Positions 1 to 64,000 of a stretch of DNA of 64,000 nucleotides are shown in pieces. The notes below the pieces were generated by a model. The model was given only the letters and a program-made list of their open reading frames with translations. It did not search any database and had not been told where the DNA came from. Each line of letters starts with the position of its first letter. The first letter of the stretch is position 1. The stretch is from Burkholderiales bacterium. Lineage in GTDB: Bacteria > Pseudomonadota > Gammaproteobacteria > Burkholderiales > Burkholderiaceae_C. The translations under genes were made by a program, and so were the position numbers. The stretch is taken from positions 1-64,000 of the forward strand of contig CANFIH010000002.1 of the NCBI GenBank assembly GCA_947446855.1, written 5' to 3'.

Positions 1-215
1 CGGATGATGTCGGCAATGTCCAGATAGGCCGAGATCGGCTTCTTGCCCTCGCCCACCAGGTAGGACTCGTCTGCCTTAAAACGGTGCAGGGCAAAGCGGT
101 CTTCGGTGGAGTAGATGGCAACGGTGCGTATGCCCATCTCGGAGGCGGCGCGCAGGACGCGGATGGCGATTTCGCTGCGGTTGGCTACCAGGATGCTGCG
201 GATTTTTTGGGTCAT
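1..215 (-). CDS. Biotin carboxylase/pyruvate carboxylase N-terminus (partial, runs off window start)
   Basis: Minus-strand translation [67 protein letters not shown] is typical of the biotin carboxylase N-terminus of pyruvate carboxylase. Confidence 0.8.
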
Positions 216-330
216 GGTGAATGCAATAGCTTGGTTCAAATGCATTCGATCCGCTCGAATGGAGGGCGCTCTGATGGGAGCGCACGCGCTTGAAACAAGC
301 CCCTCGCGTGAGCGAGGGACCGGGTCGGAA

Positions 331-1506
331 TTACACGGCGACCGGTGTGATCCAGGGCTGGTCAATGGCCTGCGCGCTGTCCACCACCGCATCCACAAAG
401 GCCACACCCTTGAGGCCGTCGTAGGCCAGGGGAATGTTCTGCCCTATGGCCGTCGGCGCGCGGCCTTCACGGCGCGCATTGATGGCCTCGGCAAAGCCGC
501 TGTAGAGGTTGGCAAAGGCTTCCAGATAGCCTTCGGGGTGTCCCGGGGGCGTACGCGTGCGGGACTTGGCGGCTTCGGACAAATCGCCGGCGCCGCGCTT
601 GATCAGCTCGGTGCGGCCCAAGAGGCCGGTGAACAGCAGGTCGTTCGGGTTTTCCTGGAACCACTGCACAGAACCCTTCTCGCCGAACACGCGCAGACGC
701 ACGCCGTTGGAGCAGCCAATGGCCACCTGCGAAGACCACAGCAGACCGCGTGCGCCACCTGCATAGCGGATCATCACATGGGCGTTGTCGTCGAGCTGGC
801 GGCCTGCCACAAAGGTGGCCAGGTCGGCGGTGATGGCCTCGGCCTTCAGGCCGGTGACAAAACCGGCCAGGTGGTAGGCGTGGGTGCCGATATCGCCAAT
901 GGAGCCGCCACGTCCCGACTTCTTGGGGTCGGTGCGCCAGGCGGCCTGGGCATTGCCTTCGGATTCGATGGCCGTGGCCATCCATTCCAGCGGGTATTCG
1001 ACTTGCACCACACGGATGGCGCCGAGCTTGCCGGTGGCCACCATCTCACGCGCTTCGTGGATCATGGGGTAGCCGGAATAGGTGTAGGTCACGCCCATGA
1101 AGCGGCCGGTCTTTTTCACCAACGCTTCCAGCGCCACCGCGTCTTCCAGGGTGGTGGTCAGGGGCTTTTCGCAGATCACGTCAAAGCCGGCTTCGAGGAA
1201 GGCCTTGGCGATGGGGAAGTGCGTGTGGTTGGGCGTGCAGATGGCGACCACATCGATGCGGTCCTCGCGCTTCAATTCGGCTTCCAGCATCTGCTGGTAG
1301 TCGCCATAGGAGCGGTCAGCGGCCAGGCCCTGGCTGGCGGCGAATTTATGGCCGCGCGCGGCGTCCACGTCAAAGGCACCAGCCACCAGTTGCAATGCGC
1401 CGTCCTGGCGCGCCGCGATGCGGTGGATGTTGCCGATGTAGGCGCCTTCACCGCCGCCCACCATGCCGAGCCGCAAGGGGCGGCGTGCGTTGTTGTCTGT
1501 AGACAT
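331..1506 (-). CDS. Gfo/Idh/MocA family oxidoreductase
   Basis: N-terminal Rossmann [15 protein letters not shown] and CEKPLTTT motif. Confidence 0.85.
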
Positions 1507-1517
1507 AAAAGCTTTCC

Positions 1518-2570
1518 TTAGATTCCGAGGATGCTGCGATTGGCAGCCTGGTTGGCACCCGACTTCACAAAGTCGTCAAAGGCACGTTCGGACACCTTGA
1601 TGATGTGTTTCTTGATGAACTCCGCGCCTTCGGCCGCACCGTCGTCGGAGTTCTTCAAAAAGCATTCCCACTCCATCACGGCCCAGCCGTCGAAGTCGTA
1701 GGTGGCGAACTTGGAGAAGATGGCGCCGAAGTCGACCTGGCCGTCGCCCAGCGAGCGGAAACGGCCGGCCCGGTTCTTCCAGGGCTGGAAGCCGCCGTAG
1801 ACACCGGTCTTGCCGTTGGGGCGAAACTCGGCGTCCTTGACGTGGAACATCTTGATGCGCTCGTGGTAGTGGTCGATAAAGGCCAGGTAGTCGAGCTGCT
1901 GCAGCACAAAGTGGCTGGGGTCATACAGGATGTTGCAGCGCTTGTGGTTGCCTACGCGCTCCAGGAACATCTCGAAGGTCAGGCCGTCGTGCACGTCTTC
2001 GCAGGGGTGCACCTCATAGCAAAGGTCCACGCCCTGTTCGTCGAACTGGTTCAGGATGGGCAGCCAGCGCTTGGCCAGCTCGTCAAAGGCCTCGTCCACC
2101 AGGCCTTCGGGCCACTGGGGATAGGGATAGAGATAGGGCCAGAGCAGCGAGCCGGTGAAGGACACATGCCGGTCCAGGCCCAGGTTCTTGGAGGCGCGCG
2201 CGCAATAGCCCATTTGCTCCACCGCCCATTGCTGGCGCAGCGACGGATTGCCACGCACTTCCACGGGTGCGAAGCTGTCCATGATCTGGTCATGTGCGGG
2301 ATGCACGGCTACCAGTTGACCGGTGATGTGCGAGGCCAGCTCGGTCACCACCAGACCCTTGGAGGCCAGCATGCCGGTGATCTCGTCGCAATAGGTCTGG
2401 CTCTCGGCGGCCAGCTTCAGGTTGAAGATGCGGGTATCCCAGGTGGGGATTTGCACGCCCTTGAAGCCTTTGTCCGCCACCCACTGCGCGAGCGTTTCGA
2501 GCTGGTTGAAGGGTGCTTCATCGGTCGCAAACTGCGCCAGGTAAATACCCGGTCCTTTGATGGTTTTCAT
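1518..2570 (-). CDS. Sugar phosphate isomerase/epimerase (xylose isomerase-like TIM barrel)
   Basis: AP_endonuc_2-like sequence with YEVHPCEDVHDG, NILYDPSHF and FHVKDAEF motifs; adjacent to a Gfo/Idh/MocA gene. Confidence 0.85.
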   Translation of the reverse strand: MKTIKGPGIYLAQFATDEAPFNQLETLAQWVADKGFKGVQIPTWDTRIFNLKLAAESQTYCDEITGMLASKGLVVTELASHITGQLVAVHPAHDQIMDSFAPVEVRGNPSLRQQWAVEQMGYCARASKNLGLDRHVSFTGSLLWPYLYPYPQWPEGLVDEAFDELAKRWLPILNQFDEQGVDLCYEVHPCEDVHDGLTFEMFLERVGNHKRCNILYDPSHFVLQQLDYLAFIDHYHERIKMFHVKDAEFRPNGKTGVYGGFQPWKNRAGRFRSLGDGQVDFGAIFSKFATYDFDGWAVMEWECFLKNSDDGAAEGAEFIKKHIIKVSERAFDDFVKSGANQAANRSILGI

Positions 2571-2588
2571 GTGTGCCCCTGCCTGTCC

Positions 2589-3407
2589 TTATTCCGTCAG
2601 AGGACCGGCCGGAACCGGCGGTGCGGCGTCATAGCCACCCCAGACCGACTGGTCGAAATGGATGACCGAACCGGTCATCATGCCGCTGTCGTCCGACGCC
2701 AGGAAAGCCACGGCCTTGGCCACTTCGGCGGGGTCCAGCAGGCGGCCAAAGGGTTGTGCCGCCGCCGCCTTTTCAAGCCAGTTCTCGTCGGCACCGTGGT
2801 ACTCACGCTGCGTGCGGTCTTCGCCGTCCGAGGCCATCCAGCCGATGTCGAGCTGGTTGACGCGGATGCGGTTGCGCATCAGCGCATAGCCCGAGTTGCG
2901 GGTCAGGGTAGCCAGCGCGCCCTTGGAGGCGCAGTAGGGTGCAATAAAGGGCTGGCCGGCATGTTCGGAGGTGGAGCCGATGTTGACCATATTGCCCTGG
3001 ATGCCGTCACGGATCATGCGCTTGGCAGCTTCCTGCATCAGGAAGAAGGGGGCGCGCACATTGACGGCAAACATGCGGTCAAACAGGTCTTGCGAGGTGT
3101 TGAGCAGGTTGCCGCGGTCGGTCAGGCCGGCGGCGTTCACCAGCACGTCGATGCGGCCGAAGGCCTTGTCGGCCTCTGCGATCACATTGCGGCAATCCTC
3201 CACATGGTTCAGGTCGGCGGCGACAAACACGGTCTTCACGCCGGTGTCTTTTTCAATGCGCTGGGCCACGGCTTCGCCCTTGGCAGCCGAGCGGCCGCAA
3301 ATGGCCAGACCGGCTGCGCCGGCCTTGGCAAATTGCAGCGCAATGGCGGCGCCCAGGCCCTGGGTTCCACCGGTGATGACGGCTATTTTTCCATCGAGAC
3401 GATTCAT
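2589..3407 (-). CDS. SDR family oxidoreductase
   Basis: GGTQGLGAAIA cofactor motif and YCASKGA catalytic motif. Confidence 0.85.
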   Translation of the reverse strand: MNRLDGKIAVITGGTQGLGAAIALQFAKAGAAGLAICGRSAAKGEAVAQRIEKDTGVKTVFVAADLNHVEDCRNVIAEADKAFGRIDVLVNAAGLTDRGNLLNTSQDLFDRMFAVNVRAPFFLMQEAAKRMIRDGIQGNMVNIGSTSEHAGQPFIAPYCASKGALATLTRNSGYALMRNRIRVNQLDIGWMASDGEDRTQREYHGADENWLEKAAAAQPFGRLLDPAEVAKAVAFLASDDSGMMTGSVIHFDQSVWGGYDAAPPVPAGPLTE

Positions 3408-3430
3408 GCTATTTCCTTCAGTTCAAAAAT

Positions 3431-5281
3431 TTAAATGCCAACACGTTGTTTGCTGCGAATCAGTTCCTGTGCCACACGGGCTTCCTGCACCGATTTGCGG
3501 GTACTGACCTCGGGCACGCCGACGTCCCAGTCCGCATCACCCGGCACCCAGGCATAGGCGTCGGTGACGATGGTGATGAGCGTGGTGCGGTCGTTGCCCT
3601 GCGCCCATTCCATGGCGGCTGCCAACTCTTCCAGGTTCTGGCAGCTGCGCGCCAGCGCGCCCATGGATTCGGCATGCTTCACAAAGTCCACCGGGAAGGG
3701 TTGCTTCACGCGGCAGTCCTTGAGCAGGTTGTTGAAGCCGGGCACGCCCTTGAATTGCTGCAGGCGGTTGATCACCGCGTAACCGCCGTTGTCGCAGACC
3801 ACCACAATCATCTTGTGGCCTGCCAGCACGGTGGAGTAGATGTCGGAGTTCATCATCATGTAGGTGCCGTCACCCAGCATGACGATGGGCGTGCCCTTGC
3901 CCTCCTTGGCCAGGGCATGGCCCCAGCCGGCTGCGATTTCGTAGCCCATGCAGGAGAAGCCGAATTCGCAGTCAAAGGTGTGCGGATCCTTCACACGCCA
4001 GCCCTTGGTCACCTCGCCCGGCATGCCACCCGCGGCGGCAATCAGGGTGTCGTTGTCACGCGCGCCCTTGTTGATCACGTCGATCACCTGCGCGTAGCTG
4101 GGGATGGGCGCGTCCGTTGCCTTCTTGTGGCCTTCCAGCAGGGCTTCCCATTCGGCGAACAGGGTGCGCGAGCTCGCAAACCATTCAGCCGGTGCTTCCC
4201 AGTTGTCCAACTGCGCTGCCAGTTCTTCCACGGTTTCACGCGCATCGCCCACCACCGACAGGGCACGGTGCTTGACGGCGTCCCAGCGTGCGGCATTGAT
4301 GGAGATGAATTGCGCATCGCGGTGGAACAGGGTCCAGGAGCCGGTGGTGAAGTCCTGCAGGCGGGTGCCAATGGCCAGGATCACATCGGCGTCGGTGGCC
4401 AGGGCGTTGGCCGAGGTGGAGCCCACGATGCCTATGGGGCCGGCATGGGCCGGGTGGTAATGGGTCAGACCGCCCTTGCCCGCAATGGTCTCCACCACGG
4501 GGATGTTGTGGCGCAGGGCCAGTGCAGCGACCTGCTCTTCGGCCAAGGAATAACGCACACCGCCGCCGGAGATGATCAGCGGCTTCTTGGCCGTTTTCAA
4601 AAGGGCTACCGCCTGGGCCAGCTTGTCCTTGTCGGCGCGCGGACGGGGCACCGTCCAGGTGGTGGGCGCAAAGAACTCCTCGGGGTAATCAAAGGCGATT
4701 TCCTGCGTGTCCTGGCACAGACCAATAAAGGCCGGGCCGCAATCGGCCGGGTCCAGCATGGTGGCAATGGCCTGGGGCAGGGAGGTGATGATTTGCTCGG
4801 GCAGCGTGATGCGGTCCCAGTAGCGCACCACCGCCTTGAACGTGTCGTTCACCGTGATGGTGGGGTTGTTGAAATGCTCCACCTGTTGCAGCACCGGATC
4901 GGGCAGGCGGTTGGCAAAGGTGTCACCGGCCAGCAGCAACACCGGCAGGCGGTTGGCGTGGGCCGTGCCGGCTGCGGTCACCATATTGGCCGCACCCGGG
5001 CCGATGGAGGTGGCGGCAACCATCAATTGCCGGCGCTTCTTGGCCTTGGCAAAGGCCACCGCGGCCAGGGCCATGGACTGTTCGTTCTGCCCGCGCCAGG
5101 TCGGCAGGGTGTCTTGCACCGCCTCCAGCGCCTCGGACAGACAGGTCACGTTGCCGTGGCCAAAGATGGCAAACACTCCGGCAAAGAGCGGCACTTTTTC
5201 GCCCTCGATTTCGGTGAACTGGTTGCATAGGTACTTGACCAGCGCTTGCGCCATGGTCAGCCTGACGGTCTTCTCGGGCAT
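3431..5281 (-). CDS. iolD: ThDP-dependent 3D-(3,5/4)-trihydroxycyclohexane-1,2-dione acylhydrolase (IolD paralogue 1)
   Basis: MPEKTVRLTMAQALVKYL start preceded by an AGGAG RBS; ThDP motif GDGTYMMMNSDIYSTVLAGHKMIVVVCDN; clear similarity to the second IolD in this window. Confidence 0.8.
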   Translation of the reverse strand: MPEKTVRLTMAQALVKYLCNQFTEIEGEKVPLFAGVFAIFGHGNVTCLSEALEAVQDTLPTWRGQNEQSMALAAVAFAKAKKRRQLMVAATSIGPGAANMVTAAGTAHANRLPVLLLAGDTFANRLPDPVLQQVEHFNNPTITVNDTFKAVVRYWDRITLPEQIITSLPQAIATMLDPADCGPAFIGLCQDTQEIAFDYPEEFFAPTTWTVPRPRADKDKLAQAVALLKTAKKPLIISGGGVRYSLAEEQVAALALRHNIPVVETIAGKGGLTHYHPAHAGPIGIVGSTSANALATDADVILAIGTRLQDFTTGSWTLFHRDAQFISINAARWDAVKHRALSVVGDARETVEELAAQLDNWEAPAEWFASSRTLFAEWEALLEGHKKATDAPIPSYAQVIDVINKGARDNDTLIAAAGGMPGEVTKGWRVKDPHTFDCEFGFSCMGYEIAAGWGHALAKEGKGTPIVMLGDGTYMMMNSDIYSTVLAGHKMIVVVCDNGGYAVINRLQQFKGVPGFNNLLKDCRVKQPFPVDFVKHAESMGALARSCQNLEELAAAMEWAQGNDRTTLITIVTDAYAWVPGDADWDVGVPEVSTRKSVQEARVAQELIRSKQRVGI

Positions 5282-5326
5282 GGAATCTCCTGGTTTTGAG
5301 TGAGCCATTGACGATTGCAATGAACG

Positions 5327-5340
5327 GCAATAATTATTGC
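5327..5340. promoter_or_regulatory. Perfect 14-bp palindrome GCAATAATTATTGC, putative operator
   Basis: Exact self-reverse-complement in the iolD1/ABC divergent intergenic region. Confidence 0.6.
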
Positions 5341-5483
5341 ATAACGACCCCGCGCGTTGTCAAAATTGCGTGCTTACCTAGGGAAAACACGGATATTCGG
5401 CCTTTTTAGGCGCCGTTGCCCATCCGATCCGGCTGAAAAACCGCCTTGGGATCGGAAAAACCTAAGGACTTTCCCTAGGTTTT

Positions 5484-5497
5484 GCAATATTCATTGC
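5484..5497. promoter_or_regulatory. GCAATATTCATTGC, putative operator (inverse of the site at 12718)
   Basis: GCAAT-N4-ATTGC; reverse complement GCAATGAATATTGC is identical to 12718..12731. Confidence 0.6.
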
Positions 5498-5752
5498 CAA
5501 GTTCGTTGACTTGCAATTTATGCAGTCATACGATCGCCCTGCGCTCAAGATCACGGTCTCAGGACTGAATCCAGCGTCGCTGAGGACTGGCTTTTAGGAG
5601 CGGTTCGATCGGATCCGGTTACCCAAAAAGTGTCATGAATTTCTACGCCTATGTAAAGGAGAGCAGCCAGACAACGCACCCATGCATGCAACCCGAAACT
5701 TGCTCTGCCGGGCAAGTGAGACAACACCGATTTATCAAATGAAGGATGACAA

Positions 5753-6778
5753 ATGAAACTCGCTAAGATTCTGAAAACCACCGTGATCGCCGCTGGCATC
5801 GCACTCGCAGCCACCGCTGCACTGGCAAAAGACTATCGCTTTGTGATGGTCTCGCACATCGGCTCGAACGACGCCAACATGGGCTGGCTCACCGAGTCCC
5901 TCAAGGAGTTCGAGAAGAAGTACCCCAACGTCAAGACCGAGTACATCTCCACCAACAACTACTCGGTGCAAGAGCATGTGCGTCTGCTGGAGCAGGCCAT
6001 CGCCACCAAGCCCGATGGCATCGCCGTGCCCATCGTGGACGCCAATGCCTTTGAAGGCCCGCTGCGCAAGGCGATTGCGGCCGGCATCCCGGTCGTGGCC
6101 TTCAACATCCCCGACAGCCGCCCCGAAGGCAAGCGCATTCCCTACCTGACCTATGTCGGTGGTGATGAGTACCTGACTGGCAAGAACCTGGGTCAATACG
6201 CCCTGGCACAGGCCAAGGCCGGCAAGGTGCCCATGCCCACCCGCGTGATGTGCGCTGTGCACGACGCGGCCCACCAGGGTCTGAAGGCGCGCTGCAAGGG
6301 CATGCGCGAAGTGATGGAAGGCGCAGGCGCCAAGTTTGACGAACTGTTCATCAGCGCCGAGCCCACCACGGCCCGCAATGCGATGCAGGCCTACCTGCAG
6401 TCGAACAAGGATGCCAACTACATCTTCACCGTGGCCGGCTGGTCCTCGCCCTGGGCCTGGGACGTTGCCAACAAGATGGGCCTGAGCCCCGATGTGGACA
6501 ACAAGGGCATGACCATTCTGACCGTGGACGAAGGTCCTGTGTCCATCGAAGGCGTGCGTGCCGGTCACATTCTGGCTGCCAACAGCCAGGGCTTCTGGCT
6601 GCAGGGCTACGCGCCCATGGAATGGCTGTACTGGAACCACGAGCTGGGCTATGAGCCCAAGTCCGACATCCTGACCGGCCCCGTCATCATCAACAAGGCC
6701 AATGCAGACAAGTGGGCCAAGCTGGTGCGCGGCGTGTTCGGCGATGCCGAGTACAAGAAGCAGACCGGCTGGCAATAA
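5753..6778 (+). CDS. Sugar ABC transporter periplasmic substrate-binding protein
   Basis: Signal peptide MKLAKILKTTVIAAGIALAATAALA and Peripla_BP_4-like sequence; followed by permease and ATPase genes. Confidence 0.85.
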   Translation: MKLAKILKTTVIAAGIALAATAALAKDYRFVMVSHIGSNDANMGWLTESLKEFEKKYPNVKTEYISTNNYSVQEHVRLLEQAIATKPDGIAVPIVDANAFEGPLRKAIAAGIPVVAFNIPDSRPEGKRIPYLTYVGGDEYLTGKNLGQYALAQAKAGKVPMPTRVMCAVHDAAHQGLKARCKGMREVMEGAGAKFDELFISAEPTTARNAMQAYLQSNKDANYIFTVAGWSSPWAWDVANKMGLSPDVDNKGMTILTVDEGPVSIEGVRAGHILAANSQGFWLQGYAPMEWLYWNHELGYEPKSDILTGPVIINKANADKWAKLVRGVFGDAEYKKQTGWQ

Positions 6779-6884
6779 GCCTGAGAACCCGGGCCGGAGC
6801 TGAATCCGGCCCACATTCCCCTGCGGCTGCCTGGTGACCCGGGCGGCCGCAGGGACACACACCTCCCGAACTCCATTGCCATCC

Positions 6885-7856
6885 ATGACGAATCTCTACC
6901 TTCGCAGGCTCCTGACCGGCCAGTCTCTGGGCTCGGTTATCGGTGTTTGCGCCATGCTCCTGCTGTTCACGTTCATCGACTTCAAGGGCTGGTGGAACAT
7001 CCAGTCGCTGGTCAACGTGCTGCAGTTCTCCGCCATCCTGGGCCTGTTGGCCATGGGCCTGGCGTTGGTCATCATTGCCCGCGAAATTGACCTGTCCGTG
7101 GGCTCGGTCTACGGCCTGACCGGTGTTTCCTTTGTCACGCTGGAGCCCCTGCTCGGCGTCCCTCTGTCTTTTGTTGCGGCCATGTCGCTTGCAGCCCTGG
7201 TCGGCCTGCTGCAGGGCCTGGCCGTGGTGCGGCTGAAGCTGCCTTCCATGATCGTCACGCTGGGCGGCCTGTTTACCGTACGCGGCATTATTTACGTGTG
7301 GACGGGTGGCACCGTCAGCACCTTCTCCGCCGAGGCGCGTACCCACTGGTTGACCCATCTCTTCGGCGGCCAACTGCTGGGAATGCCGGCCGTGGTCTGG
7401 TGGACCTTGCTGGTGGCCCTGCTGCTCAGCGCCCTGCTGCTGCTCACCCGCTTCGGCAACCATCTGCTGGCCACCGGCGGTGAGCCCGACAGCGCCGAAT
7501 CCCGCGGTGTGCGCACCGACCACGTCAAGCTGGCCACCTTTGTACTGTGCTCCATGCTGGCGGGCCTGTCCGGAATCATCACCCTGTGCGACAACCCGCA
7601 GACCCACGTCACGCTGGGCGAGCTGATGGAGCTCGAGGCCATTGCCGCAGCGGTCATAGGCGGCTGCCTGCTGACCGGCGGACGCGGCTCCCTGGTTGGC
7701 GCCCTGCTGGGCACCTTCATCGTGGTGTCCGTGCGCTACGAACTGATTGCGCTGGGCGCACCCTCCTCCTGGTACATGACCTTCGTCGGCGCCGTGCTGA
7801 TTGCGGCGGTCGTGTTCAACCAATACCTTGCCAACAAGATCAACCGTTCCCTGTAA
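6885..7856 (+). CDS. Sugar ABC transporter permease (RbsC-like)
   Basis: Multi-TM sequence with AREIDLSVGSVYGLTG and LEAIAAAVIGGCLLTGGRGS motifs. Confidence 0.85.
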   Translation: MTNLYLRRLLTGQSLGSVIGVCAMLLLFTFIDFKGWWNIQSLVNVLQFSAILGLLAMGLALVIIAREIDLSVGSVYGLTGVSFVTLEPLLGVPLSFVAAMSLAALVGLLQGLAVVRLKLPSMIVTLGGLFTVRGIIYVWTGGTVSTFSAEARTHWLTHLFGGQLLGMPAVVWWTLLVALLLSALLLLTRFGNHLLATGGEPDSAESRGVRTDHVKLATFVLCSMLAGLSGIITLCDNPQTHVTLGELMELEAIAAAVIGGCLLTGGRGSLVGALLGTFIVVSVRYELIALGAPSSWYMTFVGAVLIAAVVFNQYLANKINRSL

Positions 7857-7870
7857 ACCCGAGTACCACC

Positions 7871-8644
7871 ATGGCGAATCATCCCCTCATACAAGTCAAA
7901 AACCTCGACCTGCACTTCGGTTCTTTTCACGCATTGAAGAACGTGTCGGTGGACTTCCACGCAGGCGAACTGGTCGGGCTGGTCGGCGACAACGGCGCTG
8001 GCAAGACCACGCTGATCCGCGTGCTGTGCGGCATCCACACGCCCAACTCCGGCGAGGTGTATTTCGATGGCGAACGCGTCACGCGCTTCCATCCCAGCCT
8101 GGCCATCAACCAGGGCATTGAGACGATCCAGCAGTCGGTCGGCCTGTGCGACAACCTGTCAATCGCCCGCAACTTCTACCTGGGTCGCGAGCCGGTCAGG
8201 CGCATCATGGGCATTCCGTTTCTGGACTTCAAGACCATGCGCAAAACCTCGACCGAGGTGATCCGCGAATTCGGTCTGCGCGACAACGTCTCCACCGATG
8301 ACGAGGTGGGTCGCCTCTCCGGCGGTGAGCGCCAGTCGGTCAAGATCGGCCGCGCGGTCGAGTTCAAGAACCGCGTGGTGATCATGGACGAGCCGACCAA
8401 CCACCTGTCGGTGCGCGAGCGCGAACACGTCAACGAACTGGCGGTGCAGCTCAAGCAGCAGGGCCTGCTGGTGATCTACATCACCCACGATATTTTCCAG
8501 GTTCACAAGCTGGCCGATCGCATCGTGATCATGGAGAACGGCGAAAAGGTGGCGGACGCCAAGACCAGCGAGATGACAGCCGATGCGCTGGAAGATGTGA
8601 TCCGCCAGGGTGGTCGCCTGGTTGAGAAGCGCGAGGCTGCCTGA
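7871..8644 (+). CDS. Sugar ABC transporter ATP-binding protein
   Basis: Walker A GDNGAGKTT, signature LSGGERQ, Walker B VVIMDEPTNHL; start chosen at MANHPLIQVKNLDLHFG. Confidence 0.85.
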   Translation: MANHPLIQVKNLDLHFGSFHALKNVSVDFHAGELVGLVGDNGAGKTTLIRVLCGIHTPNSGEVYFDGERVTRFHPSLAINQGIETIQQSVGLCDNLSIARNFYLGREPVRRIMGIPFLDFKTMRKTSTEVIREFGLRDNVSTDDEVGRLSGGERQSVKIGRAVEFKNRVVIMDEPTNHLSVREREHVNELAVQLKQQGLLVIYITHDIFQVHKLADRIVIMENGEKVADAKTSEMTADALEDVIRQGGRLVEKREAA

Positions 8645-9618
8645 TGCGCGCACCGTCCTTCAAACAGCTGTTCGCGCGCCACGGCGAGATCGGCATCTTC
8701 GCCATCGCCGTGGTGGCCGTGACCTTCTTTTCACTGTCCTCGGGCGGCCGCTGGGCCAACAGCTTCAACATCGGCACCATTCTGCAGGTGACGGCCACGC
8801 TGGGCCTGATCAGCCTGGGTGTGGCGCTGGTCATGGGCACGGGCGAGATCGACATCTCGGTGGGCTCGACCTTGGGCATGGGCGCGCTGACCTACCTGTG
8901 GCTGGCGATCCGCATGGACCCGGCTCTGGCTGCCGTTGCCGCCACCGTGGTGGGCGCGGCCATAGGCTGGTTCAACGGCTTTCTGGTGACCAAGACGAAA
9001 ACCCCGTCGCTGATCATCACGCTGGGCACGCTGATGATCTTCCGCGGCATCGCCATTGCGCTGACCGACGGCTTCTCGTTTTCCATGCCCTACGAGCAGC
9101 GCGACAACCTGACCTACGAGATCTTCGGTGGTGGTGACCTGCTGGGCTTTAACACCGCCATCCTGTGGCTGGTGCTGGGTCTGGTCCTGTTGTCGGTAAC
9201 GCTGTATGCCACCCAGTATGGCAACTGGCTGCTGGCCGTGGGCGGCTCGGCCGACAGCGCCCATTCGCGCGGTGTGCATGTGGGCAAGACCAAGATCACG
9301 GCCTTTATCGTCTGCGGTGCGCTGTCGGCCTTTGCCGGTGCCCTCGAAGCCGGCAAGCTGGGTTTTGCCGATGGTTCCATGGGCCGGCAAATGGAGCTGC
9401 AGGCCATTGCCTCCTGCGTGCTGGGCGGCTGCCTGCTGTCGGGTGGGCGGGTCTCGCTGATCGGCACCATCCTCGGCACCTTTTTGCTGTCTTCCATCCA
9501 GTCGTACCTGGTGGTCATGGCCGTGAAGCCGCAGTGGTTCATTTTGCTGTTGGGCCTGATCGTGGTGTTTGCCTCGTATGGCGACCAGCGCTTCCGTATC
9601 TGGGCTGCCAAGGTCTGA
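8644..9618 (+). CDS. Sugar ABC transporter permease, second subunit
   Basis: TGEIDISVGSTLGMGAL and MELQAIASCVLGGCLLSGGRVS motifs; start overlaps the ATPase stop. Confidence 0.85.
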   Translation: MRAPSFKQLFARHGEIGIFAIAVVAVTFFSLSSGGRWANSFNIGTILQVTATLGLISLGVALVMGTGEIDISVGSTLGMGALTYLWLAIRMDPALAAVAATVVGAAIGWFNGFLVTKTKTPSLIITLGTLMIFRGIAIALTDGFSFSMPYEQRDNLTYEIFGGGDLLGFNTAILWLVLGLVLLSVTLYATQYGNWLLAVGGSADSAHSRGVHVGKTKITAFIVCGALSAFAGALEAGKLGFADGSMGRQMELQAIASCVLGGCLLSGGRVSLIGTILGTFLLSSIQSYLVVMAVKPQWFILLLGLIVVFASYGDQRFRIWAAKV

Positions 9619-9670
9619 GCCAGCCGTTGTTGTATTTCGTTTTCTTGTCTCTTATTTTTTAGGATTCTTC

Positions 9671-10681
9671 ATGATCAAGGTAGGACTATTGGGCGCCGGA
9701 CGTATCGGCAAGGTGCACGCAAAAAGCATTGGCGCCCATCCAGGCAGCAAACTGGTGGCCATCGCCGATGTCAACCAGGCCGCGGCCGAACAACTGGCCC
9801 GCGAGACCGGTGCCCTGGCTATGTCGGTGGACGCCATCATCAAGGACCCGGCCATTGACGCCGTGCTGATCGCCACCTCCACCGACACCCATTCGGACCT
9901 GATCGAGGCCGCCACCGCCGCCGGCAAGGCCGTGCTGTGCGAGAAGCCGGTGGACCTGAGCCTGGAGCGCGCCATGGCCTGCCAGGCCGCCGCTGCACGC
10001 AACGGCCGCCCGGTGATGATCGGCTTCAACCGCCGCTTTGACCCGAACTTTGCCATTCTGAAAAAAGCGCTGGATGCGGGTGAGATCGGCAAGAGCGAAC
10101 TGCTCTCCATCACCTCCTTCGATCCGGCGCCTCCACCCATCAGCTATGTGTTGGTCTCGGGCGGCATCTTCCGCGACAGCTCCATCCACGACTTCGACAT
10201 GGCCTGCTGGATGTTTGGCGGCGTGCCCGCCGAGGTCTCGGCCTTTGGCAGCAGCCTGGTCGACCCCGCAATTGGCGAGGCCGGCGACGTGGACACCGCG
10301 GTCACCACGCTGCGCTACGCCGATGGCCGCCTGGTGGTCATCCGCAATTCCCGCCGCGCCGTCTATGGCCATGAGCAGCGCCTGGAAGTGCTGGGCTCCG
10401 AGGGCATGTTGCAGGTGGGCAATGTGCTGGAAAACACGGTGGTCAAGAGCACGGTGGCCGGCTCGCTGTCCGCACGCCCCGAGCTGTTTTTCCTGGAGCG
10501 CTACATGCGTGCCTATGAGGCCGAATGGCGTGACTTTGTGGAGGCCGTGGAGCAGGGCAAGCCCATGCCGGTCACGCTGCAGGACGGCGTGAACGCCCTG
10601 CTGGTGGCCGAGGCCGCAACCCTGTCCAAGCAACTGGGCCGCGTGGTGAAGCTGGTCGACGGCCGCGCTGTCGCTTCCTGA
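9671..10681 (+). CDS. iolG: Inositol 2-dehydrogenase-like Gfo/Idh/MocA oxidoreductase
   Basis: MIKVGLLGAGRIGKVHAKSI, CEKPVDLSLERA, GGIFRDSSIHDFDMACWM. Confidence 0.8.
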   Translation: MIKVGLLGAGRIGKVHAKSIGAHPGSKLVAIADVNQAAAEQLARETGALAMSVDAIIKDPAIDAVLIATSTDTHSDLIEAATAAGKAVLCEKPVDLSLERAMACQAAAARNGRPVMIGFNRRFDPNFAILKKALDAGEIGKSELLSITSFDPAPPPISYVLVSGGIFRDSSIHDFDMACWMFGGVPAEVSAFGSSLVDPAIGEAGDVDTAVTTLRYADGRLVVIRNSRRAVYGHEQRLEVLGSEGMLQVGNVLENTVVKSTVAGSLSARPELFFLERYMRAYEAEWRDFVEAVEQGKPMPVTLQDGVNALLVAEAATLSKQLGRVVKLVDGRAVAS

Positions 10682-10705
10682 TCCATTGAACGGGCTATTG
10701 CAACC

Positions 10706-11656
10706 ATGATGAAAATGAGCCTGGTGACCGATGCGCTCGGTCACCTGCCCTTTGAGGACATGCTGGACACCGTGGCAGGCCTGGGCTTTGAAGCCATCGA
10801 GCTGGGCTGCGGCGGCTGGTCCAAGGCGCCCTTTGTCGCACTGGATGCCTTGCTGGACAGCCGGGCCGCGCGGGATCGGTTCATGGAGGCCCTTGCCAGG
10901 CGCGGCCTGGAGATCTCGGCCCTGAACTGCTCGGGTGAACAGCTGGCCCCGAACGCCAAGGGAGAGGCCCATCAACTCGTTGTTGAAAAGACCTACCGCC
11001 TGGCCGAACTGCTGGGCGTGAAAACCATTGTGATGATGTCGGGCTGCCCCGGTGGCAACAAGACCGACACCACGGTGAACTGGGTGACCAGCAACTTTTT
11101 CCCCGAACACCAGGCCATGCTGGACTACCAGTGGAACGATGTGTTCTTTCCCTATTGGGAGAAGACCGCCCGGCTCGCCAAGGACTGCGGCATTGACAAA
11201 GTGGCGCTGGAAAACCACCACTACAACCTGGTCTACAACCCGCAGACCATGCAGAAGATGCGCGCCGTGATCGACCCGGTGGTCGGCATGAACTTCGACC
11301 CCAGCCACCATATGTGGATGGGGGGCGACCCGATTGCCGCCCTGCGCGCCTACGGCAAGGACTTGATCCATTACATGCATGCCAAGGATGTACGCATCGA
11401 GCGCGGCATTGCGGATGCGCAGACGCTGATCGACACCCAATGGATGTTTGACCCGGCGCCGCGCGCCTGGAACTACGTGGCCTTGGGCCATGGCCACGAT
11501 GTGCAGTGGTGGAAGGAGTTCTATTCGGTGGCCCGCTACATCGGCTACGAGGGCACGGTGAGCCTGGAGATGGAAGACCTGTCCATGGACCCGCTCACCG
11601 GCGTGAAGAAATCCCTGGCAACCCTCAAGGCGGCGCTGCCCCGCTCCTTTGACTAG
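10706..11656 (+). CDS. Sugar phosphate isomerase/epimerase (TIM barrel)
   Basis: [25 protein letters not shown] and YMHAKDVR motifs. Confidence 0.8.
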
Positions 11657-11666
11657 AGAAAGCACC

Positions 11667-12698
11667 ATGAGCTTGCGTATTGGAATCATCGGCTGCGGCG
11701 CCATCGGACAGGACCATGCACGGCGCCTGCACTTCAAACTCAGCGGTGCCACGGTGGTGGCGCTCAACGACATCAATCTGGAGGCCACCCAGGCCTTCTC
11801 GTTAGCCTCGGGCATCCACGCCCGCGTCTATGCAAACTACCAGGATGTGATCCAGGCCCAGGATGTGGATGCGCTGCTGGTCTGCAGCTGGGGCCTGGCC
11901 CATGAAGAGCAGGTGCTGGCCTGCATCGCTGCCGGCAAACCGGTGTTCTGCGAGAAGCCGCTGGCCACCACGGCGGCCGGTGGCCTGCGCATCGTGGAGG
12001 CTGAAGTGCAGCAGGGCAAGCAGCTGGTGCAGGTGGGCTTTATGCGCCGCTTCGATGCGGGCTACCGCGCCCTCAAACAAACCATCAACGCGGGCACCAT
12101 CGGCGATGTGCTGATGGCCCATTGCGCGCACCGCAACCCTGACGTGCCCGCCAACTACGGCGGTGATATGGCCATCACCGACTCGCATGTGCACGAACTC
12201 GATGTGCTGCGCTGGCTGCTCAACGACGACTATGTCACCGCCCAGGTGGTGCAGGGACGCAAGTCACGCAATGCACAGGGCGATCTGCACGACCCCATCA
12301 TGGTGCTGCTGGAAACCAGCCAGGGCATACGCATCGACACGGAAATTTTTGTGACCTGCCGCTTTGGCTACGACATCCAGTGCCATGTGGTGGGCGAGAC
12401 CGGCGTGGCCAGTCTGCCCGAGCCCGCCTCGGTGGCGCTGCGCTCGGCGGGGCGCCAGTCCACGGGGATTCTCATGGACTGGAAAGACCGGTTTATAGAC
12501 AGCTACGACGTGGAATTGCAGGAGTGGCTGCAGAGCACCCAGGCCGGATTGGTCTGCGGCCCCACAGCCTGGGATGGCTACTTCGCCACGGCCACGGCCG
12601 AGGCCTGCGTGGAGGCCCGTCACAGCAAGCAGATCGTGCCCATCCGCCTGGCAAGCCGCCCGGCGTTCTACGATCGCAGCAGCATTTTGAATCAGTAA
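11667..12698 (+). CDS. Gfo/Idh/MocA family oxidoreductase
   Basis: [43 protein letters not shown]. Confidence 0.8.
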
Positions 12699-12717
12699 TT
12701 GACAGTTGTTTATAATC

Positions 12718-12731
12718 GCAATGAATATTGC
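12718..12731. promoter_or_regulatory. GCAATGAATATTGC, putative operator between the Gfo gene and iolG2
   Basis: GCAAT-N4-ATTGC, located 16 bp upstream of the iolG2 ATG and just after TATAAT. Confidence 0.55.
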
Positions 12732-12746
12732 AGAAAGAGGATTCGT

Positions 12747-13754
12747 ATGGTCAAGATTGCAGTTTTAGGTTGTGGTCGCATCGGTGTGATGCATGCGCGT
12801 AACATCGCCAACCACCCGCGTGCCAGCCTGGCCACGGTGTTCGACATTTACCAGCCCGCAGCGGACAAGGTGGCGGCCGAACTGGGTGTGAAGACCTCTA
12901 AGTCGATCGAGGAAATTCTGGCCAACCCCGAGGTGGATGCGATTCTGATTGCCACCTCCACCAACACCCACGCCGACATCCTGGAGATGGCGGTGGCCGC
13001 CGGCAAGCCCATTCTGTGCGAGAAGCCGATTGACCTGAGCCTGGAGCGCGTCAACGCCTGCTATGAAAAGATCCGCCACAGCAGCGTGCCCATCATGCTG
13101 GGCTTTGTGCGCCGCTTTGATCCGGGCCACCGCGCCACACGCGACGCCGTGCGCCGCGGCGATGTGGGCGAATTGCACCAGGTCGTCATCACCTCGCGCG
13201 ACCCGGCCATGGCGCCCGATGCCTATATCCGCGTATCCGGCGGCATCTTCCGCGACATGACCATCCATGACTTTGACATGGCCCGCTTCATGTTGGGTGA
13301 AGAGCCCACGGAAGTGTTTGCCACGGGCAGCCGCCTGGTCAACCCCGCGCTGATGAACGAATTGCAGGACTACGACACCGTGCTGGTGACCCTGACCACC
13401 GCCAGCGGCAAGCAGTGCGTGATCACCAATTCCCGCCAGGCCGTCTACGGTTACGACCAGCGCGTGGAAGCCCTGGGCACCCTGGGTCTGGCCAGTTCGC
13501 AAAACCGCAAGAACCACGAGGCCACCCTGCACACCCAGGCCTTTACCGAGCGTTCGGAGCCCTATCAGAACTTCTTCATCGAGCGCTATTCGGAAGCCTT
13601 TGCCGCCGAGATCAGCGAGTTTGTGGATGCGATTGAACACAAGCGCGCACCCGAAGTCGGTTTTGCCGATGGCCGCCTGGCCCTGATGCTGGCCGAGGCC
13701 GCGCTGAAGTCTGCGCAGACCGGCCGCGTGGTCCATATGAGCGAAATGGGCTAG
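12747..13754 (+). CDS. iolG: Inositol 2-dehydrogenase (second IolG-like protein)
   Basis: MVKIAVLGCGRIGVMHARNI, CEKPIDLSLERV, GGIFRDMTIHDFDMARFM. Confidence 0.8.
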   Translation: MVKIAVLGCGRIGVMHARNIANHPRASLATVFDIYQPAADKVAAELGVKTSKSIEEILANPEVDAILIATSTNTHADILEMAVAAGKPILCEKPIDLSLERVNACYEKIRHSSVPIMLGFVRRFDPGHRATRDAVRRGDVGELHQVVITSRDPAMAPDAYIRVSGGIFRDMTIHDFDMARFMLGEEPTEVFATGSRLVNPALMNELQDYDTVLVTLTTASGKQCVITNSRQAVYGYDQRVEALGTLGLASSQNRKNHEATLHTQAFTERSEPYQNFFIERYSEAFAAEISEFVDAIEHKRAPEVGFADGRLALMLAEAALKSAQTGRVVHMSEMG

Positions 13755-13757
13755 GCC

Positions 13758-15194
13758 ATGTACCAAAAATTTGGTCTCTTTCTCAATGGCGCCTGGTGCG
13801 AAGCATCGGACAAACAAAGCGCCCCGGTCTTCAGCCCGGTGACGCAGGAGTCCCTGGGCCATGTGCCCTACGCGACCCATGCGGATACGGCGGAAGCGAT
13901 TGCCAGCGCAGCGCGCGCCTTTGAAATCTGGAAGCGCAAAACCTCGTTCGAGCGGGCCGACGCGCTGCATCTGGTCGCCGACATCATGACGCGTCGACGC
14001 GCCGAAGGTGCCACCATGATCACCATGGAGACCGGCAAGCCGCTGGTGCAGTCCGAGCGGGAATGGAACCTTTCCATCGACCAGTTCCGCTGGATGGCGG
14101 AGGAAGCCCGCCGCGTTTACGGCCGTGTGGTGGAAAGCCGCGTGCCCGGTGGCCGCTTCGAGATCAGCCATGAGCCGGTCGGTGTGGCCGCGGCCTTCAC
14201 CGCCTGGAATTTTCCGGCCGCCCTGATTGCCCGCAAGGTGGCACCGGCCCTGGCTGCCGGCTGCTCCATCATCGTTCGCCCCTCCAGCCAGACGCCGGGT
14301 GTGGCCATGGTGATGATTGACTGCATCCGGGAGGCCAATCTTCCCGCCGGCGTGGTCGGTCTGGTGGTCGGCCCCACCTCCACCACCTATGCGCCCATCA
14401 TGGCCTCGGCGGTGGTGCGCAAGGTCTCGCTCACCGGCTCCACCCGCGTCGGCCAGCAGATGCTGCGCGATGCCGCCGACACGGTGAAGAAGACCTCCAT
14501 GGAGCTGGGCGGCAATGCACCCCTGATTGTCTACAGCGATGCGGACCTGGAACTGGCGCTCAACGTGTCGGTGCCCACCAAGTTTGCGAATGCCGGCCAG
14601 GTGTGCGTCACGGCCGACCGCTTCTTCATCCATGAAAGCCTGCACGATGCCTTTGTCAAAGGCTTTGTGGAGCGCGCCCGCGCACTCAAGCTGGGTGATG
14701 GCATGGATGCCGCATCGCAGATGGGTCCGCTGATCAATGGCGGACGCATCGACGAGATGGAATCCATTGTGGAGAGCGCAGTGGCAGCCGGTGCCAAGGT
14801 GGCTACCGGTGGACGCCGCTCGCCGGCGCACGCCAAGGGCTTTTATTTCGAGCCCACGGTGCTGGTAAACGTCACGGACTCCATGAAGGTATTCGAGCAG
14901 GAGAACTTCGGACCCATCGCCGCCATCACCACCTTCCGGGATGACGACGAAGTCATTGCACGTGCCAATGCATCCGAGATGGGGCTCTCCGGCTATGCCT
15001 TCACCAGCAGCGCCAAGCGCATACGCGCCACGGTGGCCGGGCTCAAGGTCGGCATGGTCGGCATCAACAGCTTTGCCATGGCGGCCTCGGAAGCGCCGTT
15101 TGGCGGCACCAAGTATTCGGGCATGGGGCGCGAGGGCGGTATCGAGGGCATCGCTGACTACCTCGACACCAAGCTGGCACAAATCGTTCTTTAA
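13758..15194 (+). CDS. NAD(P)-dependent aldehyde dehydrogenase (succinate-semialdehyde dehydrogenase-like)
   Basis: MELGGNAP, NAGQVCV catalytic Cys, EAPFGGTKYSGMGREGG. Confidence 0.85.
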   Translation: MYQKFGLFLNGAWCEASDKQSAPVFSPVTQESLGHVPYATHADTAEAIASAARAFEIWKRKTSFERADALHLVADIMTRRRAEGATMITMETGKPLVQSEREWNLSIDQFRWMAEEARRVYGRVVESRVPGGRFEISHEPVGVAAAFTAWNFPAALIARKVAPALAAGCSIIVRPSSQTPGVAMVMIDCIREANLPAGVVGLVVGPTSTTYAPIMASAVVRKVSLTGSTRVGQQMLRDAADTVKKTSMELGGNAPLIVYSDADLELALNVSVPTKFANAGQVCVTADRFFIHESLHDAFVKGFVERARALKLGDGMDAASQMGPLINGGRIDEMESIVESAVAAGAKVATGGRRSPAHAKGFYFEPTVLVNVTDSMKVFEQENFGPIAAITTFRDDDEVIARANASEMGLSGYAFTSSAKRIRATVAGLKVGMVGINSFAMAASEAPFGGTKYSGMGREGGIEGIADYLDTKLAQIVL

Positions 15195-15203
15195 GAGAAT
15201 CAC

Positions 15204-16016
15204 ATGATTAAAAATGCACTCAAGGAAATCTGGGCCCAGGGCAAGCCCAGCATCAACGGCTGGCTGTCCATTGGCAATCCGTTTACGGCCGAGATCATGG
15301 CGGCGCAGGGCTACGACAGCATCTGCATTGACATCCAGCATGGCGCGCTCGACTACAGCGACGTGCTGCCCATGTTCCAGGCCATGCGCGCCTCCGGCAT
15401 GACGCTGCTGGCCCGTGTGCCCTGGCTGGAACCCGGAATCATCATGAAGGCGCTGGACGCCGGCGCCTACGGTGTGGTCTGCCCCATGGTCAACACGGCG
15501 GAGCAAGCCGCGGAGTTTGTGAGCTATATGCGCTACCCGCCCCTGGGCCAGCGCTCCTTCGGCCCCACCCGCGCCAACTTTTCCGCCGGTGCCAACTACG
15601 CACAGGAGGCCAATGGCGAGATGCTGGCCTTTGCCATGGTGGAGACCGCCGAGGCCATGGACAACCTGGACGCGATTGCAGCCACGCCCGGGCTGGACGG
15701 CATCTATGTGGGCCCGGCCGACCTGACCTTCAGCCTGATGCAGGGCCGCCTGGCACCGGCCTTCGACCGCGAAGAGCCGGAGATGATTGAGGCCCTGAAA
15801 AAGATCGTCGCGGCCTGCAGGAAGAACAACATCCGTGCGGCCCTGCATTGCGGCACGCCCGAATACGCGGTGCGTGCGATTGAATGGGGTTTCAACATGA
15901 CCACCGTGTCGGGCGACTCGCGCCTGCTGGCCGCTGCGGCCGCGGAGAGCGTGGGCAAGTTCAAGAAGCTGGTGGGACAGAAGTCCGCACAGGCCGATGC
16001 CAAGGGAGCGTACTGA
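15204..16016 (+). CDS. HpcH/HpaI family aldolase
   Basis: SICIDIQHGALDY, GPADLTFSLM and AMVETAEAM motifs. Confidence 0.8.
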   Translation: MIKNALKEIWAQGKPSINGWLSIGNPFTAEIMAAQGYDSICIDIQHGALDYSDVLPMFQAMRASGMTLLARVPWLEPGIIMKALDAGAYGVVCPMVNTAEQAAEFVSYMRYPPLGQRSFGPTRANFSAGANYAQEANGEMLAFAMVETAEAMDNLDAIAATPGLDGIYVGPADLTFSLMQGRLAPAFDREEPEMIEALKKIVAACRKNNIRAALHCGTPEYAVRAIEWGFNMTTVSGDSRLLAAAAAESVGKFKKLVGQKSAQADAKGAY

Positions 16017-16984
16017 TGCCACACATCCTCATTGCCGGCAAGATCCATCCCAGCGGCATGGCGCTGCTCAAGAACGCGCCTGGCATCACCTACGACTATG
16101 TCGAAGAGGTGAGCGAGGCCAGCTACGCGCCGCTGGTCGCCAAGGCCGATGGCTTGGTCATTCGCACCCAGCCCTGCAGCGCGGCCACCATTGCCCTGGG
16201 CAAACAACTCAAGATCGTGTCCCGCCATGGCGTGGGTTACGACGCGGTGGATCTGGCCGCTGTCAATGCCCGCGGCATTGCGCTCGCGATTTGCGGCGAT
16301 GCCAATTCTGTTTCCGTGGCCGAGCACAGCATGATGCTGATCCTGGCTACGACCAAGCAAACCGTCAAGGCGGACCACGCGGTGCGCCATGGCGAATGGG
16401 GCTGGCGCAATCTGCTGGCCGCCCGCGAGGTGGGCGGTAAGAACCTGCTGATCATCGGCTATGGCCGCATCGGCAGGCACCTGGCGCGCATGGCTGCCGG
16501 CTTCAATATGCATATCCGGGCCTATGACCCCTACCTGCAGAAAACCGGTTGGCCTGCAGGCGACGTGACGCCTGTGGACACCCTGGAAGAGGGCCTGCGT
16601 TGGGCCGATGCCGTGTCGGTCAACGTGCCGCACAGCGGCAAAGCCTTGATTGGTGCAGCCGAGCTGGCATTGATGCGCTCCAACGCGGTTCTGGTCAACA
16701 CCGCACGCGGTGGCGTCATTGACGAGGCGGCGCTGGCTGCTGCGCTCAAGACCGGTGGGATCGCCGGTGCCGGCATCGATGTTTTTGAGACCGAGCCACC
16801 GACCAAGGACAACCTGTTTTTCGGCCTGCACAACGCCATCCTGACACCGCATATCGCCGGCCTGACCGCCGAAGCCGGTGAGCGCATGGCCATCTCTTCG
16901 GTGCAAAACGTGCTGGACTTTTTCAACGGCTGTATCGACCAGACCCTGGTGGTCAACCGGGATGCCTTGAAGGCAAGCGCTTAG
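16016..16984 (+). CDS. D-isomer-specific 2-hydroxyacid dehydrogenase
   Basis: IIGYGRIGRHLARMA, VNTARGGVIDEAAL, TPHIAGLTAEA. Confidence 0.85.
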   Translation: MPHILIAGKIHPSGMALLKNAPGITYDYVEEVSEASYAPLVAKADGLVIRTQPCSAATIALGKQLKIVSRHGVGYDAVDLAAVNARGIALAICGDANSVSVAEHSMMLILATTKQTVKADHAVRHGEWGWRNLLAAREVGGKNLLIIGYGRIGRHLARMAAGFNMHIRAYDPYLQKTGWPAGDVTPVDTLEEGLRWADAVSVNVPHSGKALIGAAELALMRSNAVLVNTARGGVIDEAALAAALKTGGIAGAGIDVFETEPPTKDNLFFGLHNAILTPHIAGLTAEAGERMAISSVQNVLDFFNGCIDQTLVVNRDALKASA

Positions 16985-17010
16985 GTTTTTCTGAGGTGTC
17001 TCCCTCACTT

Positions 17011-17043
17011 GGGCGTTCTCTGAAAAGAGGACGCCTTTTTTTA
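17011..17043 (+). terminator. Rho-independent terminator
   Basis: GGGCGTTCTCT-GAAA-AGAGGACGCC followed by TTTTTTT, just after the dehydrogenase stop. Confidence 0.8.
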
Positions 17044-17182
17044 ATTCTTATGGGGCAAACCGCATGTTCGTCACCTTCATACTGACTCTTTGGGACTGGC
17101 GAGAAGAGGCCCGCAAGGCGCGGGCCAGGCATCGGCCATGCGGAGAAGATGTGCTGGCCCTTGTGATGTGGGTATAACGGTT

Positions 17183-18082
17183 TTAAGCAGCGACCTCGTA
17201 ACCCGCTGCGGCCATCACGCGCAGCAATTCCTTGTGGCCGATCTGGGCCATCTTCAGCGGGGGATTGGGTTTGGGATCCTGCTCGGCCTCGACCACAAAC
17301 CAGCCTTCATAGCCGTGCGATGCCAGGCGTTTGACGATGGATTCAAAGTCCAGTGAGCCGTCGCCGGGCACGGTAAACGCACCCTTCAGCACGGCATCCA
17401 GAAAGCTCTCCTTGCTGCGGTCCAGTCCGTCCACCACGCTGCGGCGAATGTCCTTGGCGTGGACATGGCTGATGCGCTTGGCATGCTTGTCGATGACGCG
17501 CAAGACATCGCCGCCCGCAAAGGCCATGTGGCCGGCATCAAACAACAGGGGCAGGGTGGAGCCGGAATGCTTCATCATCAGATCCAGGTCTTCTTCCGTC
17601 TCGATGGGTGCTGCCATGTGGTGGTGGAAGGCAATGGGCATGCCCTGCTCGGTGCACCACTCGGCAAATTCGGTCATCTTGCGCGCGTAGACCTTGATCT
17701 GGTCTTCGGACAGTTTGCGCCTGGTGTTCAGCGGCGCGTTGCGATTGCCCTGGATGGTGCCTGCGGTTTCACCGTAGACGATGCAGGGGGCACCCAGGGC
17801 CTTGAAGGTGGCGATCTGTTGCGCAATGCGGTCTTTTTCACGTGCGACTTCCGAGTCCAGCAGCAGACCGGAGTACCAGCCACCGCAGAGGCGGATGTCG
17901 TGCGCCTGGAGGATGGGGCCCAGCACGGCGGCGTCCTGGGGGAACTTTCCACCGGTTTCTATGCCCGTGAAGCCGGCCGAGCGCGCCTCGCTCAGGCAGG
18001 TCTCCAGGCTGACATCGCCACCGAGTTCGGGCAGATCATCGTTGGACCAGGCGATCGGTGCGATTCCAAGTTTTGCTTTCAT
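17183..18082 (-). CDS. Inosose dehydratase-like TIM-barrel protein (IolE paralogue)
   Basis: MKAKLGIAPIAWSNDDLPELGG resembles IolE; YHHHMA-type and HVHAKDIR motifs. Confidence 0.75.
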   Translation of the reverse strand: MKAKLGIAPIAWSNDDLPELGGDVSLETCLSEARSAGFTGIETGGKFPQDAAVLGPILQAHDIRLCGGWYSGLLLDSEVAREKDRIAQQIATFKALGAPCIVYGETAGTIQGNRNAPLNTRRKLSEDQIKVYARKMTEFAEWCTEQGMPIAFHHHMAAPIETEEDLDLMMKHSGSTLPLLFDAGHMAFAGGDVLRVIDKHAKRISHVHAKDIRRSVVDGLDRSKESFLDAVLKGAFTVPGDGSLDFESIVKRLASHGYEGWFVVEAEQDPKPNPPLKMAQIGHKELLRVMAAAGYEVAA

Positions 18083-18192
18083 TTCGATTCCTAAGTAGGT
18101 GTGTGAGCGCAAGGCAAGATGTGAACCTGTGCCGTAAGCATCGGACAGGAGTACACGACTGCGAATTGTTTATTGCAATATTTATAGATTGC

Positions 18193-18206
18193 GCAATTTT
18201 AATTGC
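18193..18206. promoter_or_regulatory. GCAATTTTAATTGC, putative operator in the iolE2/rpiR divergent region
   Basis: Arms GCAATT/AATTGC around TT; further GCAAT/ATTGC half-sites at 18172-18179, 18188-18192 and 18222-18226. Confidence 0.6.
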
Positions 18207-18332
18207 AAATGGTCAATCTGTGCAATCCAGCGGAAAGCGACCTGTTCGTTTCCGGCCTCTCATGAGTCGCGGTGCCAAAAAATTCGCCGCTGGTCGTTCA
18301 CACGTTGCAATAAACGTTGTAAATTCAAAACC

Positions 18333-19220
18333 ATGCAACACGTAGACCCTCCCAAAGATTACGAAGAACTCATTCGAGTTATCCATGAACGCTACGAGGG
18401 CATGAGTAAGTCGTATCAATCGATTGCCGTGTATCTAACGCAGAACCCCAACGAAGTTGCAATCAAACCCGTCAACTCCATCGCGGAGACTTGTGGCATC
18501 CACGCGTCCAGTTTTGTTCGATTTGCACAGGCGCTGGGATACAAAGGATTTAAGGAACTGCAGCAGCTCTATCAGCAACGCTTGTCGACCGCTGCGCCCG
18601 GATTCAATGCCCGTGTGAAAGCCTTGCAATCAGAGCTTGCAGACCACAGCACAAAGTCCACTTTTCTTCAAGACCTGGTACACCGCGATATTGCATCCTT
18701 GCAGGAGTTGGTTGAGCTCACCTCTAAAGGCGATGTAGCCAAAGCCACCAAAATGATGGAGGTAGCCGACACCATTTACCTCATAGGCCAACTTCGCTCG
18801 GCACCGGTGGTGGAGTTGATGCGCTACGTACTCACGATGCTGGGTAAGCGCGCAGTGCTTTTGGATGCCAGTGGCGGTTTAACGACGCACATGGCCAACC
18901 TCATCCGACCACGCGACTTGCTGATCGCTGTGTCGTTCCGTTTTTACGCCAACGAAGTGGTGAATGTGGTGGAGAGTTGCGGCAATCGGCAGGTACCGAT
19001 CCTGGCCATTTCAGATTCAACACTCTCGCCATTGGCCAAGAATGCCGCGGTTCTGTTTACCGTGCCGGAGCACGAATACTCGTTTTCACGATCGCTCGCG
19101 GCCCCCATGTGTTTGGCCCAGGCCTTGATGGTGAACCTGGCCGCCAAACTGCAAAAACAGGTTGAACCAAGAATACCAACAGTCACTCAGCAGAAGCAGA
19201 AAAACCCGAGTGCGGGCTGA
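18333..19220 (+). CDS. RpiR/MurR family transcriptional regulator (HTH + SIS domain)
   Basis: N-terminal HTH (AETCGIHASSFVRFAQALGYKGFKELQQLYQQRL) and SIS domain (YLIGQLRSAPVVELMRYVL). Confidence 0.85.
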   Translation: MQHVDPPKDYEELIRVIHERYEGMSKSYQSIAVYLTQNPNEVAIKPVNSIAETCGIHASSFVRFAQALGYKGFKELQQLYQQRLSTAAPGFNARVKALQSELADHSTKSTFLQDLVHRDIASLQELVELTSKGDVAKATKMMEVADTIYLIGQLRSAPVVELMRYVLTMLGKRAVLLDASGGLTTHMANLIRPRDLLIAVSFRFYANEVVNVVESCGNRQVPILAISDSTLSPLAKNAAVLFTVPEHEYSFSRSLAAPMCLAQALMVNLAAKLQKQVEPRIPTVTQQKQKNPSAG

Positions 19221-19334
19221 TCTGCCTCTGAAGGTCGCATGCCTCGATGGGACCTGACTTTTTACCGATGCTGACCCTGCCGAGCCGAAAAAAAGGCAGA
19301 CCTCACCGGTCCATCCGACACCTTTGCCAAGGGC

Positions 19335-20159
19335 TTAAGCCTTGGCCAGCATCCACTCATGCACCGGGTCGTTCTTGAAGACCCAAAAGCGGTTCGGGCC
19401 GGCCATCACGTTCAGGTAATACAGGTCATAGCCATGCGGTGCGGTGACAGGGTGGTAGCCCCTGGGCACCATCACCACATCGTGGTCTTCCACGGCGCAG
19501 GCTTCGTCGATGCTGCGGTCGTCGGTGTAGACGCGCTGGAAGGCAAAGCCCTGCGGCGGGTTGAGGCGGTGGTAATAGACCTCCTCCAGCTGGGTCTCCA
19601 CCGGAGGCTGCTCCACATCGTGTTTGTGGGGCGGGTAGCTGGAGCTGTGGCTGGCCGGGGTGATCACTTCCACCACCAGCAGATGCGCGGCGCGCGGGTC
19701 GTCGTGCGGCAGGATGTCGCAGACATAGCGCGTGTTCGTGCCTTGCCCGCGCACGCTGCGGCGCATGGTGCTTGAATCGATCACAAACACCTCGGCCGAG
19801 CTGCCTTTGCCCGAGGGCGCGGTGCACAGGCCGACCTCGGCCACCGTGGTGGCGCCGGGCACATTGCCAAAGGTGACGGTCTTGCCAGCGGGCACATAGA
19901 CGGCCGCCGGCGAGACCTCTTCAAACACGCTGGTACGCGTGCCCAGCTTGGCGTAGGTGACGCCGTCCACGGTCACATCCACGGTGCCGGTCAGCACCAC
20001 CAGACAGAGCTCGCGCGAACCGGTATCCACGGTTTCGCTCTCAGAGGGGTTCAGGCGCACGGCCCGAAAGCCCACATGGGTCCAGCCCGCGCGCTCGGGT
20101 GTCACGTTGACGATTTCGCGGCCGCTAGGCGCGGCCTTGGCAAGTAAGGGGCTGACCAT
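19335..20159 (-). CDS. iolB: 5-deoxy-glucuronate isomerase
   Basis: SSYPPHKHD, EEVYYHRLNPPQGFAFQRVYTDDRSIDE, GYHPVTAPHGYDLYYLNVMAGP are typical of IolB. Confidence 0.92.
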   Translation of the reverse strand: MVSPLLAKAAPSGREIVNVTPERAGWTHVGFRAVRLNPSESETVDTGSRELCLVVLTGTVDVTVDGVTYAKLGTRTSVFEEVSPAAVYVPAGKTVTFGNVPGATTVAEVGLCTAPSGKGSSAEVFVIDSSTMRRSVRGQGTNTRYVCDILPHDDPRAAHLLVVEVITPASHSSSYPPHKHDVEQPPVETQLEEVYYHRLNPPQGFAFQRVYTDDRSIDEACAVEDHDVVMVPRGYHPVTAPHGYDLYYLNVMAGPNRFWVFKNDPVHEWMLAKA

Positions 20160-20171
20160 GGTGCGGCTCCT

Positions 20172-21098
20172 TTAAGCGAGGCTGTCGACCAGGCCGCGCA
20201 GGGTATCGAACCCCTTCTTGGCGTATGCGTAACTGGGTGCCACGGCCGGGTCCTGCTCGGCTTCTACCACCAGCCAGCCCTCGTAGCCGGCGTTCTTCAA
20301 TACGGTGAGCGCTGCCATGTAATCGATGCTGCCGTCGCCGGGCACGGTGAAGGTGCCGTTGATCACGCCGTTCAAAAAGCTCCAGCTGTCGTTGCGGGCC
20401 TGGGCAATCACCGAGGTGCGCACGTCCTTGCAATGCACATGTACCACGCGCTTCACATGCTTTTCCAGCAGCGTCACGGGGTTGACCGCGCCGCCGAAGT
20501 AGGCGTGCCCGGTGTCAAACAACAGGAAGACCTTGGCCGGGTCGGTCAGGGCCATCAGCTTGTCCACATCGGCGGGGGACTCTACGTAGGCACCCATGTG
20601 GTGGTGGTAAGCCAGCTTGATGCCGTAGCTGCTGAGCAGGTGTTCGCCAAAGGCATTCAGGCGCTCGGCGTAAGCCTGCCACAGGGCTTCAGTTGCAAAG
20701 GTGGGGCGCTTGGACACGGGGGTGTCGATCTGTCCTTGCACGGTGCCGGCGCATTCGCCATAGACCACGACCTTGACGCCATTGAATTGCAGCTTGCTCA
20801 TATGCGCCTTGCAGCGTGCTATCTCGGCGGCCACCGCGTCGGCATTGCTCTGACCGGCTTGCACTTCGGCCAGAAAACCGGAGTACCAGCCGGACACGCA
20901 GGCCAGGCCGAATTCGTCCAGCTTGGCCTTCAGGCCGGGGCCGTCCTTGGGGAATTTGTTGCCCAGCTCAAAGCCTTCGTAGCCGATTTCCTTGCCTTCG
21001 CGCAAAGCGGTTTCCAGCGGGGTTTCGCCGCCCAGCGAGGGCAGGTCGTCGTTCATCCAGGACAGGGGGTTGATACCGATTTGTACGTTCCAGGTCAT
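20172..21098 (-). CDS. iolE: myo-inosose-2 dehydratase
   Basis: MTWNVQIGINPLSWMNDDLPSLGGETPLETAL typical of IolE. Confidence 0.92.
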   Translation of the reverse strand: MTWNVQIGINPLSWMNDDLPSLGGETPLETALREGKEIGYEGFELGNKFPKDGPGLKAKLDEFGLACVSGWYSGFLAEVQAGQSNADAVAAEIARCKAHMSKLQFNGVKVVVYGECAGTVQGQIDTPVSKRPTFATEALWQAYAERLNAFGEHLLSSYGIKLAYHHHMGAYVESPADVDKLMALTDPAKVFLLFDTGHAYFGGAVNPVTLLEKHVKRVVHVHCKDVRTSVIAQARNDSWSFLNGVINGTFTVPGDGSIDYMAALTVLKNAGYEGWLVVEAEQDPAVAPSYAYAKKGFDTLRGLVDSLA

Positions 21099-21165
21099 GT
21101 GCGTTCTCTTTAAAAAGGTGGGGTTGATCTTGTGTTGCGTGGCAGGTGTTGTGACGGTGCGTGCC

Positions 21166-23037
21166 TTACACGCGCTGGTCTTTTTTCGCGGCGAGGAAAC
21201 CGGCGTAGGCCTGGTTCACCTCAGGGCGCTCGGACACTTCCGGAATGCCCACTTCCCACCAGCATCCGCCCTCGCGGGTGACGCGGGTATGCGTGGTGTC
21301 AATCACCAGCACCTGGGTGCGTTTGGCAGCGCGGGCTTTCACCATCGCCGTCTTGAGTTCGGCCACGTTTTTGACATGCACGGCGTCGGCACCCATGGCT
21401 GCCGCGTGCATGGCGAAATCAATCTTGCTGGGCTCGCCCCCTTCGGGGATGCAGTCGTCCAGCATGTTGTTGAAGCTGGGGCTGCCGGTGGCGAGCTGCA
21501 GGCGTTCGATGCAGCCGTAGCCGCGGTTGTCCAGCACCACGACGATCAGCTTCTTGCCCAAGAGCACCGAGGTGGCCAGCTCGGAATTCATCATCATGTA
21601 GGAGCCGTCGCCCACCATCACAATCACTTCCTGCTCCGGGCGCGCCATCTTGGCACCGAGTGCGCCGGCGATCTCGTAGCCCATGCAGGAGTAGCCGTAT
21701 TCCATGTGGTAGTTGCCCGGCTTGCTGGCGCGCCAGAGCTTGTGCAATTCGGCCGGCAGGGTACCGGCGGCGCAGACCACCACGTCATGTTTGCCGCTGT
21801 CGCCGCCCGCGTCGTTGAGCGAGTCGCGCACCGCGCCCATCACTTCGGCGTCATAGGGCAGGGTGCCTGCGGCAGGCACGTGGGTCGTCAGTTCCGTGAC
21901 CTTCGCAACCCAGCCGGCAGCTCCCGCCCTGCAGCGCGTAGTCCACGCGGCATCGGCCTTCCATGCGCCCAGTGCGGCCGTGAGTTGCTCCAGCCCCACG
22001 CGCGCATCGGCCACCAGCGCGGTGCCACTCCATTTGCCGGCATCAAAGGGCTGCACGTTCAGGCTCAGCAATTTGGCCTTGGCAAACAGCGCGTGCGAGC
22101 CGGTGGTGAAGTCCTGCAGGCGCGTGCCCACCGCAAACACCACATCCGCCTCGCGCGCCAGCGCGTTGGCAGCAGGGCCGCCATCCACACCAATGCCGCC
22201 GACGTTGAGCGGGTGGTCCCAGGCCAAAGCACTCTTGCCGCCATGCGACTCGACCACCGGAATGCCGAACTGTTCGGCGAAGGCACTTAAGGCCTCGCAG
22301 GCCTGGCTGTAGAGCGCACCGCCACCGGCCACGATCATCGGCTGCCTGGCGCTCTTCAACAGCGCAGCGGCACGCGAGAGCTCAAACGCATCGGCAGGCG
22401 GGCGACGGAAGCGGATGACTTCCGGCGTGAAAAAGCTGGCCGGGTAATCAAACGCATGGGCCTGCACGTCCTGTGGCAGGGCCAGACAGACCGGGCCGCA
22501 GTTGGCCGGATCGGTCATCACCTGGATGGCACGCGGCAGGGCCGTGAGCAACTGCTCAGGGCGGCTGATGCGGTCGAAGTAACGGGTGACGGGCCGGAAG
22601 CAGTCGTTGGCCGACACATCGCCCTGTTGGAAGCTTTCCACCTGCTGCAGCACCGGATCGGGCGCGCGCGTGGCAAAGGTGTCGCCGGGCAAGAGCAGCA
22701 GCGGGATGCGGTTCACATGGGCCACGGCGGCGGCGGTGACCATGTTGGTGGCGCCTGGGCCTATGCTGCTGCACACGGCCATCATGCGCTGGCGCGTATG
22801 CGCCTTGGCATAGCCGATGGCCGCGTGGGCCATGCCCTGCTCGTTGTGGGCGCGGAAGGTGGGCAGCGCGGCGCGCTCGGCCCACAGGGCCTCGCCCATG
22901 CCGGCCACATTGCCGTGGCCGAATATGGTGAACACGCCGCCGCAATAGGGCTGGATGCTGCCGTCATCCATTTCCACGCGCAGGGCGGCCAGGTATTTCA
23001 CCAGGGCCTGGGCCATGGTCAGTCGAATTGTTGTCAT
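21166..23037 (-). CDS. iolD: 3D-(3,5/4)-trihydroxycyclohexane-1,2-dione acylhydrolase (IolD paralogue 2)
   Basis: MTTIRLTMAQALVKYLAALRVEMDDG; ThDP motif GDGSYMMMNSELATSVLLGKKLIVVVLDNRGYGCIERLQ. Confidence 0.92.
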   Translation of the reverse strand: MTTIRLTMAQALVKYLAALRVEMDDGSIQPYCGGVFTIFGHGNVAGMGEALWAERAALPTFRAHNEQGMAHAAIGYAKAHTRQRMMAVCSSIGPGATNMVTAAAVAHVNRIPLLLLPGDTFATRAPDPVLQQVESFQQGDVSANDCFRPVTRYFDRISRPEQLLTALPRAIQVMTDPANCGPVCLALPQDVQAHAFDYPASFFTPEVIRFRRPPADAFELSRAAALLKSARQPMIVAGGGALYSQACEALSAFAEQFGIPVVESHGGKSALAWDHPLNVGGIGVDGGPAANALAREADVVFAVGTRLQDFTTGSHALFAKAKLLSLNVQPFDAGKWSGTALVADARVGLEQLTAALGAWKADAAWTTRCRAGAAGWVAKVTELTTHVPAAGTLPYDAEVMGAVRDSLNDAGGDSGKHDVVVCAAGTLPAELHKLWRASKPGNYHMEYGYSCMGYEIAGALGAKMARPEQEVIVMVGDGSYMMMNSELATSVLLGKKLIVVVLDNRGYGCIERLQLATGSPSFNNMLDDCIPEGGEPSKIDFAMHAAAMGADAVHVKNVAELKTAMVKARAAKRTQVLVIDTTHTRVTREGGCWWEVGIPEVSERPEVNQAYAGFLAAKKDQRV

Positions 23038-23080
23038 GTTGTTTGTCTCTCCTGAAACTCTTTAGGCGACTGCCGCTACC

Positions 23081-25015
23081 CTAGCTGCGGCGGTTGCGCC
23101 AGGCGTCCACCAGCACGGTGTAGTTGGCGGCCACGCGGCTCACCAATGTAGCGTCGTCGATGCTGCCGCACAGCCAGGCCAGCGACTCGTCCATCCACAG
23201 GCTGCGGCCCACCATAAAGCCCTTGACGATGGGGTTGGTGGCGTTGCGGAAGCTGTCCACCAGATGCGCGATGGGCTGGTTCAGGCCCAGGATGACGGCG
23301 CCGCGGCAATGCGGGTCGCGCTCCTGCACCAGCCACTCCAGACCATGCCAACCGGCAGCGCTCATGGGCGCCAGCTTCCACCACTCGGGCTTGACGCCAA
23401 TGTTGTAAAAGCGCTTGACGGCGCGCAGCACGGCCGCGTCTTCCTGGCCCGCGACACTCAGCGCCTTGGGCAGGATGATTTCCAGCAACAGCTCGTTGCC
23501 ACTGGCGCGGGTGGCTTCCCACAGTTCCAGCACCTTTTGTTCCTGCTCCAGCCGCAATGCAAAGTGGTCGTCCGGGTGGTAGTGCACCAGGCACTTCACC
23601 ACCTGCTCGCTGGGCCAGTTAATGAGGGCGCTGCCGATGGAGCGCGTACCGTCAAAGCGCAGGGGGCGTGAACCCGGCAATTCCACCGGGCGGCCCACCC
23701 ACCAGCCGCGTCCGGTGGCGCTGGCCAATGCGTCGCGGCCATAGTCGCCACCGTCAATCAGCACTCCGGTCTGGCCCTGCATCTGGCGGCTGGTCTCTAC
23801 CTGTGCTGCGGCTTGTACCAGCAGCTTCTTGAGCGCGGGGATATGGGAATCATCGACACCCGCCTCACGCGCCATGTCATAGAACTGGCTGCGGTGGTCA
23901 AAGGCCATGACGCAGAGTTCGTCCCACGGCGGGCGCGCCGTGGTGACGCGGTGCAGATGGGCGAGTTGCTGGTCCGCATCCACCTTGGGGTTGCGGCTGC
24001 CGCTGAACCAATGATCCAGTTCGGTGGGGGTTGGCATGGCGGCCGAGCAGGCGTGGCGCGACACCACGATGGCGCCGCAGGCATTGGCAATCTTCGTGGA
24101 TTCGGCCCAGTCCTTGCCTTGCAACAGCGTGGCCATCAGGCCGGACAAAAATGCGTCACCGGCACCCAGCACGTTGAGCACCTCGACGCGCTCACCGCGG
24201 TAGGTGGTGGCATCGTCAATATGGGCGGGAATGTCACCTTCGATCACGCAGCAACCCAATGCGCCGCGCTTCACCACCAGCGTGGCCTTAGTCAAAGCGC
24301 GCACCGCCTTCAGGCTGGCGATGAGGTCGTCGCTCACACCGCCGGCGATAAAGAACTCTTCTTCCGTGCCCACCAGCAGATCAAAGTGCGGCAGCATTTC
24401 CTGCAGCTGCTGCGTCACATGGGCATCGGCCACATAGCGGTTCTCGCCAGCGCCGCGCGATGTCAGGCCCCACAGAACGGGGCGGTAATCGATGTCCAGC
24501 ACGCGCACCACGCCATGCTGGGCGGCGTAGTCCAAGGCCGTCTGCGAGGCTTTGCGGGTGGTGGGGGTGGAGAGGTGTGTGCCGGTAATGGCCAGGGCGC
24601 GGCATTGGGCAATGAAGGCTTCGTCAATCAGCGCGGCGTCCACCGCCATGTCGGCGCAGTTCTCGCGCACAAACAGCAGGGGGAAGGTGTCGCGGTCTTT
24701 CAGGCCCAGCAGCACCAGGGCCGTCAGGCGCTCGGGGTCGATCTGCACCTGGGAGGTGTCGCAGCCCTCGGCTTCCAGCGTTTGGGTGAGAAAGCGGCCC
24801 ATCTGCTCGTCGCCCACGCGGGCAATCATGGCGCTGCGCAGGCCCAGACGGGCCACGCCAAAGGCCAGGTTACCCGAGCTGCCGCCCAGGTACTTGGCCA
24901 TGGAGCGGGCGTCTTCCAGCTTGGCGCCGAATTGCTGCGCATACAGGTCCACCGCCAGGCGCCCCAGGCAGGCCAGGTCGTAACTGCGACCGGAAGGGAA
25001 ATTCAAGGTACTCAT
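23081..25015 (-). CDS. iolC: 5-dehydro-2-deoxygluconokinase fused to a C-terminal DUF2090/aldolase-like domain
   Basis: PfkB-type kinase (LGGSSGNLAFGVARLG, NVLGAGDAFLSGLM) followed by an additional ~300 aa domain (MAFDHRSQFYDMA...). Confidence 0.88.
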   Translation of the reverse strand: MSTLNFPSGRSYDLACLGRLAVDLYAQQFGAKLEDARSMAKYLGGSSGNLAFGVARLGLRSAMIARVGDEQMGRFLTQTLEAEGCDTSQVQIDPERLTALVLLGLKDRDTFPLLFVRENCADMAVDAALIDEAFIAQCRALAITGTHLSTPTTRKASQTALDYAAQHGVVRVLDIDYRPVLWGLTSRGAGENRYVADAHVTQQLQEMLPHFDLLVGTEEEFFIAGGVSDDLIASLKAVRALTKATLVVKRGALGCCVIEGDIPAHIDDATTYRGERVEVLNVLGAGDAFLSGLMATLLQGKDWAESTKIANACGAIVVSRHACSAAMPTPTELDHWFSGSRNPKVDADQQLAHLHRVTTARPPWDELCVMAFDHRSQFYDMAREAGVDDSHIPALKKLLVQAAAQVETSRQMQGQTGVLIDGGDYGRDALASATGRGWWVGRPVELPGSRPLRFDGTRSIGSALINWPSEQVVKCLVHYHPDDHFALRLEQEQKVLELWEATRASGNELLLEIILPKALSVAGQEDAAVLRAVKRFYNIGVKPEWWKLAPMSAAGWHGLEWLVQERDPHCRGAVILGLNQPIAHLVDSFRNATNPIVKGFMVGRSLWMDESLAWLCGSIDDATLVSRVAANYTVLVDAWRNRRS

Positions 25016-25122
25016 ACAGAGCGTTCCATCGGTTGTGAGGTAAATCGGTGAGCGCGCGGTTCGCGGCCGAGGTGACACAAGGCGGGCGTGCGAACCTGGT
25101 GCCACGGCATGCTGAATTATAA

Positions 25123-25136
25123 AGAAATACCTTTCC
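25123..25136. promoter_or_regulatory. AGAA-N6-TTCC box 1 upstream of iolC
   Basis: AGAAATACCTTTCC; second copy 30 bp away. Confidence 0.5.
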
Positions 25137-25152
25137 TTGTGTTTATTCACTT

Positions 25153-25166
25153 AGAAAATATTTTCC
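25153..25166. promoter_or_regulatory. AGAA-N6-TTCC box 2 upstream of iolC
   Basis: AGAAAATATTTTCC, containing the perfect palindrome GAAAATATTTTC. Confidence 0.5.
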
Positions 25167-25271
25167 TTTTTATTTCAAGGGCGCGGGCTTGCGTGGTGCA
25201 ATAAACCTCTGATCGCAGCTGCCGGACTTTGCGCGCGCCGGGGCGCGGGGTGGCGACTACGCCATCGCCAA

Positions 25272-26174
25272 TCAGCTTAACAATTGTCCGGCTATCGCGG
25301 TCGCGGCGGATCGGGTCTCGACCCCAAGCTTTTCAAAAATATGTTCCAGATGCTTGTTGACCGTGCGGTGGCTCATCCCCAGTATCTCGGCAATGTCACG
25401 GTTGGTCTTTCCCTTGGCCAACCATGACAGGACTTCGGTTTCACGCGGGGTCAGGGGCACATCGGGTTGACGTACCGAGGTTTCCGCTTTGGTCGGGGCC
25501 ATGTTGAGTACCAACATCGATTCGGAAATACCGCTTTGACCCATGTGCATTGCCACCAGGACGCCCTTGCCCGGCAAGGGTACGCTGATCTGCGCATGTT
25601 CATGAGCGGTGTGTAGCCAGGCCTGCGCGGCCTGGTGGTCCGGTTGGCCGAAAGCGGCTTCCAGCCAGCGCGTGGCCTGGGGCGAGCGCCAGGCCAGGCG
25701 TCCGCGGCTGTCCAGCAACACCGTGCCCAGGCCGGCCACGTCCACCGCTTCGCGTGCCAGGCGGGTGGCCTGCGCGTTGCGCACATGGGTTGCCAGGCGT
25801 ACCAACACCTCGGGCAGGCGCAGCGGCTTGACCACATAGTCCACGCCGCCGCTGGTGAATCCCTCGAGGATTTGTGCTGTATCCGAAAGCCCGGTCATGA
25901 AAACCACCGGGATGTGTGCCCAATGGGGCGTCTCCTTGAGTTTCCTGCATAGCGCAAATCCGTCCATGCCGGGCATGACGGCGTCCAGCAGGATGCCATC
26001 CGGGATCACTATTTCCAGACGTTCCAAGGCTTCCTGCGCGTCTCGGGCGGCGAGTACGGCATAGCCTTCGGCGCTCAGTGCGTCACACAGCATGCGCAGC
26101 GTATCGAGCGCATCGTCCACCACGAGAATGGAATGGCGTGGTGCCGGGGATTCGGGCTTAGAGGAATCGGTCAT
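25272..26174 (-). CDS. Response regulator with LuxR/FixJ-type HTH
   Basis: REC domain (ILVVDDALDTLRML...VMPGMDGFALC) and C-terminal LuxR HTH (LTPRETEVLSWLAKGKTNRDIAEILGMSHRTVNKHLEHIFEKLGV); overlaps the upstream kinase stop. Confidence 0.9.
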   Translation of the reverse strand: MTDSSKPESPAPRHSILVVDDALDTLRMLCDALSAEGYAVLAARDAQEALERLEIVIPDGILLDAVMPGMDGFALCRKLKETPHWAHIPVVFMTGLSDTAQILEGFTSGGVDYVVKPLRLPEVLVRLATHVRNAQATRLAREAVDVAGLGTVLLDSRGRLAWRSPQATRWLEAAFGQPDHQAAQAWLHTAHEHAQISVPLPGKGVLVAMHMGQSGISESMLVLNMAPTKAETSVRQPDVPLTPRETEVLSWLAKGKTNRDIAEILGMSHRTVNKHLEHIFEKLGVETRSAATAIAGQLLS

Positions 26175-29100
26175 GGTCGGGTTCCCGAAGTTGAATGCTG
26201 AGGGCCTGGAAGTCGAAGCTTTCGGCAAGGCCTTGCAGAGCGTGCAGCGTGATGGTGTGCTCGGGGTGGGATATGAGCCCTTTTCGCAGTGCATCGCGCA
26301 GCGCTGTGGCGTGACCCTGCCTGGCCAGTCGGCCCAGTTCCTCGCGCAGCATGTCAGGCAAATCCGCCGGGTTCGGGCGTGCCACTGTGCTGGTGCTTTG
26401 CTCCAGCTTGGCGGCTACCAGTGACCGTGGCGTATTGTCCCGGACCCATTCAATCTGAAGCGCATGTTCCAGCGCGTCGAGCAACTCCGATTCGATAATC
26501 GGCTTGCCCACAAAGCCCTGGCATTGCATGGCAAGCAGACGTTCCGGTTGGTGGTCAAACAGGTTGGCAGAGACAAAAACAATGGGCAGCTTGTCGGGTG
26601 GCAAGAGTTGACGCAACAGCGCCGCAGTTTCCCAGCCATCCAGATCGTCCATCGTGATGTCCAGCAGCACCAGGTCGGGCGGATCCCGTTGCACGATTTC
26701 CAGGCATTCACGCCCACTGGCGGCCTCGTTGATCGTAAAGCCCAGCGGCACCAGAAGGCCCGCCAGAAGCTGCCGCTGCAGTGGCTGGTCATCGACCACC
26801 AGCAGGGTTCGTCTCGGGTCCAGGTAGCCTATGACTGAACGCAGAGCGAAGGCACGCCTGGGTGAGCTGACCTGGTCAGACGTGATGCCCGGCAGATACA
26901 AGCGCACCGAGAAGGTGCTGCCATGGCCAGGGATGCTGGTAACGGTCAGCTCACCGCCCATGAGTTGTGTCAGCAGGTTGGTAATCGTCAGACCCAGGCC
27001 GGTGCCTGATTCGCTGGCACGCCGGCCTGCGCTGCCGCGTTCGAAGGGCAGGAAGATGCGTTCCTGATCCTGCGAGGCAATACCGATGCCCGTGTCCACG
27101 ACATCGATGCGCGTGACGTGTTGACGAAAATCCAGGCGCAGCACAATCGCGCCGCGCTCGGTGAAGCGCACCGCGTTGGCCAGCAGGTTGATGAGAATTT
27201 GCCGCAACCGTTTCGCATCTGCACGCACATAGGTCGGGGCCACGCCCATGATTGCCAATGAGAAATGCAAGCCCTTGCTCTCGGCCTGCGGCCGCAGCAT
27301 ACCCTCTACATCTTCCAGCAGCTCGGCCAGTGGCAGTGGCACCGGGTCCAGCCGCAAGCGTCCGGCTTCAATGCGCGCCAGTTCCAGCGAACCGTCGATG
27401 AGTGCCCGCATGTGCTGGCCGCTGTGGTGCATGGTGGCCAGGGTTTCGCGCATCCCGCCATCGATCTGGGTATTTTTGAGCAGGATCTGCGTATAGCCCA
27501 GAATGCTGTTGAGAGGGGAGCGCAACTCGTGTGTCATGCCGGCCACGTAGCGCGTCTTGGCCTGGCTTGCCGAGTCGGCCTGGTCCTTGGCGGATTGCAG
27601 TGCGGCGTCCGTGCGGCGGTGGGCATCGATCTCTTCGAGCAAGCGGTGGGTCTGGTTTTCAGATTCGTCTTGTGCCATGCGCCTGCTGTCAGTGCTGAGT
27701 ACGACCCACCATGCGCACACTGCAGCCAGCAGGGCCAGCAGCGAAAACACCTTGAGAAAGGGCATGCGCAGCAGCGGCGCGGTTGTGTTCAGGCTCTCCT
27801 GCACATAGACCACTCCCACCAATAACGCCATGACCGCGCACAGCGACAGCATGACGAACAAATATTGTCCAAAGCGAAAATTGACTTTCAGCAGCCACTT
27901 TTTGGGTAGCAGCCATGCCGCAACGGCGCGCAGTTGGTCGCCGGCGCCGGCTTCTTTCTTGCAGCGGTCATGGCAGCGCGATTCCAGCGAGCAGCAGAGG
28001 GAACATATGGGCGCGCTGTAGGCCGGGCATTGGGCCATGTCTTCCGATTCGAACTGGTTTTCACAGACCGTACAGCGCACAATTTCGCCTGGCTGCCACT
28101 GCGTATCTGGCGTGCGTGCCAGGTAATAACGCCCCTCCGTGGCCCAGGCCAGCAGAGGAGCCAGCGCCATGGACAGCGCCAGGGCAATGAACGGCGAGAA
28201 CGCTGCCGCCCAGGCGCCGAACAATCCGGCGTAGGCGCAACAGGCGGCTGTTGCTGCAATCACCATGGAACCCAGGCCCACGGGGTTGAAGTCGTAAAGA
28301 TGGGCGCGGCGGAATTCAATGCCGGGGGGGCTTAAGCCCAGTGGCTTATTGATGACCAGGTCTGCCACCAGAGCGCCCACCCAGGCAATAGCCACATTGC
28401 TGTACACCGCGAGCACTTTCTCCAGAGCGCCAAAAACGCCGAGTGTCATGAGCAAGGTGGCAATCAGGACATTGAACACCAGCCAGACCACGCGCCCCGG
28501 ATGGCTGCGGGTCACACGGGAAAAAAAGTTCGACCAGGCAAGCGAGCCCGCGTAGGCGTTGGTCAGGTTGATCTTGATTTGCGAGACCACGACAAAGACG
28601 ACGGTCACAATGACTGCTATTCCGGTATGGCCGATGGCCTGTGTAAAACCGGCGAGGAACATCTGCGTAGGCTCGGTGGCGCGGCTGGAGGGCACTTCGA
28701 ACTGCAAGGCGGCAAAGGCCAGAAATGCGCCGCCCGCCATCTTGAACATGCCCATCACGATCCAGCCGGGTCCGGCCGTCAGTACCGCGCCCCACCAGCG
28801 CAGTCGATTGGCGCGCGTTCTTTCGGGCAGGAAGCGCAGAAAGTCCACCTGCTCGCCAATTTGCACCACCAGCGAGAAGATCACCGCCGCCGCCGCACCA
28901 AACATCAAGGGGTCAAAGCTGCTACTGCCACTGCGCAAGCCCGTCAGACCCGAGAAGTCGCGATACATCTGCGGCTTTTCCAGTGCGATCCAGACGAAGG
29001 GAAGCACCAGCAGAAAAAGCCACACCGGTTGCGTCCATGCCTGCAGTCGCGAGATCAGGGTGATCCCGTGCATGGCCAGTGGCAGGATCACCAGCGACGA

Positions 29101-29592
29101 CAGCACATAACACCACTCCAGGGGCCAAGGCAGCACCATTTGTATGGCCAACGCCATGATGGCTGCCTCCAGCGCAAAAAAGATGAAGGTAAAGATCGCA
29201 TAGATCAGCGAGGTGATGGTGGAGCCCAGGTAGCCAAAGCCCGCACCGCGCGTGAGCAGGTCCATGTCCAGTCCATAGCGCGCGGCGTAGTAAGCGATGG
29301 GCAAGCCTGTCAGAAAAATGATGACACCGACGCACAGGATGGCCCACATGGCGTTGGAAAACCCATAGTTCATTGCGATGGCTCCCCCGATCGCTTCCAG
29401 TGCCAGGAAAGCCAGGGAGCCAAACGCCGTGTTGGCCACCCTGAATTCGCTCCAGCGCCGGAAGCTCTTGGGCGTGTAACGCAGTGCGTAGTCCTCCATG
29501 CTTTCGTCTGCGACCCAGGAGTTGTATTCGCGGCGAAACCGGTAAATCGGTTGGGGGGCAATGGGACGATGGAAGTCGGTGGGCGCGGTCAT
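26158..29592 (-). CDS. NCS1-type (purine/cytosine permease-like) transporter fused to hybrid histidine kinase with receiver domain
   Basis: One ORF: multi-TM NCS1-like region, Cys-rich segment, HisKA (GMTHELRSPLNSILGYTQILL), HATPase_c (LINLLANAVRFTERG; GTGLGLTI) and REC (LLVVDDQPLQRQLL...LVLLDITMDDLDGWE). Confidence 0.9.
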   Translation of the reverse strand: MTAPTDFHRPIAPQPIYRFRREYNSWVADESMEDYALRYTPKSFRRWSEFRVANTAFGSLAFLALEAIGGAIAMNYGFSNAMWAILCVGVIIFLTGLPIAYYAARYGLDMDLLTRGAGFGYLGSTITSLIYAIFTFIFFALEAAIMALAIQMVLPWPLEWCYVLSSLVILPLAMHGITLISRLQAWTQPVWLFLLVLPFVWIALEKPQMYRDFSGLTGLRSGSSSFDPLMFGAAAAVIFSLVVQIGEQVDFLRFLPERTRANRLRWWGAVLTAGPGWIVMGMFKMAGGAFLAFAALQFEVPSSRATEPTQMFLAGFTQAIGHTGIAVIVTVVFVVVSQIKINLTNAYAGSLAWSNFFSRVTRSHPGRVVWLVFNVLIATLLMTLGVFGALEKVLAVYSNVAIAWVGALVADLVINKPLGLSPPGIEFRRAHLYDFNPVGLGSMVIAATAACCAYAGLFGAWAAAFSPFIALALSMALAPLLAWATEGRYYLARTPDTQWQPGEIVRCTVCENQFESEDMAQCPAYSAPICSLCCSLESRCHDRCKKEAGAGDQLRAVAAWLLPKKWLLKVNFRFGQYLFVMLSLCAVMALLVGVVYVQESLNTTAPLLRMPFLKVFSLLALLAAVCAWWVVLSTDSRRMAQDESENQTHRLLEEIDAHRRTDAALQSAKDQADSASQAKTRYVAGMTHELRSPLNSILGYTQILLKNTQIDGGMRETLATMHHSGQHMRALIDGSLELARIEAGRLRLDPVPLPLAELLEDVEGMLRPQAESKGLHFSLAIMGVAPTYVRADAKRLRQILINLLANAVRFTERGAIVLRLDFRQHVTRIDVVDTGIGIASQDQERIFLPFERGSAGRRASESGTGLGLTITNLLTQLMGGELTVTSIPGHGSTFSVRLYLPGITSDQVSSPRRAFALRSVIGYLDPRRTLLVVDDQPLQRQLLAGLLVPLGFTINEAASGRECLEIVQRDPPDLVLLDITMDDLDGWETAALLRQLLPPDKLPIVFVSANLFDHQPERLLAMQCQGFVGKPIIESELLDALEHALQIEWVRDNTPRSLVAAKLEQSTSTVARPNPADLPDMLREELGRLARQGHATALRDALRKGLISHPEHTITLHALQGLAESFDFQALSIQLREPDHDRFL

Positions 29593-29650
29593 GCAGTGAA
29601 GCAAGCAAGAATCGTTCTCACACCCCTGTGCCTCGCGCCGCAGCCACCAC

Positions 29651-29666
29651 TACGTTAATTAACGTA
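29651..29666. promoter_or_regulatory. Perfect 16-bp palindrome TACGTTAATTAACGTA
   Basis: Exact palindrome in the divergent region between the NCS1-kinase gene and urtA; flanked by CAGCCA/TGGCTG. Confidence 0.65.
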
Positions 29667-29754
29667 TGGCTGGGAAGTGGGCTTGAACCTAATCTTTGCA
29701 CCAGCGCGGCGATTTCCGCCGTTCGTTTTTAACCCATGCTGCAAGGAGCGTTAC

Positions 29755-31026
29755 ATGAAGCACACTTCCGATGACAAGGCCCTCAACCTGGCTACCGCGG
29801 ACGTCAGTCGACGTCGCATGTTGCAGGCTATCGGTGCCGTATCCGTAGCCGGCCTGCCAGCGTTCGCATCAGCCCAGGCGACTGCTCAGGTCAATACGAC
29901 CAATCTGGCCGTAACCGACACCGAAGTGACCGTCGGCCAATTGCATTCCGCAACCGGCACCATGGCCATCTCGGAAACCGGCGCTATCCAGGCCGAGCAA
30001 CTGGCCATTGACCAGATCAACGCCATGGGTGGCATTCTGGGACGCAAGATCAAGGTGATCAAGGAAGACGGCGCCTCTGACTGGCCCACCTTCGCCGAGA
30101 AGTCCAAGAAACTGCTGGTCAACGACCATTGTGCCGCCGTGTTTGGTTGTTGGACCTCGGCATCGCGCAAAGCGGTGTTGCCCATCTTCGAAAAAGAAAA
30201 CGGCCTGCTCTACTACCCCACCTTTTACGAAGGCTTGGAGCAGTCCAAGAACGTGGTCTACACCGGACAGGAAGCCACGCAGCAGATCCTGTACAGCCTG
30301 GACTGGGCGCAGAAAGAGAAGAAGGCCAAGACCTTCTTCCTGATCGGCTCGGACTACATCTGGCCCCGTACCTCGATGAAGATTGCACGCAAGCACGTCG
30401 AGAACTTCCAGAAGGGAAAGATTGTCGGTGAGGAGTATTACCCGCTGGGCAGCACCAACTTTGGCTCTTTGATGAACAAGATCAAGGTGCAAAAACCGGA
30501 TTGCATTTTTGTGGCCGTGGTCGGAGGCTCCAACGTCGCCTTCTACAAGGCACTCAAGGCTGCCGGCATCACTGGCGACAAGCAGCTGCTGTTGACGCTG
30601 GCAGTGACAGAAGACGAAATGACGGGCGTGGGTGGTGAGAACTTCCAGGGCTTTTATTCGTCCATGAAGTATTTCCAGTCTCTGGAGAACGACAACAACA
30701 AAAAGTTCGTCGCTGCCTTCAAGGCCAAGTATGGCAAGGACTCGGTCATTGGCGATGTGACCCAGGCCGGTTACCTCGGCCCCTGGCTGTGGAAGGCTGC
30801 TGTGGAGAAGGCCAAGAGCTTTGATGTGAACAAGGTCGTCGCCGCATCCGAGACGGGAACCATTGAACTCAAAACTGCGCCCGAAGGCTATGTGAAGCTC
30901 GACCAGAACCACCACCTGTGGAGCAAGTCGCGTATCGCCATGGGTATGCCAGACGCCACCTTCAAGGTGGTGTCCGAGTCGCCGGAGCTGATCAAACCCA
31001 ATCCGTTCCCCAAGGGCTATCAATAA
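29755..31026 (+). CDS. urtA: Urea/short-chain amide ABC transporter substrate-binding protein
   Basis: Tat-like leader SRRRMLQAIGAVSVAGLPAFASAQ; UrtA/FmdD-like sequence (VTVGQLHSATGTMAISETGA). Confidence 0.88.
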   Translation: MKHTSDDKALNLATADVSRRRMLQAIGAVSVAGLPAFASAQATAQVNTTNLAVTDTEVTVGQLHSATGTMAISETGAIQAEQLAIDQINAMGGILGRKIKVIKEDGASDWPTFAEKSKKLLVNDHCAAVFGCWTSASRKAVLPIFEKENGLLYYPTFYEGLEQSKNVVYTGQEATQQILYSLDWAQKEKKAKTFFLIGSDYIWPRTSMKIARKHVENFQKGKIVGEEYYPLGSTNFGSLMNKIKVQKPDCIFVAVVGGSNVAFYKALKAAGITGDKQLLLTLAVTEDEMTGVGGENFQGFYSSMKYFQSLENDNNKKFVAAFKAKYGKDSVIGDVTQAGYLGPWLWKAAVEKAKSFDVNKVVAASETGTIELKTAPEGYVKLDQNHHLWSKSRIAMGMPDATFKVVSESPELIKPNPFPKGYQ

Positions 31027-31043
31027 GCCGCTCTAGCCCCGCA

Positions 31044-31074
31044 CCGGGTAGGCGCAGGTTCTGCGCCAACCCGG
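31044..31074. other. GC-rich intercistronic stem-loop between urtA and urtB
   Basis: CCGGGTaGGCGCAG-gtt-CTGCGCCaACCCGG. Confidence 0.65.
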
Positions 31075-31109
31075 CTCCACCCACTCTTTGTTTTCCAGGA
31101 GCCAGCCAC

Positions 31110-32024
31110 ATGACTTTTTCTGAAATGCTCAATATCGGATTGATGCAAGGTTTTGCCGGCCTGAGCCTGTTTGCCGTGCTGCTGCTTATGGGGCTGGGGC
31201 TGGCCATCATTTTTGGCCAGATGGGCGTCATCAACATGGCGCATGGCGAGTTCATGACCATCGGTGCGTACACCATTTACTTTGGGTCCACCCTGGCATC
31301 GACCTATGCGCCGCATATGGTTGCCTACTATTTTCCGGTTGCCATCATTGCGGCATTCATGTTTTCTTTTGTGGTGGGCTGGCTGGTGGAGTGGGCGCTC
31401 ATTCGCCACCTTTACAAGCGCCCTCTGGACACTCTGCTTGCCACCTGGGGCATCAGCCTGGCGCTGCAGCAGATGTTTCGAACCTTTATTGGCCCCAAGG
31501 AAGTCAGCCCGACCTTGCCCGACTGGTTGCTCGGCTCCTGGGCACCTGCGGAAGGCCTGGACATTCCCATCAACGGCATGTTCGTGTTGGGCTTGACGGC
31601 CTTTGTGACCTGCGCCGTGCTGCTGGCGCTGCATCAGAGCCGCTGGGGCCTGCGTGTGCGTGCCACCGTAAGCAACCGCTTGATGGCCAATGCTATTGGC
31701 ATTGACACCATGAAGACCGACCGCCTGACCTTCGCCATCGGCTGCGGCATTGCGGGTGTGGCGGGTGCCGCATTTACCACTATCGGCTCTACCGGACCGA
31801 CCTCGGGATCGCTCTACATCGTAGATGCCTTTTTGGTCGTGACGTTTGGTGGCGCAGCAAGCCTCTTGGGCACCGTGGTGTCGGCCTTTGGTATCGCCCA
31901 AACCCAGTCCGTTGCCGAGTTTTTCCTTACGGGCTCCATGGCAAAAATGATCACGCTGTCGCTCATTGTCCTGATTCTGATGGTGCGGCCGCAAGGGCTG
32001 TTCGCCAGCAAGATCCGCCGCTGA
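31110..32024 (+). CDS. urtB: Urea/amide ABC transporter permease (LivH-type)
   Basis: MGLGLAIIFGQMGVINMAHGEFMTIGAY. Confidence 0.88.
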   Translation: MTFSEMLNIGLMQGFAGLSLFAVLLLMGLGLAIIFGQMGVINMAHGEFMTIGAYTIYFGSTLASTYAPHMVAYYFPVAIIAAFMFSFVVGWLVEWALIRHLYKRPLDTLLATWGISLALQQMFRTFIGPKEVSPTLPDWLLGSWAPAEGLDIPINGMFVLGLTAFVTCAVLLALHQSRWGLRVRATVSNRLMANAIGIDTMKTDRLTFAIGCGIAGVAGAAFTTIGSTGPTSGSLYIVDAFLVVTFGGAASLLGTVVSAFGIAQTQSVAEFFLTGSMAKMITLSLIVLILMVRPQGLFASKIRR

Positions 32025-32054
32025 TTTCCAAAAATTCTCACGGAGAACCACCCC

Positions 32055-33254
32055 ATGAATGCCCTCAAAGCCTGGATCACGCGCTATCAGCTCGCTAGCA
32101 TGGTGCTACTCGTCGTGCTGCTGGCCGTGGTGCTGCCACTGACATTGGACATCTTTCGCCTCAACCTTGTCGGCAAGTACCTGACCTATTCCTTCGTTGC
32201 TATCGGCCTGGTCATGGTCTGGGGTTATGGTGGTGTGCTCAGCCTGGGGCAGGGAGTGTTTTTTGGTCTGGGCGGCTACGCCATGGCCATGTTCCTCAAG
32301 CTGGAGGCCTCTGACCCCGTGAGCACGGCCATTCAGTCAACGCCCGGTATCCCGGACTTCATGGACTGGAACCAAATCACGGCCCTGCCGGCCTTGTGGG
32401 TGCCCTTCAAGAGTTTGCCTTTTGCCCTCTTTGCAGTAGTTGCTGTACCCACCTTGCTGGCCTTCATCATCAGCTACGCCATGTTCAAGCGGCGGGTCGG
32501 CGGGGTGTACTTCGCCATCATCACGCAGGCGGTGGCACTGATCTTGACGGTGCTGATCATCGGCCAACAGGGTTACACCGGGGGCGTCAACGGCATGACC
32601 GATTTGAAAACGGTTTTGGGCTGGGATACCCGCACGGACAGTGCCAAGTACATCCTCTATTACCTGTGTGTGGCGTTGCTGATCGGCTCCATGGTCCTGT
32701 GCCGTTGGGTTCAGACCAGCAAGCTCGGTACGCTGCTCTTGGCCATGCGTGACAAAGAAGACCGGGTGCGCTTCTCCGGCTATGACGTCGCCGATTTCAA
32801 AGTATTTACCTTCTGCCTGGCCGCCGCACTATCGGGCATTGGCGGCGCGCTGTTTTCACTGCAGGTCGGTTTCATGTCGCCCAGTTTTGTTGGCATCGTG
32901 CCGTCCATTGAGATGGTCATCTATGCCGCAGTGGGCGGACGCATGAGCCTGGTGGGTGCGGTGTATGGCACCTTGTTGGTGAATGCCGGCAAGACCTATT
33001 TTTCGGAGAGCTTTCCCGATGTGTGGCTGTTCCTTATGGCGGCCCTTTTCATCGGTGTGACCATGGCCTTCCCGATGGGCCTTGCCGGTGTGTGGGAAGA
33101 GCATGTCAGACCCTGGTGGACGGCGCGCCGCCAAGCGCTGCGCGATGCCGCTGTCAAGGCACCGCAAGCGATGCTTCCCCGCGCTGCAGATGCGCCTGCG
33201 GCTACGTCCAGCCCAGCGGTCCTGCCCGAAGGTGTCCCCGCCCAAAGCGTCTGA
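32055..33254 (+). CDS. urtC: Urea/amide ABC transporter permease (LivM-type)
   Basis: VMVWGYGGVLSLGQGVFFGLGGYAMAM; PQ-type LivM topology. Confidence 0.88.
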   Translation: MNALKAWITRYQLASMVLLVVLLAVVLPLTLDIFRLNLVGKYLTYSFVAIGLVMVWGYGGVLSLGQGVFFGLGGYAMAMFLKLEASDPVSTAIQSTPGIPDFMDWNQITALPALWVPFKSLPFALFAVVAVPTLLAFIISYAMFKRRVGGVYFAIITQAVALILTVLIIGQQGYTGGVNGMTDLKTVLGWDTRTDSAKYILYYLCVALLIGSMVLCRWVQTSKLGTLLLAMRDKEDRVRFSGYDVADFKVFTFCLAAALSGIGGALFSLQVGFMSPSFVGIVPSIEMVIYAAVGGRMSLVGAVYGTLLVNAGKTYFSESFPDVWLFLMAALFIGVTMAFPMGLAGVWEEHVRPWWTARRQALRDAAVKAPQAMLPRAADAPAATSSPAVLPEGVPAQSV

Positions 33255-33272
33255 GTTCAAAGGAAATACATC

Positions 33273-34016
33273 ATGAGCAACACAGACTTTGCATTGGCGG
33301 TGGAAGACCTCACCGTCTCGTTTGACGGCTTCAAGGCGATTGACGCGTTGACGCTGTACGTGGACCGCAATGAGCTGCGCGTCATCATCGGCCCCAACGG
33401 CGCGGGCAAGACCACGCTGCTGGACCTGATTTGCGGCAAGACCCGGGCCACCGGGGGCAGCATCAAATTCAAGAATCTGGAACTGACCCGGATGGCCGAG
33501 CACCAGCGGGTACGCCTGGGTATTGGACGCAAGTTCCAGACGCCCTCCATCTACGAAAACCTGCCGGTGTTCCAGAACCTGGAAGTCTCCTATCCCGCTG
33601 GCCGCTCGGTGTTTGGTGCGCTGGCCTTCAAGTGCACAGACGAAGTCAAGGCGCGCGTGCAGGTGGTTGCCGAAGACATTGGCCTGGGCGACAAGCTGGA
33701 TATGGAAGCCGGCCTCCTGTCCCACGGCCAGAAGCAGTGGCTGGAAATCGGCATGTTGCTGATGCAGGAGCCCGAGTTGCTGATGCTCGATGAGCCCATT
33801 GCCGGCATGAGCGCACGCGAACGCGAGCTCACCGCCGAACTGCTGCAGCGCATCTGCAAGAACCGCGCAGTGATAGTGATTGAACACGACATGGAATTCG
33901 TCAAGCGCATCGCCCACAAGGTCACTGTCATGCACCAGGGGAAGATCCTGGCCGAGGGGCCCATGGACAAAGTGCAGGCTGATCCCAAGGTCATTGATGT
34001 GTACCTCGGTCACTGA
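33273..34016 (+). CDS. urtD: Urea/amide ABC transporter ATP-binding protein
   Basis: GPNGAGKTTLLDLICGKTRATGG and LSHGQKQWLEIGMLLMQEPELLMLDEP. Confidence 0.9.
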   Translation: MSNTDFALAVEDLTVSFDGFKAIDALTLYVDRNELRVIIGPNGAGKTTLLDLICGKTRATGGSIKFKNLELTRMAEHQRVRLGIGRKFQTPSIYENLPVFQNLEVSYPAGRSVFGALAFKCTDEVKARVQVVAEDIGLGDKLDMEAGLLSHGQKQWLEIGMLLMQEPELLMLDEPIAGMSARERELTAELLQRICKNRAVIVIEHDMEFVKRIAHKVTVMHQGKILAEGPMDKVQADPKVIDVYLGH

Positions 34017-34050
34017 CCACGCATTGTTGTTGTTGAACCAGGAGCCCACT

Positions 34051-34740
34051 ATGTTGGAAGTCAATAATCTGTTCGTTGCGTATGGCCAGAGCGAGGCATT
34101 GCATGGCATTAGTTTTCACGGGCGTCCCAATGAAACGGTTGCCATCATGGGCCGTAACGGCATGGGTAAGACTACGCTGTTCAAGAGTTTGATGGGTGTG
34201 TTGCCCATCAAGAGTGGGCAGGTGAAAGTGGCCGGCCAGGATGTGTCCAAAGACGAGAGTTTCCGCCGCGTCGCCAAGGGCATTGCTTACGTGCCCCAGG
34301 GCCGCATGATCTTCCCGACCTTGACAGTTGAAGAGAACATCCAGACCGGGCTGGAGAACGCCAAGTTCAAGCGCATTCCCGATGAAATCTACGCGCTATT
34401 TCCGGTGCTGTGGGACATGCGCAGCCGCAAGGGTGGCAATCTGTCGGGCGGACAGCAGCAGCAGCTCGCCATCGCCCGCGCGCTGGTGACCGAGCCCAAG
34501 GTGTTGTTGCTCGATGAGCCCACCGAAGGCATACAGCCCTCCATCATCAAGGACATCGCCAAGGCTCTCAACGAGATCCGCCGCATGCGAGAAATCACCA
34601 TCATCGTGTCCGAGCAGGTGCTGTCCTTCGCCATGGATGTGGCCGACCGCCTGTTTGTCATCGAGGGCGGCCGTCTGGTGCATGAGACGGCGCGTGCCGA
34701 CACCGACCAGCAGCGCATCAAGTCGTATTTGTCTGTCTGA
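34051..34740 (+). CDS. urtE: Urea/amide ABC transporter ATP-binding protein
   Basis: GRNGMGKTTLFKSLMGVLPIKSG, LSGGQQQQLAIARALVTEPKVLLLDEPTEGIQPSII. Confidence 0.9.
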   Translation: MLEVNNLFVAYGQSEALHGISFHGRPNETVAIMGRNGMGKTTLFKSLMGVLPIKSGQVKVAGQDVSKDESFRRVAKGIAYVPQGRMIFPTLTVEENIQTGLENAKFKRIPDEIYALFPVLWDMRSRKGGNLSGGQQQQLAIARALVTEPKVLLLDEPTEGIQPSIIKDIAKALNEIRRMREITIIVSEQVLSFAMDVADRLFVIEGGRLVHETARADTDQQRIKSYLSV

Positions 34741-34781
34741 TTTCCACGCTTTATCCACCCTCACTTCAACAGGAGCACACC

Positions 34782-36014
34782 ATGGCTGAGACCCTTATCA
34801 AAGTTGACCTCAAGCAATCCGCCTACGAAAACGAGCAAGTCCACAACCGCTGGCACCCTGATGTGCCCATGGCCTGCTGGGTCAAGCCGGGTGATGACTT
34901 CATTCTGGAAACCTACGATTGGACCGGCGGCTTTATCAAGAACAACGACAGCGCGGACGACGTGCGCGACATCGACTTGTCGATCGTCCACTTCCTGTCG
35001 GGCCCGGTGGGTGTGCATGGTGCCGAGGCGGGTGACCTGTTGGTGGTGGACCTGCTCGATATCGGCGCCAAGGACGAGAGCCCCTGGGGCTTTAACGGCT
35101 TCTTCAGCAAGCAAAATGGCGGCGGCTTTTTGACCGACCACTTTCCACTGGCGCAGAAGTCCATCTGGGACTTCAATGGCATGTTCACCAAGAGCCGTCA
35201 CATACCCGGCGTGGAGTACGCGGGCCTGATCCACCCCGGGCTGATCGGCTGCCTGCCCGACAAGGCCATGCTGGACGCCTGGAACGCCCGCGAGCAGGAA
35301 CTGCTCGATACCGACCCCACCCGTGTGCCGGGTCTGGCCAATATGCCCTTTGCCGCCACTGCCCATATGGGCAAGCTCAGTGGTGAAGCCAAGGCCAAGG
35401 CGGCGGCCGAAGGGGCGCGCACCGTGCCACCCCGTGAGCATGGTGGCAATTGCGACATCAAGGATTTGTCGCGCGGCTCCAAGGTGTATTTCCCGGTCTA
35501 CGTGGACGGCGCGGGCCTGTCCGTCGGCGACCTGCACTTCAGCCAGGGTGATGGCGAAATCACCTTCTGCGGCGCCATTGAAATGGCCGGCTGGGTGCAT
35601 ATGCGCGTCAACCTCATCAAGGGCGGCATGGCCAAGTACGGCATCAAGAATCCGGTGTTCAAGCCCAGCCCCATAACCCCCAACTACAAGGACTACCTGA
35701 TTTTTGAAGGCATCTCGGTGGACGAGCAGGGCAAGCAGCATTACCTGGATGTCAACGTCGCCTACCGCCAAGCCTGCCTGAATGCCATTGAGTATCTCAA
35801 GAAGTTCGGTTACAGCGGTGCACAGGCCTACTCCATTCTGGGAACGGCGCCAGTGCAGGGCCACATCAGCGGTGTGGTGGACGTGCCCAACGCCTGCGCC
35901 ACCCTCTGGCTGCCGACCGAAATTTTCGAATTCGACATCAACCCGAATGCGAACGGTCCCATCGTGATGCTCGACGGCAGCATCCAGATGCCGATCTCGC
36001 CCGACCTCAAGTAA
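34782..36014 (+). CDS. fmdA: Formamidase (FmdA/acetamidase family)
   Basis: MAETLIKVDLKQSAYENEQVHNRWHPDVPM...; FmdA_AmdA-like sequence. Confidence 0.9.
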   Translation: MAETLIKVDLKQSAYENEQVHNRWHPDVPMACWVKPGDDFILETYDWTGGFIKNNDSADDVRDIDLSIVHFLSGPVGVHGAEAGDLLVVDLLDIGAKDESPWGFNGFFSKQNGGGFLTDHFPLAQKSIWDFNGMFTKSRHIPGVEYAGLIHPGLIGCLPDKAMLDAWNAREQELLDTDPTRVPGLANMPFAATAHMGKLSGEAKAKAAAEGARTVPPREHGGNCDIKDLSRGSKVYFPVYVDGAGLSVGDLHFSQGDGEITFCGAIEMAGWVHMRVNLIKGGMAKYGIKNPVFKPSPITPNYKDYLIFEGISVDEQGKQHYLDVNVAYRQACLNAIEYLKKFGYSGAQAYSILGTAPVQGHISGVVDVPNACATLWLPTEIFEFDINPNANGPIVMLDGSIQMPISPDLK

Positions 36015-36031
36015 GCACCAGGAGCACGCAG

Positions 36032-36385
36032 ATGCCAACCTATGACTATGCGTGCCCGGACTGCGGGGGCTTCGATGCCCTGCGCAGCCTGGCCGCCCGC
36101 AACGACCCCTGTGCCTGCCCCGCCTGCGGCACCGAGGCACCCCGCGTGTTTGTCAGTGCACCCAGGCTGGCCTGCACCACGTCCGAGCAGCGGCGTGCCT
36201 TTGATACCAACGAGCGTTCGCAGCACGCGCCGCGCTCCTCGCGCGACACCGGCGAGAGCTACAGCCGCTTGCGCCACCCGGTCGGCTGTGGCTGTTGCAG
36301 CACTGGCAAACGGGGCGCAACCGTGACCGCGGCCAATGGAGCCAAGACCTTTCCGGGCAAGCGGCCCTGGATGATCAGCCACTAA
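36032..36385 (+). CDS. fmdB: FmdB-type zinc-ribbon protein
   Basis: [33 protein letters not shown]. Confidence 0.85.
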
Positions 36386-36404
36386 AAATTCGGAGAACTC
36401 AGCC

Positions 36405-37445
36405 ATGCACCATGGTGATATTTCAAGCAGCAAGGACACGGTCGGCGTGGCCGTTGTCAATTACAAGATGCCGCGCCTGCATACCAAGGCCGAAGTGCTG
36501 GACAACGCACGCAAAATTGCCGACATGGTGGTCGGCATGAAGTCCGGCTTGCCGGGCATGGATCTGGTGATCTTTCCCGAGTACAGCACGCACGGCATCA
36601 TGTACGACGCGCAGGAGATGTACGCCACAGCGGCCACGGTGCCCGGCGCCGAGACGGAGATCTTTGCCGAGGCCTGCCGCAAAGCCAAGGTGTGGGGTGT
36701 GTTCTCGCTCACCGGCGAGCAGCATGAGGAGCACCCGAACAAGGCGCCCTACAACACGCTGATCCTGATGAACGACCAGGGCGAGATCGTGCAGAAGTAC
36801 CGCAAGATCATGCCGTGGGTGCCCATCGAAGGCTGGTACCCTGGCAACTGCACCTATGTGTCCGAGGGCCCCAAGGGCATGAAGATCAGCCTCATCATTT
36901 GCGACGACGGCAACTACCCCGAGATCTGGCGCGACTGCGCCATGAAGGGTGCCGAGCTGATCGTGCGCTGCCAGGGTTATATGTATCCCGCCAAGGACCA
37001 GCAGGTGCTGATGGCCAAGGCCATGGCATGGGCCAACAACAGCTACGTGGCCGTGGCCAATGCCGCAGGTTGGGACGGCGTGTACAGCTACTTCGGACAC
37101 AGCGCCATCATCGGTTTTGACGGGCGCACGCTGGGTGAATGCGGCGAAGAAGACTACGGTGTGCAGTACGCAGCCCTGAGCACCAGCCTGATCCGCGACT
37201 TCCGCAAAAACGGCCAAAGCGAGAACCATCTCTTCAAGCTCTTGCACCGCGGCTACACCGGCATGATCAACTCGCGCGAAGGCGACAAGGGCGTGGCCGA
37301 TTGCCCCTACGAGTTTTACTCCAACTGGGTCAATGACCCCGAGGGGACGCGCAAAGCCGTGGAAGCATTCACACGGCCGATGGTGGGTACCGAGGAATGC
37401 CCGATTGACGGCATTCCCAATCCCGCCAGCGTGCAGCACAAATGA
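36405..37445 (+). CDS. amiE: Aliphatic amidase (nitrilase superfamily)
   Basis: [61 protein letters not shown] and [36 protein letters not shown]. Confidence 0.95.
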
Positions 37446-38257
37446 TGTCAGCCGATCCGCTGCAAACCTGGCGGCTGGATGCGGAGCCTTATTACGCGGC
37501 GCAGGGTAACGAGCTGGCTGCGTTTGAGGCGGCACATGCCCTGCGCCTGCCGGTGTTGCTCAAGGGCCCCACCGGTTGCGGCAAGACGCGTTTTGTAGAG
37601 CATATGGCCTGGCGTCTGGGCAAGCCGCTCATTACCGTGGCCTGCCACGACGACCTGTCAGCCAGCGACCTGGTGGGTCGCTGGCTGCTGGATGCACAGG
37701 GCACACGTTGGCAGGATGGCCCGTTGACGCAGGCGGCCCGCCATGGCGCCCTGTGCTATCTGGACGAGGTGGTGGAGGCGCGTGCCGACACCACCGTGGT
37801 ACTGCACCCCCTCACTGACGCGCGCCGCATGTTGCCGCTGACTGCATGCAACGAACTGCTGCATGCCCACCCTGATTTTCAACTGGTGGTCTCTTACAAC
37901 CCCGGCTACCAAGCCCTGCACAAAACGCTCAAGCCCTCTACCCGTCAGCGCTTTGTCGGACTGGAGTTCAGCTACCCCAGCGCCGACCAGGAGGCTGCGG
38001 TGGTGGCGCATGAGGGGCAGGTGGAACTGGCCTTGGCGCGCCAGCTCGTGGCGGTGGCTGAGCGCACCCGCCGCCTGAGGGAGCACGGTCTGGCCGAAGG
38101 GGCCTCTACCCGCATGCTCATCCACGCGGCAGCGCTCACCCGCCAGAGGCTGAGCGCCCGCGTTGCTTGTTTGCAGGCCATCACCTGCCCCTTGAGTGAC
38201 GACCCCGACTTGGCCACCGCTTTGGCCGCCGCAGTGGATGCCTCCTTCACTCACTAG
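37442..38257 (+). CDS. MoxR-type AAA+ ATPase, CbbQ/NirQ/NorQ family
   Basis: Walker [50 protein letters not shown]; start overlaps the amiE stop. Confidence 0.9.
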
Positions 38258-40025
38258 CGCCGGGTCTGCCCGCTGTGTGGCAATAGCCTCTCTCCACAGT
38301 GGCGCGCAGCCCGCGGCGCGCCACCTGCCACCTTATGTGCGCGCCCTGTGGGATGTGGCGCCGCACTTTGCGCGACTGGCGCCAGCAGGCCCCCACGGTC
38401 AGGTCGAATCCACGCAATCGGATGCGGCCGGGCGCCAGCGGCCTGTGCTCGTGACCCGCTCGGCGGTGCTGCCGACGCCCACGCTGTACCTGCCGGTCCA
38501 TTGGCAACAGCCCACCCTGTTGCGCGCCGCTGTGGCGCATGCCTGCGCGCATTTGGCCCATGGCAATGTGCCCCTGCAACGTGGCAAGCTCAAGCCGATC
38601 CAGCTTGCGCTGTTGGGCGTGCTGGAAGACGCCCGGGTAGAGGCGCGGGCCATTGCCGAACTCCCCGGCCTTCGCGCTCTGTGGTTGCCTTGGCACCCAG
38701 CCGGCGTCGACACCGGCAACAGCTTCGAAGCCCTGCTACAACGCGTGCAGCGCAGCCTGCTTGACCCGCAGTACACCGACCCGCACCCCTGGGTGCGCAA
38801 GGCCTGCACCATGTACCACGCTGCCCTGGAAACGCCCGAGGGCATGCGCCAGACAGCCTCCCTGCTGGGCAATGACCTGGGCCAGATGCGCATGCCGTTC
38901 AATGCGCAGCTCTACGTGGTGGAGCCCGCTTACCGCGACGACAACAGCCACCTCTGGCTATCGGATCCCCAGGCGCCTCCCGCCGTCCAGCCCTTGAACG
39001 CGCCCAGTGATACGCAAGAGGGACCGGCGCAGGGTGACAGCAGCACCCCCTTGCCGCAGCCCATCGAACAGCAGGCCGAAGCAGCGGCAGCACGGCCTAC
39101 GGCGGTCTATGGCGAGTGGGACCGGCTCATCAGCCGCATGCGTCCCAGGTGGTGCCAGGTGTTTGAAGAAGACGCGCCAGAGGGTACACCCCAGGCGTGC
39201 CACGCACTGGGCCTGACCTTGGCCCGGCATGCCGCGCTGCTCGCGCGCCTCAAGCGCGTGCTGCAACAGGGCTTGCCACGCACCCGCGCACCGGTGGCGT
39301 GTGGCCGCGCTGCCGAGGGCGAGTACTTTCACCTGAACGCACTGGTGAAGGCGGTCGCCGATCAGCGTATGCATCGCCAGCCGGATCCGCATATTTACTT
39401 GCAGCCGATGCGTACCTCGCAGCCCATGCATGTGCTCGTGCTGCTGGACGCATCGGTCTCTACGCTGCGGGCTGCTGCGGGTTGTGCTTCCCCGGAGTCG
39501 CCCGAAACGTTGCTGGATATTTTGCGGGAATCGTCCTTGCTCGCTGCGACCGCGTTGGAGCGCGCGGGCCATGGCTGTGCAGTGCAGGCCTTTGCCTCCA
39601 ACACGCGCCACCAGGTGCGCGTGCAGCGCATCAAGGGCTTCGCCGAGCCGGCCGAATCCCCTCACACGCTGGCGCGACTGGCGGGTATTCAGGGCGAGTG
39701 GTCCACCCGCCTGGGCGCGGTACTGCGCCACGCCGGCGCTCAGCTGCGCGGCTATCCCCGGGCGCATGTGGTGCTGCTCACGGACGGTCAAGCGCACGAT
39801 GTGGATGTGCATGACACGCGTTATCTGGCTGCCGACCTGACGCATGCGGTGCAAGAAGTGCGGCGTGCCGGCATTGCGGTGTCGTGCCTCAACGTGGCGG
39901 GAAATGATGCTGCGTCGATGGCCGAGCATCGGGCCATGCAACGCGCCCTGGGTGTCTTCTCCTGCTTTGCCATGCGCGGACCTGCGGACCTGCCGCATCA
40001 ACTGCTGTCTTGCCTGGCACGCTGA
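38238..40025 (+). CDS. VWA-domain protein, CbbO/NorD family
   Basis: MIDAS DASVS (MHVLVLLDASVSTLR) and C-terminal VVLLTDGQAHDVDVHD; overlaps the AAA+ gene. Confidence 0.85.
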   Translation: MPPSLTSAGSARCVAIASLHSGAQPAARHLPPYVRALWDVAPHFARLAPAGPHGQVESTQSDAAGRQRPVLVTRSAVLPTPTLYLPVHWQQPTLLRAAVAHACAHLAHGNVPLQRGKLKPIQLALLGVLEDARVEARAIAELPGLRALWLPWHPAGVDTGNSFEALLQRVQRSLLDPQYTDPHPWVRKACTMYHAALETPEGMRQTASLLGNDLGQMRMPFNAQLYVVEPAYRDDNSHLWLSDPQAPPAVQPLNAPSDTQEGPAQGDSSTPLPQPIEQQAEAAAARPTAVYGEWDRLISRMRPRWCQVFEEDAPEGTPQACHALGLTLARHAALLARLKRVLQQGLPRTRAPVACGRAAEGEYFHLNALVKAVADQRMHRQPDPHIYLQPMRTSQPMHVLVLLDASVSTLRAAAGCASPESPETLLDILRESSLLAATALERAGHGCAVQAFASNTRHQVRVQRIKGFAEPAESPHTLARLAGIQGEWSTRLGAVLRHAGAQLRGYPRAHVVLLTDGQAHDVDVHDTRYLAADLTHAVQEVRRAGIAVSCLNVAGNDAASMAEHRAMQRALGVFSCFAMRGPADLPHQLLSCLAR

Positions 40026-40185
40026 GCGCTTGCTGATTGACCGCAGCCTTCGGCCTATTGCAGGTCAGCCGCCACACCAATGGTTTCACGACACCCCGTT
40101 CACGCAATTTCCGGATGCAGTATTTCTGTCTTGGCAGTGCCGTGAAGTGCGGCGACGTCAATGCCCACCCTCCGGGGAACTTGAG

Positions 40186-41541
40186 CTAGTGGCTTGCAAG
40201 TGCCGTTTGCGGCATGCGCCAGGCGTCGAAATGCACCCGCACGGCCAGGCCGCCCAAGGTGTCAGACTTTCCGATTTCAACTTGTGCCGAGTGCAGTTCG
40301 GCGATGGCTTTGACGATGGACAGGCCCAGGCCGCTGCCGCAAGCCTGGGTGCCGGGTAGGCGGTAGAAGCGGTCCATCACGCGTGCCAGATCGCTGTCGG
40401 GAATGCCGGGGCCGCTATCTTCTACCACCAGGGTGACCGATCGGGCGGTGGAGCGCACGCTGAAATCGATCTTGCTTGCCTCGGGCGAATACTTGATGGA
40501 GTTGTCCAGAATATTGCGCAACAGAATGCGCAGCGCCTCTTCCTGACCCAGCACATAGCATTCATCCGTTTGCACCAGTCCCATGTCGATGTTTTTGTGA
40601 CAAGCCAGGGGATAGACATCGTTGAAGGCGAGCAGACACAGCCGGTTGATTTCAACCGGTTGGGCGTTGGCGGCGGACTCGGGGTTGGCCTGTTGCCGGG
40701 CCAGCACCAGCAGCTGTTCCACCAGCCGGGTGGCGCGGTCAATGCCGGTGCCCAGGCGCTGCGTCGCGATCTCCCGGTCGCTGCCGGAGCGGCGCAACTG
40801 TTCCACCTGCAACTTGAGTGCGGCGAGTGGCGAGCGCAGCTCGTGCGCGGCGTCCGACACAAAGTTCTTTTGTGCTGCAAAGGCCTGGCGCATGCGGCGC
40901 AACAGCAGGTTGATTTCCTCCACCAGCGGGCGGACCTCATTGGGCAAGCCGCGGGTGTCCACCTCGGCCAGCGAGTCGGCCTCGCGCGTGGCAATCTGCC
41001 GCTGTACGCGGTTCACCGGTTCGAGCGAGGAGGTCACCACCCACCACACCAGAATGAGCAGCAGCAGGACCATCACCATGATGGGCAGTGTGGTCCTGAA
41101 GGCCAGGTTGCGCGCCAGGCTGCGCCGTGCAGAGCGGTCTTGCGCCACCTGGATGAGCCGGCTGCCATGGCGCAGCGTGTAGAGCTTGTAGGTCGTTGCC
41201 CGCGCATCAAACAGGGTGAAGCCGGTGCTGTCCCGCCGCGGCAAGGGGGTGCGGGTGGAGGACTGGAACAGGATCTTCCCCTCCACGGTGGAAACCTGAA
41301 CGATGAACTCAAAGCCCCCGTCCTCCTCCGGGCGAAAGCCGCTGCCGCCATAGCCCTCCAGGTTCAAGCCCGGACGCAGGGACAAGGCCATTTGCTGCAT
41401 CTGGTAATCAAAGATTTCATTGGTCTCGTCCAGCGAAGTCCGGTAGGCGATGAAGGACTGTATGCAGGCCGTCAGCACCACCGATGCAAAAAGCAGCAGC
41501 AGCAAGCGGGCACGCAAGGAGTTGCTGACCCTGCGCGTCAT
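40186..41541 (-). CDS. Sensor histidine kinase (QseC/TctE-like)
   Basis: Two TM segments, DAAHELRSPLAALKLQVEQLRR, DNSIKYSPEAS, GSGLGLSIV. Confidence 0.88.
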   Translation of the reverse strand: MTRRVSNSLRARLLLLLFASVVLTACIQSFIAYRTSLDETNEIFDYQMQQMALSLRPGLNLEGYGGSGFRPEEDGGFEFIVQVSTVEGKILFQSSTRTPLPRRDSTGFTLFDARATTYKLYTLRHGSRLIQVAQDRSARRSLARNLAFRTTLPIMVMVLLLLILVWWVVTSSLEPVNRVQRQIATREADSLAEVDTRGLPNEVRPLVEEINLLLRRMRQAFAAQKNFVSDAAHELRSPLAALKLQVEQLRRSGSDREIATQRLGTGIDRATRLVEQLLVLARQQANPESAANAQPVEINRLCLLAFNDVYPLACHKNIDMGLVQTDECYVLGQEEALRILLRNILDNSIKYSPEASKIDFSVRSTARSVTLVVEDSGPGIPDSDLARVMDRFYRLPGTQACGSGLGLSIVKAIAELHSAQVEIGKSDTLGGLAVRVHFDAWRMPQTALASH

Positions 41542-42203
41542 GCCTGCGCTTTCGCAATCAGGTAACCCACACCGCGTACGTTTTGAATCAGTTCGGCCCC
41601 CATCTTTTTGCGCAGGCTGTGGATGTGCACCTCCACCGCATTGCTGCTGACGCCGTCCTTCCAGCTGTAGAGCCGCTCCTCCAACTGCTTGCGCGACAGC
41701 ACAATGCCCGGGCGCGCCAGCAGCAGCTCCAGAATGGCCCATTCGCGCGCGGACACCAGCACCGGTTGGCCCGCCACCCGGACCTCGCGGGTGGCGGGGT
41801 CTATGCTGACGCCTGCGCTTTCGTAGATCGGCTCGGCGCGACCGACCGAGCGCCGCACCAGCGAGCGGATGCGGGCCAGCAGCTCGCCCAGGTCATACGG
41901 TTTCACGATGTAGTCGTCGGCACCGGTGTCCAGCCCTTCGATGCGCTGGGCCACGGCGTCACGGGCGGTGGCCACCAGCACCGGTGTGCGGTCCTTGCGG
42001 TCGCGCAGAATTTTGAGCACGGTCAGCCCGTCGCAACGCGGCAGGCCCAGGTCGAGCAGGATGAGGTCGTAGGCTTCGCTCTCCAGCACCGACAGGGCGA
42101 TGTCGCCGTCCTTGACCCAGTCCACCGCATAGCCCTCGTCGCGCAGCAGGTCGAGCACCGATTCGCCGATCATCAGATCGTCTTCCACCAACAGCAATCG
42201 CAT
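41538..42203 (-). CDS. OmpR-family response regulator (QseB/PmrA-like)
   Basis: MRLLLVEDDLMIGESVLDLL...LLDLGLPRCDG, winged-helix EERLYSWKDGVSSNAVEVHIHSLRKKMG..IQNVRGVGYLI. Confidence 0.9.
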   Translation of the reverse strand: MRLLLVEDDLMIGESVLDLLRDEGYAVDWVKDGDIALSVLESEAYDLILLDLGLPRCDGLTVLKILRDRKDRTPVLVATARDAVAQRIEGLDTGADDYIVKPYDLGELLARIRSLVRRSVGRAEPIYESAGVSIDPATREVRVAGQPVLVSAREWAILELLLARPGIVLSRKQLEERLYSWKDGVSSNAVEVHIHSLRKKMGAELIQNVRGVGYLIAKAQA

Positions 42204-42219
42204 GGCCGACCCCGCAACC

Positions 42220-42738
42220 CTATTGGTCTGCTTGGGCATCCATGGCCGCGATCACCTGGTCGGTGATGTCGGCCCGGGGGCTGACGTACACCACGTCCTG
42301 AAACACCACGTCAATGTGCGCGCCCTCGGCAACCTTCTTTGCGGCCAGGGTGGCGACCCTGAAAACATGCTGGATGTCGTCGCGCTTTCTGGTATCCCGG
42401 TCTTCCACAAATTGCAGCTGCTTGCGTTTGAGTTCCCGGCTCAGATCCTCCAGTTCGCCCTGCTTTGCCAGGCGCTGGGATGGCGCAAGACCAGGGTCCG
42501 CTTTCTCCAGCTCCGCAGATTTGGTCTTCACTGCCAAGGCCAGGTCCTGCAGCTCTTTTTCCCGCGGCTGGAAGTCTGTCTGGAATTTGCGCAAGGCCTC
42601 CTTGGCGACCCGGGAGTCGCTGAGTATTTTGCGTGCGTCGATGCTGGTGATCGGGCTGCCGGGCATGGCCGCACCGGCCAGCGAGCTGGCAAACAGCAGG
42701 CAGGAGATGGAAATAAAGCGTTGAATCTTGTGTCGCAT
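42220..42738 (-). CDS. OmpH/Skp-like periplasmic protein
   Basis: Signal peptide MRHKIQRFISISCLLFASSLAGAA and a coiled-coil rich charged region. Confidence 0.75.
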   Translation of the reverse strand: MRHKIQRFISISCLLFASSLAGAAMPGSPITSIDARKILSDSRVAKEALRKFQTDFQPREKELQDLALAVKTKSAELEKADPGLAPSQRLAKQGELEDLSRELKRKQLQFVEDRDTRKRDDIQHVFRVATLAAKKVAEGAHIDVVFQDVVYVSPRADITDQVIAAMDAQADQ

Positions 42739-42781
42739 GGGGCGCTCCTGGCTATATGCAAACTGATCATGGGGCGGTGGA

Positions 42782-42797
42782 CTTAAGCGAGACTTAA
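42782..42797. promoter_or_regulatory. CTTAA-N6-CTTAA direct repeat (PmrA/QseB-like box)
   Basis: CTTAAGCGAGACTTAA with 11-bp period, 44 bp upstream of the OmpH-like start. Confidence 0.55.
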
Positions 42798-42921
42798 AAC
42801 CCGTCGCAACCCTGGCGCGGACTGCAAATACGGGTGGAAAGTGTGCAAAATTGTTGCAGAACGGTAGTGCCCGCAAACCTTGCGCGTGGCCTGATCCGCC
42901 ACATCAATATCTGGAGTTTGC

Positions 42922-43482
42922 ATGAATCACTTTAACCGCCTCGCACTGATGGCTTCGATGGCAAGCGCCCTGCTCTTGGGCGCTTGTAGCAGCACCCCGG
43001 TCGCCCCCGTGGCGGCGGCACCCGTGGCGATGGCACCGACTGCAACGGCCACTGCGCAAGCCCCGGCACCGGCACCCAAGCTGGCCACGCCAGCGCCCGT
43101 CAGCAAAGCGGAACTTGCGGCCTTCCTGGATCCGGCCAATCCCCTGAGCCGCGACAAAAGCGTTTACTTCGACTTTGACCAGTATTCCGTCAAGCCCGAA
43201 GGCCAACGCGTGCTGGAAATGCACGGCAAATACCTGGCAGACCATGCCGGCGTGAAGATCAAGGTCGAGGGCAATGCCGACGAGCAGGGTGGTGCGGAGT
43301 ACAACCTGGCACTCGGCCAGAAGCGTGCCGATGCCGTGGTCAAGGTGCTCAAGGTTTTCGGTGTGAAAGACACGCAGATGGAAGCGGTGAGCTTTGGCAA
43401 GGAAAAGCCCAAGGCCTTGGGCCATGATGAATCGTCGCGCGCCCAGAACCGCCGGGTTGATTTGGACTATCCAGCCAAGTGA
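42922..43482 (+). CDS. pal: Peptidoglycan-associated lipoprotein/OmpA-family protein
   Basis: Lipobox LLLGAC; VYFDFDQYSVKPEGQRVLEMHGKYL; EGNADEQGGAEYNLALGQKRADAVVKVL. Confidence 0.88.
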   Translation: MNHFNRLALMASMASALLLGACSSTPVAPVAAAPVAMAPTATATAQAPAPAPKLATPAPVSKAELAAFLDPANPLSRDKSVYFDFDQYSVKPEGQRVLEMHGKYLADHAGVKIKVEGNADEQGGAEYNLALGQKRADAVVKVLKVFGVKDTQMEAVSFGKEKPKALGHDESSRAQNRRVDLDYPAK

Positions 43483-43518
43483 GCTGAATCCGCTACGCGG
43501 GGCATCCAGTGCCCATGC

Positions 43519-44328
43519 TCAGGCCGGTGCGTGCAGCAGCGCCCGGCCCTCACTCTCGTCCTTGAGCGCGACGCCGCTGTGTCCCAGGCGCAGCGCCTGC
43601 TCAATCAGCCAGGCCAGCTTGTGGGCCGCAAGCGCGTAAGACAGGCCCTCGGGTCGCACGTTGGAGATGCAGTTGCGCTCTGCATCGGTGCGTCCCCGCC
43701 GCGGCCCGTGGGTCAGGTACAGCCCCAGGCTGTCGGGCGAGCTCAGACCCGGGCGCTCGCCGATCAGGATCACGCTCAGGCGCGCGTTCAGCGCCTCGCC
43801 CACATCGTCGGCCACGGCCACGCGTGCCTGGCGCACCACCACCAGAGGCGCCAGGTGGGTCCCCGGCGCCAGTCGCGGCAGCAGGGCTGCCAGCAGGGGC
43901 ACGGCGTGGCGCTGCACCGCCAGGGACGAGAGGCCGTCGCCAATCACCAGGGCAAGGTCGGGTGCACGCTCCCGGCCTGCGGCCAGGCTGCGCAGCGCAT
44001 TGATGTCGGCAGGCTCCAGTTGCCGCCCCAGATCGGGCCGGCGCAGGTAGCTTGTGCGGTCCGTGGCGCAGCTGCGGGCCAGCACCACGGCATGGCCGGT
44101 CTGCTCCAGCGCGGCCTTCAGGGCTGCCGTATCCAGCGCGGTGTGGATGGCGTCGCGTGCCAGTGCATGGGCGTAGCCAAAGCGCAGCGTTTCATCGGTG
44201 GGAATGGCCACACCGGCGCGGCCCAGCGCAATGCGCGCGGGTGTGGCACTGCGCCAGTCGCGCCAGGGCATGGCGGTGACAGCCGGGGCTTGCAGCGGTG
44301 GCACCGGCACGGAAGGGGTCGTGCTCAT
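43519..44328 (-). CDS. eutC: Ethanolamine ammonia-lyase small subunit
   Basis: SATPARIALGRAGVAIPTDETLRFGYAHALARDAIH; RPGLSSPDSLGLYLTHGPRRGRTDAERNCISNVRPEGL. Confidence 0.92.
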   Translation of the reverse strand: MSTTPSVPVPPLQAPAVTAMPWRDWRSATPARIALGRAGVAIPTDETLRFGYAHALARDAIHTALDTAALKAALEQTGHAVVLARSCATDRTSYLRRPDLGRQLEPADINALRSLAAGRERAPDLALVIGDGLSSLAVQRHAVPLLAALLPRLAPGTHLAPLVVVRQARVAVADDVGEALNARLSVILIGERPGLSSPDSLGLYLTHGPRRGRTDAERNCISNVRPEGLSYALAAHKLAWLIEQALRLGHSGVALKDESEGRALLHAPA

Positions 44329-45728
44329 GGCGCGCCCCCCGCTTCGGTCAGCGCCTGCAGGCCGCGGGCCAGTTGCGCTGCGGTAGCGGCATCCAGCAGC
44401 TGCCCGCTCACGTCGGTCAGCTGCTGGCGCTGCAGCCAGGCTTCAAACTCGGGCGCACGTTGCAGCCCGGTGATCTCGCGCAGGAACAAGGCGTCGTGAA
44501 ATGAGGTGCTCTGGTAGTTGAGCATGATGTCGTCCGAGCCCGGCACACCCATCAGAAAGTTGAGGCCGGCGTTGGCCAGCAGCACGCTCAAGGTGTCCAT
44601 GTCGTCCTGGTCGGCCTCGGCGTGGTTGGTGTAGCAAATGTCGCAGCCCATGGGTAGGCCCAGCAGCTTGCCGCAGAAGTGGTCTTCCAGGCCGGCGCGG
44701 ATGATTTGCTTGCCGTCATACAGGTACTCCGGGCCGATGAAGCCGACCACGGTGTTGACCAGCAGCGGCTCGTAGCAGCGAGCCAGGCCATAGGCGCGCG
44801 CCTCGCAGGTCTGCTGGTCCACGCCGCCATGGCCGTTGGCCGAGAGCGCGCTGCCCTGGCCGGTTTCAAAGTACATGACGTTGTTGCCCAGCGTGCCACG
44901 CCCCTGTGCACGCGCGGCGTCGCAGGCTTCGCCCAGCAGCTCCGGTGTCACGCCAAAGGCGCGGTTGGTGAGCTCGGTGCCGCCAATCGACTGGAACACC
45001 AGGTCCACCGGCACCCCGTCTTCCATGAGCTTCAGGGTGTTGGTCACATGGGTCAGCACACAGCCCTGGGTGGGGATTTCCAGACGCTGGATCAGGTCGG
45101 CAAAAAAATGGCACAGGCGGGCCAGCGTGGCCTGGCTGTCGGAGACCGGGTTGATGCCGATCACGGCGTCGCCGGCACCCAGCATCAGGCCGTCCAGCAC
45201 CGAGGCGGCCACGCCGCGCAAATCATCCGTGGGGTGGTTGGGCTGCAGCCGCACCGCCATGTGGCCGGGCAGCCCCAGCGTATTGCGAAAGCGCGTCACC
45301 ACCCGGCATTTGCGCGCCACGCTGATCAAATCCTGGTTGCGCATGAGCTTGCTCACCGCAGCCACCATCTCGGGCGTCAGGCCGGGCGCCAGGGCGCTCA
45401 GCACCGCGGGCGTGGCTGCTTTGCTCAGCAACCAGTTGCGAAAATCGCCCACCGTCAGGTGGGCCACCGGGGCAAAGGCCCGGGCGTCGTGGCGGTCCAG
45501 TATCAGCCGCGTCACGTTGTCACTCTCGTAGGGAATCAGGGCCTCGTTGAGAAACACCGTGAGCGGCAAATCCGCCAGCACGTAACGGGCCGCCATGCGC
45601 TGCTGCGCGCTGTGGGCCCCCAGGCCGGCCAGATAGTCGCCCGAGCGCGCCGGGCTGGCATGGGCCATGACCTGGCGCAAATCATCAAACGGGAAGCCTT
45701 GGCCGCCCAGGTTGGTGTGGTATCGCAT
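44325..45728 (-). CDS. eutB: Ethanolamine ammonia-lyase large subunit
   Basis: GFIGPEYLYDGKQIIRAGLEDHFCGKLLGLPMGCDICYTNHAEADQDDMD typical of EutB. Confidence 0.93.
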   Translation of the reverse strand: MRYHTNLGGQGFPFDDLRQVMAHASPARSGDYLAGLGAHSAQQRMAARYVLADLPLTVFLNEALIPYESDNVTRLILDRHDARAFAPVAHLTVGDFRNWLLSKAATPAVLSALAPGLTPEMVAAVSKLMRNQDLISVARKCRVVTRFRNTLGLPGHMAVRLQPNHPTDDLRGVAASVLDGLMLGAGDAVIGINPVSDSQATLARLCHFFADLIQRLEIPTQGCVLTHVTNTLKLMEDGVPVDLVFQSIGGTELTNRAFGVTPELLGEACDAARAQGRGTLGNNVMYFETGQGSALSANGHGGVDQQTCEARAYGLARCYEPLLVNTVVGFIGPEYLYDGKQIIRAGLEDHFCGKLLGLPMGCDICYTNHAEADQDDMDTLSVLLANAGLNFLMGVPGSDDIMLNYQSTSFHDALFLREITGLQRAPEFEAWLQRQQLTDVSGQLLDAATAAQLARGLQALTEAGGAP

Positions 45729-45884
45729 CGTCACTTTCAGAGGTTCGGCGGAACAGGGCCTTGCCGCGTCAGACCAGGCCGCTTGCATCATATGCCGGCA
45801 TCGGGGGCGTGCGCGGGTTGCACGGTGCTTGCCCCAAGGGCCGCTGCAGGCTTTCAGTTAGACTGAATCAAAGGAAACATCACT

Positions 45885-46043
45885 ATGGCAGGCGTATTCG
45901 GTAAAGACCCCCACATGAAGAAGAGCAACCACGCGGAGCTCGAACGACTCAATCTGGAGCGCAAGCGCAAACTGGCGGAAGCCGCGGCCAGGTTCACGCA
46001 GAAAAAACCGCTGGCACCCGGCGCTGCACCTGGCGGGAAATAG
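45885..46043 (+). CDS. Small basic protein, 52 aa, unknown function
   Basis: MAGVFGKDPHMKKSNHAELERLNLERKRKLAEAAARFTQKKPLAPGAAPGGK; AAGGAA RBS upstream and a terminator 22 bp after the stop; below the length cut-off of the supplied ORF track. Confidence 0.5.
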   Translation: MAGVFGKDPHMKKSNHAELERLNLERKRKLAEAAARFTQKKPLAPGAAPGGK

Positions 46044-46064
46044 CCCCCACGGCAACCCCAACCA

Positions 46065-46087
46065 AGGCCTCCTGCGGGAGGCCTTTT
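46065..46087. terminator. Rho-independent terminator
   Basis: AAGGCCTCC-TGCG-GGAGGCCTTTTT. Confidence 0.8.
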
Positions 46088-46114
46088 TGCATGGTGCGCC
46101 AGGTGCGCCCGGGC

Positions 46115-47065
46115 TTACAGCCCGCGCTGCCAGTCTTCGCGCAGCCGGGCCGATTCCGGTTGCGCGATGGCCTGCGCGACTTGCTGCAGCAGGCGGTTCT
46201 TCTCCGCACCCAGCACGCCTTTGAGCACCAGCCAGTTGGAGGCGTGGTCGCTGCGGAACACCGTGCGCTTGAGTTCCAGTGCTTCCAAAAACAGCTGCAT
46301 TTCCGCAAACAGGGCCTGTTGATCCAGCGGCTCCCATGCCGGGTAGTTCGCGCGAAAGCGTTCCTCGCCCTGCGGAAAACTGACCACCAGCGTGGCCAGA
46401 AACTCGGGCTGCGTCAGGTTGGCCAGCCGCGCCGAATTGCGCGCATGCTGCTCCGAATGCACGCGCCCGCCCAGGCCGTTGAGCAGCATGACGGAGCGGG
46501 TCATGCCGGCCTGGCCCAGCTTGTCGAGTGCGTCGCGCGTGGTCTCGAAGGTTTCGCCCTTGTGGATGTTTTGCAGCACTGTGTCATCGCCCGACTCGGC
46601 GCCCACATAGACCAGCGACAAGCCCGCTGCGCGCAATTCGGTGAGCTCGGCCACCGTCTTGTTGCGCACGTTGCGCGGCAGGCAGTAGCTGGAAATGCGC
46701 CGCACCTGGGGCAACTGCTGCTTGATGGCCTGCAGCAGGGTCATGAGGCGCCGGGTGGACAACACCATGGCATCGCCATCGCCCAGAAACACGCGCTGCA
46801 CCTGGCCGGGAAACTGTTCGCCAATGCGGCGCAGTGCATCCCGTGTTTCGACCTCGTCGCGCAGGGCGAACTTCTTTTGCGGCGCGGTGTACATCTCGCA
46901 ATACGTGCACTGGTTCCACGAGCAGCCGTTGGTCACCGGCAGGATGAGGGACTGGGCCTCGCTGGGCGGGCGGAATACCGGGTTGATGTAGCGGATGGGG
47001 ATGGTGGTGGGCACGGTGCGGCGTTCCAGGGTTCGGGGATGAATGCATTGTGGCCTGTGGTTCAA
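46115..47065 (-). CDS. Radical SAM protein
   Basis: CSWNQCTYCEM (CxxxCxxC-type motif NGCSWNQCTYC). Confidence 0.85.
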   Translation of the reverse strand: MNHRPQCIHPRTLERRTVPTTIPIRYINPVFRPPSEAQSLILPVTNGCSWNQCTYCEMYTAPQKKFALRDEVETRDALRRIGEQFPGQVQRVFLGDGDAMVLSTRRLMTLLQAIKQQLPQVRRISSYCLPRNVRNKTVAELTELRAAGLSLVYVGAESGDDTVLQNIHKGETFETTRDALDKLGQAGMTRSVMLLNGLGGRVHSEQHARNSARLANLTQPEFLATLVVSFPQGEERFRANYPAWEPLDQQALFAEMQLFLEALELKRTVFRSDHASNWLVLKGVLGAEKNRLLQQVAQAIAQPESARLREDWQRGL

Positions 47066-47082
47066 GCGGTATGCTTGGCAGC

Positions 47083-47322
47083 ATGAGCAAACTCGGCCTT
47101 ACCAGGGACAAAATGTACAAGACGGTTGCACGCCAGTTGCATGGCGTGGTGCCCTGTTGGATGTGCGGTGAACATGTGGTGCCGGCCGAGGCCACCCTGG
47201 AACACATCCAGCCCCTGAGCGAAGGCGGCAGCAGCCATCTGGAGAACCTGGCCATCAGCCACGGGCGCTGCAACAACCAGCGCCACGCCAAGGCAGCCCG
47301 CATGCCCACCCCCGGCGCATAG
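47083..47322 (+). CDS. HNH endonuclease-like small protein
   Basis: CWMCGE...ATLEHIQPLSEGGSSHLENLAISHGRCNNQR matches the HNH pattern. Confidence 0.8.
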   Translation: MSKLGLTRDKMYKTVARQLHGVVPCWMCGEHVVPAEATLEHIQPLSEGGSSHLENLAISHGRCNNQRHAKAARMPTPGA

Positions 47323-47334
47323 GCCCTGCCGGGT

Positions 47335-48120
47335 TCAGGGCTGCAGGGTATGCGCCTGGTGCTGGTCTCCATAGGCGCCATGCCCCGTAGCCGGCAGGGC
47401 CGCCAGTGACGCGAGAAAGGCGTGCGACGAGGCAGTCCATCCGAGCAGCGTCCGGATTGTCAGCAGACTGGCTTCGTGGTTGCTGCGCTCAAAAGATGAG
47501 CCCATGGGCTCCGCACAGCAGTCCTCCAGCAGGACGCACGAATAGTCCCGGTACATGGCGTCCCGGATGGTCGCTTCAACGCATATGCTGGTGGTGCAGC
47601 CAGTCACTATCAAATGCTTGATATGCCCGTGCCGGAGCACGGAGTCCAGCTCGGTCTCGAAAAAGCCACTGAAGCGGTGTTTGTACAGGACTATGTCCTG
47701 CGGCTCGGGCGCCAGTGCCGCAAGAATGTCGGTATTCCAGGTGTCACGAATCAGCACCCGGCTGATGCGGCCATCGGGCGCCACGACGTCCGAGCCAACC
47801 CCCATGATCCAATGCCGGGCGTAGTTGGGGCTGTCGGTGGGGCCCGCGTCAAACAGGTCCGGCTTGAAACCCATCTTCAGATACACCACAGGAATTCCAT
47901 GGCGACGGGCTGCCGCCAGCACTGCGGCCGTTGGTGGCACCACATTCTGGATGATTCGGATGTCGATCCCGGCGCAATGAAACATGCCGCCTTCGGCGCC
48001 GAAATCGTTTTGCATGTCGATCACGAGAAGCGCGCTGCTGGCCAGATCAAAGCGCACGGTCTGGGGCCTGGCCTCCATGCTTGCGACATGGCTTGGCCTA
48101 TTGCTGCGGGGTACGAACAT
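47335..48120 (-). CDS. Isochorismatase-family cysteine hydrolase
   Basis: LLVIDMQNDF and TGCTTSICVEATIRDAMYRDY. Confidence 0.85.
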   Translation of the reverse strand: MFVPRSNRPSHVASMEARPQTVRFDLASSALLVIDMQNDFGAEGGMFHCAGIDIRIIQNVVPPTAAVLAAARRHGIPVVYLKMGFKPDLFDAGPTDSPNYARHWIMGVGSDVVAPDGRISRVLIRDTWNTDILAALAPEPQDIVLYKHRFSGFFETELDSVLRHGHIKHLIVTGCTTSICVEATIRDAMYRDYSCVLLEDCCAEPMGSSFERSNHEASLLTIRTLLGWTASSHAFLASLAALPATGHGAYGDQHQAHTLQP

Positions 48121-48163
48121 GGTCTGGTGGCTCCTAAAAGGGGGTGGCAAGGTCGCTTAGCAC

Positions 48164-48487
48164 CTAGGCCGCCCAGTCAATGCCAAAACGCCCCAATGCA
48201 GAGCAAATGGCGGCACTCAGCAGCGCGCCCAAAGGGCCGCTGGAATGTATGACAGCAATGCTCAGGCCGCAGACCAGGCCCGCAAAGGTGCGCAGCGCTG
48301 CGGGCTCGCGGGCATCTACAAAGACCAGATACACCACCAGGGCCAGAAAGGCAGCCAGGGTTGCAAGGTCCTGGTGGCGCGGCAGCTCCCACCAGTCGAG
48401 CGGAATCACAAACAATGCCGCCGCGATGGCGCAGACATAAATGCCTGCATAGCTCTTGAAAGGCCGGTGTGCGAGTGCTTGGCTCAT
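48164..48487 (-). CDS. Small integral membrane protein, unknown function
   Basis: Hydrophobic segments YVCAIAAALFVIPL, AAFLALVVYLVFV, AGLVCGLSIAVI. Confidence 0.6.
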   Translation of the reverse strand: MSQALAHRPFKSYAGIYVCAIAAALFVIPLDWWELPRHQDLATLAAFLALVVYLVFVDAREPAALRTFAGLVCGLSIAVIHSSGPLGALLSAAICSALGRFGIDWAA

Positions 48488-48676
48488 GTGAATTTCCTGG
48501 GCTGATGGTAAGGGGCTGCTGCTGTGCGGCTGCAACTGCAACCTGGCCAGGCAAGACTAACCAGCAGCGCAAATGGTTGCGAGGCCCATCCGTGCAACTG
48601 GCGCTTGCAAATTTGCGGCAGGGGCTGGAATTTGGCGTAAATCCCCACTTGCCCTACCATCAAGCCGAATCAAGAA

Positions 48677-49597
48677 ATGGCAGGGACGCGAGTGGCTGAT
48701 CCGGATTGGAATGACTTCAAGATCGTTCTGGCGCTTGGCAGAGGCGGGTCGGTGGCCGCCGCTGCACGGCGTCTGGGTGTGGACAATTCCACCGTCAGCC
48801 GCCGGCTTGCGGCGGTGGAGGATGCGCTGGCGGTGCGGCTCATCGTGCGGGGCGGGCGCGAGTTCAGCTTCACCGCCGAAGGCAAGGCGGTGCTGGACGC
48901 GGCGCAGGCGGTGGAGGCCTCGATTGCCGGGGCAGTGGGCGCTATTCGTTCCACCCGAACGGAGCTCGATGGCGTGGTTCGCATCTCCTGCATCCCGACC
49001 ATGCTGCGGCTATTGATTCCCTTCCAGGCCTCCGTGGCGGACAAGTACCCCAAACTTTCGGTGGAGCTGGACTCCACCGTGCGGCTGGTCAACCTCGGCA
49101 CGGCGGAGGCAGACATCGCCATTCGCATGGTCAAGCCGTCCGAGCCCGATGTCATTGCATCGCACCCCTTTGCCTGGGGGGCCGCCGTTTTTGCCTCCAA
49201 GGCTTATCTGCAAAAGCACGGGCACCCCCAAACCCATGACGAACTGCGGGCGCACAAGCTGGTCCAGTACAACGAAGTGATGCTGCACTTGCCGCTCTAC
49301 AACTGGATCGAGAAATATGCCAAGCCCAACGCACCTTCCATGCGGGTTGAGAACGCGGAGGTGGCTTTTGGCGTGATCGTCCAAGGCGGCGGCATTGGCG
49401 TCATTTCGTGCTTTTATGGCGACTTCTCATCCGAACTGGTTCGTGTCTTCCCCGAGGCGGTTGTGTCCACCACGGCCTGGCTGGTCTACCACGAAACCTT
49501 GCGGCATTCGGCGCGATGCCGGGCGGTGATTGAGATGCTGGCCGCCTACCTGGAACAGCGCAAGCAATACTTCAGCGATTGCCCCAGGCCGACTTGA
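48677..49597 (+). CDS. LysR-family transcriptional regulator
   Basis: N-terminal wHTH VLALGRGGSVAAAARRLGVDNSTVSRRLAAVEDAL. Confidence 0.88.
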   Translation: MAGTRVADPDWNDFKIVLALGRGGSVAAAARRLGVDNSTVSRRLAAVEDALAVRLIVRGGREFSFTAEGKAVLDAAQAVEASIAGAVGAIRSTRTELDGVVRISCIPTMLRLLIPFQASVADKYPKLSVELDSTVRLVNLGTAEADIAIRMVKPSEPDVIASHPFAWGAAVFASKAYLQKHGHPQTHDELRAHKLVQYNEVMLHLPLYNWIEKYAKPNAPSMRVENAEVAFGVIVQGGGIGVISCFYGDFSSELVRVFPEAVVSTTAWLVYHETLRHSARCRAVIEMLAAYLEQRKQYFSDCPRPT

Positions 49598-49720
49598 CCG
49601 GGCACGTAAGACACGCAACCACCACATCAGACGGCGGCGTGGTGACCCTGTTCACCAGAGCGTAAGTCCTGCGGATGCATATCAGGATTCACGGAAAAAG
49701 TGACGCACAGGTAGCGCACG

Positions 49721-49852
49721 GTGCTGTTTCTGACGCCAGACGGCAAGCGTTTGCGCTGGGTGAACGACGACGGCAGTCTGGGTGAGGCGGTGGGCTTGAA
49801 TGACATGGGGTTGGTGCTGCGGCGATTTGCGCAGGCGCGGCCGAGCTTATAG
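49721..49852 (+). pseudogene. Possible C-terminal remnant of an unidentified gene
   Basis: In-frame stretch VLFLTPDGKRLRWVNDDGSLGEAVGLNDMGLVLRRFAQARPSL* directly after an in-frame stop, no start/RBS. Confidence 0.25.
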
Positions 49853-49892
49853 GGCGTAGTCAAAGGTCTTTGGTGAACGCTCAAACCTCACC

Positions 49893-49920
49893 AAGCGGGG
49901 CTCTCTTTAGAGCCCCGCTT
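49893..49920. terminator. Hairpin between converging genes (probable terminator)
   Basis: Perfect 12-bp stem AAGCGGGGCTCT-CTTT-AGAGCCCCGCTT; no strong U tract. Confidence 0.6.
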
Positions 49921-49943
49921 GCTTGCTGCGAGATCGTAGCGAA

Positions 49944-51752
49944 TCAACGCAGGTGGTGCACCCCCGCCTGGGCATACACCGGCGTGTCCAGCCCCTCAAA
50001 ACGCGCCTTCAGCTGCAGCGACAAAAACTGCGAGTAGTGGCGGCTCTGGTGCAGGTTGCCGCCGTGTATCCACAGCTGCGGCTGCTGCGTGGGTTTCCAC
50101 ATATTGCGCAGCTCGCCCTCCCAGGGGCCGGGGTCCTTGGTGGTGCTGGAGCCCAGGCCCCAGACCTTGCCGACGCGGTTGGCCACCTCGGGCGAGACGA
50201 TGTCCGACAGGAACTGGTTCATGCTGCCATAGCCCGTGGCGTAGACGATCACATCGGCCGGCAACTCGCTGCCGTCGGTCAGCGTCACCGACTTGGGGTT
50301 GACCTTTTTGATGTCCACATGGCTGCGCAACTTGATGCTGCCATTGGCCACCAACTCGGATGCGCCGACGTCGATGTAATAGCCGGAGCCGCGGCGCAAA
50401 TACTTCATGAACAGGCCCGAGCCATCGTCGCCAAAGTCCAGCATGAAGCCGGCTTTTTCCAGCCGGCCATAGAGGTCGGCATCGCGCTTCTTCATCTCGT
50501 CGTACACCGGGATGTGGAAGGTGTGCATGATCTTGTAGGGCACGCTGGCAAAGATCAGGTCGGCCTTGTGGTGGTCAATGCCGTTCTTCACCGCCTGCTC
50601 GCTGTACAGGCCACCCAGGGCCAGCTCCATCAGCGATTTGCTGGGCGCAATGTGTGTGCTGCTGCGCTGGACCATGGTCACGTCCACGCCGTGCTCCCAC
50701 AGGGCGGCGCAGATGTCGTGCGAGGAGTTGTTGGAGCCCAGCACCACCACCTTCTTGCCCTTGTACTGTTCCGGTCCGGGGTGCTTGCTGCTGTGGTGCT
50801 GCTCGCCTTCAAACGACTCAGCGCCCTCGATTTTGGGCACATTGGCATAGCCCGACACGCCCAGCGCAAACACCAGCTGTTTGGGCCGCAGCGTGACCTT
50901 TTCACCGGCGCGCTCCACCTCCACCACCCATTCGCCCTTGGCCTCGTCAAACTGCGCCTTGGTGGCTGTGGTCGAGCCCCAGTAGTTCAGCTCCATCACC
51001 TTGGCATACATCTCCAGCCAGTCGCCTACCTTGTCCTTGGGTGCGAACACCGGCCAGTCGTCGGGGAAGGGAATGTAGGGCAGGTGGTCGTACCACACCG
51101 GGTCGTGCAGGCACAGGCTTTTGTAGCGCTTGCGCCAGCTGTCGCCGGGCTTCTCGTTGCGCTCGATGATCAACGTGGGCACACCCAGGCGGCGCAGGCG
51201 CGCGGCCAGAATGATGCCGCCCTGGCCACCGCCCACAATCACCACATAGGGCTGCTCGCTGTAGCCCAGGTTGGCCAGTTCGTCCTGCCTGCGCTCCTGC
51301 CAGGTCTTGCGTCCCGGGTGCACGCCATGTTCGGCGCCCATGGCGCGCTGGGTGCCCGTTTTTTCCTCAAAGCCCTTGAGTTCGACCATGCTGGTCAGCA
51401 GGGTCCAGCCCTTGTCGCCGGCGTCCGTGGCCTTGAGCCGCAGGTGACCGCGCCCGCGCGACAGGCGCGTGGCAAAGGTGAACCAGGCGTCGATCACGCC
51501 GCCGGCCTCGGTCGCTTCTCCTTCGAGTGCAAAGTCGCTGGGCGCCACATCGGCCAGGCGGCTCTCCAGCATGGCGCGCATGGCGCCCTTGCCCTCCTGC
51601 GTGCAGATGTTCCAGGTAAAGCTGACCAGGTCGCGCCAGTAGCTGTCGTCGTCAAACAGGGCGGTCGTGGCGTCGAGATCGCGGCTGGCCAGGGCTGCGC
51701 CAAAGGCGTCCAGCCAGTGGCTGGCGCGCTGTGACGGGGTGGGGATTGTCAT
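49944..51752 (-). CDS. Flavin-containing monooxygenase with N-terminal NTF2/SnoaL-like domain
   Basis: N-terminal ~150 aa NTF2-like region; FAD motif YVVIVGGGQGGIILAARLRRLG; second Rossmann VVVLGSNNSSHDICAALWEHG; VIVYATGYG. Confidence 0.85.
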   Translation of the reverse strand: MTIPTPSQRASHWLDAFGAALASRDLDATTALFDDDSYWRDLVSFTWNICTQEGKGAMRAMLESRLADVAPSDFALEGEATEAGGVIDAWFTFATRLSRGRGHLRLKATDAGDKGWTLLTSMVELKGFEEKTGTQRAMGAEHGVHPGRKTWQERRQDELANLGYSEQPYVVIVGGGQGGIILAARLRRLGVPTLIIERNEKPGDSWRKRYKSLCLHDPVWYDHLPYIPFPDDWPVFAPKDKVGDWLEMYAKVMELNYWGSTTATKAQFDEAKGEWVVEVERAGEKVTLRPKQLVFALGVSGYANVPKIEGAESFEGEQHHSSKHPGPEQYKGKKVVVLGSNNSSHDICAALWEHGVDVTMVQRSSTHIAPSKSLMELALGGLYSEQAVKNGIDHHKADLIFASVPYKIMHTFHIPVYDEMKKRDADLYGRLEKAGFMLDFGDDGSGLFMKYLRRGSGYYIDVGASELVANGSIKLRSHVDIKKVNPKSVTLTDGSELPADVIVYATGYGSMNQFLSDIVSPEVANRVGKVWGLGSSTTKDPGPWEGELRNMWKPTQQPQLWIHGGNLHQSRHYSQFLSLQLKARFEGLDTPVYAQAGVHHLR

Positions 51753-51805
51753 GTCGTATGTCTCCTGTGCTGCGGGCCTCAATGCGGGCCTGCTGCCATA
51801 GAAGA

Positions 51806-51821
51806 GTCAATATCCGTGCCA
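51806..51821 (-). promoter_or_regulatory. Sigma-54 -24/-12-like promoter
   Basis: Minus strand TGGCACGGATATTGAC (consensus TGGCAC-N5-TTGC). Confidence 0.6.
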
Positions 51822-51836
51822 GGGTCTGCGCGCACG

Positions 51837-51849
51837 TAAGTGCTTGATT
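51837..51849 (-). promoter_or_regulatory. IHF consensus site
   Basis: Minus strand AATCAAGCACTTA matches WATCAANNNNTTR exactly. Confidence 0.55.
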
Positions 51850-51872
51850 CATATCAACCGGGAACCCTGCCG

Positions 51873-51895
51873 CAGCTGTCACAGGGTGACAGCTG
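51873..51895. promoter_or_regulatory. 23-bp inverted repeat, putative upstream activator site
   Basis: CAGCTGTCAC-AGG-GTGACAGCTG, perfect 10-bp arms. Confidence 0.6.
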
Positions 51896-51919
51896 TAACA
51901 CCCGTCAGTGCGACACCTG

Positions 51920-53125
51920 TCACGCCGGGTTGAGCGCCTGGTAGACATCAAAACAGGCGCCGATGTTGTGGTAATCCACCTTGCCGGCCGGGCTCTTTTC
52001 CCGCGTCAGGTTGAAGTTGTCGGCCGTGAGGATGCGGAACCACGCGCCCTGCGCATGGTCCACAAAATGCTGCCAGCAGTAGTGCCACAGGCGGTCGTAC
52101 CAATCCCAGTACTGCGCCTCGCCCGTGCGCAGCGCGAGATAGGCCGCCGCCGCCATGGACTCGGCCTGCACCCAGTGGTATTTGGCCGCATCGCAAATGC
52201 TGTCGTCCAGGCCAAAGCCGTAGTGGATGCCACCGTTCTTCTCATCCCAGGCCACCGCCAGCGCGCGGTCGAACAGCTCCTTGGCGCGCGGCAGGTGCCA
52301 GTCTGCCGGGCTGTGCTGGTCCAGCAGGCACAGCAGCTTGGCCCATTCGGTGAAGTGGCCGGGCTGAAAGCCCCAGGGCCTGAAGATGTTGGAGCTGTCA
52401 TGCCGGTTGTATTCCAGGTCCGGCGTCCAGTCGGCGTTGTAATGCTCCCAGATGCCGCCGCCGCAGAGTGCGGCCTGGCGCACGGTGATGTTGCGGGCCA
52501 GTTGTTCCGCGCGCTCGATGTAGCGCGCATCCCGGGTCGCGGCAAAGGCGGTGATCAGCGCCTCGCAGGTATGCATATTGGCGTTCTGGCCACGGTAGCC
52601 CGACAGCACCCAGTCGGCGCTGGCATCGTCCGCATACAGGCCGGCGGCGGAGTCATAGAAGTGGCGCTCGGCCAGATCAAAGGTGCGCTCCAGCAAGCCC
52701 TGCGCACCGGCAATGCCGATCTGCACTGCCTTGGCTGCGGCCAGCATGACGAAGGCCAGGCCATACATGTGGCGCGTCTGGTCCAGCGGAGTGGCCTGGC
52801 CGTCCTGCCAATCAATGGTCCAGTGGTAGCCATCGTGCTCTGCGTCGTAGAACGCGGTCTCCACAAAGCGCAGGGCGTGCACGGCGCGCTGTTTGAATTG
52901 CGCCTCGCCGCTCAATTCATGGGCAATGGCGTTGGTGATGACAAAACGCGTGGCACTGACCAGATGGCGCGTGCTGGCGTTGTAGACGCGCCCGTCATCC
53001 AGGTAGAAGTGGTACATGCCGCCGCTGGGGTCTATGGACTGCGCCTCGTAAAAGGACAGGGCCCACAGCGCGTGCTGTTTCAGGAAAGGGGCGGAGCGGA
53101 AGTCGGGGGTGGGGGGTGTCAACAT
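51920..53125 (-). CDS. AGE family epimerase/isomerase
   Basis: GGMYHFYLDDGRVYNASTRHLVSATRFVI, RHMYGLAFVMLAAAKA, FQPGHFTEWAKLL. Confidence 0.85.
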   Translation of the reverse strand: MLTPPTPDFRSAPFLKQHALWALSFYEAQSIDPSGGMYHFYLDDGRVYNASTRHLVSATRFVITNAIAHELSGEAQFKQRAVHALRFVETAFYDAEHDGYHWTIDWQDGQATPLDQTRHMYGLAFVMLAAAKAVQIGIAGAQGLLERTFDLAERHFYDSAAGLYADDASADWVLSGYRGQNANMHTCEALITAFAATRDARYIERAEQLARNITVRQAALCGGGIWEHYNADWTPDLEYNRHDSSNIFRPWGFQPGHFTEWAKLLCLLDQHSPADWHLPRAKELFDRALAVAWDEKNGGIHYGFGLDDSICDAAKYHWVQAESMAAAAYLALRTGEAQYWDWYDRLWHYCWQHFVDHAQGAWFRILTADNFNLTREKSPAGKVDYHNIGACFDVYQALNPA

Positions 53126-53159
53126 GCGGGGGAGCTTAGCGCATGCGGTGCGCCACGGT

Positions 53160-53400
53160 TCAATCACCGAGGTGCCGGTCCACTTTGCCCAGGATTGGTT
53201 GTGTGATGGTGTGGTCCGATGCAAACGAGGCCATGTGCGGTGTGATGAGCAAGCACGGCGCCGCGCAACTGTCCGCTGTCCAGCGCCGGCGGTTTGCCCA
53301 TGCCACCCAGGCCCATGATGCCGATGGGAAAGTCGCAGGCCGCCGCCCACGGCAGCCTGGTGATGCGCTTGGCGCTGTGTGCGCGCGGGCGTCGCAGATT
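53160..53400 (-). pseudogene. Degraded D-2-hydroxyacid dehydrogenase remnant
   Basis: Minus-strand fragments in different frames: FPIGIMGLGGMGKP and LLITPHMASFASDHTITQPILGKVDRHL*. Confidence 0.45.
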
Positions 53401-53401
53401 T

Positions 53402-54322
53402 TTACCGGGCTGGTTTCCTGATCGCCCATACGGAGAGGCCCATCAGGAGCACACCTGTCCACTGAACCACGCTGAGGGTCGTGCCGTAAACGCCCCAATC
53501 GAACAGCACCGCTGCCAACGGGTAGACAAATTGCAGCACAGCGATCTTGCCGAGGGAAAGCCGCGCCATGCCCGCGAACAGTACCACGTAGGCAAAGCCG
53601 GTATGGATGACGCCCAGACCCGCAAGCCACGCCCAGGCGCTCAGCTGTGGGGGCAAGCCAAACTCAAACGGTACCCATGCCAGAACCACCGTACCCACTG
53701 CGCACTGCCAGAACGACAGTGTGAAAGCTGGGATGACTTGTTTGGACTTGGCCAGCAGGGTAACGGCGGCGTAACTCAAGGAGCCACCCATGCACAGTAG
53801 CAGTCCGGTGATGTAATCGCCGCTAACGATACGGACCGACTGCAGATCGTCCAACAAGCCCGTGGTCAGCGCCAGCCCAAGCAGGGCGACAGGCGTCGCA
53901 ATCCACTGGCCCTTGGAGACGGGCTCACGCAAAAAGACCGCACTAAACACAATGACCCAGATGGGTTGGATGTGAAACACCACCGTGGCCACGGCAATGG
54001 ATGTGCGAGGGATGGCCGCAAAGAACATGGCCCAGTTCAGCACCATGAGGCATCCGGTGGCACAGGCGATCAATAGGCTTTTCCCGCGCAGTTGCAGGTC
54101 ATTGAGTTTGCCAGTAGCGGCACTCCACAGGAGCAGCGCCAAAGCGCCAAATCCGCACCGGAACCAAACGGTCACCAGCGGGTGCTGGTTGGCCTCCTGC
54201 ACAAAGATACCGATGGTCCCCAGCAAAGCACCACCAGCCACCATGAGCCACAGCCCATGCCTTTCGCGAATGGTGTCCGGAAAAGTCATGGGGAACGATG
54301 GGGCGATGGTTTTGGTTTGCAT
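53402..54322 (-). CDS. EamA/DMT-family transporter
   Basis: Multi-TM protein with two EamA-type repeats. Confidence 0.8.
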   Translation of the reverse strand: MQTKTIAPSFPMTFPDTIRERHGLWLMVAGGALLGTIGIFVQEANQHPLVTVWFRCGFGALALLLWSAATGKLNDLQLRGKSLLIACATGCLMVLNWAMFFAAIPRTSIAVATVVFHIQPIWVIVFSAVFLREPVSKGQWIATPVALLGLALTTGLLDDLQSVRIVSGDYITGLLLCMGGSLSYAAVTLLAKSKQVIPAFTLSFWQCAVGTVVLAWVPFEFGLPPQLSAWAWLAGLGVIHTGFAYVVLFAGMARLSLGKIAVLQFVYPLAAVLFDWGVYGTTLSVVQWTGVLLMGLSVWAIRKPAR

Positions 54323-54541
54323 GGACGGGATGGTCCATGACGCCCAAGATCTTGTAAAGCGGATAGTTGTGGTGGCTATCATTTGCAAGCCGCGCTGTTG
54401 GGCCCTCAGCTGGAAGGACGTGTTCGCTTGGGTGTGCCGGACGACGTGTTCATGCATGGCATCAACGGCAGTAGATCGGCTTGAGCCGGGTACTGCAGCG
54501 GCGCGTTGTAGAGGGGCAACGCAAGCGGCGCTGGTCGCGCC

Positions 54542-54988
54542 TTATCCCGTGATCTCAGGCTCGACCAGCGTGGCCAGCTGGGCCAGGGACTCCTGCCAAC
54601 CGAGGTAGCACATCTCCACGGGAATGACTTCGGGAATGCCTTCCTGCACGATCTGGATTTCGGTGCCACACAACACCTTGCGCAGCGCCACGGTCACGGT
54701 GATTTCGCCCGGCAGGTTCGGGTCTTCAAACTTGTCGGTATAGCGTATGCGTTCGTTGGGCAGCAGCTCCAGGTATTCGCCCCCAAAGGAGTGGCTGGCG
54801 CCTTGGCCGAAGTTGTTGAAAGACATGCGAAAGCCACCGCCCACTCTGGCATCCAGCTGGTGCACCTTGCAGGTAAAGCCATAGGGCGGCAGCCACTTGG
54901 CCAGGGCATCGGCCTCCAGAAAGGCGCGGTAGATGCGCTCTGCCGGGGCACGCAGGACGCGGTGGATATTTACGGTTCCGGTGGGCAT
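54542..54988 (-). CDS. SRPBCC/AHSA1-family protein
   Basis: VNIHRVLRAPAERIYRAFLEADALAKWLPPYGF. Confidence 0.85.
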   Translation of the reverse strand: MPTGTVNIHRVLRAPAERIYRAFLEADALAKWLPPYGFTCKVHQLDARVGGGFRMSFNNFGQGASHSFGGEYLELLPNERIRYTDKFEDPNLPGEITVTVALRKVLCGTEIQIVQEGIPEVIPVEMCYLGWQESLAQLATLVEPEITG

Positions 54989-55060
54989 GGTCAGTCTCCT
55001 TTTCACGGGGCGTTTGAGAAGGCCAGATGGTACGACCTGTCGATACCCCTTGCGGGCGCA

Positions 55061-56143
55061 TTACCCGATCAACGCTACGGCCTTGATCTGCACCCACACC
55101 TGCTTGCCCGGTTGCAACGCCAGTGCCGCAGCGGAGCGGCGCGTCAGGCGCGCCAGCAGGGGGGAGCCGCCTATGCGCAGGCGCAGCAGTGACAGGGCCG
55201 GATGGTAGTCACCGGCCATCTGCTCCACCGTGGCGCCCAGGCAATTCTGGATGCTCACGCCACTGACGGGCGCCAGCGCGATGCTGATATCGCGCGCCAA
55301 TATACGCACGCGCACCGCGTGCCCTACTGGTTGCCCGCCATCGCGCACCCACAGGCTGCCGCCAGGGAACTCCACGCGCGCCAGGTGCCAGGCCGTGTCA
55401 CGCTCCACCACCACCGCGCGCAGCACCACACCGGCGTCTTCGCCCAGGTGAATGGGCAGGTCCAGGCGGGCCAGGGTTTCGCCGAGCGGTCCAACCGCCA
55501 CGGCGCGGCCTTCCTGCATGACGACGATGTGGTCGGCCAGGCGCGCCACTTCATCCGGCGCGTGGCTGACATAAACCACCGGAATATCCAGCTCGTCGTG
55601 CAGGCGTTCCAGGTAGGGCAGGAATTCGTTTTTGCGCGCGATGTCCAGCGCGGCCAGCGGCTCGTCCATCAGCAACAGGCGGGGGCTGGTCAATAGGGCA
55701 CGGGCAATCGCCACGCGCTGGCGCTCGCCACCCGACAGGCCCTGCGGCATGCGTTCCAGCAGGTGCGCGATGCCCAGCAAATCCACCACGCTGTCCAACC
55801 CAATGCGCCGCGCGCTCGATGGCACACGTGCCTGGCCGTACAGCAGGTTGCGCTGCACGTTCAGGTGCGCAAACAGGTTGGCTTCCTGAAACACATAGCC
55901 CAGCGGACGCTGGTGCGTGGGCAGGAAGTGGCTTTCGCTTTGCCACAGCACGCCATCCACCGTGAGCTGTCCCTGACCGGCGCGCGTCAGCCCGGCCATG
56001 CAGCGCAGCAGCGTGGTCTTGCCGCAGCCCGAGGGGCCGAACAGGGCGGTCACGCCCTTGCCCGGCAGGTCCAGATCCACGTCCAGCGTGAAGCCTTCAT
56101 AGCGGTGCTGAAAGCGCGCCTGGATGCCCGGTGTCGTGCTCAT
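55061..56143 (-). CDS. modC: Molybdate ABC transporter ATP-binding protein
   Basis: [51 protein letters not shown]-terminal mop-like/TOBE region. Confidence 0.88.
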
Positions 56144-56808
56144 GGCTGGCGGTTCCAGCCGCGGCTGTAGAGCAGCAGCAACACGAGGAAAGAAAACACC
56201 AGCATGCCACCGGCCAGCCAATGCGCGTGGGCGTATTCCAGCGCTTCCACATGGTTGTAGATGGCCATGGACAGCAGCTGCGTTTTGCCCGGGATGTTGC
56301 CGCCAATCATCAGCACCACGCCAAACTCGCCCACGGTGTGGGCAAAGCCCAGCACGGCGGCGGTGATAAAGCCGGGTTTGGCCAGCGGCAGCGCGACGCT
56401 GACAAAGGCATCCCAGGGCGAGGCGCGCAGGGTGGCGGCGGCTTCCATGGGCCGCTCGCCCATCGCGCTAAAGGCTTGCTGCAGCGGCTGCACCACAAAG
56501 GGCATGGAGTAGATGACCGAGCCCACCACCAGCCCGGCAAAGGTAAACGGCAGCAGGCCCAGGCCCAACGCTTGCGTGAGCTGGCCCACCGGGCCCTGTG
56601 GCCCCATCAGCACCAGCAGGTAAAAGCCCAGCACGGCCGGTGGCAGCACCAGCGGCAAGGTGACGATGGCGCCCACCACGCTGCGCAGGCGCGAGCGGCT
56701 GCTGGCCAGCCACCAGGCGATGGGCGTGCCCAGCAGCAGCAGCAACACGGTGCTCAAGGCCGCCAGCTTGGCGGTCAGTGCAATGGCGGTGAAATCTTCA
56801 GGGGACAT
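56140..56808 (-). CDS. modB: Molybdate ABC transporter permease
   Basis: [34 protein letters not shown]. Confidence 0.9.
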
Positions 56809-56828
56809 GCAGACAGCTTAAGGCTTGT

Positions 56829-56924
56829 TCACGGCGAACCGCCCTCCTCTTTGGCAAAGCACTGACTGTAGTCGCTGCACTCGCCGCAAGACGGTGCCGG
56901 CCAGACATAAATGCCTTTGCGCAA
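56829..56924 (-). CDS. Possible Cys-containing microprotein between modA and modB (TTG start assumed)
   Basis: (M)RKGIYVWPAPSCGECSDYSQCFAKEEGGSP*; no clear RBS. Confidence 0.25.
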   Translation of the reverse strand: MRKGIYVWPAPSCGECSDYSQCFAKEEGGSP

Positions 56925-56946
56925 CGGCCGTGCGGCCGCTTAGGCG

Positions 56947-57726
<780 letters not shown>

Positions 57727-57891
57727 TCAATCCCAAAGACATAACCCAATCCACAGCGACCAGTACATCACGGCCGGTTTCACGACCGATTGTCAGGCCC
57801 ATGGGCCGGCCGATTGGCGCGTGCCGGTGGCGGCGAGTGCCAGCCCGGGTGCGGGCGGTGCATGCCGTCCACGGCAGCCTGGACGGTGGCG

Positions 57892-59805
57892 TTATTCCCG
57901 GTTAGGCGCCACGATGCCGGCGCGCTTCATGCGCCGGTACAGCGTCATGCGTGACAGGCCCAGCTGGCGTGCCACCTCGCTCACGTTCCAGTGCGCCTGG
58001 CGCAGCGCCTGCAGCAGCGCCGCAGCACCGGCCGGCGTTGGCGCTGCGTGTGCCGGCACTGCTTGGTTCACGGTGGGTGCGGGCCAGTCGGCCGCCTGTG
58101 CCAACTCCGGCAAATCCTGCAGGTCGATGGCTGCTGCATCGCTCATGCTGGCGGCGTAGTCCAGCACGTTTTTCAGCTCCCGCAGATTGCCCGGCCAGGC
58201 ATGGGCCATCAGCCGTTCGCGAGCCACCGCAGTGAGTGTGCGTTCGCCCAGCAGGCGGTCTATCGTGGCGCCCCGGTCGGCGCGCTGGCGCAGCGGCGGC
58301 AGGGTGAAGTGCGCGCCGTTGAGGCGGTAGTACAGATCATCGCGAAAGCGCCGCGCATGCACCATGGCTTCCAGCGGCGCATGGGTGGCGGCGATCACGC
58401 GGATGTTCACCGGCACGGGTTTGAGTGCGCCCACCGGCAGCACCTCGTGCTCCGACAGCACGCGCAGCAGGCGGGCCTGCAGCGGCAGCGGCATGTCGCC
58501 AATCTCGTCCAGAAACAGCGTGCCGCCATCGGCCTCCTGGATCAGGCCGCGCTTGCCCCGGCTGCTGGCGCCGGAGAAGCTGCCGGCCAGATGGCCGAAC
58601 AGCTCGCTCTCGATCAGCGCCTCGGGGATGGCGGCGCAGTTCACCGCCACAAAAGGCCTGGATTTGCGCGCGCCGCTGGCGTGCACGGCCTTGGCGAAAT
58701 ACTCCTTGCCCGAGCCGGTCTCGCCCGTCACCAGCAGGCTGATGGGCGAGTTGACCAGCAGCGCCACGCGCGCAATCTGCCGGTCCAGTACCGGGTCGCC
58801 TGCCGACAGTGCGGCCAGGGGTGCGGGCAGCTTACTGGCCACGGCCGCACGCGCCACCACGGCCGCAGGTGGCGGTGGCGTGGCGGACAGAAACAGCAGG
58901 CGGCGCACGCCGGCCAGCATCAGGGCACGCTGGTCGCTGGGCTGGGCCATGACATAGCTGCCGATGCGCGCAAACGGCAGATCAAACACCTCTTCAAAGC
59001 GCTGGCCCAGCAGCGGCTCGCCATCGCTGCGCTGCAAGGCCAGTTGCGCGCGCCGGTTGTGGCCGACCACGCGCCCGCTGCTGTCCAGCGCCAGCAGGTA
59101 CTCGGGTTGCACCTCCAGAAACTGCGGCGCACTCGACAGGCGCAGCACCCAGTCGCGCCGGTGGCGGTACAGAAAGGCGGCGTTCTCGATGTCGTGCGCG
59201 TGCATGGTCACCAGTTGCAGCGCCAGGTGCTGGCTCTCCTTGGGCTGCGACGAACTCAGTTGCGAAATATCCAGCACGGCGCTCAAACGTCCCACGCTGT
59301 CGTACACCGGTGCGCTGGTGCAGGTCAGCGGAATATGCGTGGCATCAAAGTGGTCATCCAGGTGCACGGTCAAGGCCTGGCCGGTGTTGATGCAGGTGCC
59401 CACGCCGCAGGTGCCGGCATGCTGCTCGCTCCAGTCGGCACCCAGGTACAGGCCGGCCTTGCGCAGGCTAGGCTCGGCCACCAGATCGCCCAGAAAGTCC
59501 ACGGTGACGCCGCGCGCATCGGTCAGCAGCACCACATAGCCCAGGCCGCACACCTTGCTGTAGAGCGACTCCAGCCCGTGGCGCGCGATCTGCAGCAGCG
59601 ACTCCATTTGGTCCTTGTGCTCGCGCAGGCGCGCCTGCGGCAGGATGACGGCCTCCTGCATGCGTGTGGGGTCCAGCCGGTGCTGGTGCACGCAGCGCTG
59701 CCAGCTGTCGCGTATCAGCAGCTCATGCCGGCTGCTGGCCGTGGCATGGCCGTGCAGGGCGACTTGCATGACGGTATCCATGTGCTGGCGCGGCGTGACT
59801 TGCAT
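57892..59805 (-). CDS. Sigma-54-interacting transcriptional activator, AcoR-like (GAF + AAA+ + Fis-type HTH)
   Basis: Walker A GETGSGKEYFAKAVH, GGTLFLDEIGDMPLPLQARLLRVL, C-terminal HTH VSEVARQLGLSRMTLYRRMKR; loop reads GSFSGA. Confidence 0.88.
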   Translation of the reverse strand: MQVTPRQHMDTVMQVALHGHATASSRHELLIRDSWQRCVHQHRLDPTRMQEAVILPQARLREHKDQMESLLQIARHGLESLYSKVCGLGYVVLLTDARGVTVDFLGDLVAEPSLRKAGLYLGADWSEQHAGTCGVGTCINTGQALTVHLDDHFDATHIPLTCTSAPVYDSVGRLSAVLDISQLSSSQPKESQHLALQLVTMHAHDIENAAFLYRHRRDWVLRLSSAPQFLEVQPEYLLALDSSGRVVGHNRRAQLALQRSDGEPLLGQRFEEVFDLPFARIGSYVMAQPSDQRALMLAGVRRLLFLSATPPPPAAVVARAAVASKLPAPLAALSAGDPVLDRQIARVALLVNSPISLLVTGETGSGKEYFAKAVHASGARKSRPFVAVNCAAIPEALIESELFGHLAGSFSGASSRGKRGLIQEADGGTLFLDEIGDMPLPLQARLLRVLSEHEVLPVGALKPVPVNIRVIAATHAPLEAMVHARRFRDDLYYRLNGAHFTLPPLRQRADRGATIDRLLGERTLTAVARERLMAHAWPGNLRELKNVLDYAASMSDAAAIDLQDLPELAQAADWPAPTVNQAVPAHAAPTPAGAAALLQALRQAHWNVSEVARQLGLSRMTLYRRMKRAGIVAPNRE

Positions 59806-60359
59806 GGGCTTCTTCCGGTGAGGAGAACAGGGCCTGACACCTTCCACCACAAGCCGGGCTGTGTCAATCGGGCGCAAACCCTTGCCCGGCTCGCAGGTGC
59901 GAGCGGGTGACAAATAAAGCCAGGCTCAAACCCCATGGGCTTGCGCTGTACGGTGATGGGGGAGATGCGTCGACAAGCGCCGCAGGGTCTTGGGGGTGGC
60001 CGTGAAGATCGCCATGGGCTGGAAGCGGGTCTTGAAATAAGTCCGTTATTTGCCGATCGAAGGTCTCATACCTGCATGTGCTTGCGCAGGAGAGGCAAGG
60101 GCGAGCTCCTCATGGTGTAGTACCACAAATCGTCGCCCGCCCTTACTCCTCCTGCTTACAGCTGCGTTGCTGCGTTCGTAAGGACATGCCAATACCGGGT
60201 GTTGGTACGCTGCACGGCGCATGGGTAGTCAAGCGTTTCGTTTGCAATGGTTCGCCACGACCGCATTCGGGAGCTCCATCTCACTTGCCGGACTTCGGCT
60301 ATCGCGGCGTGACGGCCTCAGATTGGCGCCAACCTTGGACAAATGTGACCCAATAGAGT

Positions 60360-60372
60360 AGGATTAAATCCT
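60360..60372. promoter_or_regulatory. AGGATT-A-AATCCT palindrome upstream of parD
   Basis: Perfect 6-bp arms 21 bp before the ATG. Confidence 0.4.
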
Positions 60373-60393
60373 GTTAAGAAATTTGGCGGTTCC

Positions 60394-60669
60394 ATGCGCA
60401 CAACTCAGCAAATGAGCATCACCCTCCCAATCGAAATGGCTGATGCGATCAAAGCGAAAGTCCGTTCTGGTGAGTACGCGACTGAAAGCGAAGTCATCCG
60501 TGATGGCATGCGGGCACTCATGGCGCGTGACCGTGCGGTGGAGAATTGGCTGCAAGGCCAGGTAGGCCCCGCTTACGATGCATTGAAGGCGGATGCATCG
60601 CGCGCCGTGAGCATTGACCAGGTGCGTGCGCGCCTTGCGGCTGAACATGCGAGCGCCAAGGCCCGATGA
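60394..60669 (+). CDS. parD: ParD-type antitoxin (ribbon-helix-helix)
   Basis: QMSITLPIEMADAIKAKVRSGEYATESEVIRDGMRALMARD. Confidence 0.88.
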   Translation: MRTTQQMSITLPIEMADAIKAKVRSGEYATESEVIRDGMRALMARDRAVENWLQGQVGPAYDALKADASRAVSIDQVRARLAAEHASAKAR

Positions 60670-60992
60670 TCTTTCAGGTTGTTTTTGCTCCCGAGGCGCT
60701 GGAGCAACTTGCTGAGTTGTACCGCTACATAGCCCTTGCGGCTTCCCCAGAAATTGCAGCCGGATACACGGATGCCATCGTGAACTATTGCGAAGGTCTT
60801 TCAGCATTTCCGCATCGAGGCACAACGCGCGACGATATCCGCACAGGGCTGAGAATCACCAATTACAAAAAGCGCGCCGTGATCGCCTTTGCTATTGACG
60901 AACAGTGCGTGTCCATTCTTGGTGTGTTCTACGGCGGCCAGGACTACGAAACGATTTTGCAGGACGACCCCGAAGAAGGCCATAAACACTGA
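60666..60992 (+). CDS. parE: ParE/RelE-superfamily toxin
   Basis: VVFAPEALEQLAELYRYIALAASPEIA...LGVFYGGQDYE; start overlaps the parD stop. Confidence 0.88.
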   Translation: MIFQVVFAPEALEQLAELYRYIALAASPEIAAGYTDAIVNYCEGLSAFPHRGTTRDDIRTGLRITNYKKRAVIAFAIDEQCVSILGVFYGGQDYETILQDDPEEGHKH

Positions 60993-61074
60993 TCGGAACC
61001 AGTGACACGATTCTTGCGGCCTATGTTCTGCGCGCAGTGACAATAGGGCCATCGCGTCACCACCTCTACCCGCC

Positions 61075-62094
61075 ATGGCCCAGCACCCCCTCCTCAAGAT
61101 CCAACCCCTGTCCTTCCCCTGGCAGACCATAGACCCGTTTTTGTTCTGCGTGCATCACAACGATGCCTACCCGGCCGGCAACGACCAGCAGGGCCCGCAG
61201 GCCTCGCTGGCAGGGCGCAATCTGGGGCAGGACTTTGGTGGCAAGGACGGCTGGAGCATGTACCACGGCGAGACCGTGCCCGGCTTTCCCGCACACCCGC
61301 ACCGCGGCTTCGAGACGGTGACCATCGTGCGCGATGGCCGCATCGACCATTCCGACTCGGCCGGCGCCACTGCGCGCTTTGGCGATGGCGATGTGCAATG
61401 GCTCACGGCGGGCAAAGGCATTGTTCACTGCGAAATGTTCCCCCTGCGCCACCAGGACAAGCCCAACCCCACCGAGCTGTTCCAGATCTGGCTCAACCTA
61501 CCGGCCAAAAGCAAGATGGCCGAGCCCCACTTCACCATGCTGTGGAACGAGGACATTCCGCGCCATGTGGCAACGGATGCCAACGGCCACGCCACGCACA
61601 TCGCCTGCATTGCGGGCACCTTGACGGGCGACCGCTGCCTGCCGCCGCCACCCGACTCCTGGGCCTCGCAGCCCGACGCCGACGTGGCCATCCTGACGCT
61701 CAAGATGGAGGCCGGGGCCCGCTGGACCCTGCCGGCGGCGCGCAGCGCGCAGACCCGGCGCCAGCTCTATTTCTTTGCCGGTGCCGCACTCACCATCGCC
61801 GGGCACAGCGTGGCGCCCGGCTCGGTGATGGAGGTGGCCGGTGACTATGCGGTGGAACTGGTGAATGGAGCCGAGGAGGCCGAACTGCTGCTGCTGCAAG
61901 GCCGCCCCATTGGCGAGCCGGTGGCGCAATACGGCCCCTTTGTGATGAACACCCAGACGGAAATCCAAGAGGCCTTTGCCGACTACCGCCGCACCGAATT
62001 CGGCGGCTGGCCCTGGGGCGCGAGCGACCCGGTGCACCCGCGCGACAAGGGCCGCTTTGCCCTGCACCCGGATGGCCGGGTCGAGGAGCGCTAA
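61075..62094 (+). CDS. Pirin-family protein
   Basis: FPAHPHRGFETVTIVRDGRIDHSDSAGATARFGDGDVQWLTAGKGIVHCEMF. Confidence 0.9.
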   Translation: MAQHPLLKIQPLSFPWQTIDPFLFCVHHNDAYPAGNDQQGPQASLAGRNLGQDFGGKDGWSMYHGETVPGFPAHPHRGFETVTIVRDGRIDHSDSAGATARFGDGDVQWLTAGKGIVHCEMFPLRHQDKPNPTELFQIWLNLPAKSKMAEPHFTMLWNEDIPRHVATDANGHATHIACIAGTLTGDRCLPPPPDSWASQPDADVAILTLKMEAGARWTLPAARSAQTRRQLYFFAGAALTIAGHSVAPGSVMEVAGDYAVELVNGAEEAELLLLQGRPIGEPVAQYGPFVMNTQTEIQEAFADYRRTEFGGWPWGASDPVHPRDKGRFALHPDGRVEER

Positions 62095-62107
62095 AGAGCC
62101 GAAAGCC

Positions 62108-63037
62108 ATGCAAGCCCTGATCGACACCATCGCCACGATGGAACCCGGCACCGACGCGCAGCGCATTTTTCACGGCCGCGGCGGTCTGCACCCCGGCTGC
62201 GAACACCTGGCGCTGGACTTCTATCCGCCGGTGTTGGTGCTGACCAGCTTCCAGCCCCTGGAGGATGACGCCCTGGCCGTAGTGCACACCGCACTGACCG
62301 AACGCTGGCAGCAACTCGCGCCCGACCAGCCGCTCAACTGGGTTTACCAATGGCGCACCGAAGGCCGCGCCGACACCCGCTTGATGGCTGGTGCCGTGCC
62401 CGAGCCGCAGGTGGTAAGCGAGAACGGCGCGCGCTACCGTGTGCATGTACTCAAGGGGCAGAACCACGGCCTGTTTCTGGACATGGCAGCCGGGCGGCAA
62501 TGGGTGGGCGCGCTGGCGGCGCGCCACCCCGATCTGCGCGTGCTCAATCTGTTTGCCTACACCTGCGCGTTTTCGGTCGTGGCACTGAAGGCCGGCGCGC
62601 GCCATGTGCTCAATGTGGACATGAGCCACGGCGCCATTGGCATCGGCCAGCAAAACCACCAACTCAATGGCCTCAGCACCGGTGCCAGCTTTTTACCGCA
62701 CGATATTTTCAGCACCTGGGGCAAGATCACGCGGGCTTCTCCCTTTGATCTGATCATCGTGGACCCGCCGAGCTACCAGAAGGGCAGCTTTGTGGCCACC
62801 AAGGACTACGCCCGCCTGATGCGCCGCCTGCCCGAGCTGCTGATGCCCGGCGGCTACGCCTTGCTGTGCCTGAACGCGCCGGAGCTGGGTGTCGACTTTC
62901 TGAAAACCCAGATGCAGGAACTGGCACCCGACGTGCGCTTTGTGGAGCGCATTGCCAACCCCGCAGTGTTTGCCGATGTGGATGCAGACCGCGCGCTCAA
63001 GGTGCTGTTGTTTCAGGCCTCCATGGACATCCGCTGA
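62108..63037 (+). CDS. Class I SAM-dependent methyltransferase (RlmI/RlmK-like)
   Basis: VLNLFAYTCAFSVVALKAGARHVLNVDMS and IVDPPSYQKGSF. Confidence 0.85.
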   Translation: MQALIDTIATMEPGTDAQRIFHGRGGLHPGCEHLALDFYPPVLVLTSFQPLEDDALAVVHTALTERWQQLAPDQPLNWVYQWRTEGRADTRLMAGAVPEPQVVSENGARYRVHVLKGQNHGLFLDMAAGRQWVGALAARHPDLRVLNLFAYTCAFSVVALKAGARHVLNVDMSHGAIGIGQQNHQLNGLSTGASFLPHDIFSTWGKITRASPFDLIIVDPPSYQKGSFVATKDYARLMRRLPELLMPGGYALLCLNAPELGVDFLKTQMQELAPDVRFVERIANPAVFADVDADRALKVLLFQASMDIR

Positions 63038-63068
63038 CGAACCTTGCACCGCGCGAACGGTGGCGCGC

Positions 63069-64000
63069 TCAAGCTACTGCGGTCGACGGGCCTGTTTCTC
63101 CCGCAGGCTGCTGCAGGCCACGCAGCAGGGCCGCGTAGAGCAACAGGGGGTCCACGGGCTTGGTGATGAAGTCGTCCATTCCGGCCAGTGTGCACTGGAC
63201 CCGGTCCTCCGCAAACGCATTCGCCGTCATCGCCAGGATCGGCGTGCGCCGCTTCTCGCGCTCGCGGATTCGGCGGGTCGTTTCCAGGCCGTCCAGCTTG
63301 GGCATCTGCATGTCCATCAGGATCAGGTCATAGGTGGTTGCGGTGGCCAGCTTCAGGGCTTCTTCGCCATCGCTGGCAAGGTCGACCTGGAAGCCGGCCT
63401 CGTTCAAAAGAAACAGCGCGATTTCCTGGTTGACCGGTTCATCGTCCGCCACCAGCACCCGCAGACCCGCATAGTCCCGCTTCAGGATGGCTTCGCAATC
63501 CAGGGAAGCCGGGAGGGCGCTGGCTTTGCCCAGTGCCTCGCCCTTGCCGATGCGCACGGTCAGCCAGAAGGTGCTGCCCCGGCCCGGCTGCGAAGTGGCT
63601 CCGGCATCGCCGCCCATCATGCGGGCGATCTTTTGGGCAATCGCCAGGCCCAGCCCGGTGCCGCCGTATTTGCGGGTGGTCGTGTTGTCAGCCTGTTCAA
63701 ACACCGTGAACAGCCGCGGCAGCACCGACGGGTCTATGCCCGGGCCCGTGTCGCTGACCTCAAAGCGCAGCAAGGCCGTGTCGGGACCGTCTTCCACCCT
63801 GCTGGCGCGCAGGTCAATGTGTCCGGCCTCGGTGAATTTGACCGCGTTGGAGAGGTAATTCAGCAAGGCCTGTTGCAGGCGCGTGCGGTCACCCAGGAGC
63901 GTGTAGGGCAGTGCGTCCGCCACCGTGGCAAGCGTGAGGCCTTTGGTCCTGGCCTTGTCGCTGACCATGGCCACCACGCCGGCCAGCATGTCGTCGAGTG
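63069..64000 (-). CDS. Hybrid histidine kinase, C-terminal HATPase + receiver (partial, runs off window end)
   Basis: YLSNAVKFTEAGHIDLRAS, GTGLGLAIAQKIARMMGG, VLVADDEPVNQEIALFLL...LILMDMQMPKLDGLET. Confidence 0.88.
   Translation of the reverse strand, partial: LDDMLAGVVAMVSDKARTKGLTLATVADALPYTLLGDRTRLQQALLNYLSNAVKFTEAGHIDLRASRVEDGPDTALLRFEVSDTGPGIDPSVLPRLFTVFEQADNTTTRKYGGTGLGLAIAQKIARMMGGDAGATSQPGRGSTFWLTVRIGKGEALGKASALPASLDCEAILKRDYAGLRVLVADDEPVNQEIALFLLNEAGFQVDLASDGEEALKLATATTYDLILMDMQMPKLDGLETTRRIREREKRRTPILAMTANAFAEDRVQCTLAGMDDFITKPVDPLLLYAALLRGLQQPAGETGPSTAVA

Follow-up and report, generated by a model that had tools for sequence, protein, structure and literature searches.

An NCS1-fold hybrid histidine kinase encoded beside amide and urea genes, as a candidate sensor of short amides

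We asked whether one protein, encoded in a 64,000-nucleotide stretch of DNA from a Burkholderiales bacterium (the window), could use a transporter fold to sense a nitrogen compound and thereby control the adjacent genes of amide use. The original prediction, made from this DNA alone, was of a single polypeptide of about 1,144 aa in which an NCS1 permease is fused by way of a Cys-rich linker to HisKA, HATPase_c and REC domains, with a gene that overlaps that of a LuxR-type response regulator (RR) and is divergent from a urt–fmd–ami operon. Each of these structural claims was borne out upon analysis of the open reading frames, Pfam and NCBIfam matches, predicted fold and homologues (Table 1), and the claim that no member having this architecture and linkage had been characterized also stood, with none found in the literature.

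Table 1. Positions of the features at the sensor locus, in window coordinates
Feature	Position	Strand	Basis
Cognate RR, REC and LuxR/GerE HTH, 300 aa; ATG inside the kinase gene	25272..26174	-	Pfam, adjacency
Hybrid sensor kinase with N-terminal NCS1 domain, 1,144 aa	26158..29592	-	ORF, Pfam, catalytic residues
REC, residues 931-1041, D978	26470..26802	-	Pfam, relatives alignment
HATPase_c, residues 792-900	26893..27219	-	Pfam, relatives alignment
HisKA, residues 678-744, phosphoacceptor H688	27361..27561	-	Pfam, relatives alignment
Two extra TM helices (~572-635), continuing into signalling helix	27688..27879	-	hydropathy, AF2
Cys-rich linker, residues 507-544, 8 conserved Cys, probable Zn-binding module	27961..28074	-	alignment, AF2
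NCS1-fold domain, ~residues 14-495	28108..29553	-	AF2 and Foldseek, hhalign, stand-alone homologues
Perfect 7-2-7 inverted repeat TACGTTA-AT-TAACGTA, predicted RR operator	29651..29666	.	
urtA, urea/short-chain-amide ABC binding protein	29755..31026	+	TIGR03407, 493.2 bits (cut-off 492.75)
urtBCDE	31110..34740	+	NCBIfam equivalogs over cut-off
fmdA, formamidase	34782..36014	+	NF045496, 763 bits
amiE, aliphatic amidase	36405..37445	+	NF009802, 720 bits
CbbQ/NorQ-type AAA ATPase and 609-aa ORF, co-conserved with amiE	37442..40025	+	

The kinase gene has an ATG start and no internal stops, and its product is ordered as NCS1-fold permease, Cys linker, two-TM hairpin, HisKA, HATPase_c and REC, the last three being found by Pfam and the membrane parts by AlphaFold2 (AF2) and hydropathy, which agreed on two extra TM helices (AF2 helices 572–600 and 605–679). 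All features of a hybrid HisKA kinase were present, i.e. the H box, the N and G boxes and the Asp and Lys of REC, with H688, N806, D833, G863, D978 and K1030 identical in 109 full-length relatives. An error of sequencing or assembly that joined two genes, named from the outset as a finding that would overturn the prediction, might be suspected in a fragmented source assembly (334 contigs, completeness 87, contamination 6.5), but the same fusion in one open frame of about 1,120–1,360 aa recurs in independent genomes, including single-contig ones, and such an artefact is thereby refuted.

Assignment of the N-terminal domain to NCS1 was correct, if not trivial. Residues 1–504 gave no Pfam match and no meaningful PDB sequence match, NCBIfam was likewise blind to the domain, and PF02133 did not match the window protein directly; direct sequence searches were thus insufficient, and the assignment came from profile comparison, predicted structure and transitive homology. 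The AF2 model of residues 1–680 (pLDDT 86.7, pTM 0.84) had NCS1 proteins as all of its five best PDB matches in Foldseek (Mhp1 2jln/4d1a/2x79 and CodB 7qoa; probability 1.00, TM 0.63–0.71 on target), with SSS structures scoring below them, which speaks against SLC5/SSS membership. An hhalign comparison with an NCS1 alignment including CodB gave a probability of 95.6% (E 1e-8), and stand-alone permeases that pass the PF02133 cut-off were 46% and 28% identical to the domain.

When the domain was aligned with the substrate site of CodB (PMC9379551), pocket residues E142, Q244, N342 and F138 were found to be retained, the TM3 aromatic F138 being mostly kept across the family, as were the TM6 Arg and TM8 Tyr of NCS1 (R253 and Y347). 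The second stacking aromatic of CodB, in TM6, is replaced by Leu, in the same alignment, in almost all members of the kinase family as well as in the stand-alone permeases nearest to it, which would suit a small, non-aromatic ligand. The Thr/Ser of the Na2 site in TM8 was absent, with CodB T278 corresponding to K340 in an ungapped register; that register, backed by an alignment of one near NCS1 protein with CodB, was used in place of a doubtful three-residue gap introduced by MAFFT. Coupling to Na+ does not define the NCS1 family as a whole, as MetT is thought to be proton-coupled (PMC13390362).

In the linker, the Cys residues at 507, 510, 522, 530, 533 and 534 are invariant and those at 540 and 544 nearly so, a pattern suggesting that it probably forms a Zn-binding module. 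A STAC linker was considered and rejected, as there was no Pfam match over the cut-off and the segment has short strands and a Cys motif, not a four-helix bundle. A stand-alone Klebsiella permease terminates in a shortened form of this linker.

On one side of the kinase gene, the RR gene, with PF00072 and PF00196 both above cut-off, overlaps it by 17 bp; on the other, urtABCDE, fmdA, amiE, the CbbQ-type AAA gene and the 609-aa ORF form a divergent operon spanning 29755–40025 on the plus strand. Rfam had no matches within 25–42.5 kb of the window, and no sigma-70 promoter was recognized between the kinase gene and urtA (29593–29754).

This arrangement proved widespread. A homologue was present in 166 of 301 sampled genomes of the family, almost always as a single open frame, and across 398 sampled Pseudomonadota genomes the N-terminal domain occurred in 65, in nearly every case inside an open frame longer than 1,100 aa. 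Among 73 named loci whose sequence extended far enough, 71 had the RR gene directly after the kinase gene, at a spacing of −47 to +38 nt, and the adjacent, divergent gene was a urtA at least 60% identical to that of the window at 57 of 80 named loci, ureA at seven and amiE at one. Urea or amide genes, the classes searched for, lay within about 10 kb of the sensor at 76 of the 80, and the linkage spans alpha-, beta- and gammaproteobacteria as well as plasmids. Variovorax paradoxus and Hydrogenophaga are examples of bacteria that have the amide-type locus. The protein is a member of a widespread and unstudied family encoded beside genes for the breakdown of small amides or urea.

That family divides into a group linked to amide genes and a clade linked to urea genes, and the source genome has one kinase from each, its paralogue being divergent from ureA-ureJ-ureBCEFG (UreJ and UreC confirmed by Pfam). 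In a quick phylogenetic tree, all kinases linked to urease or urea-Urt genes fell in one clade (SH-aLRT 100) and the kinase fusions were separate from the stand-alone permeases (support 96); Sinorhizobium meliloti SMb20609, a copy near urt genes of the urea type, was placed firmly in neither group. Stand-alone homologues, 44–46% identical, are encoded directly after ureDABCEFG or share an operon with genes for an aliphatic amidase and an acetate–CoA ligase, which ties this NCS1 branch to urea and amides independently of the kinase. When determinants of ligand specificity were sought, only five positions of the alignment separated the amide and urea groups, and none was clearly in the pocket. 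The division is not chemically clean either, UrtA being barely over its cut-off and Urt systems possibly carrying urea or amides.

Sites of NarL are 7-2-7 inverted repeats that start with TAC and end with GTA. Between the kinase gene and urtA lies a 16-bp palindrome, the predicted operator of the co-encoded RR, a role assigned by proximity and symmetry; it could instead serve another regulator. The pattern TACGTN6ACGTA occurs once in the 4.48-Mb assembly, namely here, and was found no more than 0.75 kb from the sensor gene in all 26 relatives searched, at one to three copies per genome, a number suggestive of a small regulon. It was present at 48 of 58 named amide-type loci, as against 0.005 expected, with the exact core missing at the other ten, and on a Klebsiella plasmid it again lies between sensor and urtA. 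Three genomes had additional copies 67–82 bp upstream of amiE, one of these on a contig apart from the sensor, and in the sampled genomes the palindrome was found mainly at urea or amide genes, a distribution that would be expected of the RR operator. As an operator for the urea-type kinases it was rejected, being present at one of 22 such loci; these have sigma54-like elements facing both genes, and a search there for another common palindrome gave nothing convincing.

We propose, with a probability of about 0.7, that the protein belongs to a transceptor-type two-component system for short amides in which the RR acts via the palindrome, and that the paralogue, beside urease, has the same role for urea. 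The NCS1-fold domain would bind a short-chain amide of the formamide/acetamide class in the former substrate pocket, a ligand class suggested by the neighbouring genes, and the resulting conformational change would reach the kinase core by way of the Cys/Zn linker, the two-TM hairpin and the signalling helix. H688 and D978 would then transfer phosphate to the NarL/FixJ-type RR, which upon phosphorylation would bind the palindrome and presumably activate, rather than repress, urtABCDE-fmdA, amiE and possibly the sensor gene itself. The hybrid REC, with no HPt recognized, makes this phosphate route less certain. A Pseudomonas amiE-fmdA-urt cluster is reported to have neither of the classical regulators amiC and amiR (PMC13209695). 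That a nitrogen compound is sensed through a transporter fold, as originally proposed, is strongly, albeit indirectly, supported by fold, intact kinase, linkage and operator-like palindrome; the nucleobase or hydantoin ligands then also allowed would fit neighbours and pocket less well.

Should the protein act mainly as a transporter, kinase activity would be set by uptake flux through its NCS1 domain, and not by binding alone, and the protein would add to amide or urea uptake. Kinase forms do keep E142, Q244, K340, R253 and Y347 of the stand-alone permeases, with no visible loss of the pocket, so that transport may be retained, and CbrA transports histidine (PMC13022988, PMC7096432), with the role of flux debated in that case. 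A dedicated ABC importer is nevertheless encoded next to the sensor, and the Amt–kinase fusion Ks-Amt5 lost transport while its signalling remained (PMC5764959); we hold this explanation to be unlikely, if a serious contender. Improbable in our view is that, with architecture and regulon as proposed, the domain senses a nucleobase, hydantoin, allantoin or general nitrogen status, urt/fmd/ami being only part of the response. Nucleobases, hydantoins and allantoin are substrates of characterized NCS1 carriers (PMC9379551, PMC4195764), MetT shows that the family can accept an acyclic guanidine (PMC13390362), and the promoter of a Sinorhizobium meliloti homologue is bound by the carbon-storage regulator PhaR (PMC12542648), yet the linkage to urea and amide genes, the lack of a second stacking aromatic and the placement of stand-alone relatives in urease and amidase operons all argue against such ligands.

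We consider it slightly more improbable still that the kinase does not regulate the neighbouring operon, the linkage being historical and the palindrome belonging to another factor. The sigma54-like promoters of the urea-type loci, which a LuxR-type RR alone is not expected to activate, would agree with that explanation, but it accounts poorly for a linkage maintained across three proteobacterial classes and plasmids, or for the genome-wide co-occurrence of the palindrome with sensor and amiE.

With the short-amide transceptor as the preferred reading, we lean somewhat towards a wider conclusion, that these kinases are a third, independent lineage of transporter–kinase transceptors, built on the NCS1 fold, with paired short-amide and urea sensors in one cell, each having its own catabolic operon, and with the amide branch replacing AmiC/AmiR by a palindrome-binding RR. 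If true, this would supply the missing regulator of widespread urt–fmd–ami amide clusters and also that of a urea-transport cluster on many Klebsiella plasmids. How a transporter fold is converted to a receptor, and whether signalling needs transport, are matters of debate even for CbrA. In the NCS1–kinase family, stand-alone permeases are close relatives, the two sensor groups are predicted to respond to different ligands, the RR partner is constant and the predicted operator occurs very few times per genome, so that binding, transport and output should be separable.

With Mhp1, CodB and MetT the sensor shares the fold, R253 and Y347 and the substrate-site aromatic F138, while differing in the Leu at the second aromatic, K340 at the Na2 Thr and the fusion to a kinase. 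Its RR resembles those of the NarL/FixJ type in combining REC with a LuxR HTH and in its predicted 7-2-7 TAC...GTA site, as in NarL, and differs in the half-site TACGTCA, a longer receiver–HTH linker and nitrogen-catabolic targets. The SLC5-STAC kinases CbrA and CrbS likewise link an N-terminal secondary transporter of LeuT fold to a histidine kinase, have a partner RR and control the use of small nutrients (PMC13022988, PMC7096432, PMC5715377), but their transporter domain is SLC5/SSS instead of NCS1, their linker is a four-helix STAC bundle instead of a Cys-rich, probably Zn-binding module with a two-TM hairpin, and the probable ligand class here is amide or urea. In the ammonium sensor kinase Ks-Amt5, of an anammox bacterium, the transporter fold for a nitrogen compound is also the kinase input domain, although the Amt fold is unrelated to NCS1 and the protein has 679 aa and no described REC (PMC5764959). 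The AmiC/AmiR system of Pseudomonas, finally, shares with the one proposed here the amide-responsive control of aliphatic amidase genes, but AmiC is a sensor of binding-protein type and AmiR an RNA-binding antiterminator (PMC13209695), whereas for the present locus the sequence predicts a kinase in the membrane and an RR that binds DNA, together with a palindrome resembling an operator.

The kinase gene was found to be an intact single reading frame carrying HisKA, HATPase_c and REC domains and overlapping the gene of its LuxR-type response regulator (RR), and this pair is directly divergent from urtABCDE, fmdA and amiE, as named by NCBIfam models (the UrtA score being barely above its cut-off). 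All of this agreed with the original prediction. After amiE follow a CbbQ-type AAA gene and a 609-aa open reading frame (ORF), and many relatives keep both at this place; in Arthrobacter, too, an AAA gene lies downstream of the amidase. The two products are a possible amidase maturation pair.

Features of the NCS1-kinase locus and its surroundings
Feature	Position	Strand	Remark
Inositol-type operon	19335-25150		iolB-iolE-iolD-iolC/DUF2090; adjoins RR gene; unrelated
RR ORF	25272-26174		REC + GerE; 17-bp overlap with kinase ORF
NCS1-kinase ORF	26158-29592	-	Intact, 1,144 aa
HisKA	residues 678-744		Kinase domain
HATPase_c	residues 792-900		Kinase domain
REC	residues 931-1041		Receiver domain
TACGTTA-AT-TAACGTA	29651-29666		Intergenic; predicted RR site
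AAA ATPase + 609-aa ORF	37442-40025		CbbQ/NorQ-type; 609-aa ORF without Pfam match
Two-component pair	40186-42239		QseBC-like; near amide operon
Ethanolamine ammonia-lyase large subunit	44325-45791		Near amide operon

Single-protein sequence searches with the N-terminal domain were uninformative. An AlphaFold2 model built from an alignment of 80 homologues (pLDDT 86.7, pTM 0.84) had Mhp1 and CodB as its five best PDB matches, an NCS1 set that included CodB matched it in profile comparison at 95.6% probability (E 1e-8), and stand-alone homologues passing PF02133 were 46% (Klebsiella) and 28% identical to the domain; its fold is therefore NCS1, as had been proposed from the sequence. C-terminal to it are eight conserved Cys residues in short strands, then two further transmembrane (TM) helices and a long helix running into HisKA. 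Judged from NCS1 topology, these 12 + 2 membrane helices would place linker and kinase in the cytoplasm.

The pocket was mapped onto the published substrate contacts of CodB (PMC9379551) by sequence alignment. The TM3 aromatic residue corresponds to F138 and the TM6 aromatic position is Leu, while E142, at the position of the substrate Gln of Mhp1, is invariant, as are Q244 and N342, and the Na2-site Thr position is Lys (K340). Such a pocket would fit a ligand that is small, polar and not aromatic, in the absence of Na+ coupling. Near stand-alone permeases have the same pocket residues, and their neighbours link this permease branch to urea and amides independently of the kinase. The 46%-identical Klebsiella protein, annotated as 'cytosine permease' (L170:7941-9548), directly follows ureDABCEFG and is a candidate urea permease from a branch not usually tied to urea; it ends in a partial Cys motif, so that the Cys module is either older than the fusion or truncated here. 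An Arthrobacter plasmid permease (44% identical) neighbours an amidase, an AAA ATPase and an acetate-CoA ligase, and a more distant one adjoins a double nitrilase-type hydrolase and an AmiC/UrtA-like binding protein. On an Arsenophonus plasmid (L172:5374-7362), a PAS-HTH protein gene adjoins an NCS1 permease near a nitrilase-type hydrolase, a regulator and NCS1 carrier thus being paired unfused.

The same architecture, with similar neighbours, was found elsewhere, as the original prediction had suggested checking. The fusion, almost always in one frame, occurs in 166 of 301 genomes sampled from the family and in 65 of 398 from Pseudomonadota as a whole; a named scan gave 80 loci, from Comamonadaceae, Burkholderia, Bordetella, Pseudomonas, Bradyrhizobium, Methylotenera and others, and 535 plasmid records matched (342 from Klebsiella). 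H688, N806, D833, G863, D978 and K1030 are identical in 109 full-length proteins, and the kinase is therefore under selection. The NCS1-kinases are a real, conserved and apparently uncharacterised transporter-kinase family.

Among the 80 named loci the kinase neighbours urtA (adjacent, divergent) in 57, ureA in seven and amiE in one, most of the remaining 15 still having urt or urease genes, and some urea or amide gene is present in 76; the RR gene directly follows the kinase in 71 of 73 loci. The window's own genome holds a second kinase copy, 49% identical, which together with its RR gene is divergent from ureA-ureJ-ureB-ureC-ureE-ureF-ureG (contig C28, 4730-13915); contamination of this assembly is 6.5%, and two copies were also seen in other nearly complete genomes. 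One further locus (L076) has two copies in tandem. In a tree made by a quick method on single-protein N-terminal domains, every urease- and urea-Urt-linked copy fell in one clade apart from the amide-linked copies (SH-aLRT 100), and kinase fusions split from stand-alone permeases (SH-aLRT 96).

The palindrome between the kinase gene and urtA is read as the predicted binding site of the RR. Its core, TACGTN6ACGTA, occurs once in the 4.48-Mb assembly, at this intergenic region, compared with six occurrences of a reversed control pattern. Each of 26 relatives, selected as near carriers of the amide type, has a copy no more than 0.75 kb from the sensor gene, and together they hold 37 sites; of five inspected among the 11 further sites, three sit 67-82 bp upstream of amiE (in one case on a contig other than the sensor's) and two are not near such genes. 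At named loci of the amide type it was present in 48 of 58, and at those of the urea type in 1 of 22 (0.005 expected per group); this tally is not a probability, since it includes related, non-independent loci, but the core's rarity across the genome is strong. A related form, TACGCRA, is seen at alphaproteobacterial loci, and one Klebsiella plasmid carries the version TACGTCATTTAACGTA. On the Klebsiella IncF plasmid CP024516.1 the system, with the palindrome, is divergent from urtABCDE-amiF. Sigma54-like elements point toward the kinase gene at 11 and away from it at 6 of 23 urea-type loci, compared with 6 and 0 of 59 amide-type loci, and control at urea-type loci may therefore combine nitrogen regulation with the RR. 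Loci with such elements upstream of the urea-type kinase include L114, L116, L124, L129, L130 and L146 (the own-genome copy), several of them having elements toward ureA too.

The original prediction knew of no characterised member, and our literature search, with subscription journals mostly outside its scope so that earlier work could be missed, likewise turned up no NCS1-kinase. The S. meliloti homologue, identified via a published promoter position, is SMb20609, termed uncharacterised in 2025 (PMC12542648). Papers on Klebsiella and Pseudomonas clusters give the urt and formamidase genes, not the permease domain (PMC13060141, PMC13209695, PMC13296017), one of them also giving an unnamed kinase and LuxR regulator; the descriptions found of the Klebsiella plasmid urea-transport cluster do not mention the kinase. 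Most likely, the system is a two-component amide/urea transceptor, with putative ligand, transport and phosphotransfer. Transporter-kinases already described are the SLC5-STAC kinases (PMC13022988, PMC7096432, PMC9100948, PMC5715377) and an Amt-kinase (PMC5764959).
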